In this document: in pieces, positions 1-64,000 of the stretch
Layout of the letters: each line of letters starts with the position of its first letter
How positions within the stretch are numbered: position 1 is the stretch's first letter
Assembly (NCBI GenBank): GCA_903813345.2
Contig: CAIIXF020000009.1
Location: forward strand, 26,322,740-26,386,739
Direction: 5' to 3'
DNA length: 64,000 bases
Origin: Owenia fusiformis
Lineage: Eukaryota; Annelida; Polychaeta; Sabellida; Oweniidae
The notes under the pieces: generated by a model
What the model saw: only the letters and a program-made list of their open reading frames with translations
Told to the model about the DNA's origin: nothing
Database searches by the model: none
Position numbers and translations under genes: made by a program

Positions 1-219
1 TATACAAGTGTAGTTATAGAACTAATAGAAACAACACCCCAAAGTTATTCTCCAAACCCTCCCATGCTCTTGCATATTTTTTACTTTTGTTGTATTTTTC
101 TATTTAGAAATTCACTGTGCTCGAATGTGTTATTGCTTGATTGCTTAATCCTAAATGTTAATTAAGTGGCTTTGTGAATTTCACAACCTCTGTTCTCTAC
201 ACATATCTTGACTTTGTAG

Positions 220-312
220 GTGTTTGTCTGTGATTTCCCCATCTCCGACGACCAAATGAATGCCATCAGAGAATCCAACACGAATCCTATAATGCCAATG
301 TCAATGTCATAG
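220..312 (+). CDS. Terminal exon of a third CBM14/LamG-type paralog (rest lies upstream of the window)
   Basis: Only the last coding exon is in the window. It follows a 3' splice site (ctttgtag, AG at 218-219) and opens in phase 0, coding VFVCDFPISDDQMNAIR and then a tail ending NPIMPMSMS and TAG (310-312), 30 codons plus stop. The peptide is nearly the same as the last exon of the full gene at 6607-13781 (LFVCDFPITEEQMDAIR...NPIMPM), which also begins in phase 0 after an AG. A tandem, same-strand paralog upstream is therefore the simplest reading. Bases 1-219 look like intron. Two AATAAA signals follow within 50 bases. Not recognised as a named gene; the chitin-binding and LamG-like parts can only be assumed from the paralog. 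Confidence 0.75.
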   Translation: MFVCDFPISDDQMNAIRESNTNPIMPMSMS

Positions 313-342
313 ATATCTTTTGTGTATTTATCAATGATTGAA

Positions 343-359
343 AATAAATTTTGAATAAA
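343..359 (+). promoter_or_regulatory. Polyadenylation signals of the upstream paralog
   Basis: Two AATAAA hexamers (343-348 and 354-359) lie 30-47 bases after the stop codon at 312, a normal position for 3' end formation. Confidence 0.6.
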
Positions 360-360
360 T

Positions 361-3300
361 AACATCTGAAATGTTTTGTTACCTGTCCTCGCTCATGTAA
401 AAATAACAGACGTACCAAAACAATTGGAAAGGAAAACATCGAAAAGTGCAGTCGTTGCAAATAAAGGAGATAAATTGCAAAAGCATTGATGTAAATAATG
501 TCGTGTCCATATGAGTCAAGACGCCATTTCGTTTAAAAATGTGAAATTATATGTCACAGCAAAATAAGAGCATATGCAACAATGTTGTCCCAATTGTCAA
601 TATAAATATTAAAAGTGTATCTCATAAACACTAATCCACAGTAAAAATATTACGTCCACAGATCTCTTTATTTTCTAAAATCTCTCTTAAGACGACTAAA
701 ATGCTCAAAACTAGGATGTGTCACCTGGACCATAAGGGGATGTAAATGTTTGTACCAACACTGCGCCTTTTCACAAATTTATTTTATATGTCCATGTCAT
801 TTGAGAAAATGTTTTTTTACAAACGAAGAGGCATTTTTAAAGTGAATTCAGATTTTTAAGTATACGATATACTCTCTTGAGTAAATGTGCCCTCTTAACG
901 TGTCCTCGTTGACACGAATTTTGAACGTGATAGTTATCAGCATGTATGTTCACAAAATATGGATGTCTAATATCCAATACAACATCAACTATAATGGCAC
1001 TATTGAGCACAGGCTGGTTTGTTTTATAATGCTAGGTGTGTAAATCTGGGAGTCGATATACAATATACCACCCCAAAATGCAAAAGTGAGCGGTCATCGT
1101 CGTCACGGCGATTTGAGTATCTTATGATTATAAATGTCACATATGTTTGAATCGCGCACAATGTTTTATCACAGTCCAATAAAAACATCCTGAAATTAGC
1201 GGATTATTGGCAATTTCAGAAAATGCAAGGTATCAGTCCAGTGTAAAACGTGTCCAGTGTGACACGTTTTCAAAGCTGTTTATTAAAAACTCCCACGATG
1301 CATTTAATTATATTATACTACGCTATAAGATAGAGCCAATATACCTGTTTATAATGTTTATTATATTTTATTTTCATTCTTTGTTAATATAAGATGTTCA
1401 TGTGCACGTCATTGAGGGATGTTTTTGACGGCCATTTTGAATTTTCGCAAGGTTTTTCTTTAAAAAGTAATATATATATCAATAAATCACGGTTTATTTT
1501 CTACAATATAAACGTAAATAAAGAATATCAATGCTTTAATTTCCCCCAAAAAAATCTGAACAAAAAATTAAAAAATCAAAATGGCAACCAGTCTGTCAAT
1601 AACGCAGGTGCGAGTAGGTAGTTACCAGATTCACCACCAGGTGGCTCGTTCGGGTCAGATAGCATGGCGGGTATAGTAGAAAGTTAGCCTTAACTTAAAT
1701 TACATTTATTTGCGTTTTTCAATCTTCATATAACCCTTATGTATTTCATAGTTATGCAAATCAAAATATGTCCAGTAAAAGAAAATGTTATCTGTCCAAT
1801 ACAAGAGAAGATAATTCACTTTTTGTGATTTTGTAGCATGGGGTCTATGGGGAATCAACCCGAGCAAGAAGTCACATTTTCCAAAAAATTAAATTTTCAA
1901 AGATGATAGACAATTTTCGAAACCATATTTCTAGATGTACTTTTACATGCAGATTTCAAATATGAGATCAATTTGACTGAATTTCGAATTAATGACGTAA
2001 ATCAAGATTATTTCTACTCGCATCTAGTGTATTCATCTTGCGACTCATTTTGTGAGAATATCACATTAATTTTTATGCTTCTCACAAAAAGCAATGAATA
2101 CGTCAATATCTGATATTTGTTTCATCAGTCTTTGACATAAGATATCTCAACTAATATAACCAAACGATAACCAAGCATTTTCCATAGCTATTTATGTTAC
2201 ATAGACGTATTTCAATATATCCCCCCCTTGTCATCCATCAACATTAGACAATGGCCAGTTCTCACTTATTCGTAGTCTAGCTACAAGTCCTTGTGACCCC
2301 CACTACAACATAAGTTGTGGAAGAAATGTGTTAAATCAAGTAGAGGGGGGTGATAAAATATGCTTGTATATGACCAAATCAATTTTCAAGCTCCTTCTCT
2401 ATCCAATATATGAAAGGTGATAGACAGTATACTCACTTATTCCAAAAGTTTCCCAATAACATTACTTTAATTCAAGAAGGAACTATTAAGTAGTAACTGT
2501 AAGTATACACAGACAGGTAAGCTAACTACAGATGTTCCTGGATCGAAAAAGAAAAACATCCATGCGCGGAATCAAAAGAACAGAGAAAATATTTGTCAGT
2601 CGTGTAACAAAAACTATTACGACGGTATGGATCAATTCTTTCTACTGGATTAAGTGACAAAGATGCAATCTGTGGTATCATGAATCCATAGAATTTTCAG
2701 GCAAATATGGACAACTCATCAGTGCTAAGACAGATATGTTTTGTTCTAAAACTACACGTATATGACTGGCTCGCATGGCCGTCCCACTGCTGAGTTATGT
2801 AATAGACTACTATAAACGGTATGATATTTTGTTCTAAAAAACGTTAAGTTCAAATTCAAAATCAGTTCATATATCCCCATAAGTCATATTTACTTGAAGA
2901 ATGAAATTTTGTAACACATCAACTTTCTCATCACTGCTGATTTTTCACTGCTGATTGTTCATTACGATATAAAATGAACGAAAATAGAAACGTGCACACC
3001 CCCTCTTCTTTACTGTTATGCTGTATCATGCATTAATTTATAGAGAGAACATGATTTACGTATACGATCTATCAGACCTCTGAAACTTCATCTGATAATA
3101 AAATGTAGTATTTAGTATCTTTATTTTGTGGTAAACATCTTAAACCAGAGCATATTAATGAGCCCGAGCCAAAAAGGGCCAATTTCCTTGTCGTTATGTT
3201 TTACATTGCTCTTCATAATTGTTCGCAATTAACACTTAATCGCTGCATGCATATGTGACCGTTGATACAAATGATATTTTGATTTTGTAAGGTTCGTGTT

Positions 3301-3677
3301 TGAACAGGTATATTCTTTCATATTTTGCTTTTGTACGAGAAATGCGTAATACAAAAAACAAAAAAGCAACTTATTCTTGTTAACTTCTTGTCAAATTTGG
3401 GTATTTAGTTACTTTGTCACTTTTCCTTAAGAACCACCATTCAAGTCATCTTTAAAAACAAATACACGGTCAAGTTGAACTAAAGTCTGTGTCATTATTC
3501 AAAAGCATCATTTTGTTTTTCACATAGAAGTTAGTATTAAACCAATGGTGTCTTCACTTTCGCTAATGATTTTTCTCGTCGGCATGGCCAATAGCATTGG
3601 TTTAGATATTGCTTGGTAACGAAAAAATCGAGGGAGTATACTAAAATCATTTCGTGGTTTAATTTCGTGGTTTAAGC
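361..3677. other. Intergenic stretch, no gene seen
   Basis: AT-rich sequence between the upstream paralog and the first fold-back element. Short open frames at 1207-1392, 1394-1621 and (minus) 3520-3708 have no recognisable motif, start context or splice signals. There is an 8-base C run near 2220 and a tandem pair of TTTCGTGGTTTA near 3651-3675. Nothing else stands out. Confidence 0.5.
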
Positions 3678-4633
3678 ACAAAACCAATGATAACAGCATT
3701 AATTTCATTCAATGCACCATAAAGCCATGTGTCTCCTCTTTACAATGATATATCATTCATTGATATTTGGTTATGGTTGGGCGAGTAATCATTCCATTTG
3801 CAAAGTGGGCCAAAATTAGCTTTTGGCCAAGTTATAAACATCGCAAAAGTCAGTGTACGGAGCCTGATGCAATATTGTAAAAAAACATAAAACCAATGCT
3901 GACTGCATCCTTTTCATTCAATGTACCAAAAAGCCAAATTACTCCTCTTAGCAATGGTATATCATTCATTCACAGGGAGTCATGACTGGCCGAATAATCA
4001 TTAATTTTGCAAAGAGGGGCAAAATTCAGCTCGGACCCAAGTTTTAAAAATTGCAAAAGCCAGTACAAAGGGCATAGGGGCTATTGGAAGAAGATGTGAC
4101 AGGTGTGGCATAGACAGTAAAGTGTCCATACTCATACTCTTGCAAGAATACATCCTATACCTCTCCAAATTGCCACCACTTCCTTGCACATAAAGATGCG
4201 CTCGTCTGCCCAGGTCATGCATGGTTCAGCCCTAAGTCATCTGTGGGTTAAAGCAGAGAAAAGCAGCCCATGGGCAATTCTTTCTCGAGGTTTTGCAATA
4301 TCTATAGTGGAGGAATTGTGAGCACAGATGCTCCTGAGATAGCTCCAAAAGAAAGAGTCACAACAATTCAATTCAGAAGAACTTCCATTGGCACTTAGCC
4401 CTTGCACTGATTTTTGCAATATCTAAAACTTGGCCAAGAGCCGATTTTGACCCACTGTGTAAACGGAAGGATTTCTCACCCAACCATTATCACATGTGAA
4501 TGATAGACATATCATCGGAAAGAGGAGAGATGTGGCTTTATGATACATTAAATGAAATTGATGTAGTCATCACTAGTTTTATGATTTTACAAGATAACTA
4601 CTTGTTCCGTTTTTTTGATACGCCCTGTATATA
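3678..4633. repeat. Fold-back repeat of about 0.95 kb with an extra internal copy of one arm
   Basis: The sequence at 3678-3840 (including AATGCACCATAAAGCC and GGCCAAGTT) recurs in inverted orientation at about 4400-4585. A third, direct copy of the left arm lies at about 3886-4063. The right end reads TTTTTTTGATACGCCCTGTA and resembles the CAGGG termini of the other TIR elements here. The matching left terminus is not visible, so the left boundary is approximate. The small open frames inside are by-products of the repeat. Confidence 0.6.
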
Positions 4634-4833
4634 TGATTCTTTTTATCAGGTTTTGGTAAAAATATGATTTTATCATTTTTTCACTTTACCTCATTCTGAA
4701 TTTTTCATGTTTTGGCGTCTTCAGTGATATACATAATGGACTTATTTGACTTGTTTTCAGTTATACACAGTTTGCGTCAAGGCTGCGTGAATACATTAGG
4801 ACAATATTCAATTCTACATAGGTCTTATAAAAA

Positions 4834-4912
4834 CACACCCCAATGTCCAAAACAATGGTATGTTATTCAAAGAAACAATGTTCAATGCCCCTCCTTTATC
4901 GTTCAGGAACTA
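4834..4912 (+). repeat. Partial copy of the dispersed repeat interrupted by the LINE at 16 kb
   Basis: Shares the phrase CC-CAAAACxATG-(T/A)T(G/C)TTA followed by AAAGAAACAATGTxxAATxCCCCTxC and a CATT/CGTTCAAG-like end with 15.95-16.03 kb and 58.6-58.7 kb. Divergent and partial. Confidence 0.45.
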
Positions 4913-5809
4913 TAATGCCAAATTCCAAAGCCACGAAACGATCAGATATTTGATTGTCAAATAATACAAGCTGAAGATTAAAGTGAAATATATATCTTCA
5001 AAATATGGCTAAGTGGGTACTTGTTTATAAATTGATGCACTATAAACACATGCTTAAAGTGTCATTCTGGTGAATGTCCTGTTACACAGTATCTGTTAAC
5101 AGTAAATGAATCATTCCTTTCTTGGGCATTTCTCACAACTCCAAAAATTTGGAATCAGTTTTTTCATTATCTAATCCGAAGTTCTGTTCATTTCCTTCTT
5201 TTTTTGCATTTTAAGACTTAACCACTGTGTCATTGTATAAATGGGTATACATATCAGGCTTGACCTAAGGGCAAGTGAACAACATGATAAATCAGAGAGG
5301 ATCAATTTAATTACTTTTAAGCTAATGACTTATTAGGCCTGCATCATTGAGAGTAGTACGAAGGTAAGTGACGTGCTAAGGAAATTAGGAATTATTTTAA
5401 AATCTTCATTTTTAATCATCTTAGTATTTTCGATACATTTTATTTGTAATATGTACCAAAATAAGCACATGCTCATTTACGATCGAAAATCTTTTCTCGC
5501 ATAGTCAAACTTTTCAGCTTAGTTTATTTGGTGCACGACTCGTGTCGAGTCACACCCTAAAGCGATGCCAAGTTTACTCAAAGATAATTGCTAAATGCGA
5601 TCCATTTAAAGTCATTAAACAAAACATATTATTTGGGTTAAATGTTACGTATATTATAACACGATGAAATTGTGTATATGGTTCTACGGCAAATAATCTT
5701 AGATTATCACATGGAAATAAATTTGCTTCGACCTCTTACAATTTTGTTAATTTCAGTTTTGATTAGACTGTTTTTTGCTATTGGGAACACAAAGGAATTC
5801 AAAACTAGA

Positions 5810-6000
5810 TCAAACTATCATGATTACTTGAACGGTAGGGGAATGGATATAAGATATTGTTTCTTTTTATGTTATGCCATAATTTGGGATAGTTGGGGGT
5901 TGTTTTTCTTATGACTGGTGTACTCCTAGATGTTTTATTTTTCTTGGTATGTTCTGTAACAACTTTGGTCATTTCCCTTTGGCACTGGCGCACATATCTA
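5810..6000 (-). repeat. Reverse-oriented copy of the same dispersed repeat
   Basis: Read on the minus strand it runs ATCTA..GCCAAAGGGAAA..GACCAAAGTTGT, then CCAGTCATAAGAAAAACAAC, then AAAAAGAAACAAT and a CCATTCCCCTACCGTTCAAG-like end. That is the same order as 15858-16032 and 58500-58680. The open frames over this interval on both strands come from the repeat, not from a host gene. Confidence 0.6.
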
Positions 6001-6606
6001 AATTGAATATAAAACAGACATTAGGGTACTCAGAGAACACTTCATAAAAAGGGAGTTGTTGTGTTGGTAAGTATCGCAATATGTTTTTTTTTGTTCTTTT
6101 GACACTGTCCTTTAATTCCCAATATCTTCATGTGGTGCAAATTAAAGTAGGCATTATTAGTTGACAAAAAACGAGGACTGCCATCGCCCATCACTGCTTT
6201 CATAGCAAATCATAATGTAATGCAATGAATTACTCTTGGGCCAAGGATAGTCATCGTCAGATTTTATCATTTTGTAAACTTAGCCACTCAAATAAATTCA
6301 TCAAATTCCTTATTCATATTATCCAAAATTAGGTTTTCTAGAGGAAAATGGTAAACAGCCCAGTTTAATGGATGACCCATCTGTGTGAATGAAAGTTAAT
6401 TCGAAACATTTCTTTTAAATGTACAGTCACAACTTCAGTCAAAATGAATAAAATGGAATTTCATTGTTTATTTTGCGCGGTTATATTAAGCTGCCTTTAC
6501 CGAAAATATATCAAAAAATCGCAATAGGTACTACAAGAGCGGTCACTTTATTTGTGTATGTAACTTTGCCATTGGTACACCCTATATGTGTTAGACACAC
6601 TTTCAG
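6001..6606. other. Upstream region of the CBM14/LamG-like gene
   Basis: About 600 bases with no coding signal. The last bases before the ATG read cactttcag|ATG, a 3' splice-site consensus, so the promoter probably lies further upstream behind an untranslated first exon. No convincing TATA box was seen. Confidence 0.4.
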
Positions 6607-9600
6607 ATGATGCGGGGCATATTCCTACTGGTGATATGTTCATTGGCATGGGGCCAAGATACCGAGCCGGATGCCGATGAAGATATGGGTGCGTATTAAA
6701 CTGAAACACCCGGGATATCTCTGGGACATTTCTGACCTGAAAACAATACCTGTACTCTAAATTAAATACCTTAGTTATCAATTTGCATTTTTTCATTTCA
6801 GTATAATCCCTTTTCTATACAAGAAAAAAAGAAGCATATTATTTAATTTTGCGTTTTCAAATCGTAGACTAGTTCTTTTTATCACTTTATTTTGGGTACA
6901 TTTACTTCAATAATTCTGGAACAGAGTTCAATTATTAAATATGGGAATTATTGTATCTAGTTTTCTATCAAACGATACTGTTTCATTCTAGGTTTCCCAC
7001 TAACCGAAGAGCAACTAGGTAAGTAGTAGTCTTTAAAATATATGGTTGAACCTTTAAAGATAGAATGGAAAATTGAACCGGCTAAATCTGACGATCAATA
7101 TACAAGTACTAATGAAATGCAAATAAGTAATGCTCCTTTTTCTGGACCCAATAATTTTGATATTATAATACAACATGTATGTCGAGTCATTTTTATCAAA
7201 AAGTCATTATTCATAAATTAGAGAAAAGCATGAAATATCGGATAAAGTATACAACTTTTGTTTTAGCTCTTTGTGGTCCGACTGGTTATTTTGCTGATCC
7301 CGATGATTGCTGTTGGTTCGTCCAGTGCGATTACGAACCATTCAACGTCGGCCATAGGGTTGCCTGCATGGGAGGTTCCGTATGGAACTCCGAGAAGTGC
7401 TCATGCGAGGAACCAAATGCCAACAATCCATGTGACCCAGCTACATGCGACGGTGAGTGGAAAGCGAAATAGCTGTTTAAGAAGTGTATATTGATATTAC
7501 ATCCTGGTATTACAAATGAATGGCAGAATCTAAGCAGATACGAACAAAGGCTCGCAGAGGGCAGGGAATGTCATTCATATATTCAAAAACATTATTAACA
7601 TTCATTTATATGTACACAAAGCCAATAAAAGTCGATAGCTATCTTTTAAAATTGATAATTCTGATTTTCTAGTTCCTGAGTTCGTGCCAACCCCTTGTCC
7701 AACAGCCGGTCTCCGTGATGGTGAGTAAAATACGGGTAAAATAAGAAAATATAAAGTGCCGACAGAAATGTGTCAAGCCTTGATACTGTGACAAAGTGAT
7801 AATGCTATCAATTATATTTTCAAACTGCTCGTCTTTACTAAGATAAAGTTTCCTATAAATTACACGAAGTAAAAAATAGGTAAAACCCTTTTGTTTATTT
7901 AGATCAATGTTGTATCGATGGACTTGTTGTCACAATATTGAACGAAACATCGTATTACGTGGATTCGGAAACCATATTGGGAAATCAGACATGCCCATAC
8001 GAGTTACTCTTCAATGCTGTTGACTGTTGCTGCGACTCTACCACTTTTACAGGTGATGAAGCTTATGTTATCTGCTACGTTCACGAACTAAGATCTCATT
8101 CAAAATACATGTTCAGGATATGGTATCAGTTCATTGAGGACAATAATGCGCGACGGTCTGACATATTCACTGTATCTCTATTTCAATGATCATGAGTGAT
8201 TTTACTTTATAAATGACATTATCCTTCTCCATATTATTTCATATTGTTCTTGTTTTTATGTCCCCACCACATAGTGTGGGGCCATATTGTCGTCCTAGGC
8301 GCGTCCGTCCGTCCGTCTGTCTGTCTGTCTGGTTGTCTGTCTGTCCGTCCGTACGTCCGGCAGTTTTCTCCAAAACCGCTACAGGTATCACCTTCTAATT
8401 TTCAGGAATAACTTATGAGTGCCTATAGATGTGGATGAAAAAAATTTAACTCGAAACTTCTTCCTGTCGGCCATTTTGAAGTCAAATGCTAAAATCCTTG
8501 TCTGCAAACTTTAAGAAAAACTGCTTCACAGTTGCATTTAAAACTTTAACATCTTGTTCAGCTCACTTCATTCTAGATCTGATTAGGTTTTGCACCTGCT
8601 AGCTCAGTCATGTCAGCCATTTTGAATGTCTTAAGAAAAGTTAGCGCGCGATAATACTTTGTATCATATTCAATGGTGTTTTTGAGTTTTCATACTTTAA
8701 CTATTTAGTAGCTTTATAAATAATTTCAGATGTACTTTGCTGTAAAAGCCTACTTTATTGTTAACAGTAGTTATATGTGATAATTTTGTAAAAAGAAATC
8801 AGCAAAAACTCATAAGGACTTTTTTATTGTCGGCCATTTTGGATTTTTCGGTCCTAAAATCTTGTCTGTGAAGTCTTGTCTGCGCGTTTTCAGGTGAACC
8901 GTTTGGTGGATCAATTTCAAATTTTCAGGGATGATTCTTAGTATAAAAATCTATATCTCATTAGTTTTTTGGCATTCTGGGTAAATGTCAAGGCAGCCAT
9001 TTTGGATTTTCCGTCCTAAAATCTTGTCTGTAAAGTCTTGTCTACTCGTTTTCAGGTGAACTGTTTGGTAGATCAATTTCAAATTTTCAGGAATGATTCT
9101 TAGTATGAAAATCTAGAACTCATTAGTTTTTTTGCATTCTGGGTAAATGTCAAGGCAGCCATTTTGGATTTTCCGTCTTAAAATCTTGCCTGTAAAGTCT
9201 TGTCTACGCGTTTTTAGGTGAACGGTTTGGTAGATCAATTTCAAATTTTCAGGGATGATTCTTTGTATGAAAATCTACATCTGATTACTTTTTTTGCATT
9301 CTGCGTAAATGTTAAGGCAGCCATTTTGGATTTTCTGTCCTAAAATCTTGTCTGTAAAGTCTTGTCTACCCGTTTTCAGGTGAACCGTTTGGTAGATCAA
9401 TTTCATATTTTCAGGGATGATTCTTAGTATGAAAATCTACAAACAGATTAGTTTTTTGATATTCTCGGTAAATGTCAAGGCAGCCATTTTGGATTTTCCA
9501 TCCTGAAATCTTGTTTGTAAAGTCTTCTTTACATGTTTTCTGGTTAACTGTGTGACGGATCAATTTCAAATTTTTCAGGGGTGGTTCTTAGTATGAAAAT

Positions 9601-12600
9601 CTAGAACTGACTAAATTTTGGGCATTCTGGGTAAATTTTAAGGTGGCCACTTTGGATTTTCCGTCCTCAAATTGTGTTGGTAAAGTCTTGTCTACTCATT
9701 TTCAGGATAACCATTTCACGGGATCACCACTTGGTGGGGACATTTTGTACACATTTGTGTTCTTGTTGTTTCTATGGTTTCCTCTTTTTCGTTTAGGACT
9801 AGAAATCGTTTTGATTCTTTCGTTATAGTTGGCGATGTACGCTTTTAGTTTGAGAAACTTATTCACTCATTAACAAAGTATGATATCGCATGCTTCTGAT
9901 ATTTTTAGCTCCCCCTCCCATGTGTGACCATTACACATTTGATCAACTGCCATTTGCGGATGAGGGTGTCATTGCCAGTGGTGCTGCATTGTTGACCCCA
10001 GGCGCAGACGCTGGTGGCGGCGCAACAGCAGGTTCTGCCTCGTTTTCAGCAGGAGCAGCAGCGGGTGCAGCTTCTGCCAAACTACACAGGTTCTCCAATG
10101 TTGACTTCAGTAATGGTTTCGCCACTGCCTTTTGGATTATGGCTGAAGGTTCCGGGTCATCAGTTCTCTTCCACAACGGAGATGAGGGTGGACAGGGTGC
10201 AAGTATATCTTTGGAGCTGTTGCAAACATCTGGTGGAGGATTCGCTATCTCTGGTGGAGTTTCCTCAGAAACAGATGGCGTTGCTGATTTCTATCAGACG
10301 ACCGGTGTAAGCATAATTATCATCCAATATGTCAATATAGATGAGTTTTGATATATCAGAATTGGAGAGGGAGCTACACCATCGACATTCCCATAGCGAC
10401 GTGATCATTCAATTATGTAAATGATCGTAATGTTAATTTAGCTTGAGAATCACATTGGCTAGGTTTCCAAATACAAACAATAATGTTTTTTCCAGTGGAG
10501 TGCCGGATCATGGCATCACGTCTGTATGTCATACCAAGATGGCCAACTGACGTACTCCTTAGACTCCGAACCACCAGTTACAGTCAATGAAGCGGGTAAA
10601 TTAACCTATTCATAACCCTATATATGCCTATAAATCCCTTCAGCATATGATTTAACAAATAAAGAAATATGTATCCCTTACGAAACAATCACAATCTTAA
10701 CTAATTTAAATATTATATAATAATTACTTAAAGACAGACTCTTTATTCATTCAATGAATGATTTTAGTTCATTCCTTCTCTGTATTTGTCCTGATGAAAT
10801 ACTGGTGTGAAAATCATATGACAATCGTTGAACTGTTGTGCTTTTGCCATATTTTCATTGTGTTTCTTGATGCTTTCTCTAAGTGTTCCACTTGACCATT
10901 GTGCATTAGAAAAATCACCGCATGAAGAATGAACCAATATTTTGCAGATGAATTGGACGATGAAAGTGTTCTTGAAATCTTTAAATCAGCTGCCAACGAT
11001 GCGGCAGTGGCAGCAGACTCCGCTACAGAAAATGTTCGCAGAAGGCTCCAGAACGTTGGCGCGGACGATCCAGGATTTTCAGAGCTCCAGGGTGTCTTAG
11101 ACTGTGTTGAACAGATCAAAGCTGATTTGGAAGACAATAAGGAATATCTGGATGATGTTCAACGAGGTCTTGATGACTTTAGAAAAGTCCGCAGACGATT
11201 CAGAAAAGCATTCAAGTGAGTCCCATCTCTTGCTTCTATGATACCCATTGTCATCTTCAATAAAAATTATAGATTGAATTTACATATATAATGATATAAG
11301 TATATTAATCCTTAAAAGTTAATCATTTTTATTCAGTCGATTCAAGAGACCAAAACGAAGGAATGATGAAAACAGGGATGAGCTCCAAGATCTTCTCGAA
11401 CGAGCTCGCAGTGCATTTGAACTTCTGCGAGAGAAGGTCACAGCAATCTGTGACAGTCTTGATAAGGTACCCACCATGAACAATAGAGAGTTTAATCTTA
11501 AACTGTTTTCACAACCTAAACATGAATGAAAAGTACATGAATATTATGGAATGTGACACGTGCCCATAGTTTTGTATGCACTTTTAGTCTACTTCAGATG
11601 CCCGTTCAGCTTCATAGTTTCGTGTGTAGAACGGGGAATTAGAAATTTCACTTTGTTGTCAACGGGAATCATTATACTCCATAAACTAACCAATAAAATA
11701 AACAATTAACTAAACAGCAGCTAAGATACATTCACAGTATTATACAAAACTAACATTCTATTTAGGTTTGCGACATTCTTGGTAACAAAGAGATCCTTAA
11801 GCAATTGGATGCTGGCTCCAAGAAAACATTGAAGAGACTTAAGAGGAAATTGAAGAGGCTCAAGGGAAAATTCGAAGATGACTCAGGAGATGGGAAGTAA
11901 GACTTAATTACAGCACAACACTCGATTCGTAAATTAGCAAAAAAAGTTTCGAAAGTTACAAGTCTCCGATGAAATCAATTAAGGAACATATATGGGATGT
12001 CAATGTATAATTATTCTAAGTCTATACGGTTATCTTAAATGACTGGAATAAATTGAAAATTTAAGAACCCTTATCGATTGAAAATGGATTTTAGCAATAC
12101 TGACCAACATGAATCTACTTGTTGAGACTAAATCAACTTCTAGTTCTTCTGAGAAAATGAGGATTTCAGAAAGGGTGCCATTGACTTATAATGGGGATGC
12201 AATTGCTTTCATCTTGCATATCTACAGTATGTTAATTCAAATACACCCTTGCTGAATTCTCATTTATTCAGAAGAACTTAAGTTAATTGAGTCTCAACAA
12301 GTATAATAGGGGTTCTTAAAAAGGAAATTGGGCTTGCTTTTTAGAACTTTTTGTTGGTACTAAATGCTTTCGGGATAGAATATAGGATGCGTTCCTTTAA
12401 ACTTTCTAAGAATATGTCTATTTGTTTTCCAGCAACATGATTTTATAATAACAATGGTACTTGTTTAATTGCAGATTTTCACTTAAGTCTATTGATAAGA
12501 CATTTGAAGAGACCGACAGAATAATCTCAGATTATGACGATAGCCAACGTACAGGAAGAAAGAAGAGACAGACAGATGATGGTAATGGTTATTTATTTAA

Positions 12601-13781
12601 TTTTTCTTTTTCATTCAAATTAAATACATTTAAAATATACATTACAATGATTGCCAAAGTTAAAAAACACATTGGTGGCAGTTTTTTCTTAATTTTTTTT
12701 TATTAAATGTTATATTATAATTCATCATTAATGTATACTGAATTGGGCAAAAAGACGTTCATGTGTCACTCTTAATATTATCTATCAGTACGAGAATGTT
12801 TATGCAACAGTAAATTAAATGCTTTCAAGTGTTAGTAAAGAAGGTGAAGAATACGTTTTGTAGAAAAGATATCGTACGTGTAAGCATGGAGCTATTCAAA
12901 ATTGTAAAAGGGGCGCAATGGTATAAATCTACTTTGAAACCAATGGACTGGTTGTCTATGGTATCACATTTACTTTCATAATGTGAAAAATTCACAAATT
13001 TTAATCAAACTTTCAACATTCTTGTTAAGTATGAGGGATTACTACTTAAGTTATTCAAATGCCCATTTACGTATATTTGTTGCTCTATTCAACCACTGAA
13101 TAATATTTTATGTCCATAGTTGCGATCGGGGCAATTTGTTTAAACTATACTTCGAACGCAAATTGTTAAAGATGATTTTCTTAAGAAACGTTTGGACCAA
13201 GTTTTGTCGTGCCGTCCTACTGAAGTTCAGTCAATGTGAGTGTAAGGAGAATAGTTTCAACAAATATTTTATGTTTACATTTTTATGATAGATGATGGAG
13301 ATGAAGAGGAAGAATTGGATACTGATATTATACAAAGCAAGTATCCATTCACTATAGGAGAAGACTTCAATGGAGCTATTGACGAGGTAGGCTCACGCTA
13401 CTTTGTTAATACTGTCAATGAATGTATTAACATTTGCGCTACATACTTGTTGCTTGTTCAGTGGAACAGCTAGTACCCCTTTCATGTTGGAATCATTTCC
13501 AAAATTAATTGATTGATTCTCTCTTTGTATTCGTACTTTAACCATGGGCGATATGTCAGATCATTTAATAAAGTCGCTGCAGTATGTTTTTTTGCTATAA
13601 ATTGGCGCATTGGCCTCTTAGAAAGGTGACAAATATAGATGTTTGTTATGATTTCTATCCAAATATTCAACCAATTTCTATTTATTTTCAGTTGTTTGTC
13701 TGTGACTTCCCTATCACCGAGGAACAAATGGACGCCATTAGAACACAGAACGAGAATCCAATTATGCCAATGATGAAATAA
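6607..13781 (+). CDS. Secreted CBM14 chitin-binding / LamG-like protein with cleavable C-terminal tail (603 aa, 13 exons)
   Basis: Exons: 6607-6688, 6992-7018, 7267-7452, 7673-7720, 7903-8052, 9909-10306, 10496-10595, 10948-11215, 11337-11466, 11766-11896, 12475-12581, 13292-13386, 13692-13781. All junctions are GT-AG and keep frame. Signal peptide MMRGIFLLVICSLAWG; a 27-base exon (FPLTEEQL); a CBM14/peritrophin-A-like domain, residues ~37-98 (GYFADPDDCCW, VQC, CMGGSVW, CSC); a second Cys-rich domain, ~115-164 (DQCCIDG...VDCCCD); a LamG/concanavalin-like domain, ~165-330 (FWIM, LFHNGD, WHHVCMSYQDG); charged helical segments, ~331-530, including a Lys/Arg-rich run; RKKR at 535-538 followed by QTDDDD; and a 65-aa tail with one Cys and DFPITEEQMDAIR. 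Probably an extracellular chitin-matrix or shell/cuticle-type protein. Mollusc Pif/BMSP proteins combine chitin-binding and LamG domains too, but carry a VWA domain not seen here. The exact family is unknown to me. Intron 5 is long and carries a repeat element. Confidence 0.85.
8303..8360. repeat. TCCG/TCTG microsatellite
   Basis: Four-base units TCCG and TCTG alternate over about 58 bases near the left end of the TIR element in intron 5. Confidence 0.85.
8833..9740. repeat. Tandem array, about 6 copies of a 162-163 bp unit
   Basis: Each unit holds GCCATTTTGGATTTT, CTAAAATCTTGTCTGTAAAG, a CAGGTGAACxGTTTGG block and GATTCTTAGTATGAAAATCTA. Spacing between starts is 163, 162, 162, 163 and 163 bases. 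The last copy is the most diverged. Confidence 0.85.
12059..12321. repeat. Short fold-back (MITE-like) element in intron 10
   Basis: The left arm TTAAGAACCC...CTTGTTGAGACT...TTCTTCTGA...TTCAG matches the right arm in inverted orientation (GAATTC...TCAGAAGAA...AGTCTCAACAAG...GGGTTCTTAA). It is about 260 bp, lies between exons 10 and 11, and has no coding content. Confidence 0.65.
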
Positions 13782-13917
13782 TTTTTACCATTCGTCCTAA
13801 AATAGTATTGAAACATCTAAGTTGTGTCGCAGTCGTGTGTTTGTGACTTCTATGACCACATGAAATGGATTGTATCCTGAACTCATACATTATATTGTCA
13901 CTTTAGTGGAGATTTCC

Positions 13918-13923
13918 AATAAA
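13918..13923 (+). promoter_or_regulatory. Polyadenylation signal of the 6607-13781 gene
   Basis: AATAAA 137 bases after the TAA stop; the nearest canonical signal downstream of the gene. Confidence 0.55.
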
Positions 13924-13996
13924 ATGTATGTTTAATATACCGAATTGCTTGTTCGCCTTATGAATGAATCATAATAATGAAAGTTTACAACATCTA

Positions 13997-14993
13997 CAGG
14001 GTGGTCCAAAAAAAGTGAACCCCTGCAACTGGCCATATTTCCCTTATTACTTGCAGGAATTATTTTTTATTTTCACATGTTGTAGAGGAAGGTCTAAAAT
14101 TTATGTTGGTACCATACATTTTTCTTAGTCTTGAAATTTGCAGAAATTATAAGCCCTAACCAAACATTACTGAAAATGGACAAATTGTGATTTTCAATAT
14201 GCGCGATTTTTCAACCCTTTAACACCTTTCCCCTGAGAATTTTTTAAGCTGCAGTCTTAAAGAACTAATATTTTCTGACTTTGTTCAATTTTAAATCTTG
14301 CACATTATGGGTTAAAACAAGCATCCTACATTTGTTAGTTGCAAAGTCATCGTGATCCAAAGAGATGTGCTAAGCTTCCACAGACGAAAACATTTTCCAG
14401 TGAAATCATGAACATAGCCCTACATGATCTTGAAATGTCAATATCTTCATAAATCATGGACCAATTCTAATGATATATGGCTCAAAACATTGAATATTGG
14501 ATTTTCTTTTGATTTTTTAAAGATATTTGATGAAGGGGTTATCAGATTCCTGGTCACAGGGGGCAACTTCCTTCCATAAGAGGCCCCCTCTAACTGTCTG
14601 TGTAGGTAACATACCCCTGAACTGTTGAACAGTTAAAAATGCTTCAAAATGATCAATGAAAGTGTGAAATGTGTTTTCTGCTTGAATAGTGTCCCTTTTG
14701 TCATATGGTAGGGTTTTAAAGGTGTATCTCTAACTGAAAGCTGTTTAAGATCATCCAATGTGTTTCAACAATTTCCGCGAATCACATTTATAAAATTTTG
14801 TACAATATTTAATTTCCAGGCATGTTTGTTAAACGCTTGTATTTTTTTTCAAAATTTAAGACTGAGAATAAATTATGGCATCAACCAAAATTTTAGACCT
14901 TTCTCTACAACATGTGATAATATGAGCCAATTCATGCATGTATTAAGAAAATTGTAGCCTGTTGCAGGGGTTCACTTTTTTTGGACCACCCTG
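13997..14993. mobile_element. Non-autonomous TIR/fold-back DNA element, about 1 kb, TA target duplication
   Basis: Termini CAGGGTGGTCCAAAAAAAG (left) and the exact inverse on the right form about 33 bases of perfect TIR, flanked by TA on both sides (13995-13996 and 14994-14995). A further, imperfect inverted repeat continues inward (CACATGTTGTAGAG...GGTCTAAAATT against AATTTTAGACC...CTCTACAACATGTG). There is no transposase frame. TA duplication with CAGGG ends points to a Tc1/mariner-like or related TA-inserting source (inference). Confidence 0.8.
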
Positions 14994-14995
14994 TA

Positions 14996-15857
14996 AATCA
15001 TAAAGTATTTACCCAAACCTATATAAACTATAAGAACTATGAACATCTGTAAGCATCTAGAGGGGAAAGAAAAGGCGGAGAGCTTTTTTGCTCCACATTG
15101 TAGCACCATTCACCATTTTCTGATGAATTAATTATAAACATTAAAGAAACATTTATATATTTTTGTTATTTTCTTTTTACATTTTTACAACTTTTATATA
15201 TAGCGTTTTCTCGACAAAAGTCAGTGCTTTTTGAGTTGTGGAGACCATTACTTTGTTTACCAACGCTCTAATGTTTGCTAAACAATCAATCAACCCAAAG
15301 GGTTTAAAAGTACAATCCATAATCGATACATTTAAATAATTACGCTCTTCCCTCAGCTATATCTATCTATCACAGGACCCTGTTGTTTTTTCCAATGTTT
15401 TTATCTCATCCCATTTGTTTAATTTAGTCGAGATAAACCAAAAGAAAATTATTTGAAATCTCTCTTTACAGGATTTCTATATAATCACTTCATAATTCCA
15501 ACCAATTTTATTGACCAATCACTTAATTACTTGTCATGGTTTTCTTATGGTTGTGAACTATTTCAAACACACCAGGAATCAAGGACGTCTATACCTTGAC
15601 AGAAGTTCTTAAAGGAACTAACAAAAGCCTCAATGAAACTGGGAATATAGAACCAGAACATGACTTATAAAATCAGACATTGTGTTTCACCATTGTAATG
15701 CATTTGTTCTCAAATATAGTATTTTCTATTAATTTAGTCTTACTATGTTGCTCTTTATGTTTGGATAAGCATGCGACAGGGATGTACGCTTTGGTCTTTT
15801 ATTCGTCGCACCTAGTATATACTCGTTTTGAAAATGGTCTTCTTATTAAATATCTAA
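14996..15857. other. Intergenic stretch, no gene seen
   Basis: AT-rich sequence between the fold-back element and the dispersed repeat carrying the LINE. The open frame 15680-15970 crosses unique sequence into the repeat and has no recognisable domain. Confidence 0.5.
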
Positions 15858-16032
15858 GCACATGTGCCAAAGGGAAAGGACCAAAAGTTGTAATGAAACT
15901 AGCAAGAAAAAGCAAACTCCAAGTGCATACCAGTCAAGAAAAACAAACCCCACATATCCCAAAACCATGATCTTACGTGAAAAGAAACAATGTCTAATAC
16001 TCCCCTTCCCCCACCATTCAAGAGCCGATATC
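15858..16032 (+). repeat. Left part of a dispersed repeat split by the LINE
   Basis: ATCTAAGCACATGTGCCAAA through CCATTCAAGAGCCGATATC matches the uninterrupted copy at 58500-58680. It continues after the LINE at 19064. The final ATATC (16028-16032) is the target-site duplication. Confidence 0.8.
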
Positions 16033-18780
16033 TTAGCTAATCAGTGGAAACTGGATAACTTATTAGCTACTACTGAGGTAAAATTTTCTATAATTGCTCT
16101 ATCTGAGACTTGGCTTAATGCATCAAATCAAAACCAGTTTAACTTACCTAACTACTCATCAGAATTTAATTCTAGAATAGATAAAAGAGGGGGTGGTGTC
16201 TGTATAAATGTTCACAACTCCTTGCAGTATATTACACGCAATGACCTTAGGGTTGATAATCTAGAGTGTGAATCAGTAGCTATTGAATTAATCAGTCAAA
16301 ACTCAAAAAATATCATTATTACTGTCATATATAAGCCACCTGGTGTTGATGTGTCACATTTTAATAGTGACTTGGGTGATTATATGAATAAAATAGCAGA
16401 TGAGGGTAAATTATCTTACATCATGGGTGACTTCAACATTGATTTACTTAAGGTTGAATCTCATGAACCCACACATGATTTTCTGAACCAGTTTTATTCA
16501 TTCAACCATGTCCCACTAATATATAGGCCGACAAGAATTACTGACAAGACTGCAACTCTTATAGATAATATTTTTACTAATGTCCCTAATATTGATGGAT
16601 GTGGTATCATCATGGAGGACATTTCTGATCACTTTCCAATCTATTCCATTTCACATCATGATACTACCAAATCTAAAAAAACATTAAGCAGTTATCGTAA
16701 TTTCAATGACTCTAATAAGCAATTATTTCTTGAGAAACTCTCAAATGTCGACTGGACCCCTTGTTATAAAAGTCAATATGATTCTTCATTTCCACTCAAA
16801 TCCAAATTTATCAAGGTTAATCATGATCCTAATAGACCCTGGTTGACTTCTGGCATCTTAACTTCTGCCAAAACTAAAAATAAGCTATATACCAAATATT
16901 TGAAAAATCCCTGTTGCAAAACAGGAAAAGCTTACAAGTCCTTCAACCATAAACTTAAGCACATAATTAAATACTCAAAACGTACACATTATCAAAATAA
17001 GTTTGCCGAAGTAAGTGGTAACATTAAAAAGTCTTGGTCTATCATTAATGAACTACTTGGAAAAAACAAAAAAGCTGCATTGCCATCTAAATTCACTATA
17101 AATGGAAAGGAAACAACAGATCATGAAATCATTTCCAATGGATTTAATAATTTTTTTACCAATATTGGTAAAAATCTAGCCAAGGAGATTCCAAAATCCA
17201 AAAAATGCTTTAATGAATACCTAGCAAGAGCTCAAAAAGTTCAATCATCTATTTATCTCAAAAATACCTCAAAAACTGAGCTTGAATTAGAAATGTGTCT
17301 TCTAAAATCTTCCTCGCCTGGACCTGATGGGATTCTACCATCACTTATTAAGTCTGCAAGACAGTTTTTAATTGATCCACTCTTGTACATATTTAACTTA
17401 TCTTTTAAATCTGGTATTTTCCCAGACGCCCTCAAATTGGCCAAAGTAACACCTGTATTTAAAAAAGGTGTCACTACAAATCCTTCGAACTATAGACCAA
17501 TTTCAGTTTTATCTGTATTTTCTAAATTGTTAGAAAAGCTCATGCACGCCAAACTCACTGGTTTTTTAGAACGTTTTGAAATTATTTTTACTTATCAATT
17601 TGGATTTCAGAAATTCAACTCTACCTACATGGCCATTTTATATTTCATTGAACAAATTCGAAAATCAACTGATTTGGGGAAAACGAGCATTGGCATAACA
17701 TTAGATTTTTCCAAGGCCTTTGACACAATTAATCATGACATTTTGATACAAAAACTTGAATACTATGGCATCAGAGGAATTGCTAAGTGCTGGTTTGAAA
17801 GTTATTTAAAAGACCGCAAACAATATGTCACCATTAACAATTATGAATCTAAACAATCATCTCTAAATTGTGGTGTTCCGCAGGGCTCGGTACTTGGACC
17901 ACTATTATTTATTCTTTACATAAATGATCTGCCTTTTGTTGCCCCTAATCTAAAATTTATTATGTTTGCTGATGACACCAATCTTCTTGATAGTGATTAT
18001 GATTTAAATGAACTTATGACTAGAACTAATGCAAACTTGAATTCAATAGATGACTGGATAAAAGCAAACAAACTTTCACTTAATATTGGCAAAACCAATG
18101 CTATTCTATTTGGACCCCAAAAAAATCAAACAAATCTGAATCTTAAAATACGCAATGAGAACATAAATTTCCGGGAAAAAATTGACTTTCTTGGAATTAT
18201 TATTGATAAAAACTTGAAATTTAAAGAACACATAAAATCTGTTGAAACAAAGATTTCTCGCGTCATTGGTTCTCTTTATCACATTAAACATCTACTTCAA
18301 ATAGACAGTTTCAAAACAATTTACTACTCATTGATACACTCTCAATTAAATTATTGCAACATAATCTGGGGTAACACATTTAAATCATTTTATGATCGTC
18401 TACATAAACTGCAGAAACAATTCTTAAGGCTAGCTTTAAATAAGGATAGACTTTCTCACTCCGCTCCCCTATTTGAAGATCTTAGAATATTAAATATTTT
18501 TCATGTCAACAGATATTGTACTGGTCAGTTCATGTACAAAATCTTTAATAAGCACCCCAGTCTTCCAAAAAATCTATTTCAAGACTTGTTTGATATCAAC
18601 ATTAATATTCATCATCATTACACAAGACAATTGCATCATTTTCATATCCCTAAATGCTCTAAACTTTCCCTTCGCTATCTGGGTCCTAATCTTTGGAATG
18701 CTCTACCACATGATGTTAAAAATCGCTCCACTCTAAATATTTTCAAATCTTCATATAAAAAACTACTCATCTATCGATAA
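15862..18780 (+). CDS. LINE endonuclease-reverse transcriptase ORF, N-terminus replaced by read-through from the host repeat
   Basis: One uninterrupted 972-codon frame. Codons 1-57 come from the flanking dispersed repeat and have no protein meaning; LINE protein begins at codon 58 (16033). Endonuclease motifs: LSETWLN (~res 80), GGGVCINVHN, MGDFNIDLL (~188) and SDHFPIY (~255). Reverse transcriptase motifs: SSSPGPDGILPSLIK (~485), LDFSKAFDTINHDIL (~615), GVPQGSVLGPLLFILYINDL (~671) and the catalytic FADD at 702-705. The C-terminal part holds the usual Cys/His-poor LINE tail ending at TAA. The block usually written GFRxxxST appears as GFQKFNST. Enzymatic residues look intact, but the missing start makes it a dead copy unless trans-supplied. 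No stops or frameshifts, so the insertion is probably young. Confidence 0.85.
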   Translation: MCQRERTKSCNETSKKKQTPSAYQSRKTNPTYPKTMILREKKQCLILPFPHHSRADILANQWKLDNLLATTEVKFSIIALSETWLNASNQNQFNLPNYSSEFNSRIDKRGGGVCINVHNSLQYITRNDLRVDNLECESVAIELISQNSKNIIITVIYKPPGVDVSHFNSDLGDYMNKIADEGKLSYIMGDFNIDLLKVESHEPTHDFLNQFYSFNHVPLIYRPTRITDKTATLIDNIFTNVPNIDGCGIIMEDISDHFPIYSISHHDTTKSKKTLSSYRNFNDSNKQLFLEKLSNVDWTPCYKSQYDSSFPLKSKFIKVNHDPNRPWLTSGILTSAKTKNKLYTKYLKNPCCKTGKAYKSFNHKLKHIIKYSKRTHYQNKFAEVSGNIKKSWSIINELLGKNKKAALPSKFTINGKETTDHEIISNGFNNFFTNIGKNLAKEIPKSKKCFNEYLARAQKVQSSIYLKNTSKTELELEMCLLKSSSPGPDGILPSLIKSARQFLIDPLLYIFNLSFKSGIFPDALKLAKVTPVFKKGVTTNPSNYRPISVLSVFSKLLEKLMHAKLTGFLERFEIIFTYQFGFQKFNSTYMAILYFIEQIRKSTDLGKTSIGITLDFSKAFDTINHDILIQKLEYYGIRGIAKCWFESYLKDRKQYVTINNYESKQSSLNCGVPQGSVLGPLLFILYINDLPFVAPNLKFIMFADDTNLLDSDYDLNELMTRTNANLNSIDDWIKANKLSLNIGKTNAILFGPQKNQTNLNLKIRNENINFREKIDFLGIIIDKNLKFKEHIKSVETKISRVIGSLYHIKHLLQIDSFKTIYYSLIHSQLNYCNIIWGNTFKSFYDRLHKLQKQFLRLALNKDRLSHSAPLFEDLRILNIFHVNRYCTGQFMYKIFNKHPSLPKNLFQDLFDININIHHHYTRQLHHFHIPKCSKLSLRYLGPNLWNALPHDVKNRSTLNIFKSSYKKLLIYR

Positions 18781-19063
18781 TGTATAATACCAATATCATA
18801 CTATACTGTTGATTTTATACTGGTACCCGATTTTTGTAACATTTTTACATTGTACATCCTTAGATTAATTGTTAATACCATTTTTATATACCTACATGTA
18901 ACATAATATAAGTGTTTTCTTTTATATGTAGTCTAGTTGTCATTTTAATGATTTCTGTTAAACCGCAACATATACCCACTAGGGTGTCTAGCGGCTTGTT
19001 TTTTTATAGTGTATATTATATAAGAATTATGAAATAAATAATAATTGAATTGAATTGAATTGA
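16033..19063 (+). mobile_element. 5'-truncated non-LTR retrotransposon (LINE, CR1/jockey-type), 3.03 kb
   Basis: The boundaries come from comparison with the empty copy of the host repeat at 58.67 kb: ...GATATC | LINE | ATATCACAATCC, with ATATC on both sides (16028-16032 and 19064-19068). The body carries an apurinic-type endonuclease and reverse transcriptase in one frame, a ~280-base 3' UTR and a short (TTGAA)n tail at about 19043-19063. The start lies inside the endonuclease domain, so the first endonuclease motif and anything before it are missing, which is typical 5' truncation. The clade (CR1/L2/jockey group) is inferred from motif style and the repeat tail. Confidence 0.88.
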
Positions 19064-19177
19064 ATATCACAATCCAAGACCAGAACACCAAGGGATAATT
19101 CATTTATACTGAAGTCATTACAATACATGTTGACGAAAAAAATTAGAAATTGATAGCCAATACTCATAACATCAAAA
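19064..19177 (+). repeat. Right part of the dispersed repeat split by the LINE
   Basis: ATCACAATCCAAGACCAGAA, then ATACTGAAGTCATTA, then GATAGCCAATACTCAxAACA, continues the copy begun at 15858 and matches 58684-58798 closely. Confidence 0.8.
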
Positions 19178-19367
19178 ATAGTTGTAGATACAAGTACTCA
19201 TACAAGATAAAGCATTCAGTCTAAAATGATGTGGGATAGATAAAATCCAGTCTCCAAGTCCATAGAAAGATTGATATGAGAATCGATTAGAAATTACAGG
19301 GCAGAAGAAAAGTCTCTAGATTTGAAATACGAACAGACTTTATCATCTAGCAATCTTTTGTCAAATT

Positions 19368-19999
19368 ACAAATTATGACAAAACAATGATAAATGATGAC
19401 ACGAGAGCAAAAAACTTTTTGGACAACTCTAGGGAGAAAATTAAGTAAATATAAAGTGTCAAGTTACAAATTATAATTCTTTTGTCATCATTTGACATGA
19501 GAGCAAAAATTTAAACATTTTTTGGACAACCCTAGGAAGAAACTTAAATGAATATCATATGTCAAGTAACAAATTATGACAAAAAAACAATAATTGATGA
19601 CATGAAAGCAAAATTTTGAAGACTTCTTGTTGACCTCGGAAGTAACTCGAAAAAATACCATATGTCAAGCTACAAATTATTGCAATAGAATGAAGATTGA
19701 TGACATGAGAGCAAAACTCTGAAGAGTTCTTGGACCTTGGACAACCCGAGGAAGAAACTTAATGAACACCATATGTCAAGGTACAAATTATGACAAAAAA
19801 CAATAATTGATGACATGAAAGCAAAATTTTGAAGACTTCTTGGCCAATCCTTGGAACAAACTCAGATAAACATAATATGTCAAGCTGCAAATTATTGTAA
19901 TAGAATAAAAATTGATGACATGAGAACAAAAATTTAAAGACTGGACAACCCTCGAAAGAGACTTTGATAGATATCACATGTCAACGTACAAATGATGAC
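19368..19999. repeat. Tandem array of a ~103 bp unit, 6-7 diverged copies
   Basis: Units start with ACAAATTAT(G/T) at about 19368, 19466, 19569, 19672, 19783, 19887 and 19988, spaced 97-111 bases. Each contains ATTGATGACATGAxAGCAAAA, a GACAACCC-GGAAGAAACTT block and CATATGTCAAG. The array ends about 60 bases downstream of the stop of the minus-strand paralog. Confidence 0.8.
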
Positions 20000-20031
20000 A
20001 CAATATTTCGTTGAAGGGCTACATGTTATTA

Positions 20032-20037
20032 TTTATT
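20032..20037 (-). promoter_or_regulatory. Polyadenylation signal of the minus-strand paralog
   Basis: AATAAA on the minus strand about 20 bases after the stop codon at 20058-20060. A second AATAAA overlaps the stop itself (20057-20062). Confidence 0.5.
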
Positions 20038-20057
20038 TCTGTAAAGATCACAGTAAT

Positions 20058-23000
20058 TTATTGTTCAGGTATTTCCTCCTCCTCTTCCTCGGTGGTGTCA
20101 ACTTCATTTGAAAACTCATCGGGTTTAATGGGATTCTCATTAAAGTCTCTCATAGCAAAGAGTTGTTCGTCAGTTAGAGCAAAGTCACACACGAATATCT
20201 AAAAAATGTAAAGTATAAGTAAAGGTCAAGCCGTTTGATATTTGATAAAGGCAGAATCAGATCCAGCTAGGGCCATGGAGCAACTTTTTCGAACAATTGT
20301 TTCAATTTTAGAATAAATTTGGTTCTGGTAAACATTTTTTGAATTTATGTGTATTTGGGAGAATTTACATTCCAATAACATTCTATCATCCTCACTGTTC
20401 AACAACTAGTTACTTTGACTTCACGGTTACGAGTTTTTTGTTTTCTCGATTAAACCTCATGATTTGGCTCAAAGCTAGAAAAAAGTCACGTTAATCAGTT
20501 CCTTTGATTTGGAATTTGTTTTGTAAATGAAGTTGCAATTCATATATTTAGCCCCTGGCTTCTGTTACATTGACGAAAGTCCGTTTATATTACCAATGTC
20601 GTTATATTAACAATATATGTTACTTTGACGACTTACGTCAATGCAACAAAAGCGATGGTCTAAATGTATGAATTACAAAATTCCAAACCGAGAGCATTTC
20701 TAAAAGCTAGACTATATTGTCTAACTTTGTGCCAAATGATAATCCGCAACATGAGTAAGCTTAAAACGAGAATCTTCAATCGAGAAAACAAAAAAACTCG
20801 TATCCAGTAAGTTCATCCATTTTGTTACATTGACGTTCCGTCAAAGTAACTAGTTGTGGAACAGTGCATCCCGAGGACGAGAGGAAAATGTTGTTTTTCC
20901 TCGAATAATAAGCATAATGACAATGATAAATGATTTTTGCTGTATATTACCTCATCCATTGATCCATTGAAGTCTTCCCCAATCGTGATAGGCCACTTGC
21001 TAGGAATGATAAAAGTATTAGGGGGATTGATAGGGCCATCATCATCATCTGTAATAACAAAACCTTGAATTCAATATGGATACGATGCATCGAGGTCTTT
21101 ATTATGAAGTTTGATATCAGAGCAGTAAACGTACATGATATTGTGTCTCCCGGATATATTTTGATATGTTCATTCTGTTATTGTAGTAAACTAAAGTAGT
21201 AAATTAAAAGTAAACGCAGGGAGTTTGTAAGACTTGAACTCAAGACTCCGGTGGTCGACGCTTCACTAGAATTGGCCAACGGTTTAGATTGCGGATCCGC
21301 AGCCTCCAAAGGCTGTGTCGCCAGCTAAACTAATTAGAGGGGACTTTTGGTATATTAGACATACAAAGTCACGTCAACTTCTGGCTTGACAGTAACACAC
21401 AGTAGATATTTTCAAGTGGGGATGTTTGTTGAAAATAAAGGCCTGTTATACCAGTTTGTCTCCTTCCACGACGACCACCACCACCGCCTGTACTAGTGCT
21501 GCCACCATCAAACGAGGCCAGCTTTAGTTCCGCCTCAGGGAAAGTTTCTTCAATACCTCTAAGTCCAAACCTAGAATAAAAGCATTTTCAAATATAGAAT
21601 AAAAATACCGTACATAGTGTATCTGTCAATACTATAGCCATATTTACCATATACAGGGTGGTCCAAAAAAATGGGACACTCGTAATTCAAAAATAAATAT
21701 TGATTTTCTTGACGAAAACATGTAATATTATATACCAATGGATTGAAATACAAGTGTCCCATCTTTTTTGGACCACCCTGTATATACAACATACATCTCG
21801 ATATATTATGAATGTCATTCCAGCCCAAATAAAGGATTACATGTATAATCCAAAAATTCAGAGTAACGTGTAATTTCAACATTACAAACCTCTTTTTTCT
21901 GTAAAAAGAAAACGAGAGGGTAGAAGCTCCTATAGTTGATGAATTTCCTTAAACATGTACTTTCCTCATAAAAGGTACATACACCCTTTGCATTTGCCAT
22001 GGCACTAATTACAAGCTTAACAATTTTTGCAAGCCTTTAATTGCATATTCAGTAGAGACTGTGTCAAAGCCTGTTGATGGTGCAAATTGGAGACTGATAC
22101 GAATTATAACATGGCATTAACATGCAAAATGTCACCACCTGTCATTTGTTACAGACACCGAACTCCGAACACCAACCGCTGATCACCGTCCGCAAATACG
22201 TTGGAGACCATAACAATATTGTGGTTGTGGTGTTAACAATAAAGAAAGAATTTCAATTTTAGATATTTACCTTTTATCTCCTGGAGGATTGTCATCGTTG
22301 AATTTTCCCTTTAGTTTCTTCAATTTATTCTTGAGAACTTTAAGCAGGCGTTTGACTTCTTTCTCTAAATGCTTCTGGATGATTCGATCTTCCAATATGA
22401 CACACACCTATAAGTAGATTGTTTTTGACACCTTTTCAAAGCCTTAATTCAGCATGTCATCACTATACCTTGGATGATATTGAGGCATTCATTGTGAAAT
22501 TTGTTTTGAGGGATTCTTGACAACGGCCAAACACTTTCACTTTGGTTATTATCTAGCGCTGTGACATTCAATTGGAAATTTAAAGTGCATTTATTAGATT
22601 TAGTTAATGAAAAGGAATCAAATTGATGATTATCCTCAAAACGTCGTTTTTAACGTTTTCTAAGGCCTAGATAGTTAAATACATCATTTAATGTTTTAAA
22701 GCAGAATGTATTGCAATACTTGTTTGTAGGCGAAATAGTATTACAATGTCTACAATCACACTAAATTTCGTGATATTAAATACGAATACCATTTGAGTAT
22801 TACCACAGCGTTCGACGTACACGCTTTAAACAAATATCATTTTCTTTATTTTTATTTAAATATTTTTACTGTAATTTTTTTTTTGTTGGATGAACGTTTG
22901 GCCCTAATAGGGCATTGGTACAAATGAATCCTTTATATATTTGCTATAAATAATCTTTCACAAATGCACTAGTACCCGTTTTTAAGCGATCCAGAAACCG

Positions 23001-26000
23001 TTATTTTGAATAGACATAATCAATTGAATGTTAGACATTCAATTGACAAAGATAAAGACACGTTTCCTAACCTTCTCAAGATCTTGACAGATACGAGAGA
23101 CCTGGGCAGAAAGTAGGTCGAATGCACCCTTTACGTCTTCAAATGCATCCTCCAATGCTCTTTTTGAATCACTATCTTGTTTGGCTGGACGACAAAACAC
23201 ACTGCAATAGCAACAATCAGATCATTTTAGATTATGGAGAACATTAAAATCCCATTTACCCCATTGCAGTTTTACATAACTGGCAAATTTGATTGATCCT
23301 TTTGCTCCCTAAGTAATACTTCCTCTGGCACAAACATTATTAAACTGAACACTCTATAATGTACAAAAACACTATATTGAAAAGAACATTTTGTCTATCA
23401 TTAAATAAAGAAAATTAAAAAATCTGCTATGAATGTTTACGAGAATGTAGAAATCCTCTATTAGAGGCATGACATCTAACATTTTGAATGACTTAATGTT
23501 TTATTTATCTCTTGCTCACGTAGGCCTAATATTGGAATGCTCACTTAAATGCTCTTCTATAGACCCTTCTTTTTGATCTAAAGTCAGTGAGTCCCGAGTT
23601 CAGGTCGTTGATATATCTGCTATTTTCATCCAAATCACTTTTGATTATTTCAAGGCAGTCTTTAACATCTTGTATTCTTAGTCCTGGAACTTCTTCAGCT
23701 GTTGGGTCAGGAGTTGGTAGTTCAAAGTCAAAATTTCTCATTAGATCACGTACACGGGTCGCCACTTGAACTGCTTCAAAACTTGCTTGGTCCATAAGAA
23801 GCTGAATACTTTCGTCATCTGCGTCGGCTATAAATAAAAAGACATAAAGACTACCATAACATGCATGCTTTGAACCAAGATGTAACCGATCGTGCGATCA
23901 GTACAATAAATATCAATGTAAGCGACACCCAGACATAATTACAAAATACGAAATATAGTAAAAAGCGTCAATTGTGACTGTTTCTCCATTGGACGTCTTG
24001 TTTGAGCCTACATGTACATGGTGTCCCGAAAGTATGCCCCCCCCCTAGGCAGACATATACCAGTGTCGTCATAGTATGTGTCATGTATCATTTTAAAGCT
24101 TATCTAAAGTTACATTGATTCGCCAAGTATCATGGTTCAACTCTCAAATGTGAAAAGATTACAGGCATTTCAAGTGTTTTTAGTGTTTGGTCAAAATTAA
24201 GTTCAATTTTACACCAAATCACTAGTCAATGTGTCCTCCTGGGCCATCTTAACAGCAGCAGTTCTTTTCGGGTCGGATGGATATTGAGTTGGAAAAAGAG
24301 AACGATGGAGGTCAAAACTCTAGGGAAACTCTTCTAAAGTGCCTTAACAGGTTTTAAGCGGGTTATAAAATTCCACACCCCTATTTGAAGGGCTTTTAAG
24401 GTCATATCTGAAAATAATTGCTGCTGTTAACATGGCCAAGGGGGGACTCATTGACTAGTAATGTCGTGTAAAATTGAACTTTATTTTGACAAAACACTAA
24501 CTCTTGGAATATGTCTACCTAGGGGGGGGGGGCATACTTTCGGGACACCCTGTATATCAAACACTTTATATTCAGGATCATATATTTAAAGGAAAACAAA
24601 AAGTTATTTCAATGGATCTTATATCCTTGATTCATTCTAAGCTTATCATGTACACTTTCATTCAAGGGTCTGCATACATGTATTTATCTCATTTTAAGGA
24701 TCACAAAGATCAAATGATCAAATAGGTGTACTTGCCTGATTTAAAGGATCATAATATGTACTTGCCTGATTCACTGATTACAATAGGAGGGGTATCGTCA
24801 AGATAGAGCTTCAACTCTCCTCTTTCATATCTCATACCGACCCAATGCCATTCCCCTTCTCCCCACTGTAACATAAATATAGTTGACCACCATAGCAGTG
24901 AATTGAAATAAAAGAACTAGAGAAAAACTGAGAGGGTTGATGTCACAATGGATACACTTTGGAATCGTGTTCATCCTCGTTCAAAATGTCTTCTTCAAAA
25001 TGTCCTCCACACTCACGTCTCAATACTAATTATTATTAGAATTTGTAGAAGTTGTTGATAATTCCCTAGTGTTTTAAATAGTTCTTATATATATAATATA
25101 TCTTATCACTTTACTATAGGTTATTTTGTCCATATCTAATGGCACAAAATAAAGCCCGTACGTATAAAGATAAAAACACGAAAAACGGTTGTCATACGAG
25201 TATTAATAATTTGTGAACAGATTCTCTATCCTTCATTCCAGGGTATTTCAGTTCTTGAAACAAAAAAGTCGATGCGGCAACAAAGTCCGAGGTTAGCTAT
25301 GGGTGTACGATCAACAAGATGGGTGGAGTACGTTTACAGATGAACTAATACTGCCTTTGTATAGACATTTTCATTACATTTCTACATGAAGGAATCAAGC
25401 ATCAAGCAAAACAGCCACATACGAAAAATATGATTAAAGAAAATGGACGTTGTCATTGAACACTCACTGTCGTCTGCTGGATGATGTCGTTCACTCCATC
25501 CGAAGACAAGACACCCGTAGATATAGTGGTATGACCACCGGAAGTGACCATTTCCATACTAATAGTGGCATTAGCACCGCCGAAATCTCCATTGTGAAAG
25601 ATTGTCGATGTTCCCTCGCCCTCAACCATTACCCAGGAAGAGAAAGTAAAATCTTCGCCGAATGGAACATTCGCGAATTTATCAAGTTTTGCTTGGGCGC
25701 CACCGTAAGCTCCACCTCCTGTTGCTCCGTAAGAGAAGGATATAGAGCCGTTTGTTTGAGCACCGTTGAAGCCAGCAGAAGCGCCCATATCGCTGAATCG
25801 TGCGCCAATTGTTGACACTCCTTCCCTTGAGAAGTTCGGGTCGTCAAACGTGAAGTGATCGCACATGGCGCTCGGAAGATCTATTTAAAAAATTAATTAC
25901 ATAACATAAAAACTGTCATATTTTTCTCGTATAGTATATATTCTTGAGGAAGCAAATTCAAAAATATAAGAAATAACAAGAAAAATATAATTTTATCTCG

Positions 26001-28470
26001 TATATCTAAAATATGGAACGATTAAAAAGGAGAATATGTTTACAATCAGCCTACCATCTACCTATATCTAATCCAAATCAGCATTGACAGTTTATTTCTA
26101 TACAAAGAAATGAATGCATTTTAGTTATGCAGACTGATCCATTCTTCTCACAAATATATACATTCTTACCAGCATGTAGTTCTCCCGTTTCACAGCAGCA
26201 GTCGTCCTTGTTAAAGAGAATACCAAGTGGACACGTTTGAATAGTATTCCTAACCTCAGGATCTTCACCGTCAACATAGAATGACGTCTCATTAACAACG
26301 TTGATAACGACTCCGTCAATACAGCACTGATCTGTTGTAAATGAAAAATAATGTCGACAGATCTTTCCAATGTATTCTGACGCTTTCTTGTGAACCAAAT
26401 AAACTAGATAGGGTATAACGGCTGGATTTATCATGTCATGTTTTGCAGGTAACCAAACCCGTCTGGTCCATTCATCTACTCCCTGACGTCGTAGATCTAC
26501 GAAATTTCAGATTCAGAGAGTAGATAACTCTGGACAATACTGGTTTGGTTAACTTTAAAGGGAGCAAGGTGCGTTCAGAAAATTGAAACAAGTTTTGGTA
26601 TATATATGCGATAATTTAGTTTGAGTTCGAGAAACTGTTAGAATGACATCATAAAAAGCAAGTCGCATGGTTCACAAATTTCAAACTGGATGGCAACATG
26701 CCTTATAAAGAAGTACACGGGCAGCACATAGAAAGTACGTTAACTATAATTATTAGTATTCGTTTGAAATAATTATTAAATAGAAAATAATATAGAACCA
26801 CTTACCCTCCCCGAGCAAACCTTCTCCCGTTGTTTCGTTAAAAACAGGACATTGGTTCGGTTCCCAGTCAGGAACTTGAAGATAATATATATGTCTTAAT
26901 CAATAGATAAAATCAAGCATTAACAAATGAAAACAAATATCTCTGCAAGGTAATTTAAATAGAAAGGAAAACTAACATGTACAGGGTGGTCTGAAATGGC
27001 AATCCTGCCGCTATTTTCCTCATGTCTTTCTCATTTTAAAGAATTTCTCCATGATATTTGGCACACATGTATACCATTCAATTTCCATCTCTCAATTTCC
27101 TGCTGAGGAGTGCAGTCGGGTCATTGATAACTTGTACAGATTCGCCTTGAGGGCGATGATGGCCACACCTTGGGCATGTTGTTTAAAGTGCTGTAACCTT
27201 GCAACTATCAATCTGATGGTCGTAAAATGTGATAGGATGATGTACAAATGTGCCAAATATCAGGGTGTAATTTTTTTTAAATATCAAAGATATTAGGAAA
27301 ATGCAGGGTTCATTTCGTAATAATTTAACAATTTTCGTTGCAGATACAGAGAAAAAGACGAATTTGTTCCTGTGTTGAGGCTAATTTATTTCTAATACTA
27401 ATTCAATTGATGTTTGTCCTTACCACCTTTGCATTCTGTCACATTACATACTACACTGGCCTTCTCAGGTACTACACAGCCACATTCCTGAGGGTCCCAG
27501 ACAGTCCCTCCCATACAGGGCTTTCGGAAGCCTATGGAATAAGGCTCGTAGGCGCACTGAATATACCAGCAGCAATCCGTGGGGTCTGCATAGTAACCAA
27601 GGGGGTAGCACATCCCTTGGGAAATTACGGACACATTTCTTACAGGGTGTCAATAGATAAATGATTTCACTGACAAGGAAATATATTAATTCACATAATT
27701 TCAAGTTGACATGCATCAAAGTAACATTCATCTCAAAAGAAAGACTCTTGGAAAGCTATTTCGTATTTCATGATTTTCCTCTCACACAAGCCCCTTGGTT
27801 CTTATTTTCGTTGAAAATTCTGAAACAATGCTTCAAAAAGTAAATCTAAAAAGGTGAAAAAATTAATTTATATTAATATGTGGTGATTTGGGATAAAATA
27901 TCGTACTTAATCGAGCTACTCTATGCTATTACGGATTCGAAAAACATTTTAAACTCCAGTTCATATGTTTTTTCAGTGTGGCCAGCCAAATAAAAATGTA
28001 AACTAAACAAATGAGGCTTTAAAATAAAGCAGCGGCCAATAAAAAGCTTTTGTATAAAGTGCAGAAACCAAACTATTAGACTATTCTAAAACCTAACATT
28101 CTAGCACTTACTCTTCTGTAAAGCTGACAATGCAAACCCAATATCTGAAAAAGAGATAATATTGTTATAAATGAAAACATGCTGCAATGCAGGTTATGTC
28201 TGAAAACAAGCTTAATAGTTTCAATTTGCATTTATTTTCTTATTTTCTCATCATACTATGTTTTTTGTTTATATAAGTTCATCGTATTGCTCACTCAATT
28301 TGAAGTGTTGGTTTGATTTTGCTCTTGCGTTTGATAATGACTTGCATAGCCTTTGACATCATTATGTCATATAAGGGTAATTTACCGTCCTCAACTGGAT
28401 CTGGTATTGTTTCGATGTCGTCCTGTGCCACGCATAATGCCGCAAGTGCAAGCAGCACCAGAATCTTCAT
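20058..28470 (-). CDS. Secreted CBM14 chitin-binding / LamG-like protein, second full paralog (653 aa, 13 exons)
   Basis: Exons in coding order: 28470-28386, 28144-28112, 27615-27424, 26874-26806, 26331-26170, 25880-25468, 24865-24766, 23827-23545, 23201-23072, 22407-22271, 21570-21452, 21048-20951, 20198-20058. All junctions keep frame, with the same phases as the 6607-13781 gene; exon 7 (100 bases) and exon 9 (130 bases) have identical length in both. The exon 7 donor is GC rather than GT (CAG|GCAAGT). Signal peptide MKILVLLALAALCVA; short exon 2 (GFALSALQ); CBM14-like domain ~40-103 (GYYADPTDCCW, CMGGTVW); Cys-rich domain ~127-180 (DQCCIDG...DDCCCE); LamG-like domain ~181-351 (SWVM, IFHNGD, WHWVGM); charged helices with a Lys-rich run ending KKLKGKF; RGRR at 569-572 followed by QTDDDD; then an 81-aa tail with FVCDFALTDEQLFAMR and an acidic end absent from the other two copies. 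Convergent with the 6607 gene. Function inferred as extracellular chitin-matrix protein. Confidence 0.85.
20393..20865. mobile_element. Fold-back TIR element in the last intron of the minus-strand paralog
   Basis: CACTGTTCAACAACTAGTTA (left end) is inverted at the right end (TAACTAGTTGTGGAACAGTG). A second matched block, ACGAGTTTTTTGTTTTCTCGATT, faces AATCGAGAAAACAAAAAAACTCGT. About 473 bp, no coding capacity. Confidence 0.75.
21654..21780. mobile_element. 127-bp MITE, TA target duplication
   Basis: CAGGGTGGTCCAAAAAAATG at the left and its near-exact inverse at the right (CATCTTTTTTGGACCACCCTG), flanked by TA (21652-21653 and 21781-21782). It sits in intron 10 of the minus-strand paralog and has the same termini as the 13997-14993 element. 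Confidence 0.85.
24017..24552. mobile_element. 536-bp fold-back MITE, TA target duplication
   Basis: The right end GGCATACTTTCGGGACACCCTG mirrors the left end CATGGTGTCCCGAAAGTATGCC with one mismatch; TA flanks both sides. The inner parts also pair over most of the length (CACTAGTCAATG...GGCC...AACAGCAGCA against TGCTGCTGTTAAC...GGCC...CATTGACTAGT). G/C runs border the ends. It lies in intron 7 of the minus-strand paralog. Confidence 0.8.
26980..27320. mobile_element. Fold-back element with CAGGGTGGTC end, right end eroded
   Basis: The left end TACAGGGTGGTCTGAAATGG is followed by ATTTTCCTCATGTCTTTCTC and GATATTTGGCACACATGTATACC. The right half carries inverted partners (GCCAAATATCAGGGTGTAAT, AAAGATATTAGGAAAATGCAGGG). 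The outermost right TIR is not recognisable, so that boundary is approximate. It lies in intron 3 of the minus-strand paralog. Confidence 0.55.
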
Positions 28471-30402
28471 CTGGAAGAAGGATATTTGAGTGGTGGTTAC
28501 ATAATGACTACCAACACACAGTCTTGCTATAGTGGAACTGCTGTAAACTTAGCATTTGCGTGAGTGAGCTTGGACCTTGATGCATGACACTTTTTTCTTA
28601 TACTTGATGGGACATCCCCAATTTGGACTCCTTGGGGCTCAATAGATCTTGGGGTTTGCCCATGGGATTCTTTAATTCTCGATAGGATTTTCTACAATGA
28701 GAATCCGTTAGACCGATTGTAAAATGCCACAAGGGACTCCGAGCACGTTGATGATACTTTGCCCCATTTGGCTTAAAATGGTACCTCACCTCATGGGATT
28801 CACAGGGATTTTGCCCCAGGAATTCTGTGGTACTGTACGGGACTATATATGGATGTGTCACATGGGCTTCTGTAAAACTTTGCCCCAAGGGAATCTGTAC
28901 TAATTAATTAATTTAGTTCCATGTGACATATGACCTCATAGGACTCTTTTACTGTACCATGGTAACCGTATAAATATGGTTCACGTTGTATACAAGTACA
29001 TGTCGTCAACAGATCATATTGAAATGTTTGAGGCTACCTGATATCGCCGTTGTAAATGAAATATGGTTTCTAGCCATAACTATGGTCACCCTCTTCATTG
29101 ATTTATATTGACTCATTTCAGAACAACCCAGGCTCAATGTGTACATTAAGAAGGGGACCATAATACTCGGCGGACCATAATTTATTTACACCGTGGTCAT
29201 TACAATTTTAATCAAATAAAATATGCTATGCTAAGATAAACGAGGATATAAGAAAACGTGAGCCAAATTGATCATTAATGGAAACATTGAGATTATACTC
29301 ACGTTTTAGGATATCCATACGTTGATGTAGCATGTCATATGGCCCATGTCCACAATATTTTCTGGTTTTGCGTGACATCTACAAAGTTTAACAAAATATA
29401 AAAAATCAAGACGTGGACAAAGATAATTGAAGCGTTTCATTCTTCTTTCCCAATGATTTTCTCAAAGTGAAATCGATAGATAAATGACTATTATAACAAA
29501 CATAAATAAATTATTCGATCATCACATGTGGTCAGATGGGATCGTTAGATATGTACTTTTTAAAATGTCATTGCTTATACTCTATATGCCAAGTTGTTGT
29601 CCAGTGGTTTGTTTTTTATATTATATTGTAAAATGAAAAAATTCTGAAATATATTGCATTACATCAAATGTGCAATACTGAACAATTATAATAATTTTTA
29701 CTTACCGTAAAAGTGGGTAATATCCAATAGAAGATTATGCGATGATCGATGGTAAGGTAAAGGTTAGCAGTGTCTTAATGTTTAGCCATAACCTCAAGCC
29801 ATATTGTTGATCTAAACACCATTAAATTTAGAAAGCTTTCAAGACTTGAAACAGTTGTAACATACCTTTCGATGGTATACGTGAATACGCCTCTGTGGTA
29901 TGTCTGCGCTGGATTATAGGGGTGAAATTAAGGGTTTTGCGATTTTGAGAGAAACCCCTTTCAGAGAAGAGAAAGCGTTTTCTCATGCATGATTTTCATG
30001 TCTCTGGGGCAGATTAATAGGGAGGGACCCAAAAGTACAAATACACAGATTGAAAATAAAAATGAACGTATTTATTTCACATTATGCAATGACATTTTTG
30101 TTGGTATTCCGCCAATCACTGATCAATATTTTAACTGCCTTTACAATTTCGGATGATGTGTGACGATTTCAATATTAGTTTTCACATAGTTATAAAATCA
30201 CTTATACGGAGTTGATATTTCGGTCATATCAAGCTCTGTCTGCAACATGATAAATTGTTCCTATATCGCATATGGACCACCATCACAACATATCTTTTAC
30301 TGCTGAGGGTACGGTAACGTGAATATTTCGCTCGACCTTAATCTTAATACGGGACCATTTATAACCAAGTAAGTGCAAGTTATATTAGGGTGGTTAAGAG
30401 TC
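28471..30402. other. Upstream region of the minus-strand paralog
   Basis: The start codon at 28470 directly follows a good minus-strand acceptor (tccttcttccag|ATG), so an untranslated first exon is likely. Minus-strand donor-like sequences lie at about 29302 (AAAAC|GTGAGT), 29706 (TTACG|GTAAGT) and 29869 (GAAAG|GTATGT), but I cannot choose between them. The stretch 28600-28940 is rich in GGGATTC/GGGACTC/TTTGCCCC phrases, apparently a degenerate repeat; the 96-codon minus frame there shows no domain. Confidence 0.4.
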
Positions 30403-30556
30403 TTAAGATTAGCGTAAAATTGTACGTATACCTATCCCTATCCGTATGTTTGCAACTGACCTCCCTTACAAACATACGGATAGGGATAGGTATACGCATC
30501 TTGGATTTCCAAGGAAACGAGTATGAGGTATACGTACATTTTTACGCTAATCTTAA
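30403..30556. repeat. Nested perfect palindrome
   Basis: Inner arms of 28 bases (30425-30452 and 30469-30496; CGTATACCTATCCCTATCCG... and inverse) match perfectly around a 16-base loop. Outer arms TTAAGATTAGCGTAAAAT (30403-) and the inverse ending at 30556 pair as well, and both junctions carry another ACGTATACCT/AGGTATACGT. Whether this is a MITE or a structured site cannot be told. Confidence 0.85.
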
Positions 30557-31446
30557 CCCCCCGGCCTATTATCGTGAAATTCACGTACTTTGTCCTAATC
30601 AGTAGATCTACAATATATCGTTGGATCGTGGCGTCCTCTCATAACATTGGAGCTACCTGTACTTATATCAGATCACGGAGTTTCTGTGTTATTCATTTTA
30701 AACCAGTACGATAAACTCATAAAAACGACACCAAGCTCACAAATCAATGTGCTATAATTTTCTAATCAAGATAAGGTAAAAATGATATAATTATATATCA
30801 GAATACTAAGTATTATGAATTTAGTTGTATCTAATATTGTATTATTCACATTATTGTGTTTGGTGATTTATAAAAACATCAACCCATAAAAGTGTGTTAA
30901 AGTTACAGGTAGTACCACAATGACTGTCCTATTAAAAGTACTATGGATTTTTAGGTACTTACAAAAATCTCTATACATTGTTTAGGTATCATTGAGTTAC
31001 ATAGTACCATTTTGCATTAATCTAGACCGAAATAGTAAATAGTTGTGCATATGAATATCATCTGTTACATATTCCATTATTTGTGACTACAGTATTTGCT
31101 TAGAATTAATAACAAAAGATAGCGTTGTGATAAATCACTTTGGGATATGGATGATATCAGGGCTGATACTTGGATTAGAGGGACGATATCAGGGATGACA
31201 TTGACATCATCCCGGGTACATATTCAAAAATCTATTTTCAAAATTCTAATTTTTTCAAAATTTATACTTTTTCACAAATTTTCATTTTTTCAAATCCATC
31301 CTTCCCGAAAATCACTGTTATATACGCATTCTCTATGAACATTTAGTACCTACACACAAAGATAGACTTATTCGAACTTTTATTAAGTCAATGAAGTTCA
31401 ATCAACACACGAGTTATCCTGGATCACCATAATTACATATGTATAT

Positions 31447-31452
31447 TTTATT
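31447..31452 (-). promoter_or_regulatory. Candidate polyadenylation signal of the methuselah-type GPCR gene
   Basis: AATAAA on the minus strand about 710 bases after the stop at 32161; another lies at 31378-31383. No nearer canonical signal was noticed. Confidence 0.35.
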
Positions 31453-31683
31453 TACCAAGTCTGTATATTCACATTTACACAAGCTATAATATTGCAAGCA
31501 ATGAATATAATCATTATACATTATTTCCGCTGTCGGATTAACTTATCATTTTGCATACTGATTAAACCCAACAGTTTGAAGATGAAATGACGATGAAACG
31601 AATTAGCCTCAAATTGCAATCAAACCGGCAGCCGATAGTTGCATTCTCGAATGCTACCTAATAGGTAAATGTTTTACTGTTCG

Positions 31684-31799
31684 TTTTTATGTCATCACCA
31701 GAGGTAGTGACACATTGCTATAGTCTCCAAACTTTTTGAGGATGGTGTTCGGCGTTTGTAACAGCGGTCGGCGTCTTTTACAAAGGCAGGTGGTGAGAT
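31684..31799. repeat. Dispersed repeat, copy 1
   Basis: TTTTATGTCATCACCAGAGG, TAGTGACACATTGCTATAGT, GTGTTCGGCGTxTGTAACA and GGCAGGTxGTGA occur in the same order at 52611-52721. The first part also occurs at 46241-46277. Confidence 0.6.
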
Positions 31800-32160
31800 T
31801 TTGCACGTTAATGCCTTTTACTGGATTTACACTTGTATGACTTTAATTCGATGACTGTTGACTAGAATAATCATCAGACAAAAAAGATTATGTCGAATTG
31901 TCGAGCATATTCGTCGTGGAATCTGGAGGCATACATTGGAGAGTGGTTAGTACATCCCTTAATGTGATGTAGGCTTGCTTACTGGAACCTCGGTCGCCAA
32001 TTCTAAACGACAAGTGAATTACCATTTTAATCAATGACACAGCTTTCACGAACTTTTGATTTCTTGGATTTGCGTCTCTTCAATAATGATCGAAAATCAT
32101 TGACACTGTGCACATCATTTCATTACAAATATACAAATAAGCACTAGATGTAAATTCTCA

Positions 32161-34776
32161 CTAAAGTGCTGTTTCTGTGGAAATAACAACCATCTTTGTA
32201 CTCCCATTTGAAGATTGCTTTCCACCTTTTCCTTCGCCGCAGCAATTACAAAGATGGCGGCAAACAGTTTTTGTGCATGTAAAAGCGAGACATAGAAAAA
32301 GTCCTTGTAGCGTATTAAACACGATGAACACATACCACATGAATTCAAGTTGTACAAGGGTAGCTAGGAATCCAAATAGCCAAGTCAAGCCCATAATTAG
32401 GCACAATTTTACGTATAAAATAAAGTCTCTTTTATTTGATGATTTTATTACTTTCCTCGTAGCCTTCATTGTCTGGTAGATATGGCAACTAGTCACGCAG
32501 TAGAGGATAATGTTTATGAACACCAAGGCTGCTAGAGGTGCTGCAAAGAAAACTAAAAGTCCAGGTCTGTATGTGATCCAACAGACATTGTCCGCGTAAT
32601 TGGGCCGCCATGTTGTATCAACGAAAAAGTCTAATGTCACTGCTGTACCAACAATTACAGCCGGGGATAGCCATGCATAAAGCGAGTAGAGCGCGAATCT
32701 GCAAGTGCCAGAGGTGCTGTGTGCTGGTTGTAGGCCCTTCCCAGAAAAGGCCATACAAATGTCAAATGCAAGGACGTTGGTCCAGAAGAATGAAGCCAGG
32801 AAGAAATAATGCATAGCGACGGCTATTGAGTAGCAGACTTCCCATATATCTGTGCGTCCAACGCCTACTAAGAAGAGTAACTGGGCGATGAAGAGTGAAA
32901 ATACAAGGCACATCAAACATTGCCCTGGTACGTTTCTCAGCGGGGGAACTAGGAGGTATATCAAGAAAAATATGAATAGAGCTATTAGTGAGATTATCAG
33001 GCCTCCCATAGAAACGTAATCCTGTACGGGTGAGAATTTAAACATTGCCATGTAAACAGTAACATTTTGCCTGATTGAGAAATTCTGAGTTAGCTCGCTA
33101 CATATGAAAACCAATCCACCGAAGAGGTCATATTCCCCTGTAGAGTAAAATGATTCCATTGCATAGATATATATAGTCTGGTTTGGGAACCTAATGTATT
33201 CTGTGTCATTAAAGGGAAGTTTAGGACAATCATCCGGGAGACTATAGTTCACTCTCCTATCAATTCTGGCATCTTCTGTTGGGCGTTCAGCTTTGTGCTT
33301 ATTTGTGCGGTCTTTGCGGTTCTTTGGTCGATTCCTCCGCGGTTTTCTGGTGGTTGTCACGTCATAATCCCTAGGTTCATTGATATCAATACTAGGGGTA
33401 TCATCGTTGTAATTGCTATCCAGCATCACCGAAGATGTTTTTAGGTCACTTTCAATAATAATGAGATTTTGAGTGGTGGTTGGTGGTTTTGTGGAACTTG
33501 CTGTTGTAGCGTCATTTGCGGTAGTTGATAAAGGAGTAGTCGAGCTTGCACTCTCTGTAGTCATAAGTTCGAGTACATTGTCTTCTAGTTGGCGTACGCA
33601 TAGGCCATTTTCAAGTACAAACCCTGGATAGCACACAACTTCCTTACAAGACTCCGTGAACAGATTGTAGACCTCATTATTGGGGCATGATTTGTATTCA
33701 ACCCTTTCCTTAGTGATCTCCCCTGTTACTGATCCGACTGCCGATGAAAACATACCACCTCCGGAGTTCAGATCCAGGAGGATTGAAAACGGGAAGGATG
33801 ATAAAGGATCTTCGCTCTCATGGCCTTCGCCAAAAGGAAATCCAATAATACCAATGGAATCAGGGTCTTGACATCGTGTGTTATTTAGCTCTTCGTTGTT
33901 GCACAACGCGCAATGTTCATTTTTGTACACTTTGTAGAACCACGACGTGTCTTTAGCATACGTATAAGATATGGGTTTCTTCTGGCATTTCTTTTTCAAT
34001 TTTCTGTCAATTCCTTTGGCACATTTACTTATGGCTCGCTTACAAAATGTAAATGAGTATTCGGAGTGTGTGTAAGTGAAAAAGCACGTCCCTTTGTTCT
34101 GTTCTATAATATCATGTAACGTACGGTTTTTATATTCTTTCAATTCATCGCAATCAATCGAGGCTTGCCAGAATGATATGTCCGATTGTTCAAGCCCATT
34201 GCACATTGCACAAAATACGTTTTTGTACAAAAAGCCATTTTGTTTACCAGATACCGGAACCGTATGTTCGGGATCTTTATCGTCTTTGGATTCGCATTTT
34301 GCTGCTGCAGTAGGATTGTCTCGTCTGAAATGTCGCGGGCATTTCCCTATAACATACACATGATTTGTACCAACATCCGGGATATCTGGCATCCTTGCAC
34401 AGGTAAAAATCTCTTTAGGTAAGGGTAGCTGAACACCAGCTGGGAATTGTTGTGCAAGTGATTCAATGTCCGCTGATTTGCAGCAATCCCCGTAAACGGC
34501 ACACCATTTATCACAATAACAGTTTCTTTGGAGAAACGCTGCCGTATCATTACGGAAGCCACTACTGTCACTTGTCTCACACTTACTTCTCTCTTCACAT
34601 GAAGGTCCCTGATCGAAATTAACGTAATCCGGCGCATCCACAATATCAAATATAGGATCATCGATCGTCTGTGGAGTGGAGCGTGACATGTTCACAGAAG
34701 CGAGGAGAATGACTAGCGATAATGAAGCTCCAATAATCCGTATAGTTATTCCACCAACCATGTTAACATCCATCAT
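32161..34776 (-). CDS. Methuselah/secretin-type (class B-like) seven-transmembrane receptor with somatomedin-B-like N-terminus, 871 aa, intronless
   Basis: Single uninterrupted frame; the first ATG is at 34776. The frame stays open upstream with GTG at 34794, so a more 5' exon cannot be excluded. N-terminal hydrophobic segment (signal peptide). A Cys-rich block at ~60-102 with NCYCDKWC and YGDCC fits a somatomedin-B-type knot. A long Cys-rich ectodomain follows (repeated CAMCNG and CALCNN motifs), then a Thr/Ser-rich stretch and a very basic stretch (~474-495) before the membrane domain. Seven hydrophobic helices span ~588-834, with class-B style features: WTNVLAFDI in TM3, CWI before TM5, LIMGLTWLFGF in TM6 and FNTLQGLFLC in TM7. 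Signals through G proteins at the plasma membrane (family knowledge); ligand unknown. No GPS proteolysis motif (HLTxFAIL-type) was seen, which argues for methuselah-like over adhesion GPCR. Confidence 0.85.
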   Translation of the reverse strand: MMDVNMVGGITIRIIGASLSLVILLASVNMSRSTPQTIDDPIFDIVDAPDYVNFDQGPSCEERSKCETSDSSGFRNDTAAFLQRNCYCDKWCAVYGDCCKSADIESLAQQFPAGVQLPLPKEIFTCARMPDIPDVGTNHVYVIGKCPRHFRRDNPTAAAKCESKDDKDPEHTVPVSGKQNGFLYKNVFCAMCNGLEQSDISFWQASIDCDELKEYKNRTLHDIIEQNKGTCFFTYTHSEYSFTFCKRAISKCAKGIDRKLKKKCQKKPISYTYAKDTSWFYKVYKNEHCALCNNEELNNTRCQDPDSIGIIGFPFGEGHESEDPLSSFPFSILLDLNSGGGMFSSAVGSVTGEITKERVEYKSCPNNEVYNLFTESCKEVVCYPGFVLENGLCVRQLEDNVLELMTTESASSTTPLSTTANDATTASSTKPPTTTQNLIIIESDLKTSSVMLDSNYNDDTPSIDINEPRDYDVTTTRKPRRNRPKNRKDRTNKHKAERPTEDARIDRRVNYSLPDDCPKLPFNDTEYIRFPNQTIYIYAMESFYSTGEYDLFGGLVFICSELTQNFSIRQNVTVYMAMFKFSPVQDYVSMGGLIISLIALFIFFLIYLLVPPLRNVPGQCLMCLVFSLFIAQLLFLVGVGRTDIWEVCYSIAVAMHYFFLASFFWTNVLAFDICMAFSGKGLQPAHSTSGTCRFALYSLYAWLSPAVIVGTAVTLDFFVDTTWRPNYADNVCWITYRPGLLVFFAAPLAALVFINIILYCVTSCHIYQTMKATRKVIKSSNKRDFILYVKLCLIMGLTWLFGFLATLVQLEFMWYVFIVFNTLQGLFLCLAFTCTKTVCRHLCNCCGEGKGGKQSSNGSTKMVVISTETAL

Positions 34777-37700
34777 TTTGCAGACCTGCCACACCAGGTC
34801 GTGTAGTTCAAGAAATCTGGTGCTATTTTTACAGCACTGACACTTCAGATCTCGATTATCTCAAGTTTCCAATGCATATATTCAGAGGAAGTTCTAAATC
34901 TTTTAAACCGATGATTCGCCCTTTTACAACCAGATGTCTGGGTTTACCTCAAGATGTCAAAGCTAAGTATTTAGAAGCAGAGCTTTAGGTAGAAAATTTA
35001 TTTTCTGTCTGCTTTTAGGCTTTATTGCTCCATTTCTATCGTGCCATTTCTATTTTACAGCAAATGGAGCACGATTGTTTACTTTCGTTCGTAGATTCAC
35101 AGCGGAACAGTTGGAAATGGTCGATTTCCGCGCAACATAAGACATAACAGAGAATGCTCCAAGTTATGAATGATTGCTCCCTTCTGTTATGAGTTCTTAA
35201 ACGAGTGCATATTGTACCATTCACAAACGTTAGTATGGTTGATCTCTATATTTTCAAGTTCTCTCAAACTCTCCTTTGTTCCAGCACGTGGAAAATGTTA
35301 CATCTGATAGATTATCCTATGGGTATCTCTATCAACAAATATAATCAAATGTAACGTCTATATAGCAATATATATATCCTTGTGCAACAGACTCTGGATC
35401 AATGTTTGCTAGACCTTGAACTCGGTATTTCAAAATAAACCCAATCGCCCGGCCTGAATCCACTTTAATATACTAAACGCAGAGAGTCGGCTCGCTCCTG
35501 TTTGCTTGATATCCGTAAATTATAGTTACTCGGAAAAGTACTCTAGTTAATAAGGACCCTCAAATAGAATCTTATATGTAACCCTAATGCTCTAATTAAA
35601 TTCATTCCATCCGTCATCGCCTCCGAAAGTTGATTTCGTCAAGTGCTACTTGATAGCCTTCAGCTCTAGGAATCTCAATAGCGCTTCTCTGTGTTGTAGG
35701 CTCGGTGTAGGCGATGTTTTATATATATTCTGGTACAATTAGACCTGAAAGCAAAAAAGGAATTGTAGTTAAATGTCAGTCTAGTTGTTTAACTACTTCC
35801 CAATTCCTCATTTGAATATTTGAATTATAACAGTAAAAAGTTCCTCTTCAAGATAAAAACCGAATATTTCAACTAAAATACAGCTTAAGCTCTCTTTAAG
35901 AGTGAAATATGTAAACGTTATGGGCTCGTTCCCAAGTCTTTATCGTCCTTGATGCATACATATACCCACTGAAAGAAAAAAGTGAAGTCTTTCCACTAAG
36001 ATATATTTCAGCTTATCTTAAGTGCTTTAACCCAGGGCTAGTTTGATCCCATTTTTTACGTAAGAGTTGTATAAATGTATTTTTACAATACTTTGTAAAG
36101 TTGAACTGAACCATAAACGAAAAGGGCACGCGTTATCTGATAACGCAAAACCTATATCATATATTTGTGGCTGTACATTTCTCTGCACATAACAGCTGAA
36201 TCTCTAAAAAATGTGTTGAAGTGGATATGAACATCATTACTTTTTTAATGGAATTGTAGGCTGGTTATACGTCAAAACAATCACAACATTTGTTCCGAAA
36301 TGCGAGCACAATAATAGCTCTATCAATACAGGCGTTAGGAATATCTCAAACAACCCTCATCCTGTTGATAAGAAGAACCAATTTTAGATAACATTTTTAA
36401 CATTTAGCAATAATTGCCAGTACACAAGTAGAAAAGCCTCCAATTAGGAAGATGAGCATTCGTTTATCTCAGAGTTGAGTCATACGCGCATTTTCTACTT
36501 CCTCATCCGTTTAAATATCATTTTCGTTCGACTGATAGGGAAAGTATCAAATGCACAATTACATGAAAATTATATCTTCGTATTATTTGATCGGTATTTG
36601 CCTTTTTTTTTTTATATATGTCTAGTATTATTTATCCTTAAGTAAGTAAGTAAGTACACGTAAGTAAGTAAGGTATTTATTAGAGTCTCACGCTAGGCAT
36701 GTTTTTTGTTGTCTTTATAACAGCATTTGGTTTATGCAGCTTTAACCAAGCTTTCAACGTCCTTCAGAAATCCACCAGACGTTACACGAATACCAACTCA
36801 CCCAATATTTGTTTTCGTTTCAACAAAGTCAATCTCCCAAAGCGGTTTAACGTTTTGTAGATTTTAATCTATTCTAAAAAAAACTAGGAATTGATCACGT
36901 CGACACATAGGTCAGAAAGTGCCTCAGCTATTTTCTGAAAGGCTCTTTTAAATCAAGAGAATTAAAAAACATGCACAATTGCTTTAAAAAGAGCTTGGCC
37001 CTTTTTTACTTACTTTTCATACCCCAGCGCATTGTCTGTCTAGGTAATCAAACTTTGGTTGTGATATAGCCCAGTCGTTTACATAAAGTAATTTAGTTTA
37101 CTAAAACAGTTGTTTCCTTGAGCAAGTCTTGTTTTGTGTGTAAAATTGTACATAAACTAATACATGAAACATAACAGCACTAAAACTAAAGCAACTGTGC
37201 CACTATTAGATTCTAATAATTCATGACAGGTTTTGAACAGAGGGCCTAGTAGATAAGACTAATGGAATGGATAAACAAGTAAGAAAAGTATTTAAATAAC
37301 TAATGGAAATCAGGAAATAGAGGTACAATCTATGAAAATTTGTCCACTTTTAAATAGGAAGTAACTGAAGATTAAAAGAGAAATGAGAAAAATGTCCTTC
37401 AATTTACATGAATATCAATTAAGATAACGCGAAACAATGGATTCTTAGGACCCCGTCAAATGAAAACATGAACCGTTTGGTAATTAGGAGTAACGAAATG
37501 ATGGACAGACAACGATTGAAGCATTTTTCGAATATACGAGTAGATGAGTTTTAGTGAATTTCGAATAGAATGTCACCATTAACCAGCAAATTGTCTTGTT
37601 TGGGAATGCGCCCCTTACGTTTGAACACGGGAATACATCTAGAGCTATTGCCTTATCCTGCCACAGAGTGTCGTCTTGAATATCATAGAATGATCGTTTT

Positions 37701-37888
37701 CCTATGCTTTTGTTCTTTGGTTTTTGGCATGTGTTAAACACTGAAATAAAATTCGCTAATCAAAATTGATCCAAAACGAGAAACACTGGGATTGTGTCAG
37801 CCAAGTTGAAAAGAAAGTTCATTCTTGAAAGCACAGTCCATATACAATAGTTTACACGTATCCTTAGTTAGAAAACAATGTCGCAGAG
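34777..37888. other. Upstream region of the methuselah-type GPCR, no gene seen
   Basis: About 3.1 kb with short meaningless frames only. It contains the AAGT microsatellite at 36639-36672. The minus frame at 37484-37741 has no recognisable domain. Confidence 0.4.
36639..36672. repeat. (AAGT)n microsatellite
   Basis: AAGTAAGTAAGTAAGT, interrupted once by ACACGT, then AAGTAAGTAAG. Confidence 0.85.
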
Positions 37889-38324
37889 CATCAACTGGAA
37901 ACGAAGACAATTGTCTTTGCTTCAACATGGCCGAACTTCCGGAAGCAAGATTTCGTAAGAATTTTTGTTTCTCAATTTAATCACGTTTACTCTTTAAAAC
38001 TAAATATTTGCCACGTATGTAATTATGCGTAGATTTTGATTTCGAAATATGATCTCACTCAGAAATATATAGGGTATTTGTTTGAATATTTACAAATCGA
38101 TTCGCTCGCTGAGGAAACGAAGACAGTTTCTAAAAGAAACGAAGACGGTACATGTATATGCTTTCTGAAGCATGAAGCAACGACAGCACATTTTAGATAT
38201 TATCTGTCTTCGTATTTAAAGGATAAAAGCAATTAAATCGTGAAAAACAAAAAAAGTTACCAAATTCTGCTTCCGGAAGTTCGGCCATGTTGAAACAAAG
38301 AAAACTCGTCTTTTCAAGTTGATG
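37889..38324. mobile_element. 436-bp TIR element (MITE-like)
   Basis: About 60-base imperfect TIRs. Left: CATCAACTGGAAACGAAGAC, then TTTGCTTCAACATGGCCGAA and CTTCCGGAAGCA. Right: the inverse, TGCTTCCGGAAG, TTCGGCCATGTTGAAACAAAG...AAGTTGATG. A 66-codon plus frame inside (38036-38236) has no known domain and repeats the GAAACGAAGAC phrase of the TIR, so it is not called a gene. Confidence 0.75.
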
Positions 38325-38885
38325 TCCAGTAAATGTGTTCAGTCTACGTTCAGAATCTATGAAGTGTTACATGCTATGTATGAATGTTACATACTACGAC
38401 GCGTACTTTAATCTAATTTCTGTCATTTTCGTATAATTACTGCAATCTGATTTCCGAATCAAATTGACAAGGTAATAGCTTGTAATTGGAATGTAATGAT
38501 GTATTTTACTTACCAAACTATGGACTTAATAACTTACTCTTCCGATTATGTTGTTATTTAACTTGTTCGACATTAGTTGTTATGAAGAGGTCATGTAATC
38601 GAATATTGAATATGTGGGTGTGGCGCCCAAGTGTTCGGACTCTTGCCTTCATTCTGACGACCCAAGCATTCCGAGTTCACTGATTTTATCAGATCTGAAA
38701 ATTCACAAGGGAATATGTCCCAAATTTAAATATATCTACAGGAAAAATATTTGGCCCAAAATGTTTGCCCTTTTTGAAAATGAAATAATGTTTGTTTTTA
38801 AATTGGCATAATATTTGTAATCCTCGGTATGCAGGAAATAAAGATACATATGTACACACGTGCCAGTCCGTCACAAACATTAGAA

Positions 38886-39020
38886 AATAGGGAGTTTAAG
38901 CTTGCGTATAAAATCTATACCAACCTATACGTTTGACCAATCGCCCATACAAAAGTATCACTTAAATATTTTCCGTTCACGATTAGGTTGTGAAAACATT
39001 TTAAACTTAAACTCCCTATT
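38886..39020. mobile_element. 135-bp MITE
   Basis: AATAGGGAGTTTAAG at the left and CTTAAACTCCCTATT at the right are exact inverses around about 105 bases of AT-rich sequence. A target duplication is not clear. Confidence 0.7.
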
Positions 39021-42000
39021 ATGACAAACGCAAAATGTTATCCTACCGTACCGAACGAAGAGAAAAACTGAAAAACCATTTGCTCTATGTAATGCGATTT
39101 CCTCAAGCAGATGGCTTGGTTAAATTTTCCATACGTAACTTTCGAATATTCCTTAAATTCCCAGGTGTTACACACCATGACTTACTTTGATTATATTGGT
39201 ATTTATCACTTTTGCGTTTAGTTCATAATTGAGAAGAAATCTGCACAATTTATGTTATGATGAAAGGCTAATTCAACTTGATAACACCTAACGATTAAAA
39301 CAAATAGTTAATATTTATATCATCAGTATTTGGTATTTGCCATAACTAAACGTATGTGTTCCTAAGGCGGTTTACTTTAGTCTGGCGTCCAGGCTTTTTT
39401 CTTATTTTTTCCTTATACAAAATAACTATTTGAATAAAACAAGGTGGTCTACTCAACATAACCTACCCATCAATAAAACACAGGATCGACTACATGTCGA
39501 ATAAAAAAATACAATGCAGGAAAAATAAGAACTACTGTTATACAGTCGCCTAGGTTCATCGCAAATCCCTTTTGGATATAATTGAAAAAAAGAAATTTCA
39601 AAAATTACCAAAATTATCATGGTATACGAGCCAGTCTAGTTTACTTTTGATTAATTTTAATGATTTATGATAGTATTGCTCTGTGGAACTCCACGCACAT
39701 TCCAGGGATGGGTTTTACTCAGTTTGGGTCAGCTGACCCTCTCTTGGTTACATCAACATCAACTGAGTTAACATTTTCCTGCGATATTAACTGTATACGT
39801 TTATGGGAATTGACTGTGTGGGACTGTGGGCGGATGATAACGTACATCTATCTTTCTCAAAGCATCAATTTAGATTAGCCTTACTTGTGTTTTTGAAGTT
39901 TTGTTCAGATTTTATTTTCTTGTGGTTGATAATATTGATTATCTGATCCAATACAAAAATAGCATTCGACGTAAGCGTAAATCACGTGTTTTGAAATTGT
40001 TTCTGTAACCTTCGTTCAAACGTATGCTAATTGCGCCATTGCACTAAAAAGGCGAACGGAAACTAAAGATATACCTTAAGATCTCAACCATCTTCCCCTG
40101 GCATCAACTGAGCACAAATCCCGATAAATCGTATGTTTGTAAGGTGTCCGACAGCGAAGATAGATCTATGTCTAATATATCAACCTACAGACATGATAAC
40201 TGCATGCCAGGAGGGCATGAGCTAAACTTGCACTAAATAAAGCAAATCATATTAGCCTGGGTGCTCCTCTGTTTATGTTTCCCTTGCTGTAATTACCTCT
40301 TGATAACTTGGCATGGAACACACATTTGAGGGAACTATTCGTAAGCTTAGTCCATCGTAGTCTTGTATCATTGCGAATTTGCAATGATCTATAGGAGCTC
40401 ATTTTACCCGGGTCATTTTATCTCAATATCCAATGAACATTATTGAAATACGTTAACACAATCGTTTGACTTTTCGTAATTCAAATAAAAATAGTCTAAG
40501 TGATAAAATTAACACAGATATTAACATTTCAAACTTTGATACAATTTATAATTAGCTCAAAGTGCAACCGGTATGAAAAACATGCTTGCCCTTGATAACG
40601 AGCAAATCATTTTAGTATGAAATGCAAAAAGAAGCTTCAATTAATAAAATTAGCTTTTCTTTATATTCAAATGCGAATATCTGTACTGAAACATGTCCTA
40701 GAATATACATGTACTCGTATATAAAACGTGCAGAATTGTATTTACTTACCACAAACGTCAAGCAGTGTTGTTAGTAACTTGGTATCCTAGAACGTCTTGT
40801 TAGCTGATATTCAAACCATTTAATTTGGTTCCAACGTGCAAAATCTTTATCCCACTTTTTCTTGTCGGGTCGGATTTCACATTGTAAGTCACAAAAGTAA
40901 GGTTTTCTTTCTTATCTCGCCTTTGATGTTGGACTCAGTTTTATCGCCTTCCAATGTTACGGTGTGTTTCTGTAGTGAGGTGTAGTGAGAGTGGCAGTTG
41001 CTCGATGTTTTGACTTATTCTACAGCATTAGAAATCATCCAGACTATACCTTGTTTTCTTTTGAGGTCATAAGTAGTTGTTCCAGATGTGTATATCTAGC
41101 GAGAATGTGTTCCCCCTAGACGCAGAAATAATTGTTCATCAGATAACAGACTCTTGCAAAGACCCGAAGAATCCATCATGAGAGGACCACATCATAAATT
41201 GAAACAAACTACTATTTTTCTTTGTTTTCTACGGACTGCATCAGACTAAACCACGTCATCACATCTTATTTTTTCTCAGCCATGGGAATGCCATAATATT
41301 AGTGATCCAATTGAGCCCAATTTAAGCACCTTTGTTCAGCACATAGATCTACCCCTGTCTATTGAAGACATCCTCGTGAGTTTAGAAATCTAGGATCTGA
41401 GTATAGTTTATGAAATCTTGAAATTAAGGATTTCTGAAACACAACGTACTGAGGAATTCAAGGGGTAACTCTCATACATTTATACCTACCAATCCTGGGT
41501 ATGTGCACTACAAATTATGCCATAGACAGAGGGCAATTGCCGAACACCGGATTCTATAGACAGGGAAGAATGAAGGAACAAAATGAATGGTGGGTTACAG
41601 GGGCAGATCTGAAATTAAATGCCCATTTTCTTGATAATTTGGCCCAGTAATGCCAAAAAGGCCAAATAATCGACACTGTAATTTTTATGCCCCAAAGAAC
41701 TTTAGGCCCAATTTTTTCTTGGCCCATCTTAGGGGGGGGGGGGGGGGGCTCCGTGTAACCTACCAGTGGTTTGGCTATATGGAGCATTACATTTGGAAGG
41801 TATGGTAACTCTTGATCAGTATCTCAATACCTCAATACATCAACAACTCAATGTCAAACTAAGGTATAGTAGACGAAGCTATCTTTTATGAGAAGTTAGT
41901 CAGTTGTCATTTAATTAAGTTACCTCCTGGCCTCTTTAAATATCAGCAAGAATCAACATTAACACTAGACTGACTATAGCTACATTTCACAAGCGTATTT

Positions 42001-42649
42001 ATGAAGTTTTAATCTTTTGGATCTGTGTCAGCTTGGTGAATCTACCCTTCATATTTCACACTACCAGAATCTCTGTGTGAAAGAAGGATGTTCAAATGTC
42101 TGAATATTCTCACGTTTTGTAAAGCAGGGTGTCAATAAAAAGTTCTTGTTTTGTCGATATACGTCAAATTATTTGAAAATACACTCCTAGTCATAATTAT
42201 GGTATACATGTACTTTTAATCAATGTCTTACTAATTCTTTTTAACATAAATGGCCGTAAAGTGTTACCACAGGACCAATTAGAAAAATATCATATCTTAT
42301 CCTATGAATATATGTATCCAATAAGAGCCAATGATGATGATATTATGGAGATCAGTGTGATATTTTTCAGAAAATCGTGTATCTGCCCCATACACGACTG
42401 ATATCATTTATCCGCCGCATATCCGTACGAATTTGAATTTTAGATTTTTTGAATTTTTGATTGTAATCATGGGATGAACCCTTGATCAGATCATCTCTCG
42501 TGTTATTATTCTATCACCTCGTAGATATCGAATATCAGCCCTTCGATAAAAATGATATCACTCAAAACGATCCGATATTCTGTAACATGTAACATGTACG
42601 AATATATTCATAATATTACAATATATTCACCGTACCGTATATCGTATGG
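39021..42649. other. Intergenic stretch, no gene seen
   Basis: No frame with recognisable protein content. A run of 17 G lies at 41732-41748. Short frames such as 39660-39878 and (minus) 41554-41787 look like chance; the latter owes its proline run to the G tract. Confidence 0.45.
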
Positions 42650-43080
42650 TACCAAACCATGCCATACTATACCATACCACACCACACCATACAATATCCA
42701 CACTCTTAAAAATTATTACTTGGATTTCCTTATATTGAGAAATTGTACTACTCATTTTAAGTCAGAAATTACTTAAATAATCTTGAACTACTGAATAATT
42801 GAAATACTTACTGTAGTAATTGTAATACTCATTTACATAATTAAGCAATTAAAAAACTCAAAATGACAATATAAGTTAAACCTAAGTAAAATGAAGTAAA
42901 ACTAAGTATTTAACTTTAAGTAATTTTTATACTTGGGAAATACTTGGGAAATACTCAAGTAATTCATTTTTAAGAGTGCATATCATACTGTACAATACCC
43001 GACCATACTTTACCATAACTATAACATACTCATAGCACACAATACCATAATATGTCATATTATGCAATTGTATTACCATG
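42650..43080. repeat. Degenerate ACCATA/CCATACTATA tract, interrupted by a MITE
   Basis: Before 42700 and after 42979 the sequence is a loose repeat of CCATA, TACCA and CACACCA words. The MITE at 42701-42978 sits in the middle. Confidence 0.7.
42701..42978. mobile_element. 278-bp TIR element (MITE)
   Basis: CACTCTTAAAAATTATTACTTG at the left end against CAAGTAATTCATTTTTAAGAGTG at the right end. The inside is full of AAGTA/TACTT words (TACTTAC, AAGTATTTAAC, ATACTTGGGAAATACTTGGG). No coding capacity. Confidence 0.8.
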
Positions 43081-46000
43081 CTAGAGTATTCCATACATCC
43101 GACCCATCCGAACGGGGGTGTATATGTAGAAGGCGCCTTATTTGAAGACCAAATATTACATTTCCGACTCCAGTATCATAGAGTCCAATTAGTACTTTAA
43201 TGAGAGTATAGTACCAATCTGCATTAACAAGGCTCCCCTGAGAGCAATTTGGCATTTTCTGTTGATAAGCTGCATTTAATGTGTTTGTTTTAGACTATTT
43301 TTTGCTTTGGAAATACTATACTTCGCTCCATGATCAATGTTACAAAAATCGTTTAGTTGGCCAACTGATGCTAAGTTAACCAGAAAATCGCAACATGTGC
43401 TTGTAAATCGAGCATGGATCCATCATAAGAAATATTCAAATATGTGATCCCCATGTTTGAAAGTCAACTACTGGCACAACCTAATGGTTAATTGGTTAAT
43501 CTGGTAATTAGCCTTTCATTGAACGGCTTACAATATGAGGTTGACACGACAAATCTTTGCAGGTTTTCTCATTAAGGTAAAAGTAGAATTATTTATCTGG
43601 TCTAATAGCCTTTTAGTTTAATTACATCCATGCTGCCCACCTTAATACACAACAGTAGATTAGTTAATGGTTTTTAAAACTTCTCAAATCGAAATAAAAA
43701 CTTGATGGGCTAGACAAGCATGTGTTCCATACCAAAACAAGTATGTTAGAACACATTAGACCAATTGATTGTTCGACTTTTTACACAGATTGATTCAAAT
43801 TTTAGAACGCCTTATAATAAACTTTGAACCAATAATTTTGTTTTTCGAAATGATTTCCCAAAACCACAGCTATATCTAAATTGTCTGCGAAGTTATGCAC
43901 CGATTCCCTGTAAATTCGATATCCAATCTTGGAAATCTTATCACACTGAATTGATATTTCATTGGAGCTGCACAAATCAAATAATATATCTCGCTGATTT
44001 AAGTGAGTAAATGTGTAATCAAGGCTGGTGAAAGATTACTGGATTATGATGGTAAGTACATCAATTCACCACACAACGAAAGGCTTATCCTGTACTGTAC
44101 TTATACTATTGGGGAATTTGCAGAAATTCTATTTTCACTTTACAGTGTCGTAATTTCTAGAATTTGAATTTGAAATCGCAATCTTCTCCCTATATTTTAG
44201 ACAATTACAACTCCTTCCGAATACACACTTTCGGAGACGGAGGGACATTTGAGGGCTTGGTGCAAGACTGACTACGTCAAGATAGAGGGTACTTTGTAAA
44301 CTTGAGGGAATTAATGAACTTGCTGGAGTGGAATATCTCCTGTACTGGTTGAAGGGTAAATAGAGAAAACTATGGGAAGGGGTAACGGAGACTGAAATGG
44401 GAGATAAAGGAATTAATGAGGGATAGTGTTTGAAGAAATGTAGAAGGCGAAAGAAAAAGGGACGAAACCAGCAAACAATAAACAGTGGCGGATTTGTCAT
44501 GGGGGGGGGGGTTAATATTTTCCGCTAATCTTTTTCGGAGCCAACTCTCGTCAGCACTCGTCATCTTGACATTGCAGAATGTAATTGATAGAGGTACTTT
44601 GATTAGGGCATAAATGAGGCGTATATCACATTGCAAAACCAAACATTGGCAACTGATGGGATCTATTTCTAAAAGAAGCTGGTATGTTGGGCAGGGTCGA
44701 TAATTATAGCAGATACTCAAGTAACTGGGACTTATCTGAAGATGTCATCACTTAAACATATAATGTCAAGTTGTATTGGCATCATATTCTACGTTGTTAT
44801 GGGGCACTCTGAACTTCTTGGGTTGCGGTGACGATTTGGTCATCTCGCTAGGCGTGTACAATATATTGCTAATGTCACAAAGAGGGATGAGGTAGATGTT
44901 GCGTGGTTAGGTTGTGAAATTTAAAGAGAGGGGTATCTTCAGACAAAAGGTTTAACATTTAAATATATTTGAAACAACTTTATTAAAAGGGTAATTTTAG
45001 ACGAAATGCAAGATTTGCTTATGTTTTAATTATTATACAAAGTTAAACCCCACTTTGGTAGCAACACAATAGAATGAACTGTAGTTTATTTTAATGTGTC
45101 TACAGTTGTAACAAAAGAGGAGTACATTTTCTATTGTTTTTAACGCTTTTTGGTGAGCTATCAAAAACAGTGTGGCACAAACGATGATCTACTGATCTTG
45201 ATAATTTCAATCATTTAAAACCAATGTACAAATGTACATGTACATGTACTCTTTTTTATTACTTTTTTATTACCTAGGACCTCTGGTATAATATGGTTTA
45301 TCCATTACATAATTAACAATTATTATGCTGCTATGCTATCTGGATACTGCAAATGTACCTGATCAATGTTCCAAATTATGAATATTCCAAAATTTCAAGT
45401 TGCAATGAAATTTTATAAAAGGGTGGATTAATTTCACATATTTTATCGAATGTTTATTTCACAATCCTCCGCTGTTGTACTGTAGACAAATTTCCGAATG
45501 CAGATCCTAACAATCAATTTGTCTGATCATGAGACATTTCCTCCTAATCTCAATATGCAGTCAGGTCATTCGATAGCAAAGAACATGCGCCACATGCCGG
45601 GTTTAATAGTAAAAAGATGTTACCCCCGCTGACATGCATTTCAACAGGGGGGCTAATTTAAAACATAGAGTAGAAAACAAGAACGCTCACAGCTGACTAA
45701 CAACATACTTTCAAGCGGAATCCGTATCCTGGAATAAAACATTTCTCAAGTATGTTCAATCGTTAGACTCAGCGTCTGAGAAAGATATAGCCTAGCAAAA
45801 TACCTGTTTTGTTTGCTTAGGCAAGGTCGTTTGTACAATGTATGTTTTAGGTCATTTGATGCTCCAATTAGAAACTACATCAACTATGCAGGTCCTAATA
45901 AATTCTGATTTTTGCTTCCTAATTTGCTATAGTCCGTTTAATTTCGTCCATGATATATATTTTAATATATCAAATGTCTATACTACCCCTGGTTAGGAAA

Positions 46001-47140
46001 AGTGTTGATATGGTGATAGGGATATTAAATCAACTGCTTTAAACGATATGCTATTAAATAACTATCTGAATTAAGATATAAGAATAAAAGCTAACAATAA
46101 AATGAGTTTAATGTAGATCAGAAACAAGTAGTGTTAAATCAACGAGTATCAGAACGATAAGCAGATGGGACGTCCAGCGACATCTTTCAAAAAACAATTC
46201 GAATAATAAACTATTGCATGACGAAGGTGAAGTAAAATAACCAGAGGTAGACAATGCAATAGTCTCACCAAACTTTACCTCATAATAGTATTAATTCAGG
46301 CGTTTCTTCATCCTGAGACTAACACAAAAGGTATTAGTCTAAGCTTCAACTGAAGCTGACTGGAAACGAAGTCCTGTGGTATAATTATTCCCCATTTACT
46401 TAAAGTGCAACCATTTGGATTTGACTCAACTATCTTCCTGGCTCATGATCCGTTTTAGAAAAGTAAACACACTATTTCCCAATTTGACTTATTAAAAGAT
46501 AACACGCATTTTGCTTCGGTTGAATTCTCATGTGAAAAATTAGTTAGAAGAAATCTTTTTAAAGGTGTCAGTATTAATGTTAATGTATGACATATCCCGA
46601 ATTATTCATTATTTTCTGATTCAAAAGATACACATTTTAGTGGCTAACACATTGGCATTTATTCATGGGTGTGTCTGATATATGCCACCTGTACAATATA
46701 TTTTGGTTTTGGCTAAAGATGGAACTGGACACACTGTATTTAGGAAGATCCCGCCTTTGTCGCATTTACAGGTTATTCTGATATCGGAACCCAGGGACAT
46801 ATTAATTGATTTTAATTTATTCGATCATGGTCGGATTTTACGCTTGCCAAAAGGGCATCGCAATAAAATATCCAAACGTTGAATATCATCTACACGAACA
46901 ATACCGAAAGATATTGACTCAGCAGTGAGAATACGATCTAGATGATTAAAATTAGTACACGGATATGTTCTAGCTTTTCAAACAATTCAAACAGGACACA
47001 TATAAAGTCAATAGTAAGTTAATAAAAATACCATTTTGTATTCACTAGATTATTACCACGTGCATATTTAATTGTTTTTCTGATAAGTGGACCAGGAATA
47101 TTTTGGTCGTAAAATGCCCATAAAGTACATGTATGTACAA
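43081..47140. other. Intergenic stretch, no gene seen
   Basis: About 4 kb without a supportable gene. It contains a G run near 44502-44512, a partial dispersed repeat at 46241-46277 and CATGTACATGTACATGTAC near 45238-45250. The plus frame 46682-46882 and the overlapping minus frames at 44135-44720 have no domains or gene-like context. Confidence 0.4.
46241..46277. repeat. Fragment of the dispersed repeat also at 31684 and 52611
   Basis: CCAGAGGTAGACAATGCAAT and AGTCTCACCAAACTTT parallel CCAGAGGTAGTGACACATTG and AGTCTCCAAACTTT at 31695-31735. Confidence 0.45.
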
Positions 47141-47143
47141 GTA

Positions 47144-47151
47144 TATATAAA
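47144..47151 (+). promoter_or_regulatory. Candidate TATA box of the CILP-like gene
   Basis: TATATAAA lies 50 bases before the ATG at 47201, which would give a short leader of about 25 bases. Confidence 0.45.
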
Positions 47152-47200
47152 CGAACCACAGAACAATGACTATCAGAGAGAAACAGAAAGAATCAACATA

Positions 47201-50200
47201 ATGTGTTCCATGAACATTATAGTTTTTGTCGTGCTTCTTCTAGATCTTTCCTTGATAATTAGCGTATCGAGCAAGAAAAAAGGAGCAAAACGGAATTGTA
47301 GGCTGGCTGATATCAATAGATTAAAAATCACAATTTTGGACAGGATAGATCTTCTTCATAGTGAAGGTGAGGGATAAACAATGCTTACATATATAATAGG
47401 ATTTATTTGTAATTATAAAACAATTCTTATATGATCAATGTCGTGTTAATGGTTATTTTGAATAATTGTTTTAATATGAATTATGTTTGATTGCTTGAAG
47501 TATTTTTTTCTTAAAATTAAAAATGTATTTGCTGAGTGTAATTTAATTATATTTTCAAGCAGTAATTCAAGCATACACTGTATGTGACATGTACGTTTCC
47601 AGAAGTCTCTGCAAAAGCAAATGATGTAATAAGTGCATAGTTTAAATATTGTTGTCCATACTGATAATATTGTCTTAAACTTGTGTATCGATGTAGAACG
47701 CCCATGATATCACTAAATAAACAAACACAAATCCATTTGAAATCCATTTTTTATATTTTCCCTCTAGATAAATGCTTGGCGAAGATAAAAGATCTTGAAG
47801 CAAAAATAGTTGCTCTCGAGAAAGAACTTGCTGACCAAAAGGCTGTCAACGAGGAGTGTCCTACTATTTCAAGTAAGTATATCTCTTTTTGTTATATAGT
47901 TGAGAAATGTCTAATTTGAATATATAAACGATGTTAATTCGAGTTAGTAAAAAATCACGATTTTCGGTGTATCCTAGTTTTTCAAACGGGTTACCTTGAA
48001 ACTTAAAACACGTCCATTTGGTTTTATTTTTCCATGAATTCAAAATATAGCGTACGACTGACAAAAAAATTGTTACCACAATACTCTGTGACCCTGGATA
48101 GTTTACATCGGTCGTAGAATTGCTATTGGCCGTAGAAATATAAGACCGCATGGTCACTGGAGCTTTGTACCTCAGTCACATTTGTTTTATGGCGAGTCGA
48201 CAGCGGGTATAGTTCTTCGTTATCGAGAAATACCTACAGTCGCCGCAATGCCGCATGCAATATGAGTATGTTGTTTTCTATAGTATGTGACCATAGAAAT
48301 GCTACGGTGGTCGTTGCAAATGTGGCTGAGGTATAAGCAGTCTAAAGTTTTCCAACACACATTTGAATAACTTAATGTACTGCTAGAATACTAGCAAATA
48401 TTAACATTGGTCATAGGTACATCTACAGCAGCTCCACCGACAACCCCAACAACAACCCAAAGTTTTCGAAGAAGAACACCGCATACAGGTGATAATCCAA
48501 ATTGGTTTTCAATTTTAAACTTTTGATATACAAAATATTTTGATATACATTTGATAATGTAAGTGAAAGTGAAGGAAGAATTTTAAATATTTTCCCTTTA
48601 ATAACTAATTAGACTGCAATACCCGAATTTTTATTTGTATAACTAATATCAAAATTAAAGTAATAGTTCAGTTGTCCTAATGACACATTCGAATGTCTCT
48701 ATTTTAGAGTTTCCTGAAATTGTACAGCACCCAGAAGATACATTTGCTCTTGTTGGTGACACCGTAAACCTCACATGCCGTGCGGTTGGAAAACCCAGGC
48801 CAGATACATATCAATGGTAAAATCCGACTACCCCAGTCTCATTCGCGTCTTTTTAGATATTTTCCTGGTATTTTTCCTGTGTAATGGGCAGCCACTTGGG
48901 TAGCCAATTATTAATAAACAAATATTTGCATTTAGCTTTATCGTAGTTTCCACGCACTCATTTTAACTTACTATGATGGATGTATGCTCCTACAATAACA
49001 ACTTGTGCATGACAACAATATTCACACCTAGCCAAAATACTACTTTGCCATTCCATAAAATCCATTTTTGTTATAATGATAGGTTTAAGAATGGAAAGCT
49101 TCTCCAAGACCAAGAACAAACAGGCCAGAATTTGGTGATTGTGGAAACCACCTTAGAAAATAAAGGCTCATATTATTGCAAAGCTAGTTCGGAGTATGGA
49201 TCAGCTAAGTCTAATGCTGCTACACTAGATGTAAAAGGTATTTTAAAAAAAATTATTCAAAATACATCAATACAAAAATAAAAGGACTCAATCCTAGGTC
49301 TAAACTTTGATAAATGATTTTGACACTTTCAGATCCCTTGAAACTGCCAACATTGCCCCATCAAAATGTATGGTTTGATTTACTGTTTGCTATGCTTCAA
49401 ACATTGATTTAACATATGTTCGGTACATAGTGAAATGGATGATGCGTCACAGAAGGATCAGTAAAGATATTTAGATGATAGTGAAAGTCAAATATTTGTA
49501 TTTTCAGAGGACAGCGAAAGTTTTTGTGATTCTCAACCCGTATCGTTTCTAAAGGCATTGCCAAAGGATTGTCCACAGAGTGGGGAATCTCCGCTCGTCT
49601 ATGACGTGGGACGATGTCAGAAGAATGTGTGTGTTAAACGCCCTAAGGCAAATTCAGACACCAAATTCTGCTGTGGACCTACAAAACAAACCAAAGAAAC
49701 ATTAGCATGTGTGGATTATTCCATGGACATAATTGTTACTTTAGAATGTGGGTGTGTCATTTGTAATCAGGTTAATATTTCTGGTAATATCGTAACATCC
49801 AAGCGAGATGTTACTTTTAGTGGAGTTGTGCATGCAATTAACGACCCTTCAACTGTTCTTCGGTTTGGGAATGTATATTTATTTGATGAAAGGGTTACTA
49901 CAACTAGTTTTAATGGTGAATTCAGTTTCTCTGTTCCAACCGGCATGAATAGAATTGTGGTTACATTTAAAGAAGGTGTGATGAAAAGTGGCTTTATTGA
50001 GGCTTCTAAGGTGTTTACTATTCCAAAAGATTTCTCTGGAACATTATTTGAAGATGTCAGTCTCTTGATAAATGATAAAGTGATTACGATAACGCCTTCG
50101 GAGAAAAACACAATATCATTGGCAGAATCTTCCGAAAGTTCAACCGCAGAGGTTATCATTCCAGGTGATTCGTTCTATGACTCAGATGGTAATCTTTATA

Positions 50201-51879
50201 CTGATGAAGTTAAAGTAACTGTTAACTTTATCGATCCTTCGAATATTGACAGTTTCAATTCAATGGTAGGTGACTTGACATTTGTTAATGATAACGGCGA
50301 GGTTGGTTTACTTAAAACCTTTGGTATGTTCCATCTTGGATTCAATGGTGAGAATGGGGAAGAACTTGAGTTAAAAGCAGATGTTGGTATGGCCATACGT
50401 GCTGATGTTATTGGCGCTGAGTTTAAGAACACAACTAATGTAAAGCTATGGTCTCTCAACCCGTCATCTGCTAGATGGGAATATGAAGGATCGTTGGAAC
50501 GGGTCTCAGCATCAAGACGAAAACGAGCTCAAACTTTAGCAACCAGTGATTTCTTTGTTGGCAAAACCGTAATAACAGATCGATATTGGTTCAATTTTGA
50601 TGATGATAGTTTGAATTTCTGCTATGTCAGAATCAAGGCCTATACCGATTCTTCTTTAAGTACACTGTTGCCATGGTCAGAAACCTTTGAGCCTTCAGTA
50701 CTTACACCAGCGTCGTCTGTAACTCCACCTAATGGACGGGTTCTCACTGGTAGTATGAGTCAAACCGGGTCCGGATTTGGTTCAAAAGACGACTGTATCC
50801 TCACTGTTTGTGGTGAGTCTAAGTTCCAAGCATATTTATTTCTTAAAAGTGACAATGTTGCACTCAGTGCATCATCAAAATTAGGCGCGGCAGATCCAAC
50901 GATCGCCGGTGTAAACATAAATGTGAAACAGTTAGATGATGTCACAACTGCAACAAGATCTAGAGTCATTGAAACAGATGTAGAACCACTCGTGTCAAAT
51001 GGCCCTTTGTATCATAGTAATACTGCTCCAGATTGTAAGGATGCCAGTTTAAAATTTTGTACGGATTGTGAAATCAATAATTATATGGGGGCAGAGTGTT
51101 TTCTCTGTGACCCATATTGTTATAATCCAATACCTAGCATGACTGCCTATTCTCAATGTCTCAAGGCAAGTGATTCAGACCCTCACTACAGTTTTTACAG
51201 AAATCCCAGTACATTATTTGAATATTCTGTCTGTGATATGGCTATGTCGTGTTTGGGTGGTAATCCACCATTAACCCCCTTAGCATGGTTTCCCCAAACG
51301 ACCATTGCTTTCTGGGCTTGGTTTATCAAAGTTCGTGTACTGGTTAAAAGAAACGGCCAAGATACCGACGATGAATCTAGAGTCCGTGTAATGAGCAAGG
51401 GTGGGGAGCATGAAGATACGAAGGGCAAACTATTTGGTATCCGTGAAGATGTTACGTCTAGTCAGTCAGTCTGTGTTGAATATAAAGGCAGCGGCCCAAT
51501 TTTAACACTATCAAAACCGGGGGTTGATGAAACAGTAATAGAAATTTCCGTGGAAGGAACTCAATGTAGTGTCGACGAAAATGACATCGCTGTTGATTTA
51601 AGACAGTACAAAGTTGATTCTCCTTCCCCTACCAATGAGCGAGAACCCCTCATTTCTTTCCAAATTCCCGGTGCGTCTATCGTAACTGGTAACACTTTCG
51701 GCCGATATGTGGATGATGACGATGACCTCGAAACAGCTAAGAAAAGAGCCAAATCAAGATGTGAGTGTAGCGATCCCCAAAGACAAAAACTGACATGTGA
51801 CAACCCAGACTCAGATGGTGGAGAAGCAATCATAATCAAATGTAAAGATTACGACTACCCTGTCTATGATTTGCCTTAG
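47201..51879 (+). CDS. CILP-like (cartilage intermediate layer protein-like) secreted matrix protein with Ig domain (992 aa, 6 exons)
   Basis: Exons: 47201-47366, 47768-47872, 48417-48488, 48708-48816, 49083-49237, 49508-51879, all GT-AG and in frame. Signal peptide (MCSMNIIVFVVLLLDLSLII); a coiled-coil exon (KIKDLEAKIVALEKEL, ~res 56-90); a Thr/Pro-rich linker with RRR (~92-114); an I-set Ig domain split over two exons, ~115-202 (VNLTCRAVGKPRP, QWFKNGK, GSYYCKASSEYG). The large last exon codes for ~790 aa resembling the CILP C-terminal region: Cys-rich CGPTKQTKETLAC, a carboxypeptidase-regulatory-like beta sandwich (TFSGVVHAINDP, FNGEFSFSVPTG), a long beta-rich region and a dibasic RRKR at ~538-541. 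CILP precursors are known to be processed at a furin site. No thrombospondin or WxxW domain is seen. Probably an extracellular matrix protein; CILP identity is a pattern judgement. TATA-like sequence upstream. Confidence 0.85.
48168..48333. mobile_element. 166-bp MITE-like element in intron 2 of the CILP-like gene
   Basis: TACCTCAGTCACATTTG at the left and CAAATGTGGCTGAGGTA at the right are inverse with one mismatch. The inner sequence is partly self-complementary (CGTAGAAAT/CTACGG words). Non-coding. Confidence 0.65.
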
Positions 51880-52610
51880 TAATTGAAGAAATGTGAAAAA
51901 AGACGTCAATGTTTAGACTAGTTCCTTCAGATCTCGTAGTAATGCCAATTGATTGTTATTGGATAAATTGTCCTAATGTAGTCGAGGGGATCAATTAGCC
52001 CACTAAGTGTTTTCCTTGTACACAGATTCTGGCACAGATTCTACATATTTTCACACATAAATCTAAGCACGTTGTTCCCAAGATGATGGTACTTTGAAAA
52101 TTAAATTAATACCGACAACTTTAAACACTAAGACTTTTGCACTTGTACCTGTAAACTGCACCCCATTATTTCGTTGTGTTTAGTTGTTCATTCTATGTCA
52201 GCACTGGTTTTTGATGTCATAGAGGTGACAAGGGAGCTGTTAGTTTTGACTGATGCTTCATATCCTTGCTACTGACTGAAATCATATTTGATATTATATT
52301 CATTTCGCCATTGTTCATGTGGCAAACAGGAAATACTTAAACTCACTGTTGTTTCGGCGTCTAAGGTGTTTAATTTTCCATCATTTATCACAGAAAAGTC
52401 AAAAAAGTTATTTAATATACATTTACAAGTGTTAGACTTGATGTCTAAGGTTTCCCTGGCTACTTGTTTATTTAATTTATATATGACATTTGTATTTCAT
52501 CAATACGAAACACCGACATATTTTAATTATTAATATGAATATTTGGTAAAGAAATGGAAAGTCGTACAATAACTAGTAGTGTTTCAGATTACAGAATTTC
52601 TACTATTCGT

Positions 52611-52721
52611 ATTTTGTCACCATCAAAAGTTGTGACATATTGCTTTACTCTCTAACTCTTTTTGTGGCGGTGGTGGTCTTTTTGGTGTTCGGCGTCTGTA
52701 ACAAATGGCAGGTAGTGACAT
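52611..52721. repeat. Dispersed repeat, copy 2
   Basis: TTTTGTCACCATCAAAAG, TGACATATTGCTTTACTC, GGTGTTCGGCGTCTGTAACA and GGCAGGTAGTGACATTT parallel 31684-31799 in order and spacing. Confidence 0.6.
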
Positions 52722-52847
52722 TTAGTATGTCAATTCATTTGTCTTGTTCATGTGATGATTGCCATAACACTCATTTTAACTGATTTCATTATTTTCTTGT
52801 TCCGTTAGCACACTATCTTCATAAACAATGTACGTTATTTATATTGA

Positions 52848-52853
52848 AATAAA
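52848..52853 (+). promoter_or_regulatory. Candidate polyadenylation signal of the CILP-like gene
   Basis: First canonical AATAAA noticed after the stop at 51879, almost 1 kb downstream. Confidence 0.3.
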
Positions 52854-53264
52854 TACATTACGAGACTGATATACGTTTGAATTTTGTTATGTTTCATATT
52901 CATGGTATATCTGTAGATATTTTTAAAGTCTGTAGGTATTATCTAAATTCATTCTCATAATATGTAATAGTGTCGAAAGCTTTGTCAAGTGAATTTTCAG
53001 AAAACACGAGGGGTAACACTAAAAAAGTAAATGATGTTTTATGATGTACACCGTAAATTATTTACATTAGTATTTTGATATTCGCATGTAAAGAATCTAG
53101 AACACTCCTTTGCGCATTCATCCTTACTAGCGACTGTCAATTTTCGTCCAGTTTCTTCTACAATCTCAGGACCAAACTTTTTTGTAGGCCTTCTTTTGAA
53201 TGGTTGTATTTTGTACATAGCTGGATCATAGCTGATTGGTGCTGAAATAATTTAATAAAGTTAA

Positions 53265-53290
53265 TGTGTTTGTGTTTGTGTGTGTGTTTG
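53265..53290. repeat. TG-rich microsatellite
   Basis: GTGTTTGTGTTTGTGTGTGTGTTTG. Confidence 0.75.
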
Positions 53291-53904
53291 TTCGTAAAAA
53301 TATTCCGTTGAATATCAATAGTTTGTTATTCCATTAATGTTATTGAGGAATAAAACAGTAAATAATATAACAAATGTTTAATTCTATTTTCGGTGATACA
53401 TGTGAGTCCCTTTCACAAGATGATGTTACACTAGCCTTTCGCATCAGCATATTTTCTCTCTTTGTGTCATGCATGTGTGAAAAAATGAAGACAACCCGCC
53501 CCCAAAAAATTATAAATGAGCTAGTGCAATCTATATTCAATTGCGATATTCTTCTGAACATTCCGTACCCTCTCTCTTGTCTTCACCATTGCAGGATTGC
53601 CTTTGCCGAAGCGTACTGACTTATGCATCAACGTTTCTACTGCGTTTTTAAGATCCATTACTGCCTCGGATAATGATCTTGAAATCATAATAATCTACTT
53701 CTGTGATTGGTCAAAAAATAACATGTACATCTGGACACCCAGCTTACATGTATACACTGTGTACCATAAATGCATTGCAAAAAATTAACAGTTTTTCACT
53801 TCTCAGCCATGCTACTGTTTTAGTTAAATGTTGTTTTGAACATGACCCTTTGTTGTGAACACTTAACCTTACGCTTATTTTGAACATTCAAAACTTTAGA
53901 GATT

Positions 53905-54071
53905 AAGGTAGCATTCGAAAATTCATCTGCCGGCTGTCAGCTGACGGATTAACCTACTATTTCATGGCCAACTCATTTAAATATGAATGGTTTAGTGACA
54001 TGCTCTATTCATATTAAAATGAGTTGGTCATGAAACCATTAGCCGTCAGTTGAATTTGCGAATGCTACCTT
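53905..54071. mobile_element. 167-bp fold-back MITE
   Basis: AAGGTAGCATTCGAAAATTCA...CTGACGG...TTTCATGGCCAACTCATTT on the left faces the inverse on the right (AAAATGAGTTGGTCATGAAA...CCGTCAGTTGAATTTGCGAATGCTACCTT). A related end, TCGAATGCTACCT, occurs alone near 31652. Confidence 0.8.
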
Positions 54072-54346
54072 GGGAAATCGGGCTCAATTTTTGTATTCAA
54101 TTACACCTGAACATCTTTAAGACCACAATTTATATCTACTGCATTGCAATTTACCCACCTTCTTTTGTAACCAAATCACCCGTCTTCTTCATTGTCCCCC
54201 CATTCAATCACATCTTTGGAATCTTGACTGATTGCATCAATAATATGCTTCGGAAAAACAAAATTAAGATCAACACCTCCATTTTCCCTATGTATATGTA
54301 TAGCTCATTAAATTGAGGTATGTAATGTATCCAAAATAAATAGAGA

Positions 54347-54485
54347 TTATCCTATATGAGGTTCAGGATATTGGGATTATCCCGAGGCAAAAATATTACT
54401 GCCCGAGGGCCGCAGGTCCCGAGGGAAAATATGTTATATTGGCCAAGGGATAATCCCAATATCCTGAACCAACTATAGGATATTA
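54347..54485. repeat. Palindromic repeat with CCCGAGGGCCGCAGG core
   Basis: Perfect 24-base arms (54360-54383 and 54447-54470; GGTTCAGGATATTGGGATTA...). Outer ATTATCCTATA/TATAGGATATT pairing extends the stem. The GC-rich core GCCCGAGGGCCGCAGGTCCC stands out from the AT-rich surroundings. Confidence 0.8.
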
Positions 54486-54750
54486 TGTTTATCCCATACC
54501 AACCTTGGTCATCTGGTTCACATTGTTCAACCGTGGAAATATTTTAGAGTATTCATGTCCAGTTTTGTTTTCTTGGCCGTGGGTGGATTTTCCTGTTCTC
54601 TCAAATATTCCCATATTTATTTTCTCGAATTTTTGATTGATTAAGTGGATGCTCCTTGCTATCAAACAGATCCCGATTATCTGTGTCGTTTACAGTCATT
54701 ACGCGAACGTTGCAAATTATGAACAAATATGCGAGCGACGATTATGACGT

Positions 54751-54811
54751 AGCGGGCAGATATACTATATCTGCCCGCTCGGAGCGGGACGTAAAGCTAT
54801 ATCTGCCCGCT
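54751..54811. repeat. AGCGGGCAGATATA palindrome plus third copy
   Basis: AGCGGGCAGATATA (54751-54764) is followed at once by its inverse TATATCTGCCCGCT (54766-54779). A further TATATCTGCCCGCT ends at 54811 after GGAGCGGGACGTA. Confidence 0.75.
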
Positions 54812-54941
54812 GATGAAAATATAAGTTTTTACAAACTGGCTTTATGTACCTGTAACACGTCCAAGTATGGGATAAATAATACAATCCAACCGGATATATC
54901 ATAATGACTGGTATTTTATATATGCCACAATACCTAAAATT

Positions 54942-54947
54942 TTTATT
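54942..54947 (-). promoter_or_regulatory. Candidate polyadenylation signal of the single-exon class A GPCR
   Basis: AATAAA on the minus strand about 390 bases beyond the stop at 55337. Confidence 0.3.
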
Positions 54948-55336
54948 GATAATTCTGCCTACGCATGGTTCTAGTTTAATGTCTATTCCACTGCGTACAC
55001 TCTTGTTGGAAACCTGTAAAAAATTGTCCCTTAATAATTTTGAAATTTGATGTCTATCAAAGATTAAGCCAAATTAAAAAAATAACGCTCTGGAACGTCA
55101 GTTAAATATCTATGTGTAACTACAAGTAAATACAAAATGTTAGGCTTGTTTTCAGAAGGTGATACATCTATCTATGTTTCTTCCGTTGTTGCAAAGTTTA
55201 CGTGGAGAGGGGTGGTGTAATTTTTAGGCCCCCAACTAACTTACTTCTCTAAATGAAGTAAAAACATTTTCGGCAACTAAACATGCCCCTCTCCTTTAAA
55301 CTTTCATTGTCAATTCGGAGACTCAGTTGGTTCAAA

Positions 55337-56485
55337 TTACTCATTTGAGTTTATTCTACGTGTTTTAGTTAGAGCTATAATGTCATGGTCATTTGGGCGC
55401 GGCTGCAGCGCGGAAACACCGGGTATCGTAGCCCTCCTTTCAACACCCCTCCTCTCGATTCTATTACTTGTATCGTTCGACTTTGTAACAGATGGCGCAA
55501 TTCGCTCCGATCGGCATTTTGCGACGGCAACAAAACTTTTTCTGAACCTATCATGTAAGAAAGTGTATATAATAGGGTTCACACATGTGCTCATCATCGA
55601 AAGACACTGTAGAAAATGCCTTACTGTCAACCACTTTGTATTCAGTTTAAGTCCTATTTTAAGTGATATCAAATTAAAGAGCATTATTGGCAGCCAGCAT
55701 ACAACAAAAAATATAACAACGAGTATCATCATCAGAACTATACGTTTCTTCTGCCTCAATCTATGTTCACTCGCAATGGGGTTTATATTAGGGCCCATAT
55801 CCAAAACAGGGGATCGAATCCACAAACTATGCGCTATTCCAATGTACGCAACTGACATCAGAGTCAAAGGCTGCGCGAACAATCCTATCAAATAGATCCA
55901 GAACATCGCTTCCAAGTGCATCTTTTCTTCGTCCCAAAGACACACGTTTATAAGTATCTTCGTAGGGGATACATAAGTGACGTCTTCTATACGTTCAGTA
56001 GTGTTCGTCACGTTCATTGAAAATGTCCTCTGAGAGTAACAAATTGCGTTAGGTAGGCTGACACAGATTGAAAATAACCAAACTACTGACAGGACAATAA
56101 TTGCTCGTTTCATAGTATTGTAGAACTTAGTCTTTAGGGGGTGGACGACAGCATGGTAGCGATCCAATGCAACCACGGACATAGTCATCAAACTGGATGC
56201 AACACCGACATTCTGAACGAATGGAACCATCTTACAGGCAAACGCCCCGAACGTCCAAAATGTTGTCAAGGCACTCGCAAGATTTATAGGCATACAAAAG
56301 CACGTTATTAGGAGGTCACCAACTGCCAGTGATACGATGAAGCAACTCATTGTACTATTCCGAAGAGTACGAGCCTTGATGCAAACGACGAGAACTGTGA
56401 TGTTACCGACGATAGAAAGCGTGAAGAACAAAGCGTAAAGTGCTATTAGTAAAGTCTGTGATGTCGACGATAACAATGATGCCAT
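55337..56485 (-). CDS. Class A (rhodopsin-type) peptide-receptor-like GPCR, single exon, 382 aa
   Basis: The start is the ATG at 56485; upstream in-frame sequence reaches a TAA just before a non-ATG TTG at 56545. Seven hydrophobic helices with class A hallmarks: GN in TM1, SLAVGDLL in TM2, TM3 Cys84 paired with Cys182 in loop 2, LDRYHAVVHP (DRY at 108-110), CWLP in TM6 (263-266) and NPIIY in TM7 (303-307), followed by HDRFRKSF of helix 8. Loop 2 carries N-glycosylation sites NVT and NTT, and loop 3 is short and basic. The pattern resembles neuropeptide receptors of the QRFP/NPFF/orexin-like group; the ligand cannot be assigned. The extracellular N-terminus is only about 10 residues, and the bases before the ATG (acttag|t) could be a splice acceptor, so an upstream coding exon is possible. 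Head to head with the GPCR at 57194, suggesting shared upstream DNA. Confidence 0.85.
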   Translation of the reverse strand: MASLLSSTSQTLLIALYALFFTLSIVGNITVLVVCIKARTLRNSTMSCFIVSLAVGDLLITCFCMPINLASALTTFWTFGAFACKMVPFVQNVGVASSLMTMSVVALDRYHAVVHPLKTKFYNTMKRAIIVLSVVWLFSICVSLPNAICYSQRTFSMNVTNTTERIEDVTYVSPTKILINVCLWDEEKMHLEAMFWIYLIGLFAQPLTLMSVAYIGIAHSLWIRSPVLDMGPNINPIASEHRLRQKKRIVLMMILVVIFFVVCWLPIMLFNLISLKIGLKLNTKWLTVRHFLQCLSMMSTCVNPIIYTFLHDRFRKSFVAVAKCRSERIAPSVTKSNDTSNRIERRGVERRATIPGVSALQPRPNDHDIIALTKTRRINSNE

Positions 56486-57193
56486 ACTAAGTTTCACTTT
56501 TAGCTTCCCCTTATGCTGTGTCCTCAAATTATTAATGTTTATCAATTAGCGAATTTACAATAGCTTTCCATTTTGTTTTCACTAGTCATCTGTATTCTCC
56601 GAATGTGTTATATGGTCTGAAATCATCTGTAAAATACAAAACATAAAAAATTTCGATGAAAAGTATTTTATAATTGTCAGTGAATGTTCGTCATCTTCGA
56701 GCAATTATGAGATGTAAATCAACAAAAACGAAGGGTCCTTATCATTATGTAAATACCATGCTGGCCAACGTAAAAGCCCAATTACGTATATCACTCAAAC
56801 GTAATGAAGTTTTAATAGAACAATTTCATACAAGTTTTCTTATTGGAATTGTTCTTATACTGTTGTGTTAATCTTTGCTCTCAAAGAGACATCAAACGGT
56901 CTCTTACTAGAATCAAAACAAAATGTCAGATTACAAAAGGTCTTACCTCCATTCTATTGTACTTCTTACGTGAATGACCCAGGGCACAGTGTGGTGAAAA
57001 AATGCTAGAAGGTGTTAAGAAACATCAAAAGGTTAGCAAGACCGCCGATGTTTTGTCTAAAAATCATAAATCAATTTAAGTGTTTTATAATTTATCGAAT
57101 TAATTAATAATCTTGATTAGTAGAACCATTGTTCTTGGTAAGCTAGCAACTGCGATTACAGGACTGAAGTAGATATATTGCCAACGATACGAA
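56486..57193. promoter_or_regulatory. Shared upstream region between two divergent GPCR genes
   Basis: About 0.7 kb between the two divergent start codons. AT-rich, no clear TATA box or CpG-rich core. The small plus frame 56674-56871 looks like chance. Confidence 0.35.
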
Positions 57194-59419
57194 ATGTCAA
57201 GACAACTATTTCCTCGTTTATCAGACGATCATTCCGTTGGACAATTTAGAATTAATGGACAATTAGTGAGGATGTTGGTGTATATTTTGAGTGTAGGCAA
57301 CATCACCTTACGTGATAGGGAAATCTACTCCGAAAACGAATTTATCTCAGATGATGAATCCATTCATGCTGATGCTAATTCTACACAAACTTGCAGAAAA
57401 TTGGACGATTTGGACGTCTCATCTGTAGACTACCCTGGAGAGGTTTTAGTAGTTCCCATATGGCAGACTGTAGTCGTTGTAACCATCTACGCGATTATAG
57501 GCATTTTTGCCATAGGCGGGAACGGTATTATCATCAGTATGTTTTTCATTCATAAGTTCCTCCGAACTGCAGCTAACTATTATATCATCAACCTCGCCCT
57601 CGCTGATTTGTTGGTGGCCAGTCTTGCCATGTGGATTAAGCCTGTGGAGGACCTCACCGATGGTTGGGTTCTTGGAACGTTTGGCTGCAAATTTAATATA
57701 TTTATACAAAGTAAGTCTCTATGTCTCTGGTGTTCGAAATATGTTCTCCAAATAAGTAAAACCGTTGCCCAATATTGTAAATAATCAGTATGATCATGTA
57801 ACTGTCACCATTTCACCCATTTAGTATAATTACAATGCTTGTTTTTAATTCCTCGATTCCCGATAAATTGTGTTGTGTTCAGATCAGATCTAATAAAATT
57901 AATGGACCAACTTTTTTTGGTCTTAATTCAAGCATACTATCATGTTGTCAATTTTCAGTGTCCGGGATGTGTGCCAGCGTGTTCACACTCTCTGTAATAT
58001 CCGTCGACAGATTCTTCGCTATTGTTCTTCCACTTAAGCCCCGCATAACAAAACACAAGAGAAAGGCGTTAGTACTCATCACGTCAATTTGGACGATGGC
58101 AGTTATTATAGCAAGCCCGTTGCTGGTAGTTTTCACGTACTACGAGATCCAATGGAAGGACTATACAGAGCGCATATGTGAAGACAGGTGGCCCTCCTGT
58201 GAATCATTCATTGTTCCCTTGTCTAAAAAGTTTTACTGGAGTTTTGTGATTGTCGTTTTTGCCTGGGTCCCAATGGTCTCGATGTCAGTGCTATATGGTG
58301 TCATGGTTCATAAGCTTACAACGGATCAGTTAGGGCCAACGTCAATGCTTTCAAGACAATCCTTAATACAAACCAATGCAAGGAAAAAGGTAAGCTTATG
58401 TACATTTAACTGACAAAATTCAATTCAATTTCAATTCAATTCAATTTATTAAAATATGAAACGATGTGAAGATATGCATATGTGTCGTCACCATAATTAT
58501 CTAAGCACAAGCGGCAAAGGGAAGCAGGGACTAAAGTTGTAATTAAACCTAGCAAGAAAAAGCAAGCTCTAAGTGTATATCAGTCATAAGAAAAACAAAA
58601 CCCATGTATCCCAATACCATGATCTAACGTGAAAATAAACAATGTCTAATACACCCCTTCCCCCACCATTCAAGAACCAATATCACAATCCAAGACCAGA
58701 ACACCAATGAACATTTCAATCATACTGAAGTCATTATGATACGTATTGAAGGAAAAATGAGAAAAGTGATAGCCAATACTCAAAACATCAAAAATATGTG
58801 GATTATTCACTATAGTGAATCGTATTATAGATGGTGCGAATGTTGATAGCAGTTCTTGGGATGTTCGTTCTATGTTGGCTACCATATCAGATTCTATGTC
58901 TAATCAACGTCTTCAACAGTGTAATTGACGATCAGAAGGTAAGCACTGATACATGCTATGAATCGCCAATATATTAAACGAATGACTGTCTGCCAAATTG
59001 TACGAGAATAGTGCAAAATGGGCAGGGGTAAAATAAGATAATTTTCTTTCTTTTCCATTTCATGCAGAAAATCTGGTTTCCGTCATTATCATATGATCTC
59101 ATATCTCATATCTCACCCAATAATCATGCTATTACAAATTGTTACATTAAAATACATACATGACTGTTCTTTACATTGATTTCAGGTACAAAAGCTTTCG
59201 CCGTTCATATTTGCAGTCAACACTTTGGCATTTGCGAATGGGGCAGTTGACCCATTGATATTTGGTGCGATGAATGAGAATTTCAGACGAGCGTTTCGGG
59301 TCACATTCACTAGATGCTTGCCACACGATGCATGGTCGTTAAATGAACGTTCAAATAGAGTGTTTGATATCGATAGTGCAAGGAACAGTACCGTTGCAGA
59401 ATCTACTATCAATTCCTGA
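57194..59419 (+). CDS. Class A (rhodopsin-type) GPCR, four exons, 429 aa
   Basis: Exons 57194-57710, 57959-58389, 58831-58938 and 59186-59419 join in frame (phases 1, 0, 0) with GT-AG ends. Long N-terminus of ~85 residues with N-glycosylation sites NIT and NST. TM1 has GGNGIIIS, TM2 LALADLLVAS. The TM3 Cys (FGCKF) is followed across the exon 1/2 junction by ISVDRFFAIVLPLKPR, so the DRY motif is DRF. Loop 2 has two Cys (ICEDRWPSC). TM6 CWLPYQI is in exon 3. TM7 has VDPLIFG in place of NPxxY. C-tail of about 50 residues. Peptide-type receptor by general pattern; the ligand is not assignable. Intron 2 contains the uninterrupted dispersed repeat that defines the LINE insertion site at 16 kb. The start could instead be the Met at residue 27. 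Confidence 0.83.
58418..58450. repeat. (CAATT)n microsatellite in intron 2
   Basis: ATTCAATTCAATTTCAATTCAATTCAATTT; the inverse of the (TTGAA)n tail of the LINE at 19063, so possibly the remains of a reverse-oriented LINE end. No further LINE sequence is visible. Confidence 0.6.
58500..58798 (+). repeat. Uninterrupted copy of the dispersed repeat (empty LINE site)
   Basis: ATCTAAGCACAAGCGGCAAA through CCATTCAAGAACCAATATCA to CACAATCCAAGACCAGAACA and GATAGCCAATACTCAAAACA. Colinear with 15858-16032 plus 19064-19177, but without the 3 kb insert. Confidence 0.8.
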
Positions 59420-60444
59420 TTATGGTGCAGCATTAAGATACATGTTAATAGCATTTTCTAAACCATTGTAACATTGATTGCTCACATCCTCTCACGCCTA
59501 CTTTCTGAAATGTCTCAAATATTTCTGGATAATGCATTGATTCAAATCGATTTTTCAATTCAAATAAATCTTTTATGTTAAACTTCCATGTTTTACTGCA
59601 ATCTGAAACATTGACATTTCTTAAAGAATGCATTCAAATTTAGAGGCAATTGACAGTAATATTATTCCTTAACTTTAAAGCTAATGCAGAGATGTCCCGC
59701 CATGGACTGCTATTTTTGTACATTGTGGTAGAAATGAGCGATGTTGTCGGGATTGGTGTATGGTGTTGTACTTTTTCATAAATAGTACATCTACTGACAA
59801 ATGGCTTGATATTTTTTTTGATATTATGAACGTATTCAACAGAAAGCCATACATTCTGGATGTAATCAGCATTTTCTGAGGTTCCCGCACTTATCACGCC
59901 TAACCATCGTCAACGTATAGCGTCAAAATGTCAATCTCCTTTCCACGAGAATGCTTCAAATCAAATATAGAATATTTTTGGCTTATATCATTCCTTGTCA
60001 TGTCTATTTTCTAAAAATCCCCAAAGTGTACATTTTCTTTCAGGATTTTAAAAGATTTTTTCAATAATGTTTGTTGGTTACCATATTGTTATCTGGGAGA
60101 AAAACATTTCCCCTCATTTTTTGAACTTTAAATCCTCAAAAACCTCACAATGTATAACATATTGTGGATCTTTTGACATATACTGTATTTTAGATCGAAA
60201 AAACAGATCGGTAGATCAATTGTACACGTTGCTTGCAATTTTTTCACACCCTGTGTATTATGAGTCTCATTCCGTCTTTAATATAGGCGAAATATTGCAT
60301 CATTAATATCAATATTCTACGAGTCGAGAGAGTGGATCAGAGTAAAACATTAATTATGAGTCTATGAACATTGACACGATACTAATGCAAACAAAAAACT
60401 AAATACGTATACCTATGCTCACTTACAACATAACCAATGATAGA
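59420..60444. other. 3' flank of the four-exon GPCR, no further gene seen
   Basis: Holds the AATAAA at 59563-59568. Small frames on both strands (59445-59897, 60067-60306) have no recognisable content. Confidence 0.4.
59563..59568 (+). promoter_or_regulatory. Polyadenylation signal of the four-exon GPCR
   Basis: AATAAA 144 bases after the TGA at 59417-59419. Confidence 0.55.
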
Positions 60445-61725
60445 GTTAACCCTAATGTGTTCATGGGGGTGGGGGGTTGGGGGTTGGGTCGGATGACCCT
60501 TCCCTCTTCGGATTTTTTCTTCGGATTTTTTTTCATAACCGTAGTACCTATAGCTACAGATGGAAGATCATTTTGGCTGAGTTAGGATGGTTGGAATTTT
60601 TTCAGAAATTGCTTGAAAATCACACCATCTCTATGGTTTCATAGAATAAAAATATAAGCTGGTTCTTTTTACTTTCTTTTGGATATAGACCATATAGTAT
60701 AGGAAATACCCTTTCAAACAAGCCATGTAACAAGGTAATCTGACTTTTACTGACTTATTTTATACGAACTTATCAATATTATATTATGGTCCTCGACTCG
60801 CGTTTCGATCCAAATAATTTGAGTAAAAATTTTTTTTTCAAAAACTAATGATCATATATCTATGACATTTTTTCTGGGAGGTCCTGAACATATTTGTAAG
60901 ATATCTGCAAAACAATATAACCATATCTTTATTTGTTTTGTAGAATGTTTTTGTCCTCCCTACCCCAAGATTTTTTGGTTTCTCGGCTATTTTTAGTCAT
61001 TTTTCCATCTTAATATACATATAATTTACAAACTTGAGAATATACGTTTATGCATCAAAATATTGGGTAAGAGTGAATTGTATTTGAAGTGAACTTTTGG
61101 CTCAAATACACTTATTTTCAACACGTGAGATTGCGTTTTCGCTAGGGCAGATGCACTAAAAACAAATTTTCTCAGCTAATACTCATGACAACCAATATCC
61201 AAAATCTTTACACTATATTATAACCAGGGGTATGTCCTATGACATTATTAAAAGATATTATCTATTCAGTTTATTAGGTCCTGGGCTGTGATTTGTCTCC
61301 TATCCCCCATTTTTGGATATTTCATTTTGTCAAATTTTCGACCAAATTACCTATCTCTGGATCTAGGAAAGGTATTTACCCACGTTTTTTTCCTAAAAAG
61401 GTAGATACTATATACATCTATCACATTTAGTACCATTTTCTGGCTAAAAACATTATATGTTGTTTTTGAAAATATGTTGTTTCTGAAAAAGGGAAAAAAG
61501 CGAAAAGGCTCACCGCTATGTTACTTTGACCTACTTTTGACCCCATTTGATCTACCTTTTTGAGATTTACATATATCCCCTCGAGAGTTTTGAATGACCT
61601 ACAATATGGTAACTTAATTTTTACTGTACCTCTTCAACTTTTGAAACCCAAGGGGGGGGGGGGGGTCATCTGATCCCCCTGTCCATTAGTGTAATGAAAA
61701 ATACCTTGTGCACATTAGGGTTAAC
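60445..61725. mobile_element. 1.28-kb TIR-bounded repeat with CCCTAA-containing ends
   Basis: GTTAACCCTAATGTG at the left is exactly inverted at the right (CACATTAGGGTTAAC). Next to each end lies a G-rich tract (GGGGGTTGGGTCGGATGACCC at left; G run and GGTCATCTGATCCCCC at right) that is also inverted. No open frame of note, so non-autonomous or a decayed copy. Confidence 0.75.
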
Positions 61726-61991
61726 CCACACAGTAAAATAAGCGATGTTGTAAATATTGTTTGATCACGTGATCAATGAATTAGTATTTTAATTATTATT
61801 GACTAAATACATTTAATTAGGTCAATCTACACATTTGTTTGATTTCATTTGCTGCAAAAATAGTAATACTTTAGTGAATAATTGTGCATCGTGCACAAGT
61901 TCAATATTCCCAAAGTCACCCGATCTTTATAGAATACTGCTTGTGAAATATGCACAGGTATTCACCCCAATAGAATGAAATATTTGCATAG

Positions 61992-63613
61992 TCAGACTTG
62001 CCAACCTCCCGTTTTTTTACGGGAATCTCCCGTAAATTTTTTGTTTTTCCGTAAAAAATACCAAACTCCCGTACCGTTTTCTCCCGTAAAAACTCCCGTA
62101 AACTCCCGTACCGTATTTTTACTAAAATCTCCCGTAATTTTTTTAAAAAATATGGCCGTAAAATCTCCCGTATTTTTGCTGAAATCTCCCGTAAAATCTC
62201 CCGTATTCTGGTATAACTCCAGTAAAATCTCCCGTTTTCTGGTATAACTCCCGTGAAATCTCCCGTATTCTTGGTTTAACTCCCGTAAAATCTCCTTTTT
62301 TTTGCTGTCGAAATCTACCGTATTTAAAAGGAATTTGACGAATTTGCGACCTTGATTATTGCAGGCACGCTTCTTTCTTTTACTCCAAGAAGGATTGGCT
62401 CCCATGGTTCACTATCGATACTTTCATAAATAACTTAAAAGTACTTTATTCCCATGATTCAAATTGCTTTTCTGCGATCAGTTCGGTATAAGTTTGCACA
62501 CCAAATGTCCACAAACGGGGGCCAGTTCATATTCTGTCATACTTCTGGCGGGAGAATACATTTTGTTTTTATATGGCGCTAAACAAAATATTCCCGCAAT
62601 ATAATGCGCATTATGGGTGGGGACTGCTGTGAAATAATGAACGTAAGTGACATCTATCTGAGATTATAAGTTCTAATTAATTTATTAACTGCGCATGCGT
62701 CATGATAATTTCAACCAATTAAATCGCTGGATTTAATGCTCATGCGCGAAAAACCGAACCTAAAAATGGAACCTCACGCAGATTGTAAAAGTAAAAGTAA
62801 AGTAAAAATTCCCGTTTTTCATAAATCTACCGTAAAAACTCCCGTTTTTTCATAAATCTACCGTAAAGACTCACGTTTTTTTCAAAATCTACCGTAAAAA
62901 CAACCGTTTTGTCAGAAACCTACCGTATGAACTCCCGTTTTTCCGAAATCTACCGTAAAAACTCCCGTTCTTTCAAAATCTACCGTAAAAACTCCAGTTT
63001 TTTCAAAATCTAAAGTAAAAACTCCTGTTTTTTCAGAAATCAACCGTAAAAACTCCTGTTTTTTCAAAATCTACCGTAAAAACTCCCGTTTTTTCAGAAA
63101 TCTACCGTAAAAACTTCCGTTTTTTCAGAATCTACCGTAAAAACTCCCATTTTTTCAGAAATCTACCGAAAAAACTCCCGTTTTTTTTAAAAATCTACCG
63201 CAAAAACTCCCGTTTTTTCAAAACCTACCGTAAAAACTCCCGTTTTTTCAGAACCTACCGCAAAAACTCCCGTTTTTTCTGAAATCTTCCGTAAAAAAGT
63301 CACGTTTTTTAAAATTTACCCCGAAAAATACCTTTTTATAAAATCTTTCGTAAAAAATCCCGTTTTTTAAAAATCTCCCGTAAGAACTCCCGTTTTTTCA
63401 AAATCTCCCGTAAAAACTCCCGTTTTTTCAAATTTACCGCAAAAACTCCCGTTTTTTTTAAATCTCCCATAAAAACTACAGTTTTTTTCAAATATCTCCC
63501 GTAAAAACTCCCGCTTTTTTTCAAAAAACTCCCGCAAAAACTACCTTCCGTAAAAGTACCGCAATTTTTTTTAAATCTCCCGAAAAATTTTCATTTTAGG
63601 TTGGCAAGTCTGA
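61992..63613. mobile_element. 1.62-kb TIR-bounded element filled with CTCCCGTAAAA-type minisatellite
   Basis: TCAGACTTGCCAACCT (61992-62007) is inverted exactly at 63598-63613, with TAG flanking both sides (61989-61991 and 63614-63616). The left arm (to ~62330) is a dense array of CTCCCGTAAAAT words. The right arm (~62810-63590) is some 25 copies of a ~30-base unit, AAAACTCCCGTTTTTTCA plus AAATCTACCGT. A 480-base non-repetitive core between them contains TGCGCATGCGTCA. Open frames on the minus strand across the arrays (61992-62405, 63336-63524) code Lys/Phe/Gly repeats and are by-products of the repeat. Confidence 0.75.
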
Positions 63614-63616
63614 TAG

Positions 63617-64000
63617 TGTTCCATATTGCAGGCAAATTATTCATCACGAATATGAGCCATATATGTATGTAAATATTAATCGGGTGTAGAAATATCTTCC
63701 TTATTGATACAGTTGTATGCGTAATCCGAGAATATGTCAACAAGTTTATTAATTAAATCAATGACGTTGATGTATTGTTATGAACTGTTTATGTAGTTAA
63801 ATAAAATAATGATAGTAGAATTTCAATTTTCCGCTCCGCATATCACGTAAATAACAACACAAAGAATGATTTGAATTTACATCTCGGTATTTCTCACACA
63901 AATAAGGCCATTTTTCTAATTAAATTTTACCTTTCGCTGCAAATATTTGACTTCGCATCTACAAGTGGGGGCATGACATTGTCCCAAACCCAGAAGTATG
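63617..64000. other. Window end, no feature seen
   Basis: AT-rich sequence without recognisable coding, repeat or splice signals. Confidence 0.4.

Follow-up and report, generated by a model that had tools for sequence, protein, structure and literature searches.

Two genes in a 64,000-nucleotide stretch of Owenia fusiformis DNA (hereafter the window, C9:26322740-26386739) encode proteins in which, as read from the sequence, a CBM14 domain and a Cys module are followed by a laminin-G (LG) domain split by a long, in part helical insert that carries a furin-type site. The gene models, the domain order, the completion of the LG domain by the protein tail and the presence of the site are established at the sequence level. 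It is fairly probable, though well short of assured, that these are secreted chitin-matrix proteins whose split LG domain would be cut by a furin-type enzyme into two chains held together by the fold and a disulfide. The proteins belong to a family that is spread over several clusters on a single contig, C9, in a genome of 498 Mb and 525 contigs, and they resemble in design both the LamG-domain proteins of annelid tubes and the mollusc Pif/BMSP proteins.

Gene models in the window

Gene A lies on the plus strand (6607-13781) and gene B on the minus strand (28470-20058); each comprises 13 exons and is open from the ATG to the stop codon, encoding 603 and 652 aa, respectively. The intron phases 1,1,1,1,1,0,1,2,0,2,1,0 are common to all 12 introns of both genes, and thus the two full 13-exon genes with an identical phase pattern named in the original prediction are borne out. 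The splice sites of A and B are of consensus type except for a GC donor needed at exon 7 of B, and exon 3 of B has two donor options that differ by one residue. The two proteins are 48-49% identical, and their signal peptides were called by eye, with no predictor. The exons of gene A are as follows.

6607..6688, +, exon 1: signal peptide (by eye), hydrophobic N-terminus MMRGIFLLVICSLAWG
6992..7018, +, exon 2: micro-exon, 9 residues
7267..7452, +, exon 3: CBM14 (peritrophin-A) domain
7673..7720, +, exon 4: linker
7903..8052, +, exon 5: Cys module, CC...CP..F..CCC
9909..10306, +, exon 6: N-terminal part of laminin-G
10496..10595, +, exon 7: middle part of laminin-G, WHHV..Y..G
10948..11215, +, exon 8: insert, helical hairpin (predicted structure)
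11337..11466, +, exon 9: insert
11766..11896, +, exon 10: insert, lysine/arginine-rich stretch
12475..12581, +, exon 11: insert, furin-type site RKKR (residues 535-538)
13292..13386, +, exon 12: acidic stretch, then C-terminal laminin-G strand TIGEDFNGAIDE
13692..13781, +, exon 13: last laminin-G strand LFVCDFPITEEQM and stop

Those of gene B run in the opposite direction.

28386..28470, -, exon 1: signal peptide (by eye)
28112..28144, -, exon 2: micro-exon, 11 residues
27427..27615, -, exon 3: CBM14 (alternative end 27424)
26806..26874, -, exon 4: linker
26170..26331, -, exon 5: Cys module
25468..25880, -, exon 6: N-terminal part of laminin-G
24766..24865, -, exon 7: middle part of laminin-G, GC donor
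23545..23827, -, exon 8: insert, aligns with exon 8 of A
23072..23201, -, exon 9: insert
22271..22407, -, exon 10: insert, basic
21452..21570, -, exon 11: insert, RGRR site (residues 568-571)
20951..21048, -, exon 12: acidic start and C-terminal laminin-G strand
20058..20198, -, exon 13: last laminin-G strand, acidic end, stop

The profile of the micro-exon (6992-7018 in A, 28112-28144 in B) weakly resembles the motif of tail exon 13 (E 0.026), the stretch FPLTEEQL of A being comparable with DFPITEEQM in the last LG exon; similar stretches are found in gene C (FELTDEQI) and in a further gene, D (YNLSEAEM).

The partial upstream copy that had been noted in the window is indeed related, but it is part of a third full 13-exon gene, C, of which the window holds the end.

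220..312, +, gene C exon 13: final exon, including the stop; all other exons of C are upstream of the window, starting at C9:26312936

Exons 2-12 of C were read directly upstream of the window, an exon at C9:26312936 fits as the signal-peptide exon and has a phase-1 donor, and the intron phases are those of A and B. Exon 5 of C needs a GC donor, and its junction and that of exon 7 of B are therefore the least certain in these models. C is 64% identical to A. Between the codons of these two genes, third-position differences amount to 0.49 versus 0.27 and 0.21 at the other positions, and the NG86 method gives a dN of 0.28 and a dS of 1.40, which together indicate that the frames are under purifying selection; dS for A-B and B-C is saturated and yields no value.

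Other features of the window were recorded alongside. A and B are convergent, with a LINE-type reverse-transcriptase frame in between (15850-18780), a 976 aa open frame with endonuclease and reverse-transcriptase domains of the non-LTR retrotransposon type. Intron 5 of A contains a tandem array (8833-9706, 162-base unit, 5.4 copies), and a second array lies at 62802-63542 (30-base unit, about 24 copies). Long open frames include one in which a secretin-family (7tm_2) receptor domain is accompanied by a long N-terminal part (32161-34860), a large one with CILP (cartilage intermediate layer protein) domains (49465-51879) and two rhodopsin-family receptor (7tm_1) frames (55337-56545 and 57173-57784).

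A laminin-G domain in two parts

Pfam Laminin_G_3 (PF13385) exceeds its cut-off in the full A and B proteins, in which the match ends at model position 98-100 of 151. The strands expected next (IG..F.G.IDEV) were found in exons 12-13, past the insert. Joining the tail to the N-terminal part raised the score from 35.0 bits (model 5-98) to 43.5 (5-149) in A, from 26.9 (3-101) to 37.0 (3-149) in C and from 21.6 (15-96) to 28.3 (15-150) in D (locus L010), while in B the full-length protein including the insert gave 31.7 bits (4-98) and the N-terminal part with the tail 39.6 (4-149). The gain is thus 6.7-10.1 bits, with the match reaching the model end, in 4/4 genes, and it is the tail that lifts C and D above the curated cut-off of 27.6. 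As a control, five shuffles of the A tail gave 34.2-35.6 bits with matches ending at 99-104. Because score and coverage rise in every gene, unlike with the shuffles, the tail is read as the C-terminal end of the LG domain in the four genes tested (A-D).

That the tail is instead an independent module, a propeptide or released peptide whose likeness to LG strands arose by chance, is very improbable: a convertase-type site does lie between tail and LG, the tails of A-C end in a short NxNPI.P motif, the tail alone matched no Pfam family, and Laminin_G_2 gave no separation of the real A tail (23.1 bits) from five shuffles (22.1-26.9 bits; N-terminal part alone 20.9), but the separate module was set aside on the Laminin_G_3 gain, seen in 4/4 genes and not with the five shuffled tails.

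The original prediction had given the order as signal peptide, exon 2, CBM14, Cys-rich module, LamG, basic helices and tail. This order is correct, but LamG and tail make up one domain rather than two elements. As corrected from the sequence, CBM14 and the Cys module are followed by an LG domain into which a partly helical stretch bearing a furin-type site is inserted. The annotation changes accordingly in that the LG end lies approximately 200 residues further downstream, where it is overlooked by a domain scan of the full proteins.

The insert and its furin-type site

In the insert of ~200 residues (about residues 332-553 in A), helices give way to a basic stretch, which is followed by a furin-type RX[KR]R site and then by an acidic stretch. 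The fold predicted for exon 8 of A, taken alone and with its B counterpart as the sole other alignment row, is a hairpin of two helices, predicted with confidence (mean pLDDT 89.4, helices at 4-35 and 41-87). Residues 405-500 of A include 32 K/R and 16 D/E, and the 18 residues after the site 11 D/E and 0 K/R.

RX[KR]R is present in the exon preceding the acidic stretch in 4/4 complete genes (A, B, C and D), and also in the exon-11 equivalent of six partial genes (E, F, H, I, J and L), a tally that takes in A-F, H-J and L and leaves out G, K, M, N and O. The sites of E and F come from a match to an exon-11 profile that itself contains the site. Those of H, I, J and L were picked up by a motif scan between LG and tail and then recognised by their flanks; since the exon was located via the motif, these four of the 10 genes do not count as independent support. 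As a background, 1002 pieces of 35 residues were taken from the window frames, A and B included, and 19 of them contain the motif. Further copies lie in the insert (two in A, one each in B and C), so that a cut would be possible at more than one place, and in a scan limited to the RX[KR]R pattern all copies in A, B and C sit inside the LG insert. A processing site, as implied by the processed tail of the original prediction, is likely.

Two cysteines could clamp the parts of the domain together. A Cys in the first LG strand is present in 13/13 loci with this strand read (12 of the 15 loci of the family described below and L035; unread in E, L and M), and a Cys in the last strand in 6/6 loci. 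Downstream of the site there is just one Cys in each of A, B and C (C578 in A), which makes a disulfide to the N-terminal chain likely; in A, the bond would join C170 of the first strand to C578 of the last.

CBM14 and the Cys module

CBM_14 (PF01607) is just over its cut-off of 22.1 bits in the full B protein (22.6 bits) and under it in A (16.6) and D (10.5), which marks the domain as divergent. From the genome, 24 Cys and 15 CBM modules were extracted, of which 22 and 14 were aligned, the near-copies L021 and L004 being left out. All 14 scanned CBM modules, four of which come from genes without an LG seen, matched CBM_14 at E<=10 (best 8e-8).

The consensus of the Cys module, CC..G..VY....T.Y.......CP.GQVF...DCCCE, resembles the second half of CBM14, the C..G..F/W....C.C half being common to both, and in loci L012 and L018 the two profiles match one stretch. 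Alignment of the two profiles by hhalign gave a probability of 5.4% and an E of 0.007 over 19 of 57 columns, and 0/22 scanned Cys modules matched PF01607 at E<=10. Against the PDB, the Cys profile hit the CBM14 of chitotriosidase over the same stretch as its third and last match (E 0.36), after two better, unrelated hits. The AlphaFold model of the module, made with a two-row alignment, has a pLDDT of 51. A proven second CBM14 is not established by these values (hhalign 5.4%, 0/22 Pfam matches), and the module is possibly a chitin-binding-like (CB-like) domain, judging from its sequence pattern.

The module also occurs outside the LG loci. On C12 and C4 it alternates with CBM14, as in L013 and L014 (C12:27.94-27.96 Mb) and L007 (C4:6.38 Mb), where the fetched stretches contain no LG, and further matches lie on C1, C6 and C11. 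Most matches across the genome sit on 12 large contigs.

A clustered family on one contig

Searches with A and B, together with module profiles run on the fetched stretches, identified 15 loci with CBM14, Cys module and N-terminal LG part on the same strand and in the same order, all on C9. Fourteen of the 15 fall in three clusters: three loci at 26.31-26.35 Mb (A, B and C), three at 13.13-13.16 Mb (D, E and F) and eight at 20.00-20.15 Mb (G-N); the remaining one (O) is at 2.93 Mb. The secreted CBM14, Cys-rich and LamG proteins predicted as a local cluster are supported, and their cluster is one of several on the contig. Two more LG matches (2.92 and 6.52 Mb) come without CBM14 shown.

Full gene models are those of A-D, and one gene per locus is presumed for the rest. 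D, at C9:13.16 Mb, is a whole gene with both start and stop codon (612 aa) and has the same order, with the Cys-LG exon fused. The tail strand T12 was read in 9/15 loci (A, B, C, D, E, H, I, J and L, the tail of E being taken from the neighbouring locus L008) and the tail strand T13 in six (A, B, C, D, H and I). An initial tail pattern search in the fetched loci had found C and D only, and the tail search gave no strand in 6/15 loci (F, G, K, M, N and O), where the DNA was not fetched or has diverged.

Only the best candidates were scored and only chosen stretches fetched, and the locus counts are therefore lower bounds. A genome-wide Laminin_G_3 search returned 45 matches, among which A and B were absent although protein searches did list both, so that such scans undercount. 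Across the whole window, the module profiles matched at A, B and exon 13 of C, and weakly at 6553-6573 (E 0.066).

Relation to annelid tube proteins and to Pif/BMSP

Among PDB sequences, the best phmmer match of A had an E of 0.19. Deep-sea tubeworm LamG-domain proteins (LamGP) are described, in the available account, as forming two clades in which LamG is linked with VWA or ChtBD2, with 65 and 140 copies in two tubeworms that arose via tandem duplication; five LamG-family proteins are reported from the tube proteome, and the phylostratum is Polychaeta (PMC8476170). As in the ChtBD2 clade, LamG and ChtBD2 (equivalent to CBM14) are found here in one chain, and the family is likewise tandemly duplicated, its 15 loci lying on a single contig and all but one of them in three clusters. 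The Cys module, the split LG and the putative cleavage site of the present proteins have no counterpart in the available description of the LamGPs. By analogy of domain content, and as compared without sequences, the ChtBD2 clade would be the nearest published family.

Pif/BMSP proteins, according to the available text of PMC11291548, consist of VWA, CB and CB-like domains and an LG in two conserved parts that lie 138-1438 residues apart, and PfuPif is cleaved at RMKR, its C-terminal product carrying a partial LG. The proteins encoded by A and B share with this description a CBM14 followed by a second Cys-rich region and then by an LG, the division of that LG around a long charged insert, and a dibasic site. 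In contrast to the N-terminal VWA of Pif/BMSP, the signal-peptide exon leads here via exon 2 to CBM14; Pfam scans of the complete proteins, at E<=1 for A and B and at E<=10 for D, list no VWA, C having been scanned in its LG part only, in line with the predicted absence of VWA. Compared by eye with the quoted Pif sequence, the insert enters the LG later, such that the W..V..Y.dG strand stands before the insert here and after it in Pif. The predicted cleavage site is inside the LG insert here, and the cut is before the LG in PfuPif, as that protein is described, and the at least partly helical nature of the insert is listed as another difference.

The proteins might accordingly be Pif/BMSP relatives that have lost the VWA and inherited CBM14, a CB-like domain, a split LG and the dibasic cut from a Pif-type ancestor. 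This descent is rather unlikely, although the domain layout, the two-part LG and the RMKR cut of PfuPif (PMC11291548) speak for it, as does an IG..F.G.MDEV strand in the quoted C-terminal LG part of Pif, which gives a weak Laminin_G_3 match under the cut-off (109-141, E 0.019), the quoted N-terminal part giving none. The half-motif shared by Cys module and CBM14 fits a CB-like domain as well, but hhalign assigns this likeness only 5.4% over 19 columns. The lack of VWA in full A, B and D, the later position of the insert and the cut of PfuPif before its LG argue against such descent. The quoted C-terminal LG part gave no match in this genome, a kind of empty result that weighs little, and no VWA-containing Pif-type gene is on C9 among the matches listed. 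Given that no VWA was found and that the site lies inside the LG insert, the family is not filed as Pif/BMSP, but by analogy it may work like a Pif-type processed matrix protein.

The family had been put forward as undescribed. The exact arrangement was not found in the open-access literature searched, and to this extent the claim stands; but a tandemly expanded annelid LamG/ChtBD2 tube family has already been published (PMC8476170, as far as its available account goes), and CBM14, split LG and dibasic site are known from the described Pif/BMSP proteins, which do have VWA.

Proposed function

The preferred reading is that of a secreted, processed chitin-matrix protein, for which we infer the cutting, the disulfide, the chitin binding and the place of use. 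The protein would be secreted and anchored on chitin via CBM14, while the LG domain would provide a second contact, to protein or glycan. On its way through the secretory pathway, the protein is presumed to be cleaved at RX[KR]R by a furin-type convertase, giving an N-terminal chain that would end in the basic helical region and a C-terminal chain that would start with the acidic stretch and complete the LG sandwich. The two chains are probably kept together by the LG fold and the C170-C578 disulfide (A numbering), and would be incorporated into a chitin matrix of the tube, cuticle, chaetae or gut lining.

CBM14 domains are characteristic of peritrophins and are present in chitinases as well. 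This distribution would suit peritrophic proteins, proteins of the gut lining or soluble defence lectins that recognise chitin, in place of tube or cuticle structure, and a tandem, diverged family is also compatible with roles in recognition. Such a function is nevertheless doubtful, as the published relatives that come nearest in domain content are, from what is described of them, tube matrix proteins, and purifying selection is seen between A and C.

Within the processed matrix protein reading, a more speculative idea is that the two-chain LG, cut inside its own helical insert and clamped by the disulfide, is switched by its freed acidic and basic ends from a soluble to an assembling form outside the cell. 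This may be entertained, but is considered improbable.

The family would link annelid chitin-matrix proteins to the mollusc Pif/BMSP design of chitin binding, interrupted laminin-G and a dibasic site, without VWA. It may therefore provide a testable case of whether spiralian matrix proteins draw on a shared ancestral toolkit or whether cleavable laminin-G inserts have been invented repeatedly.
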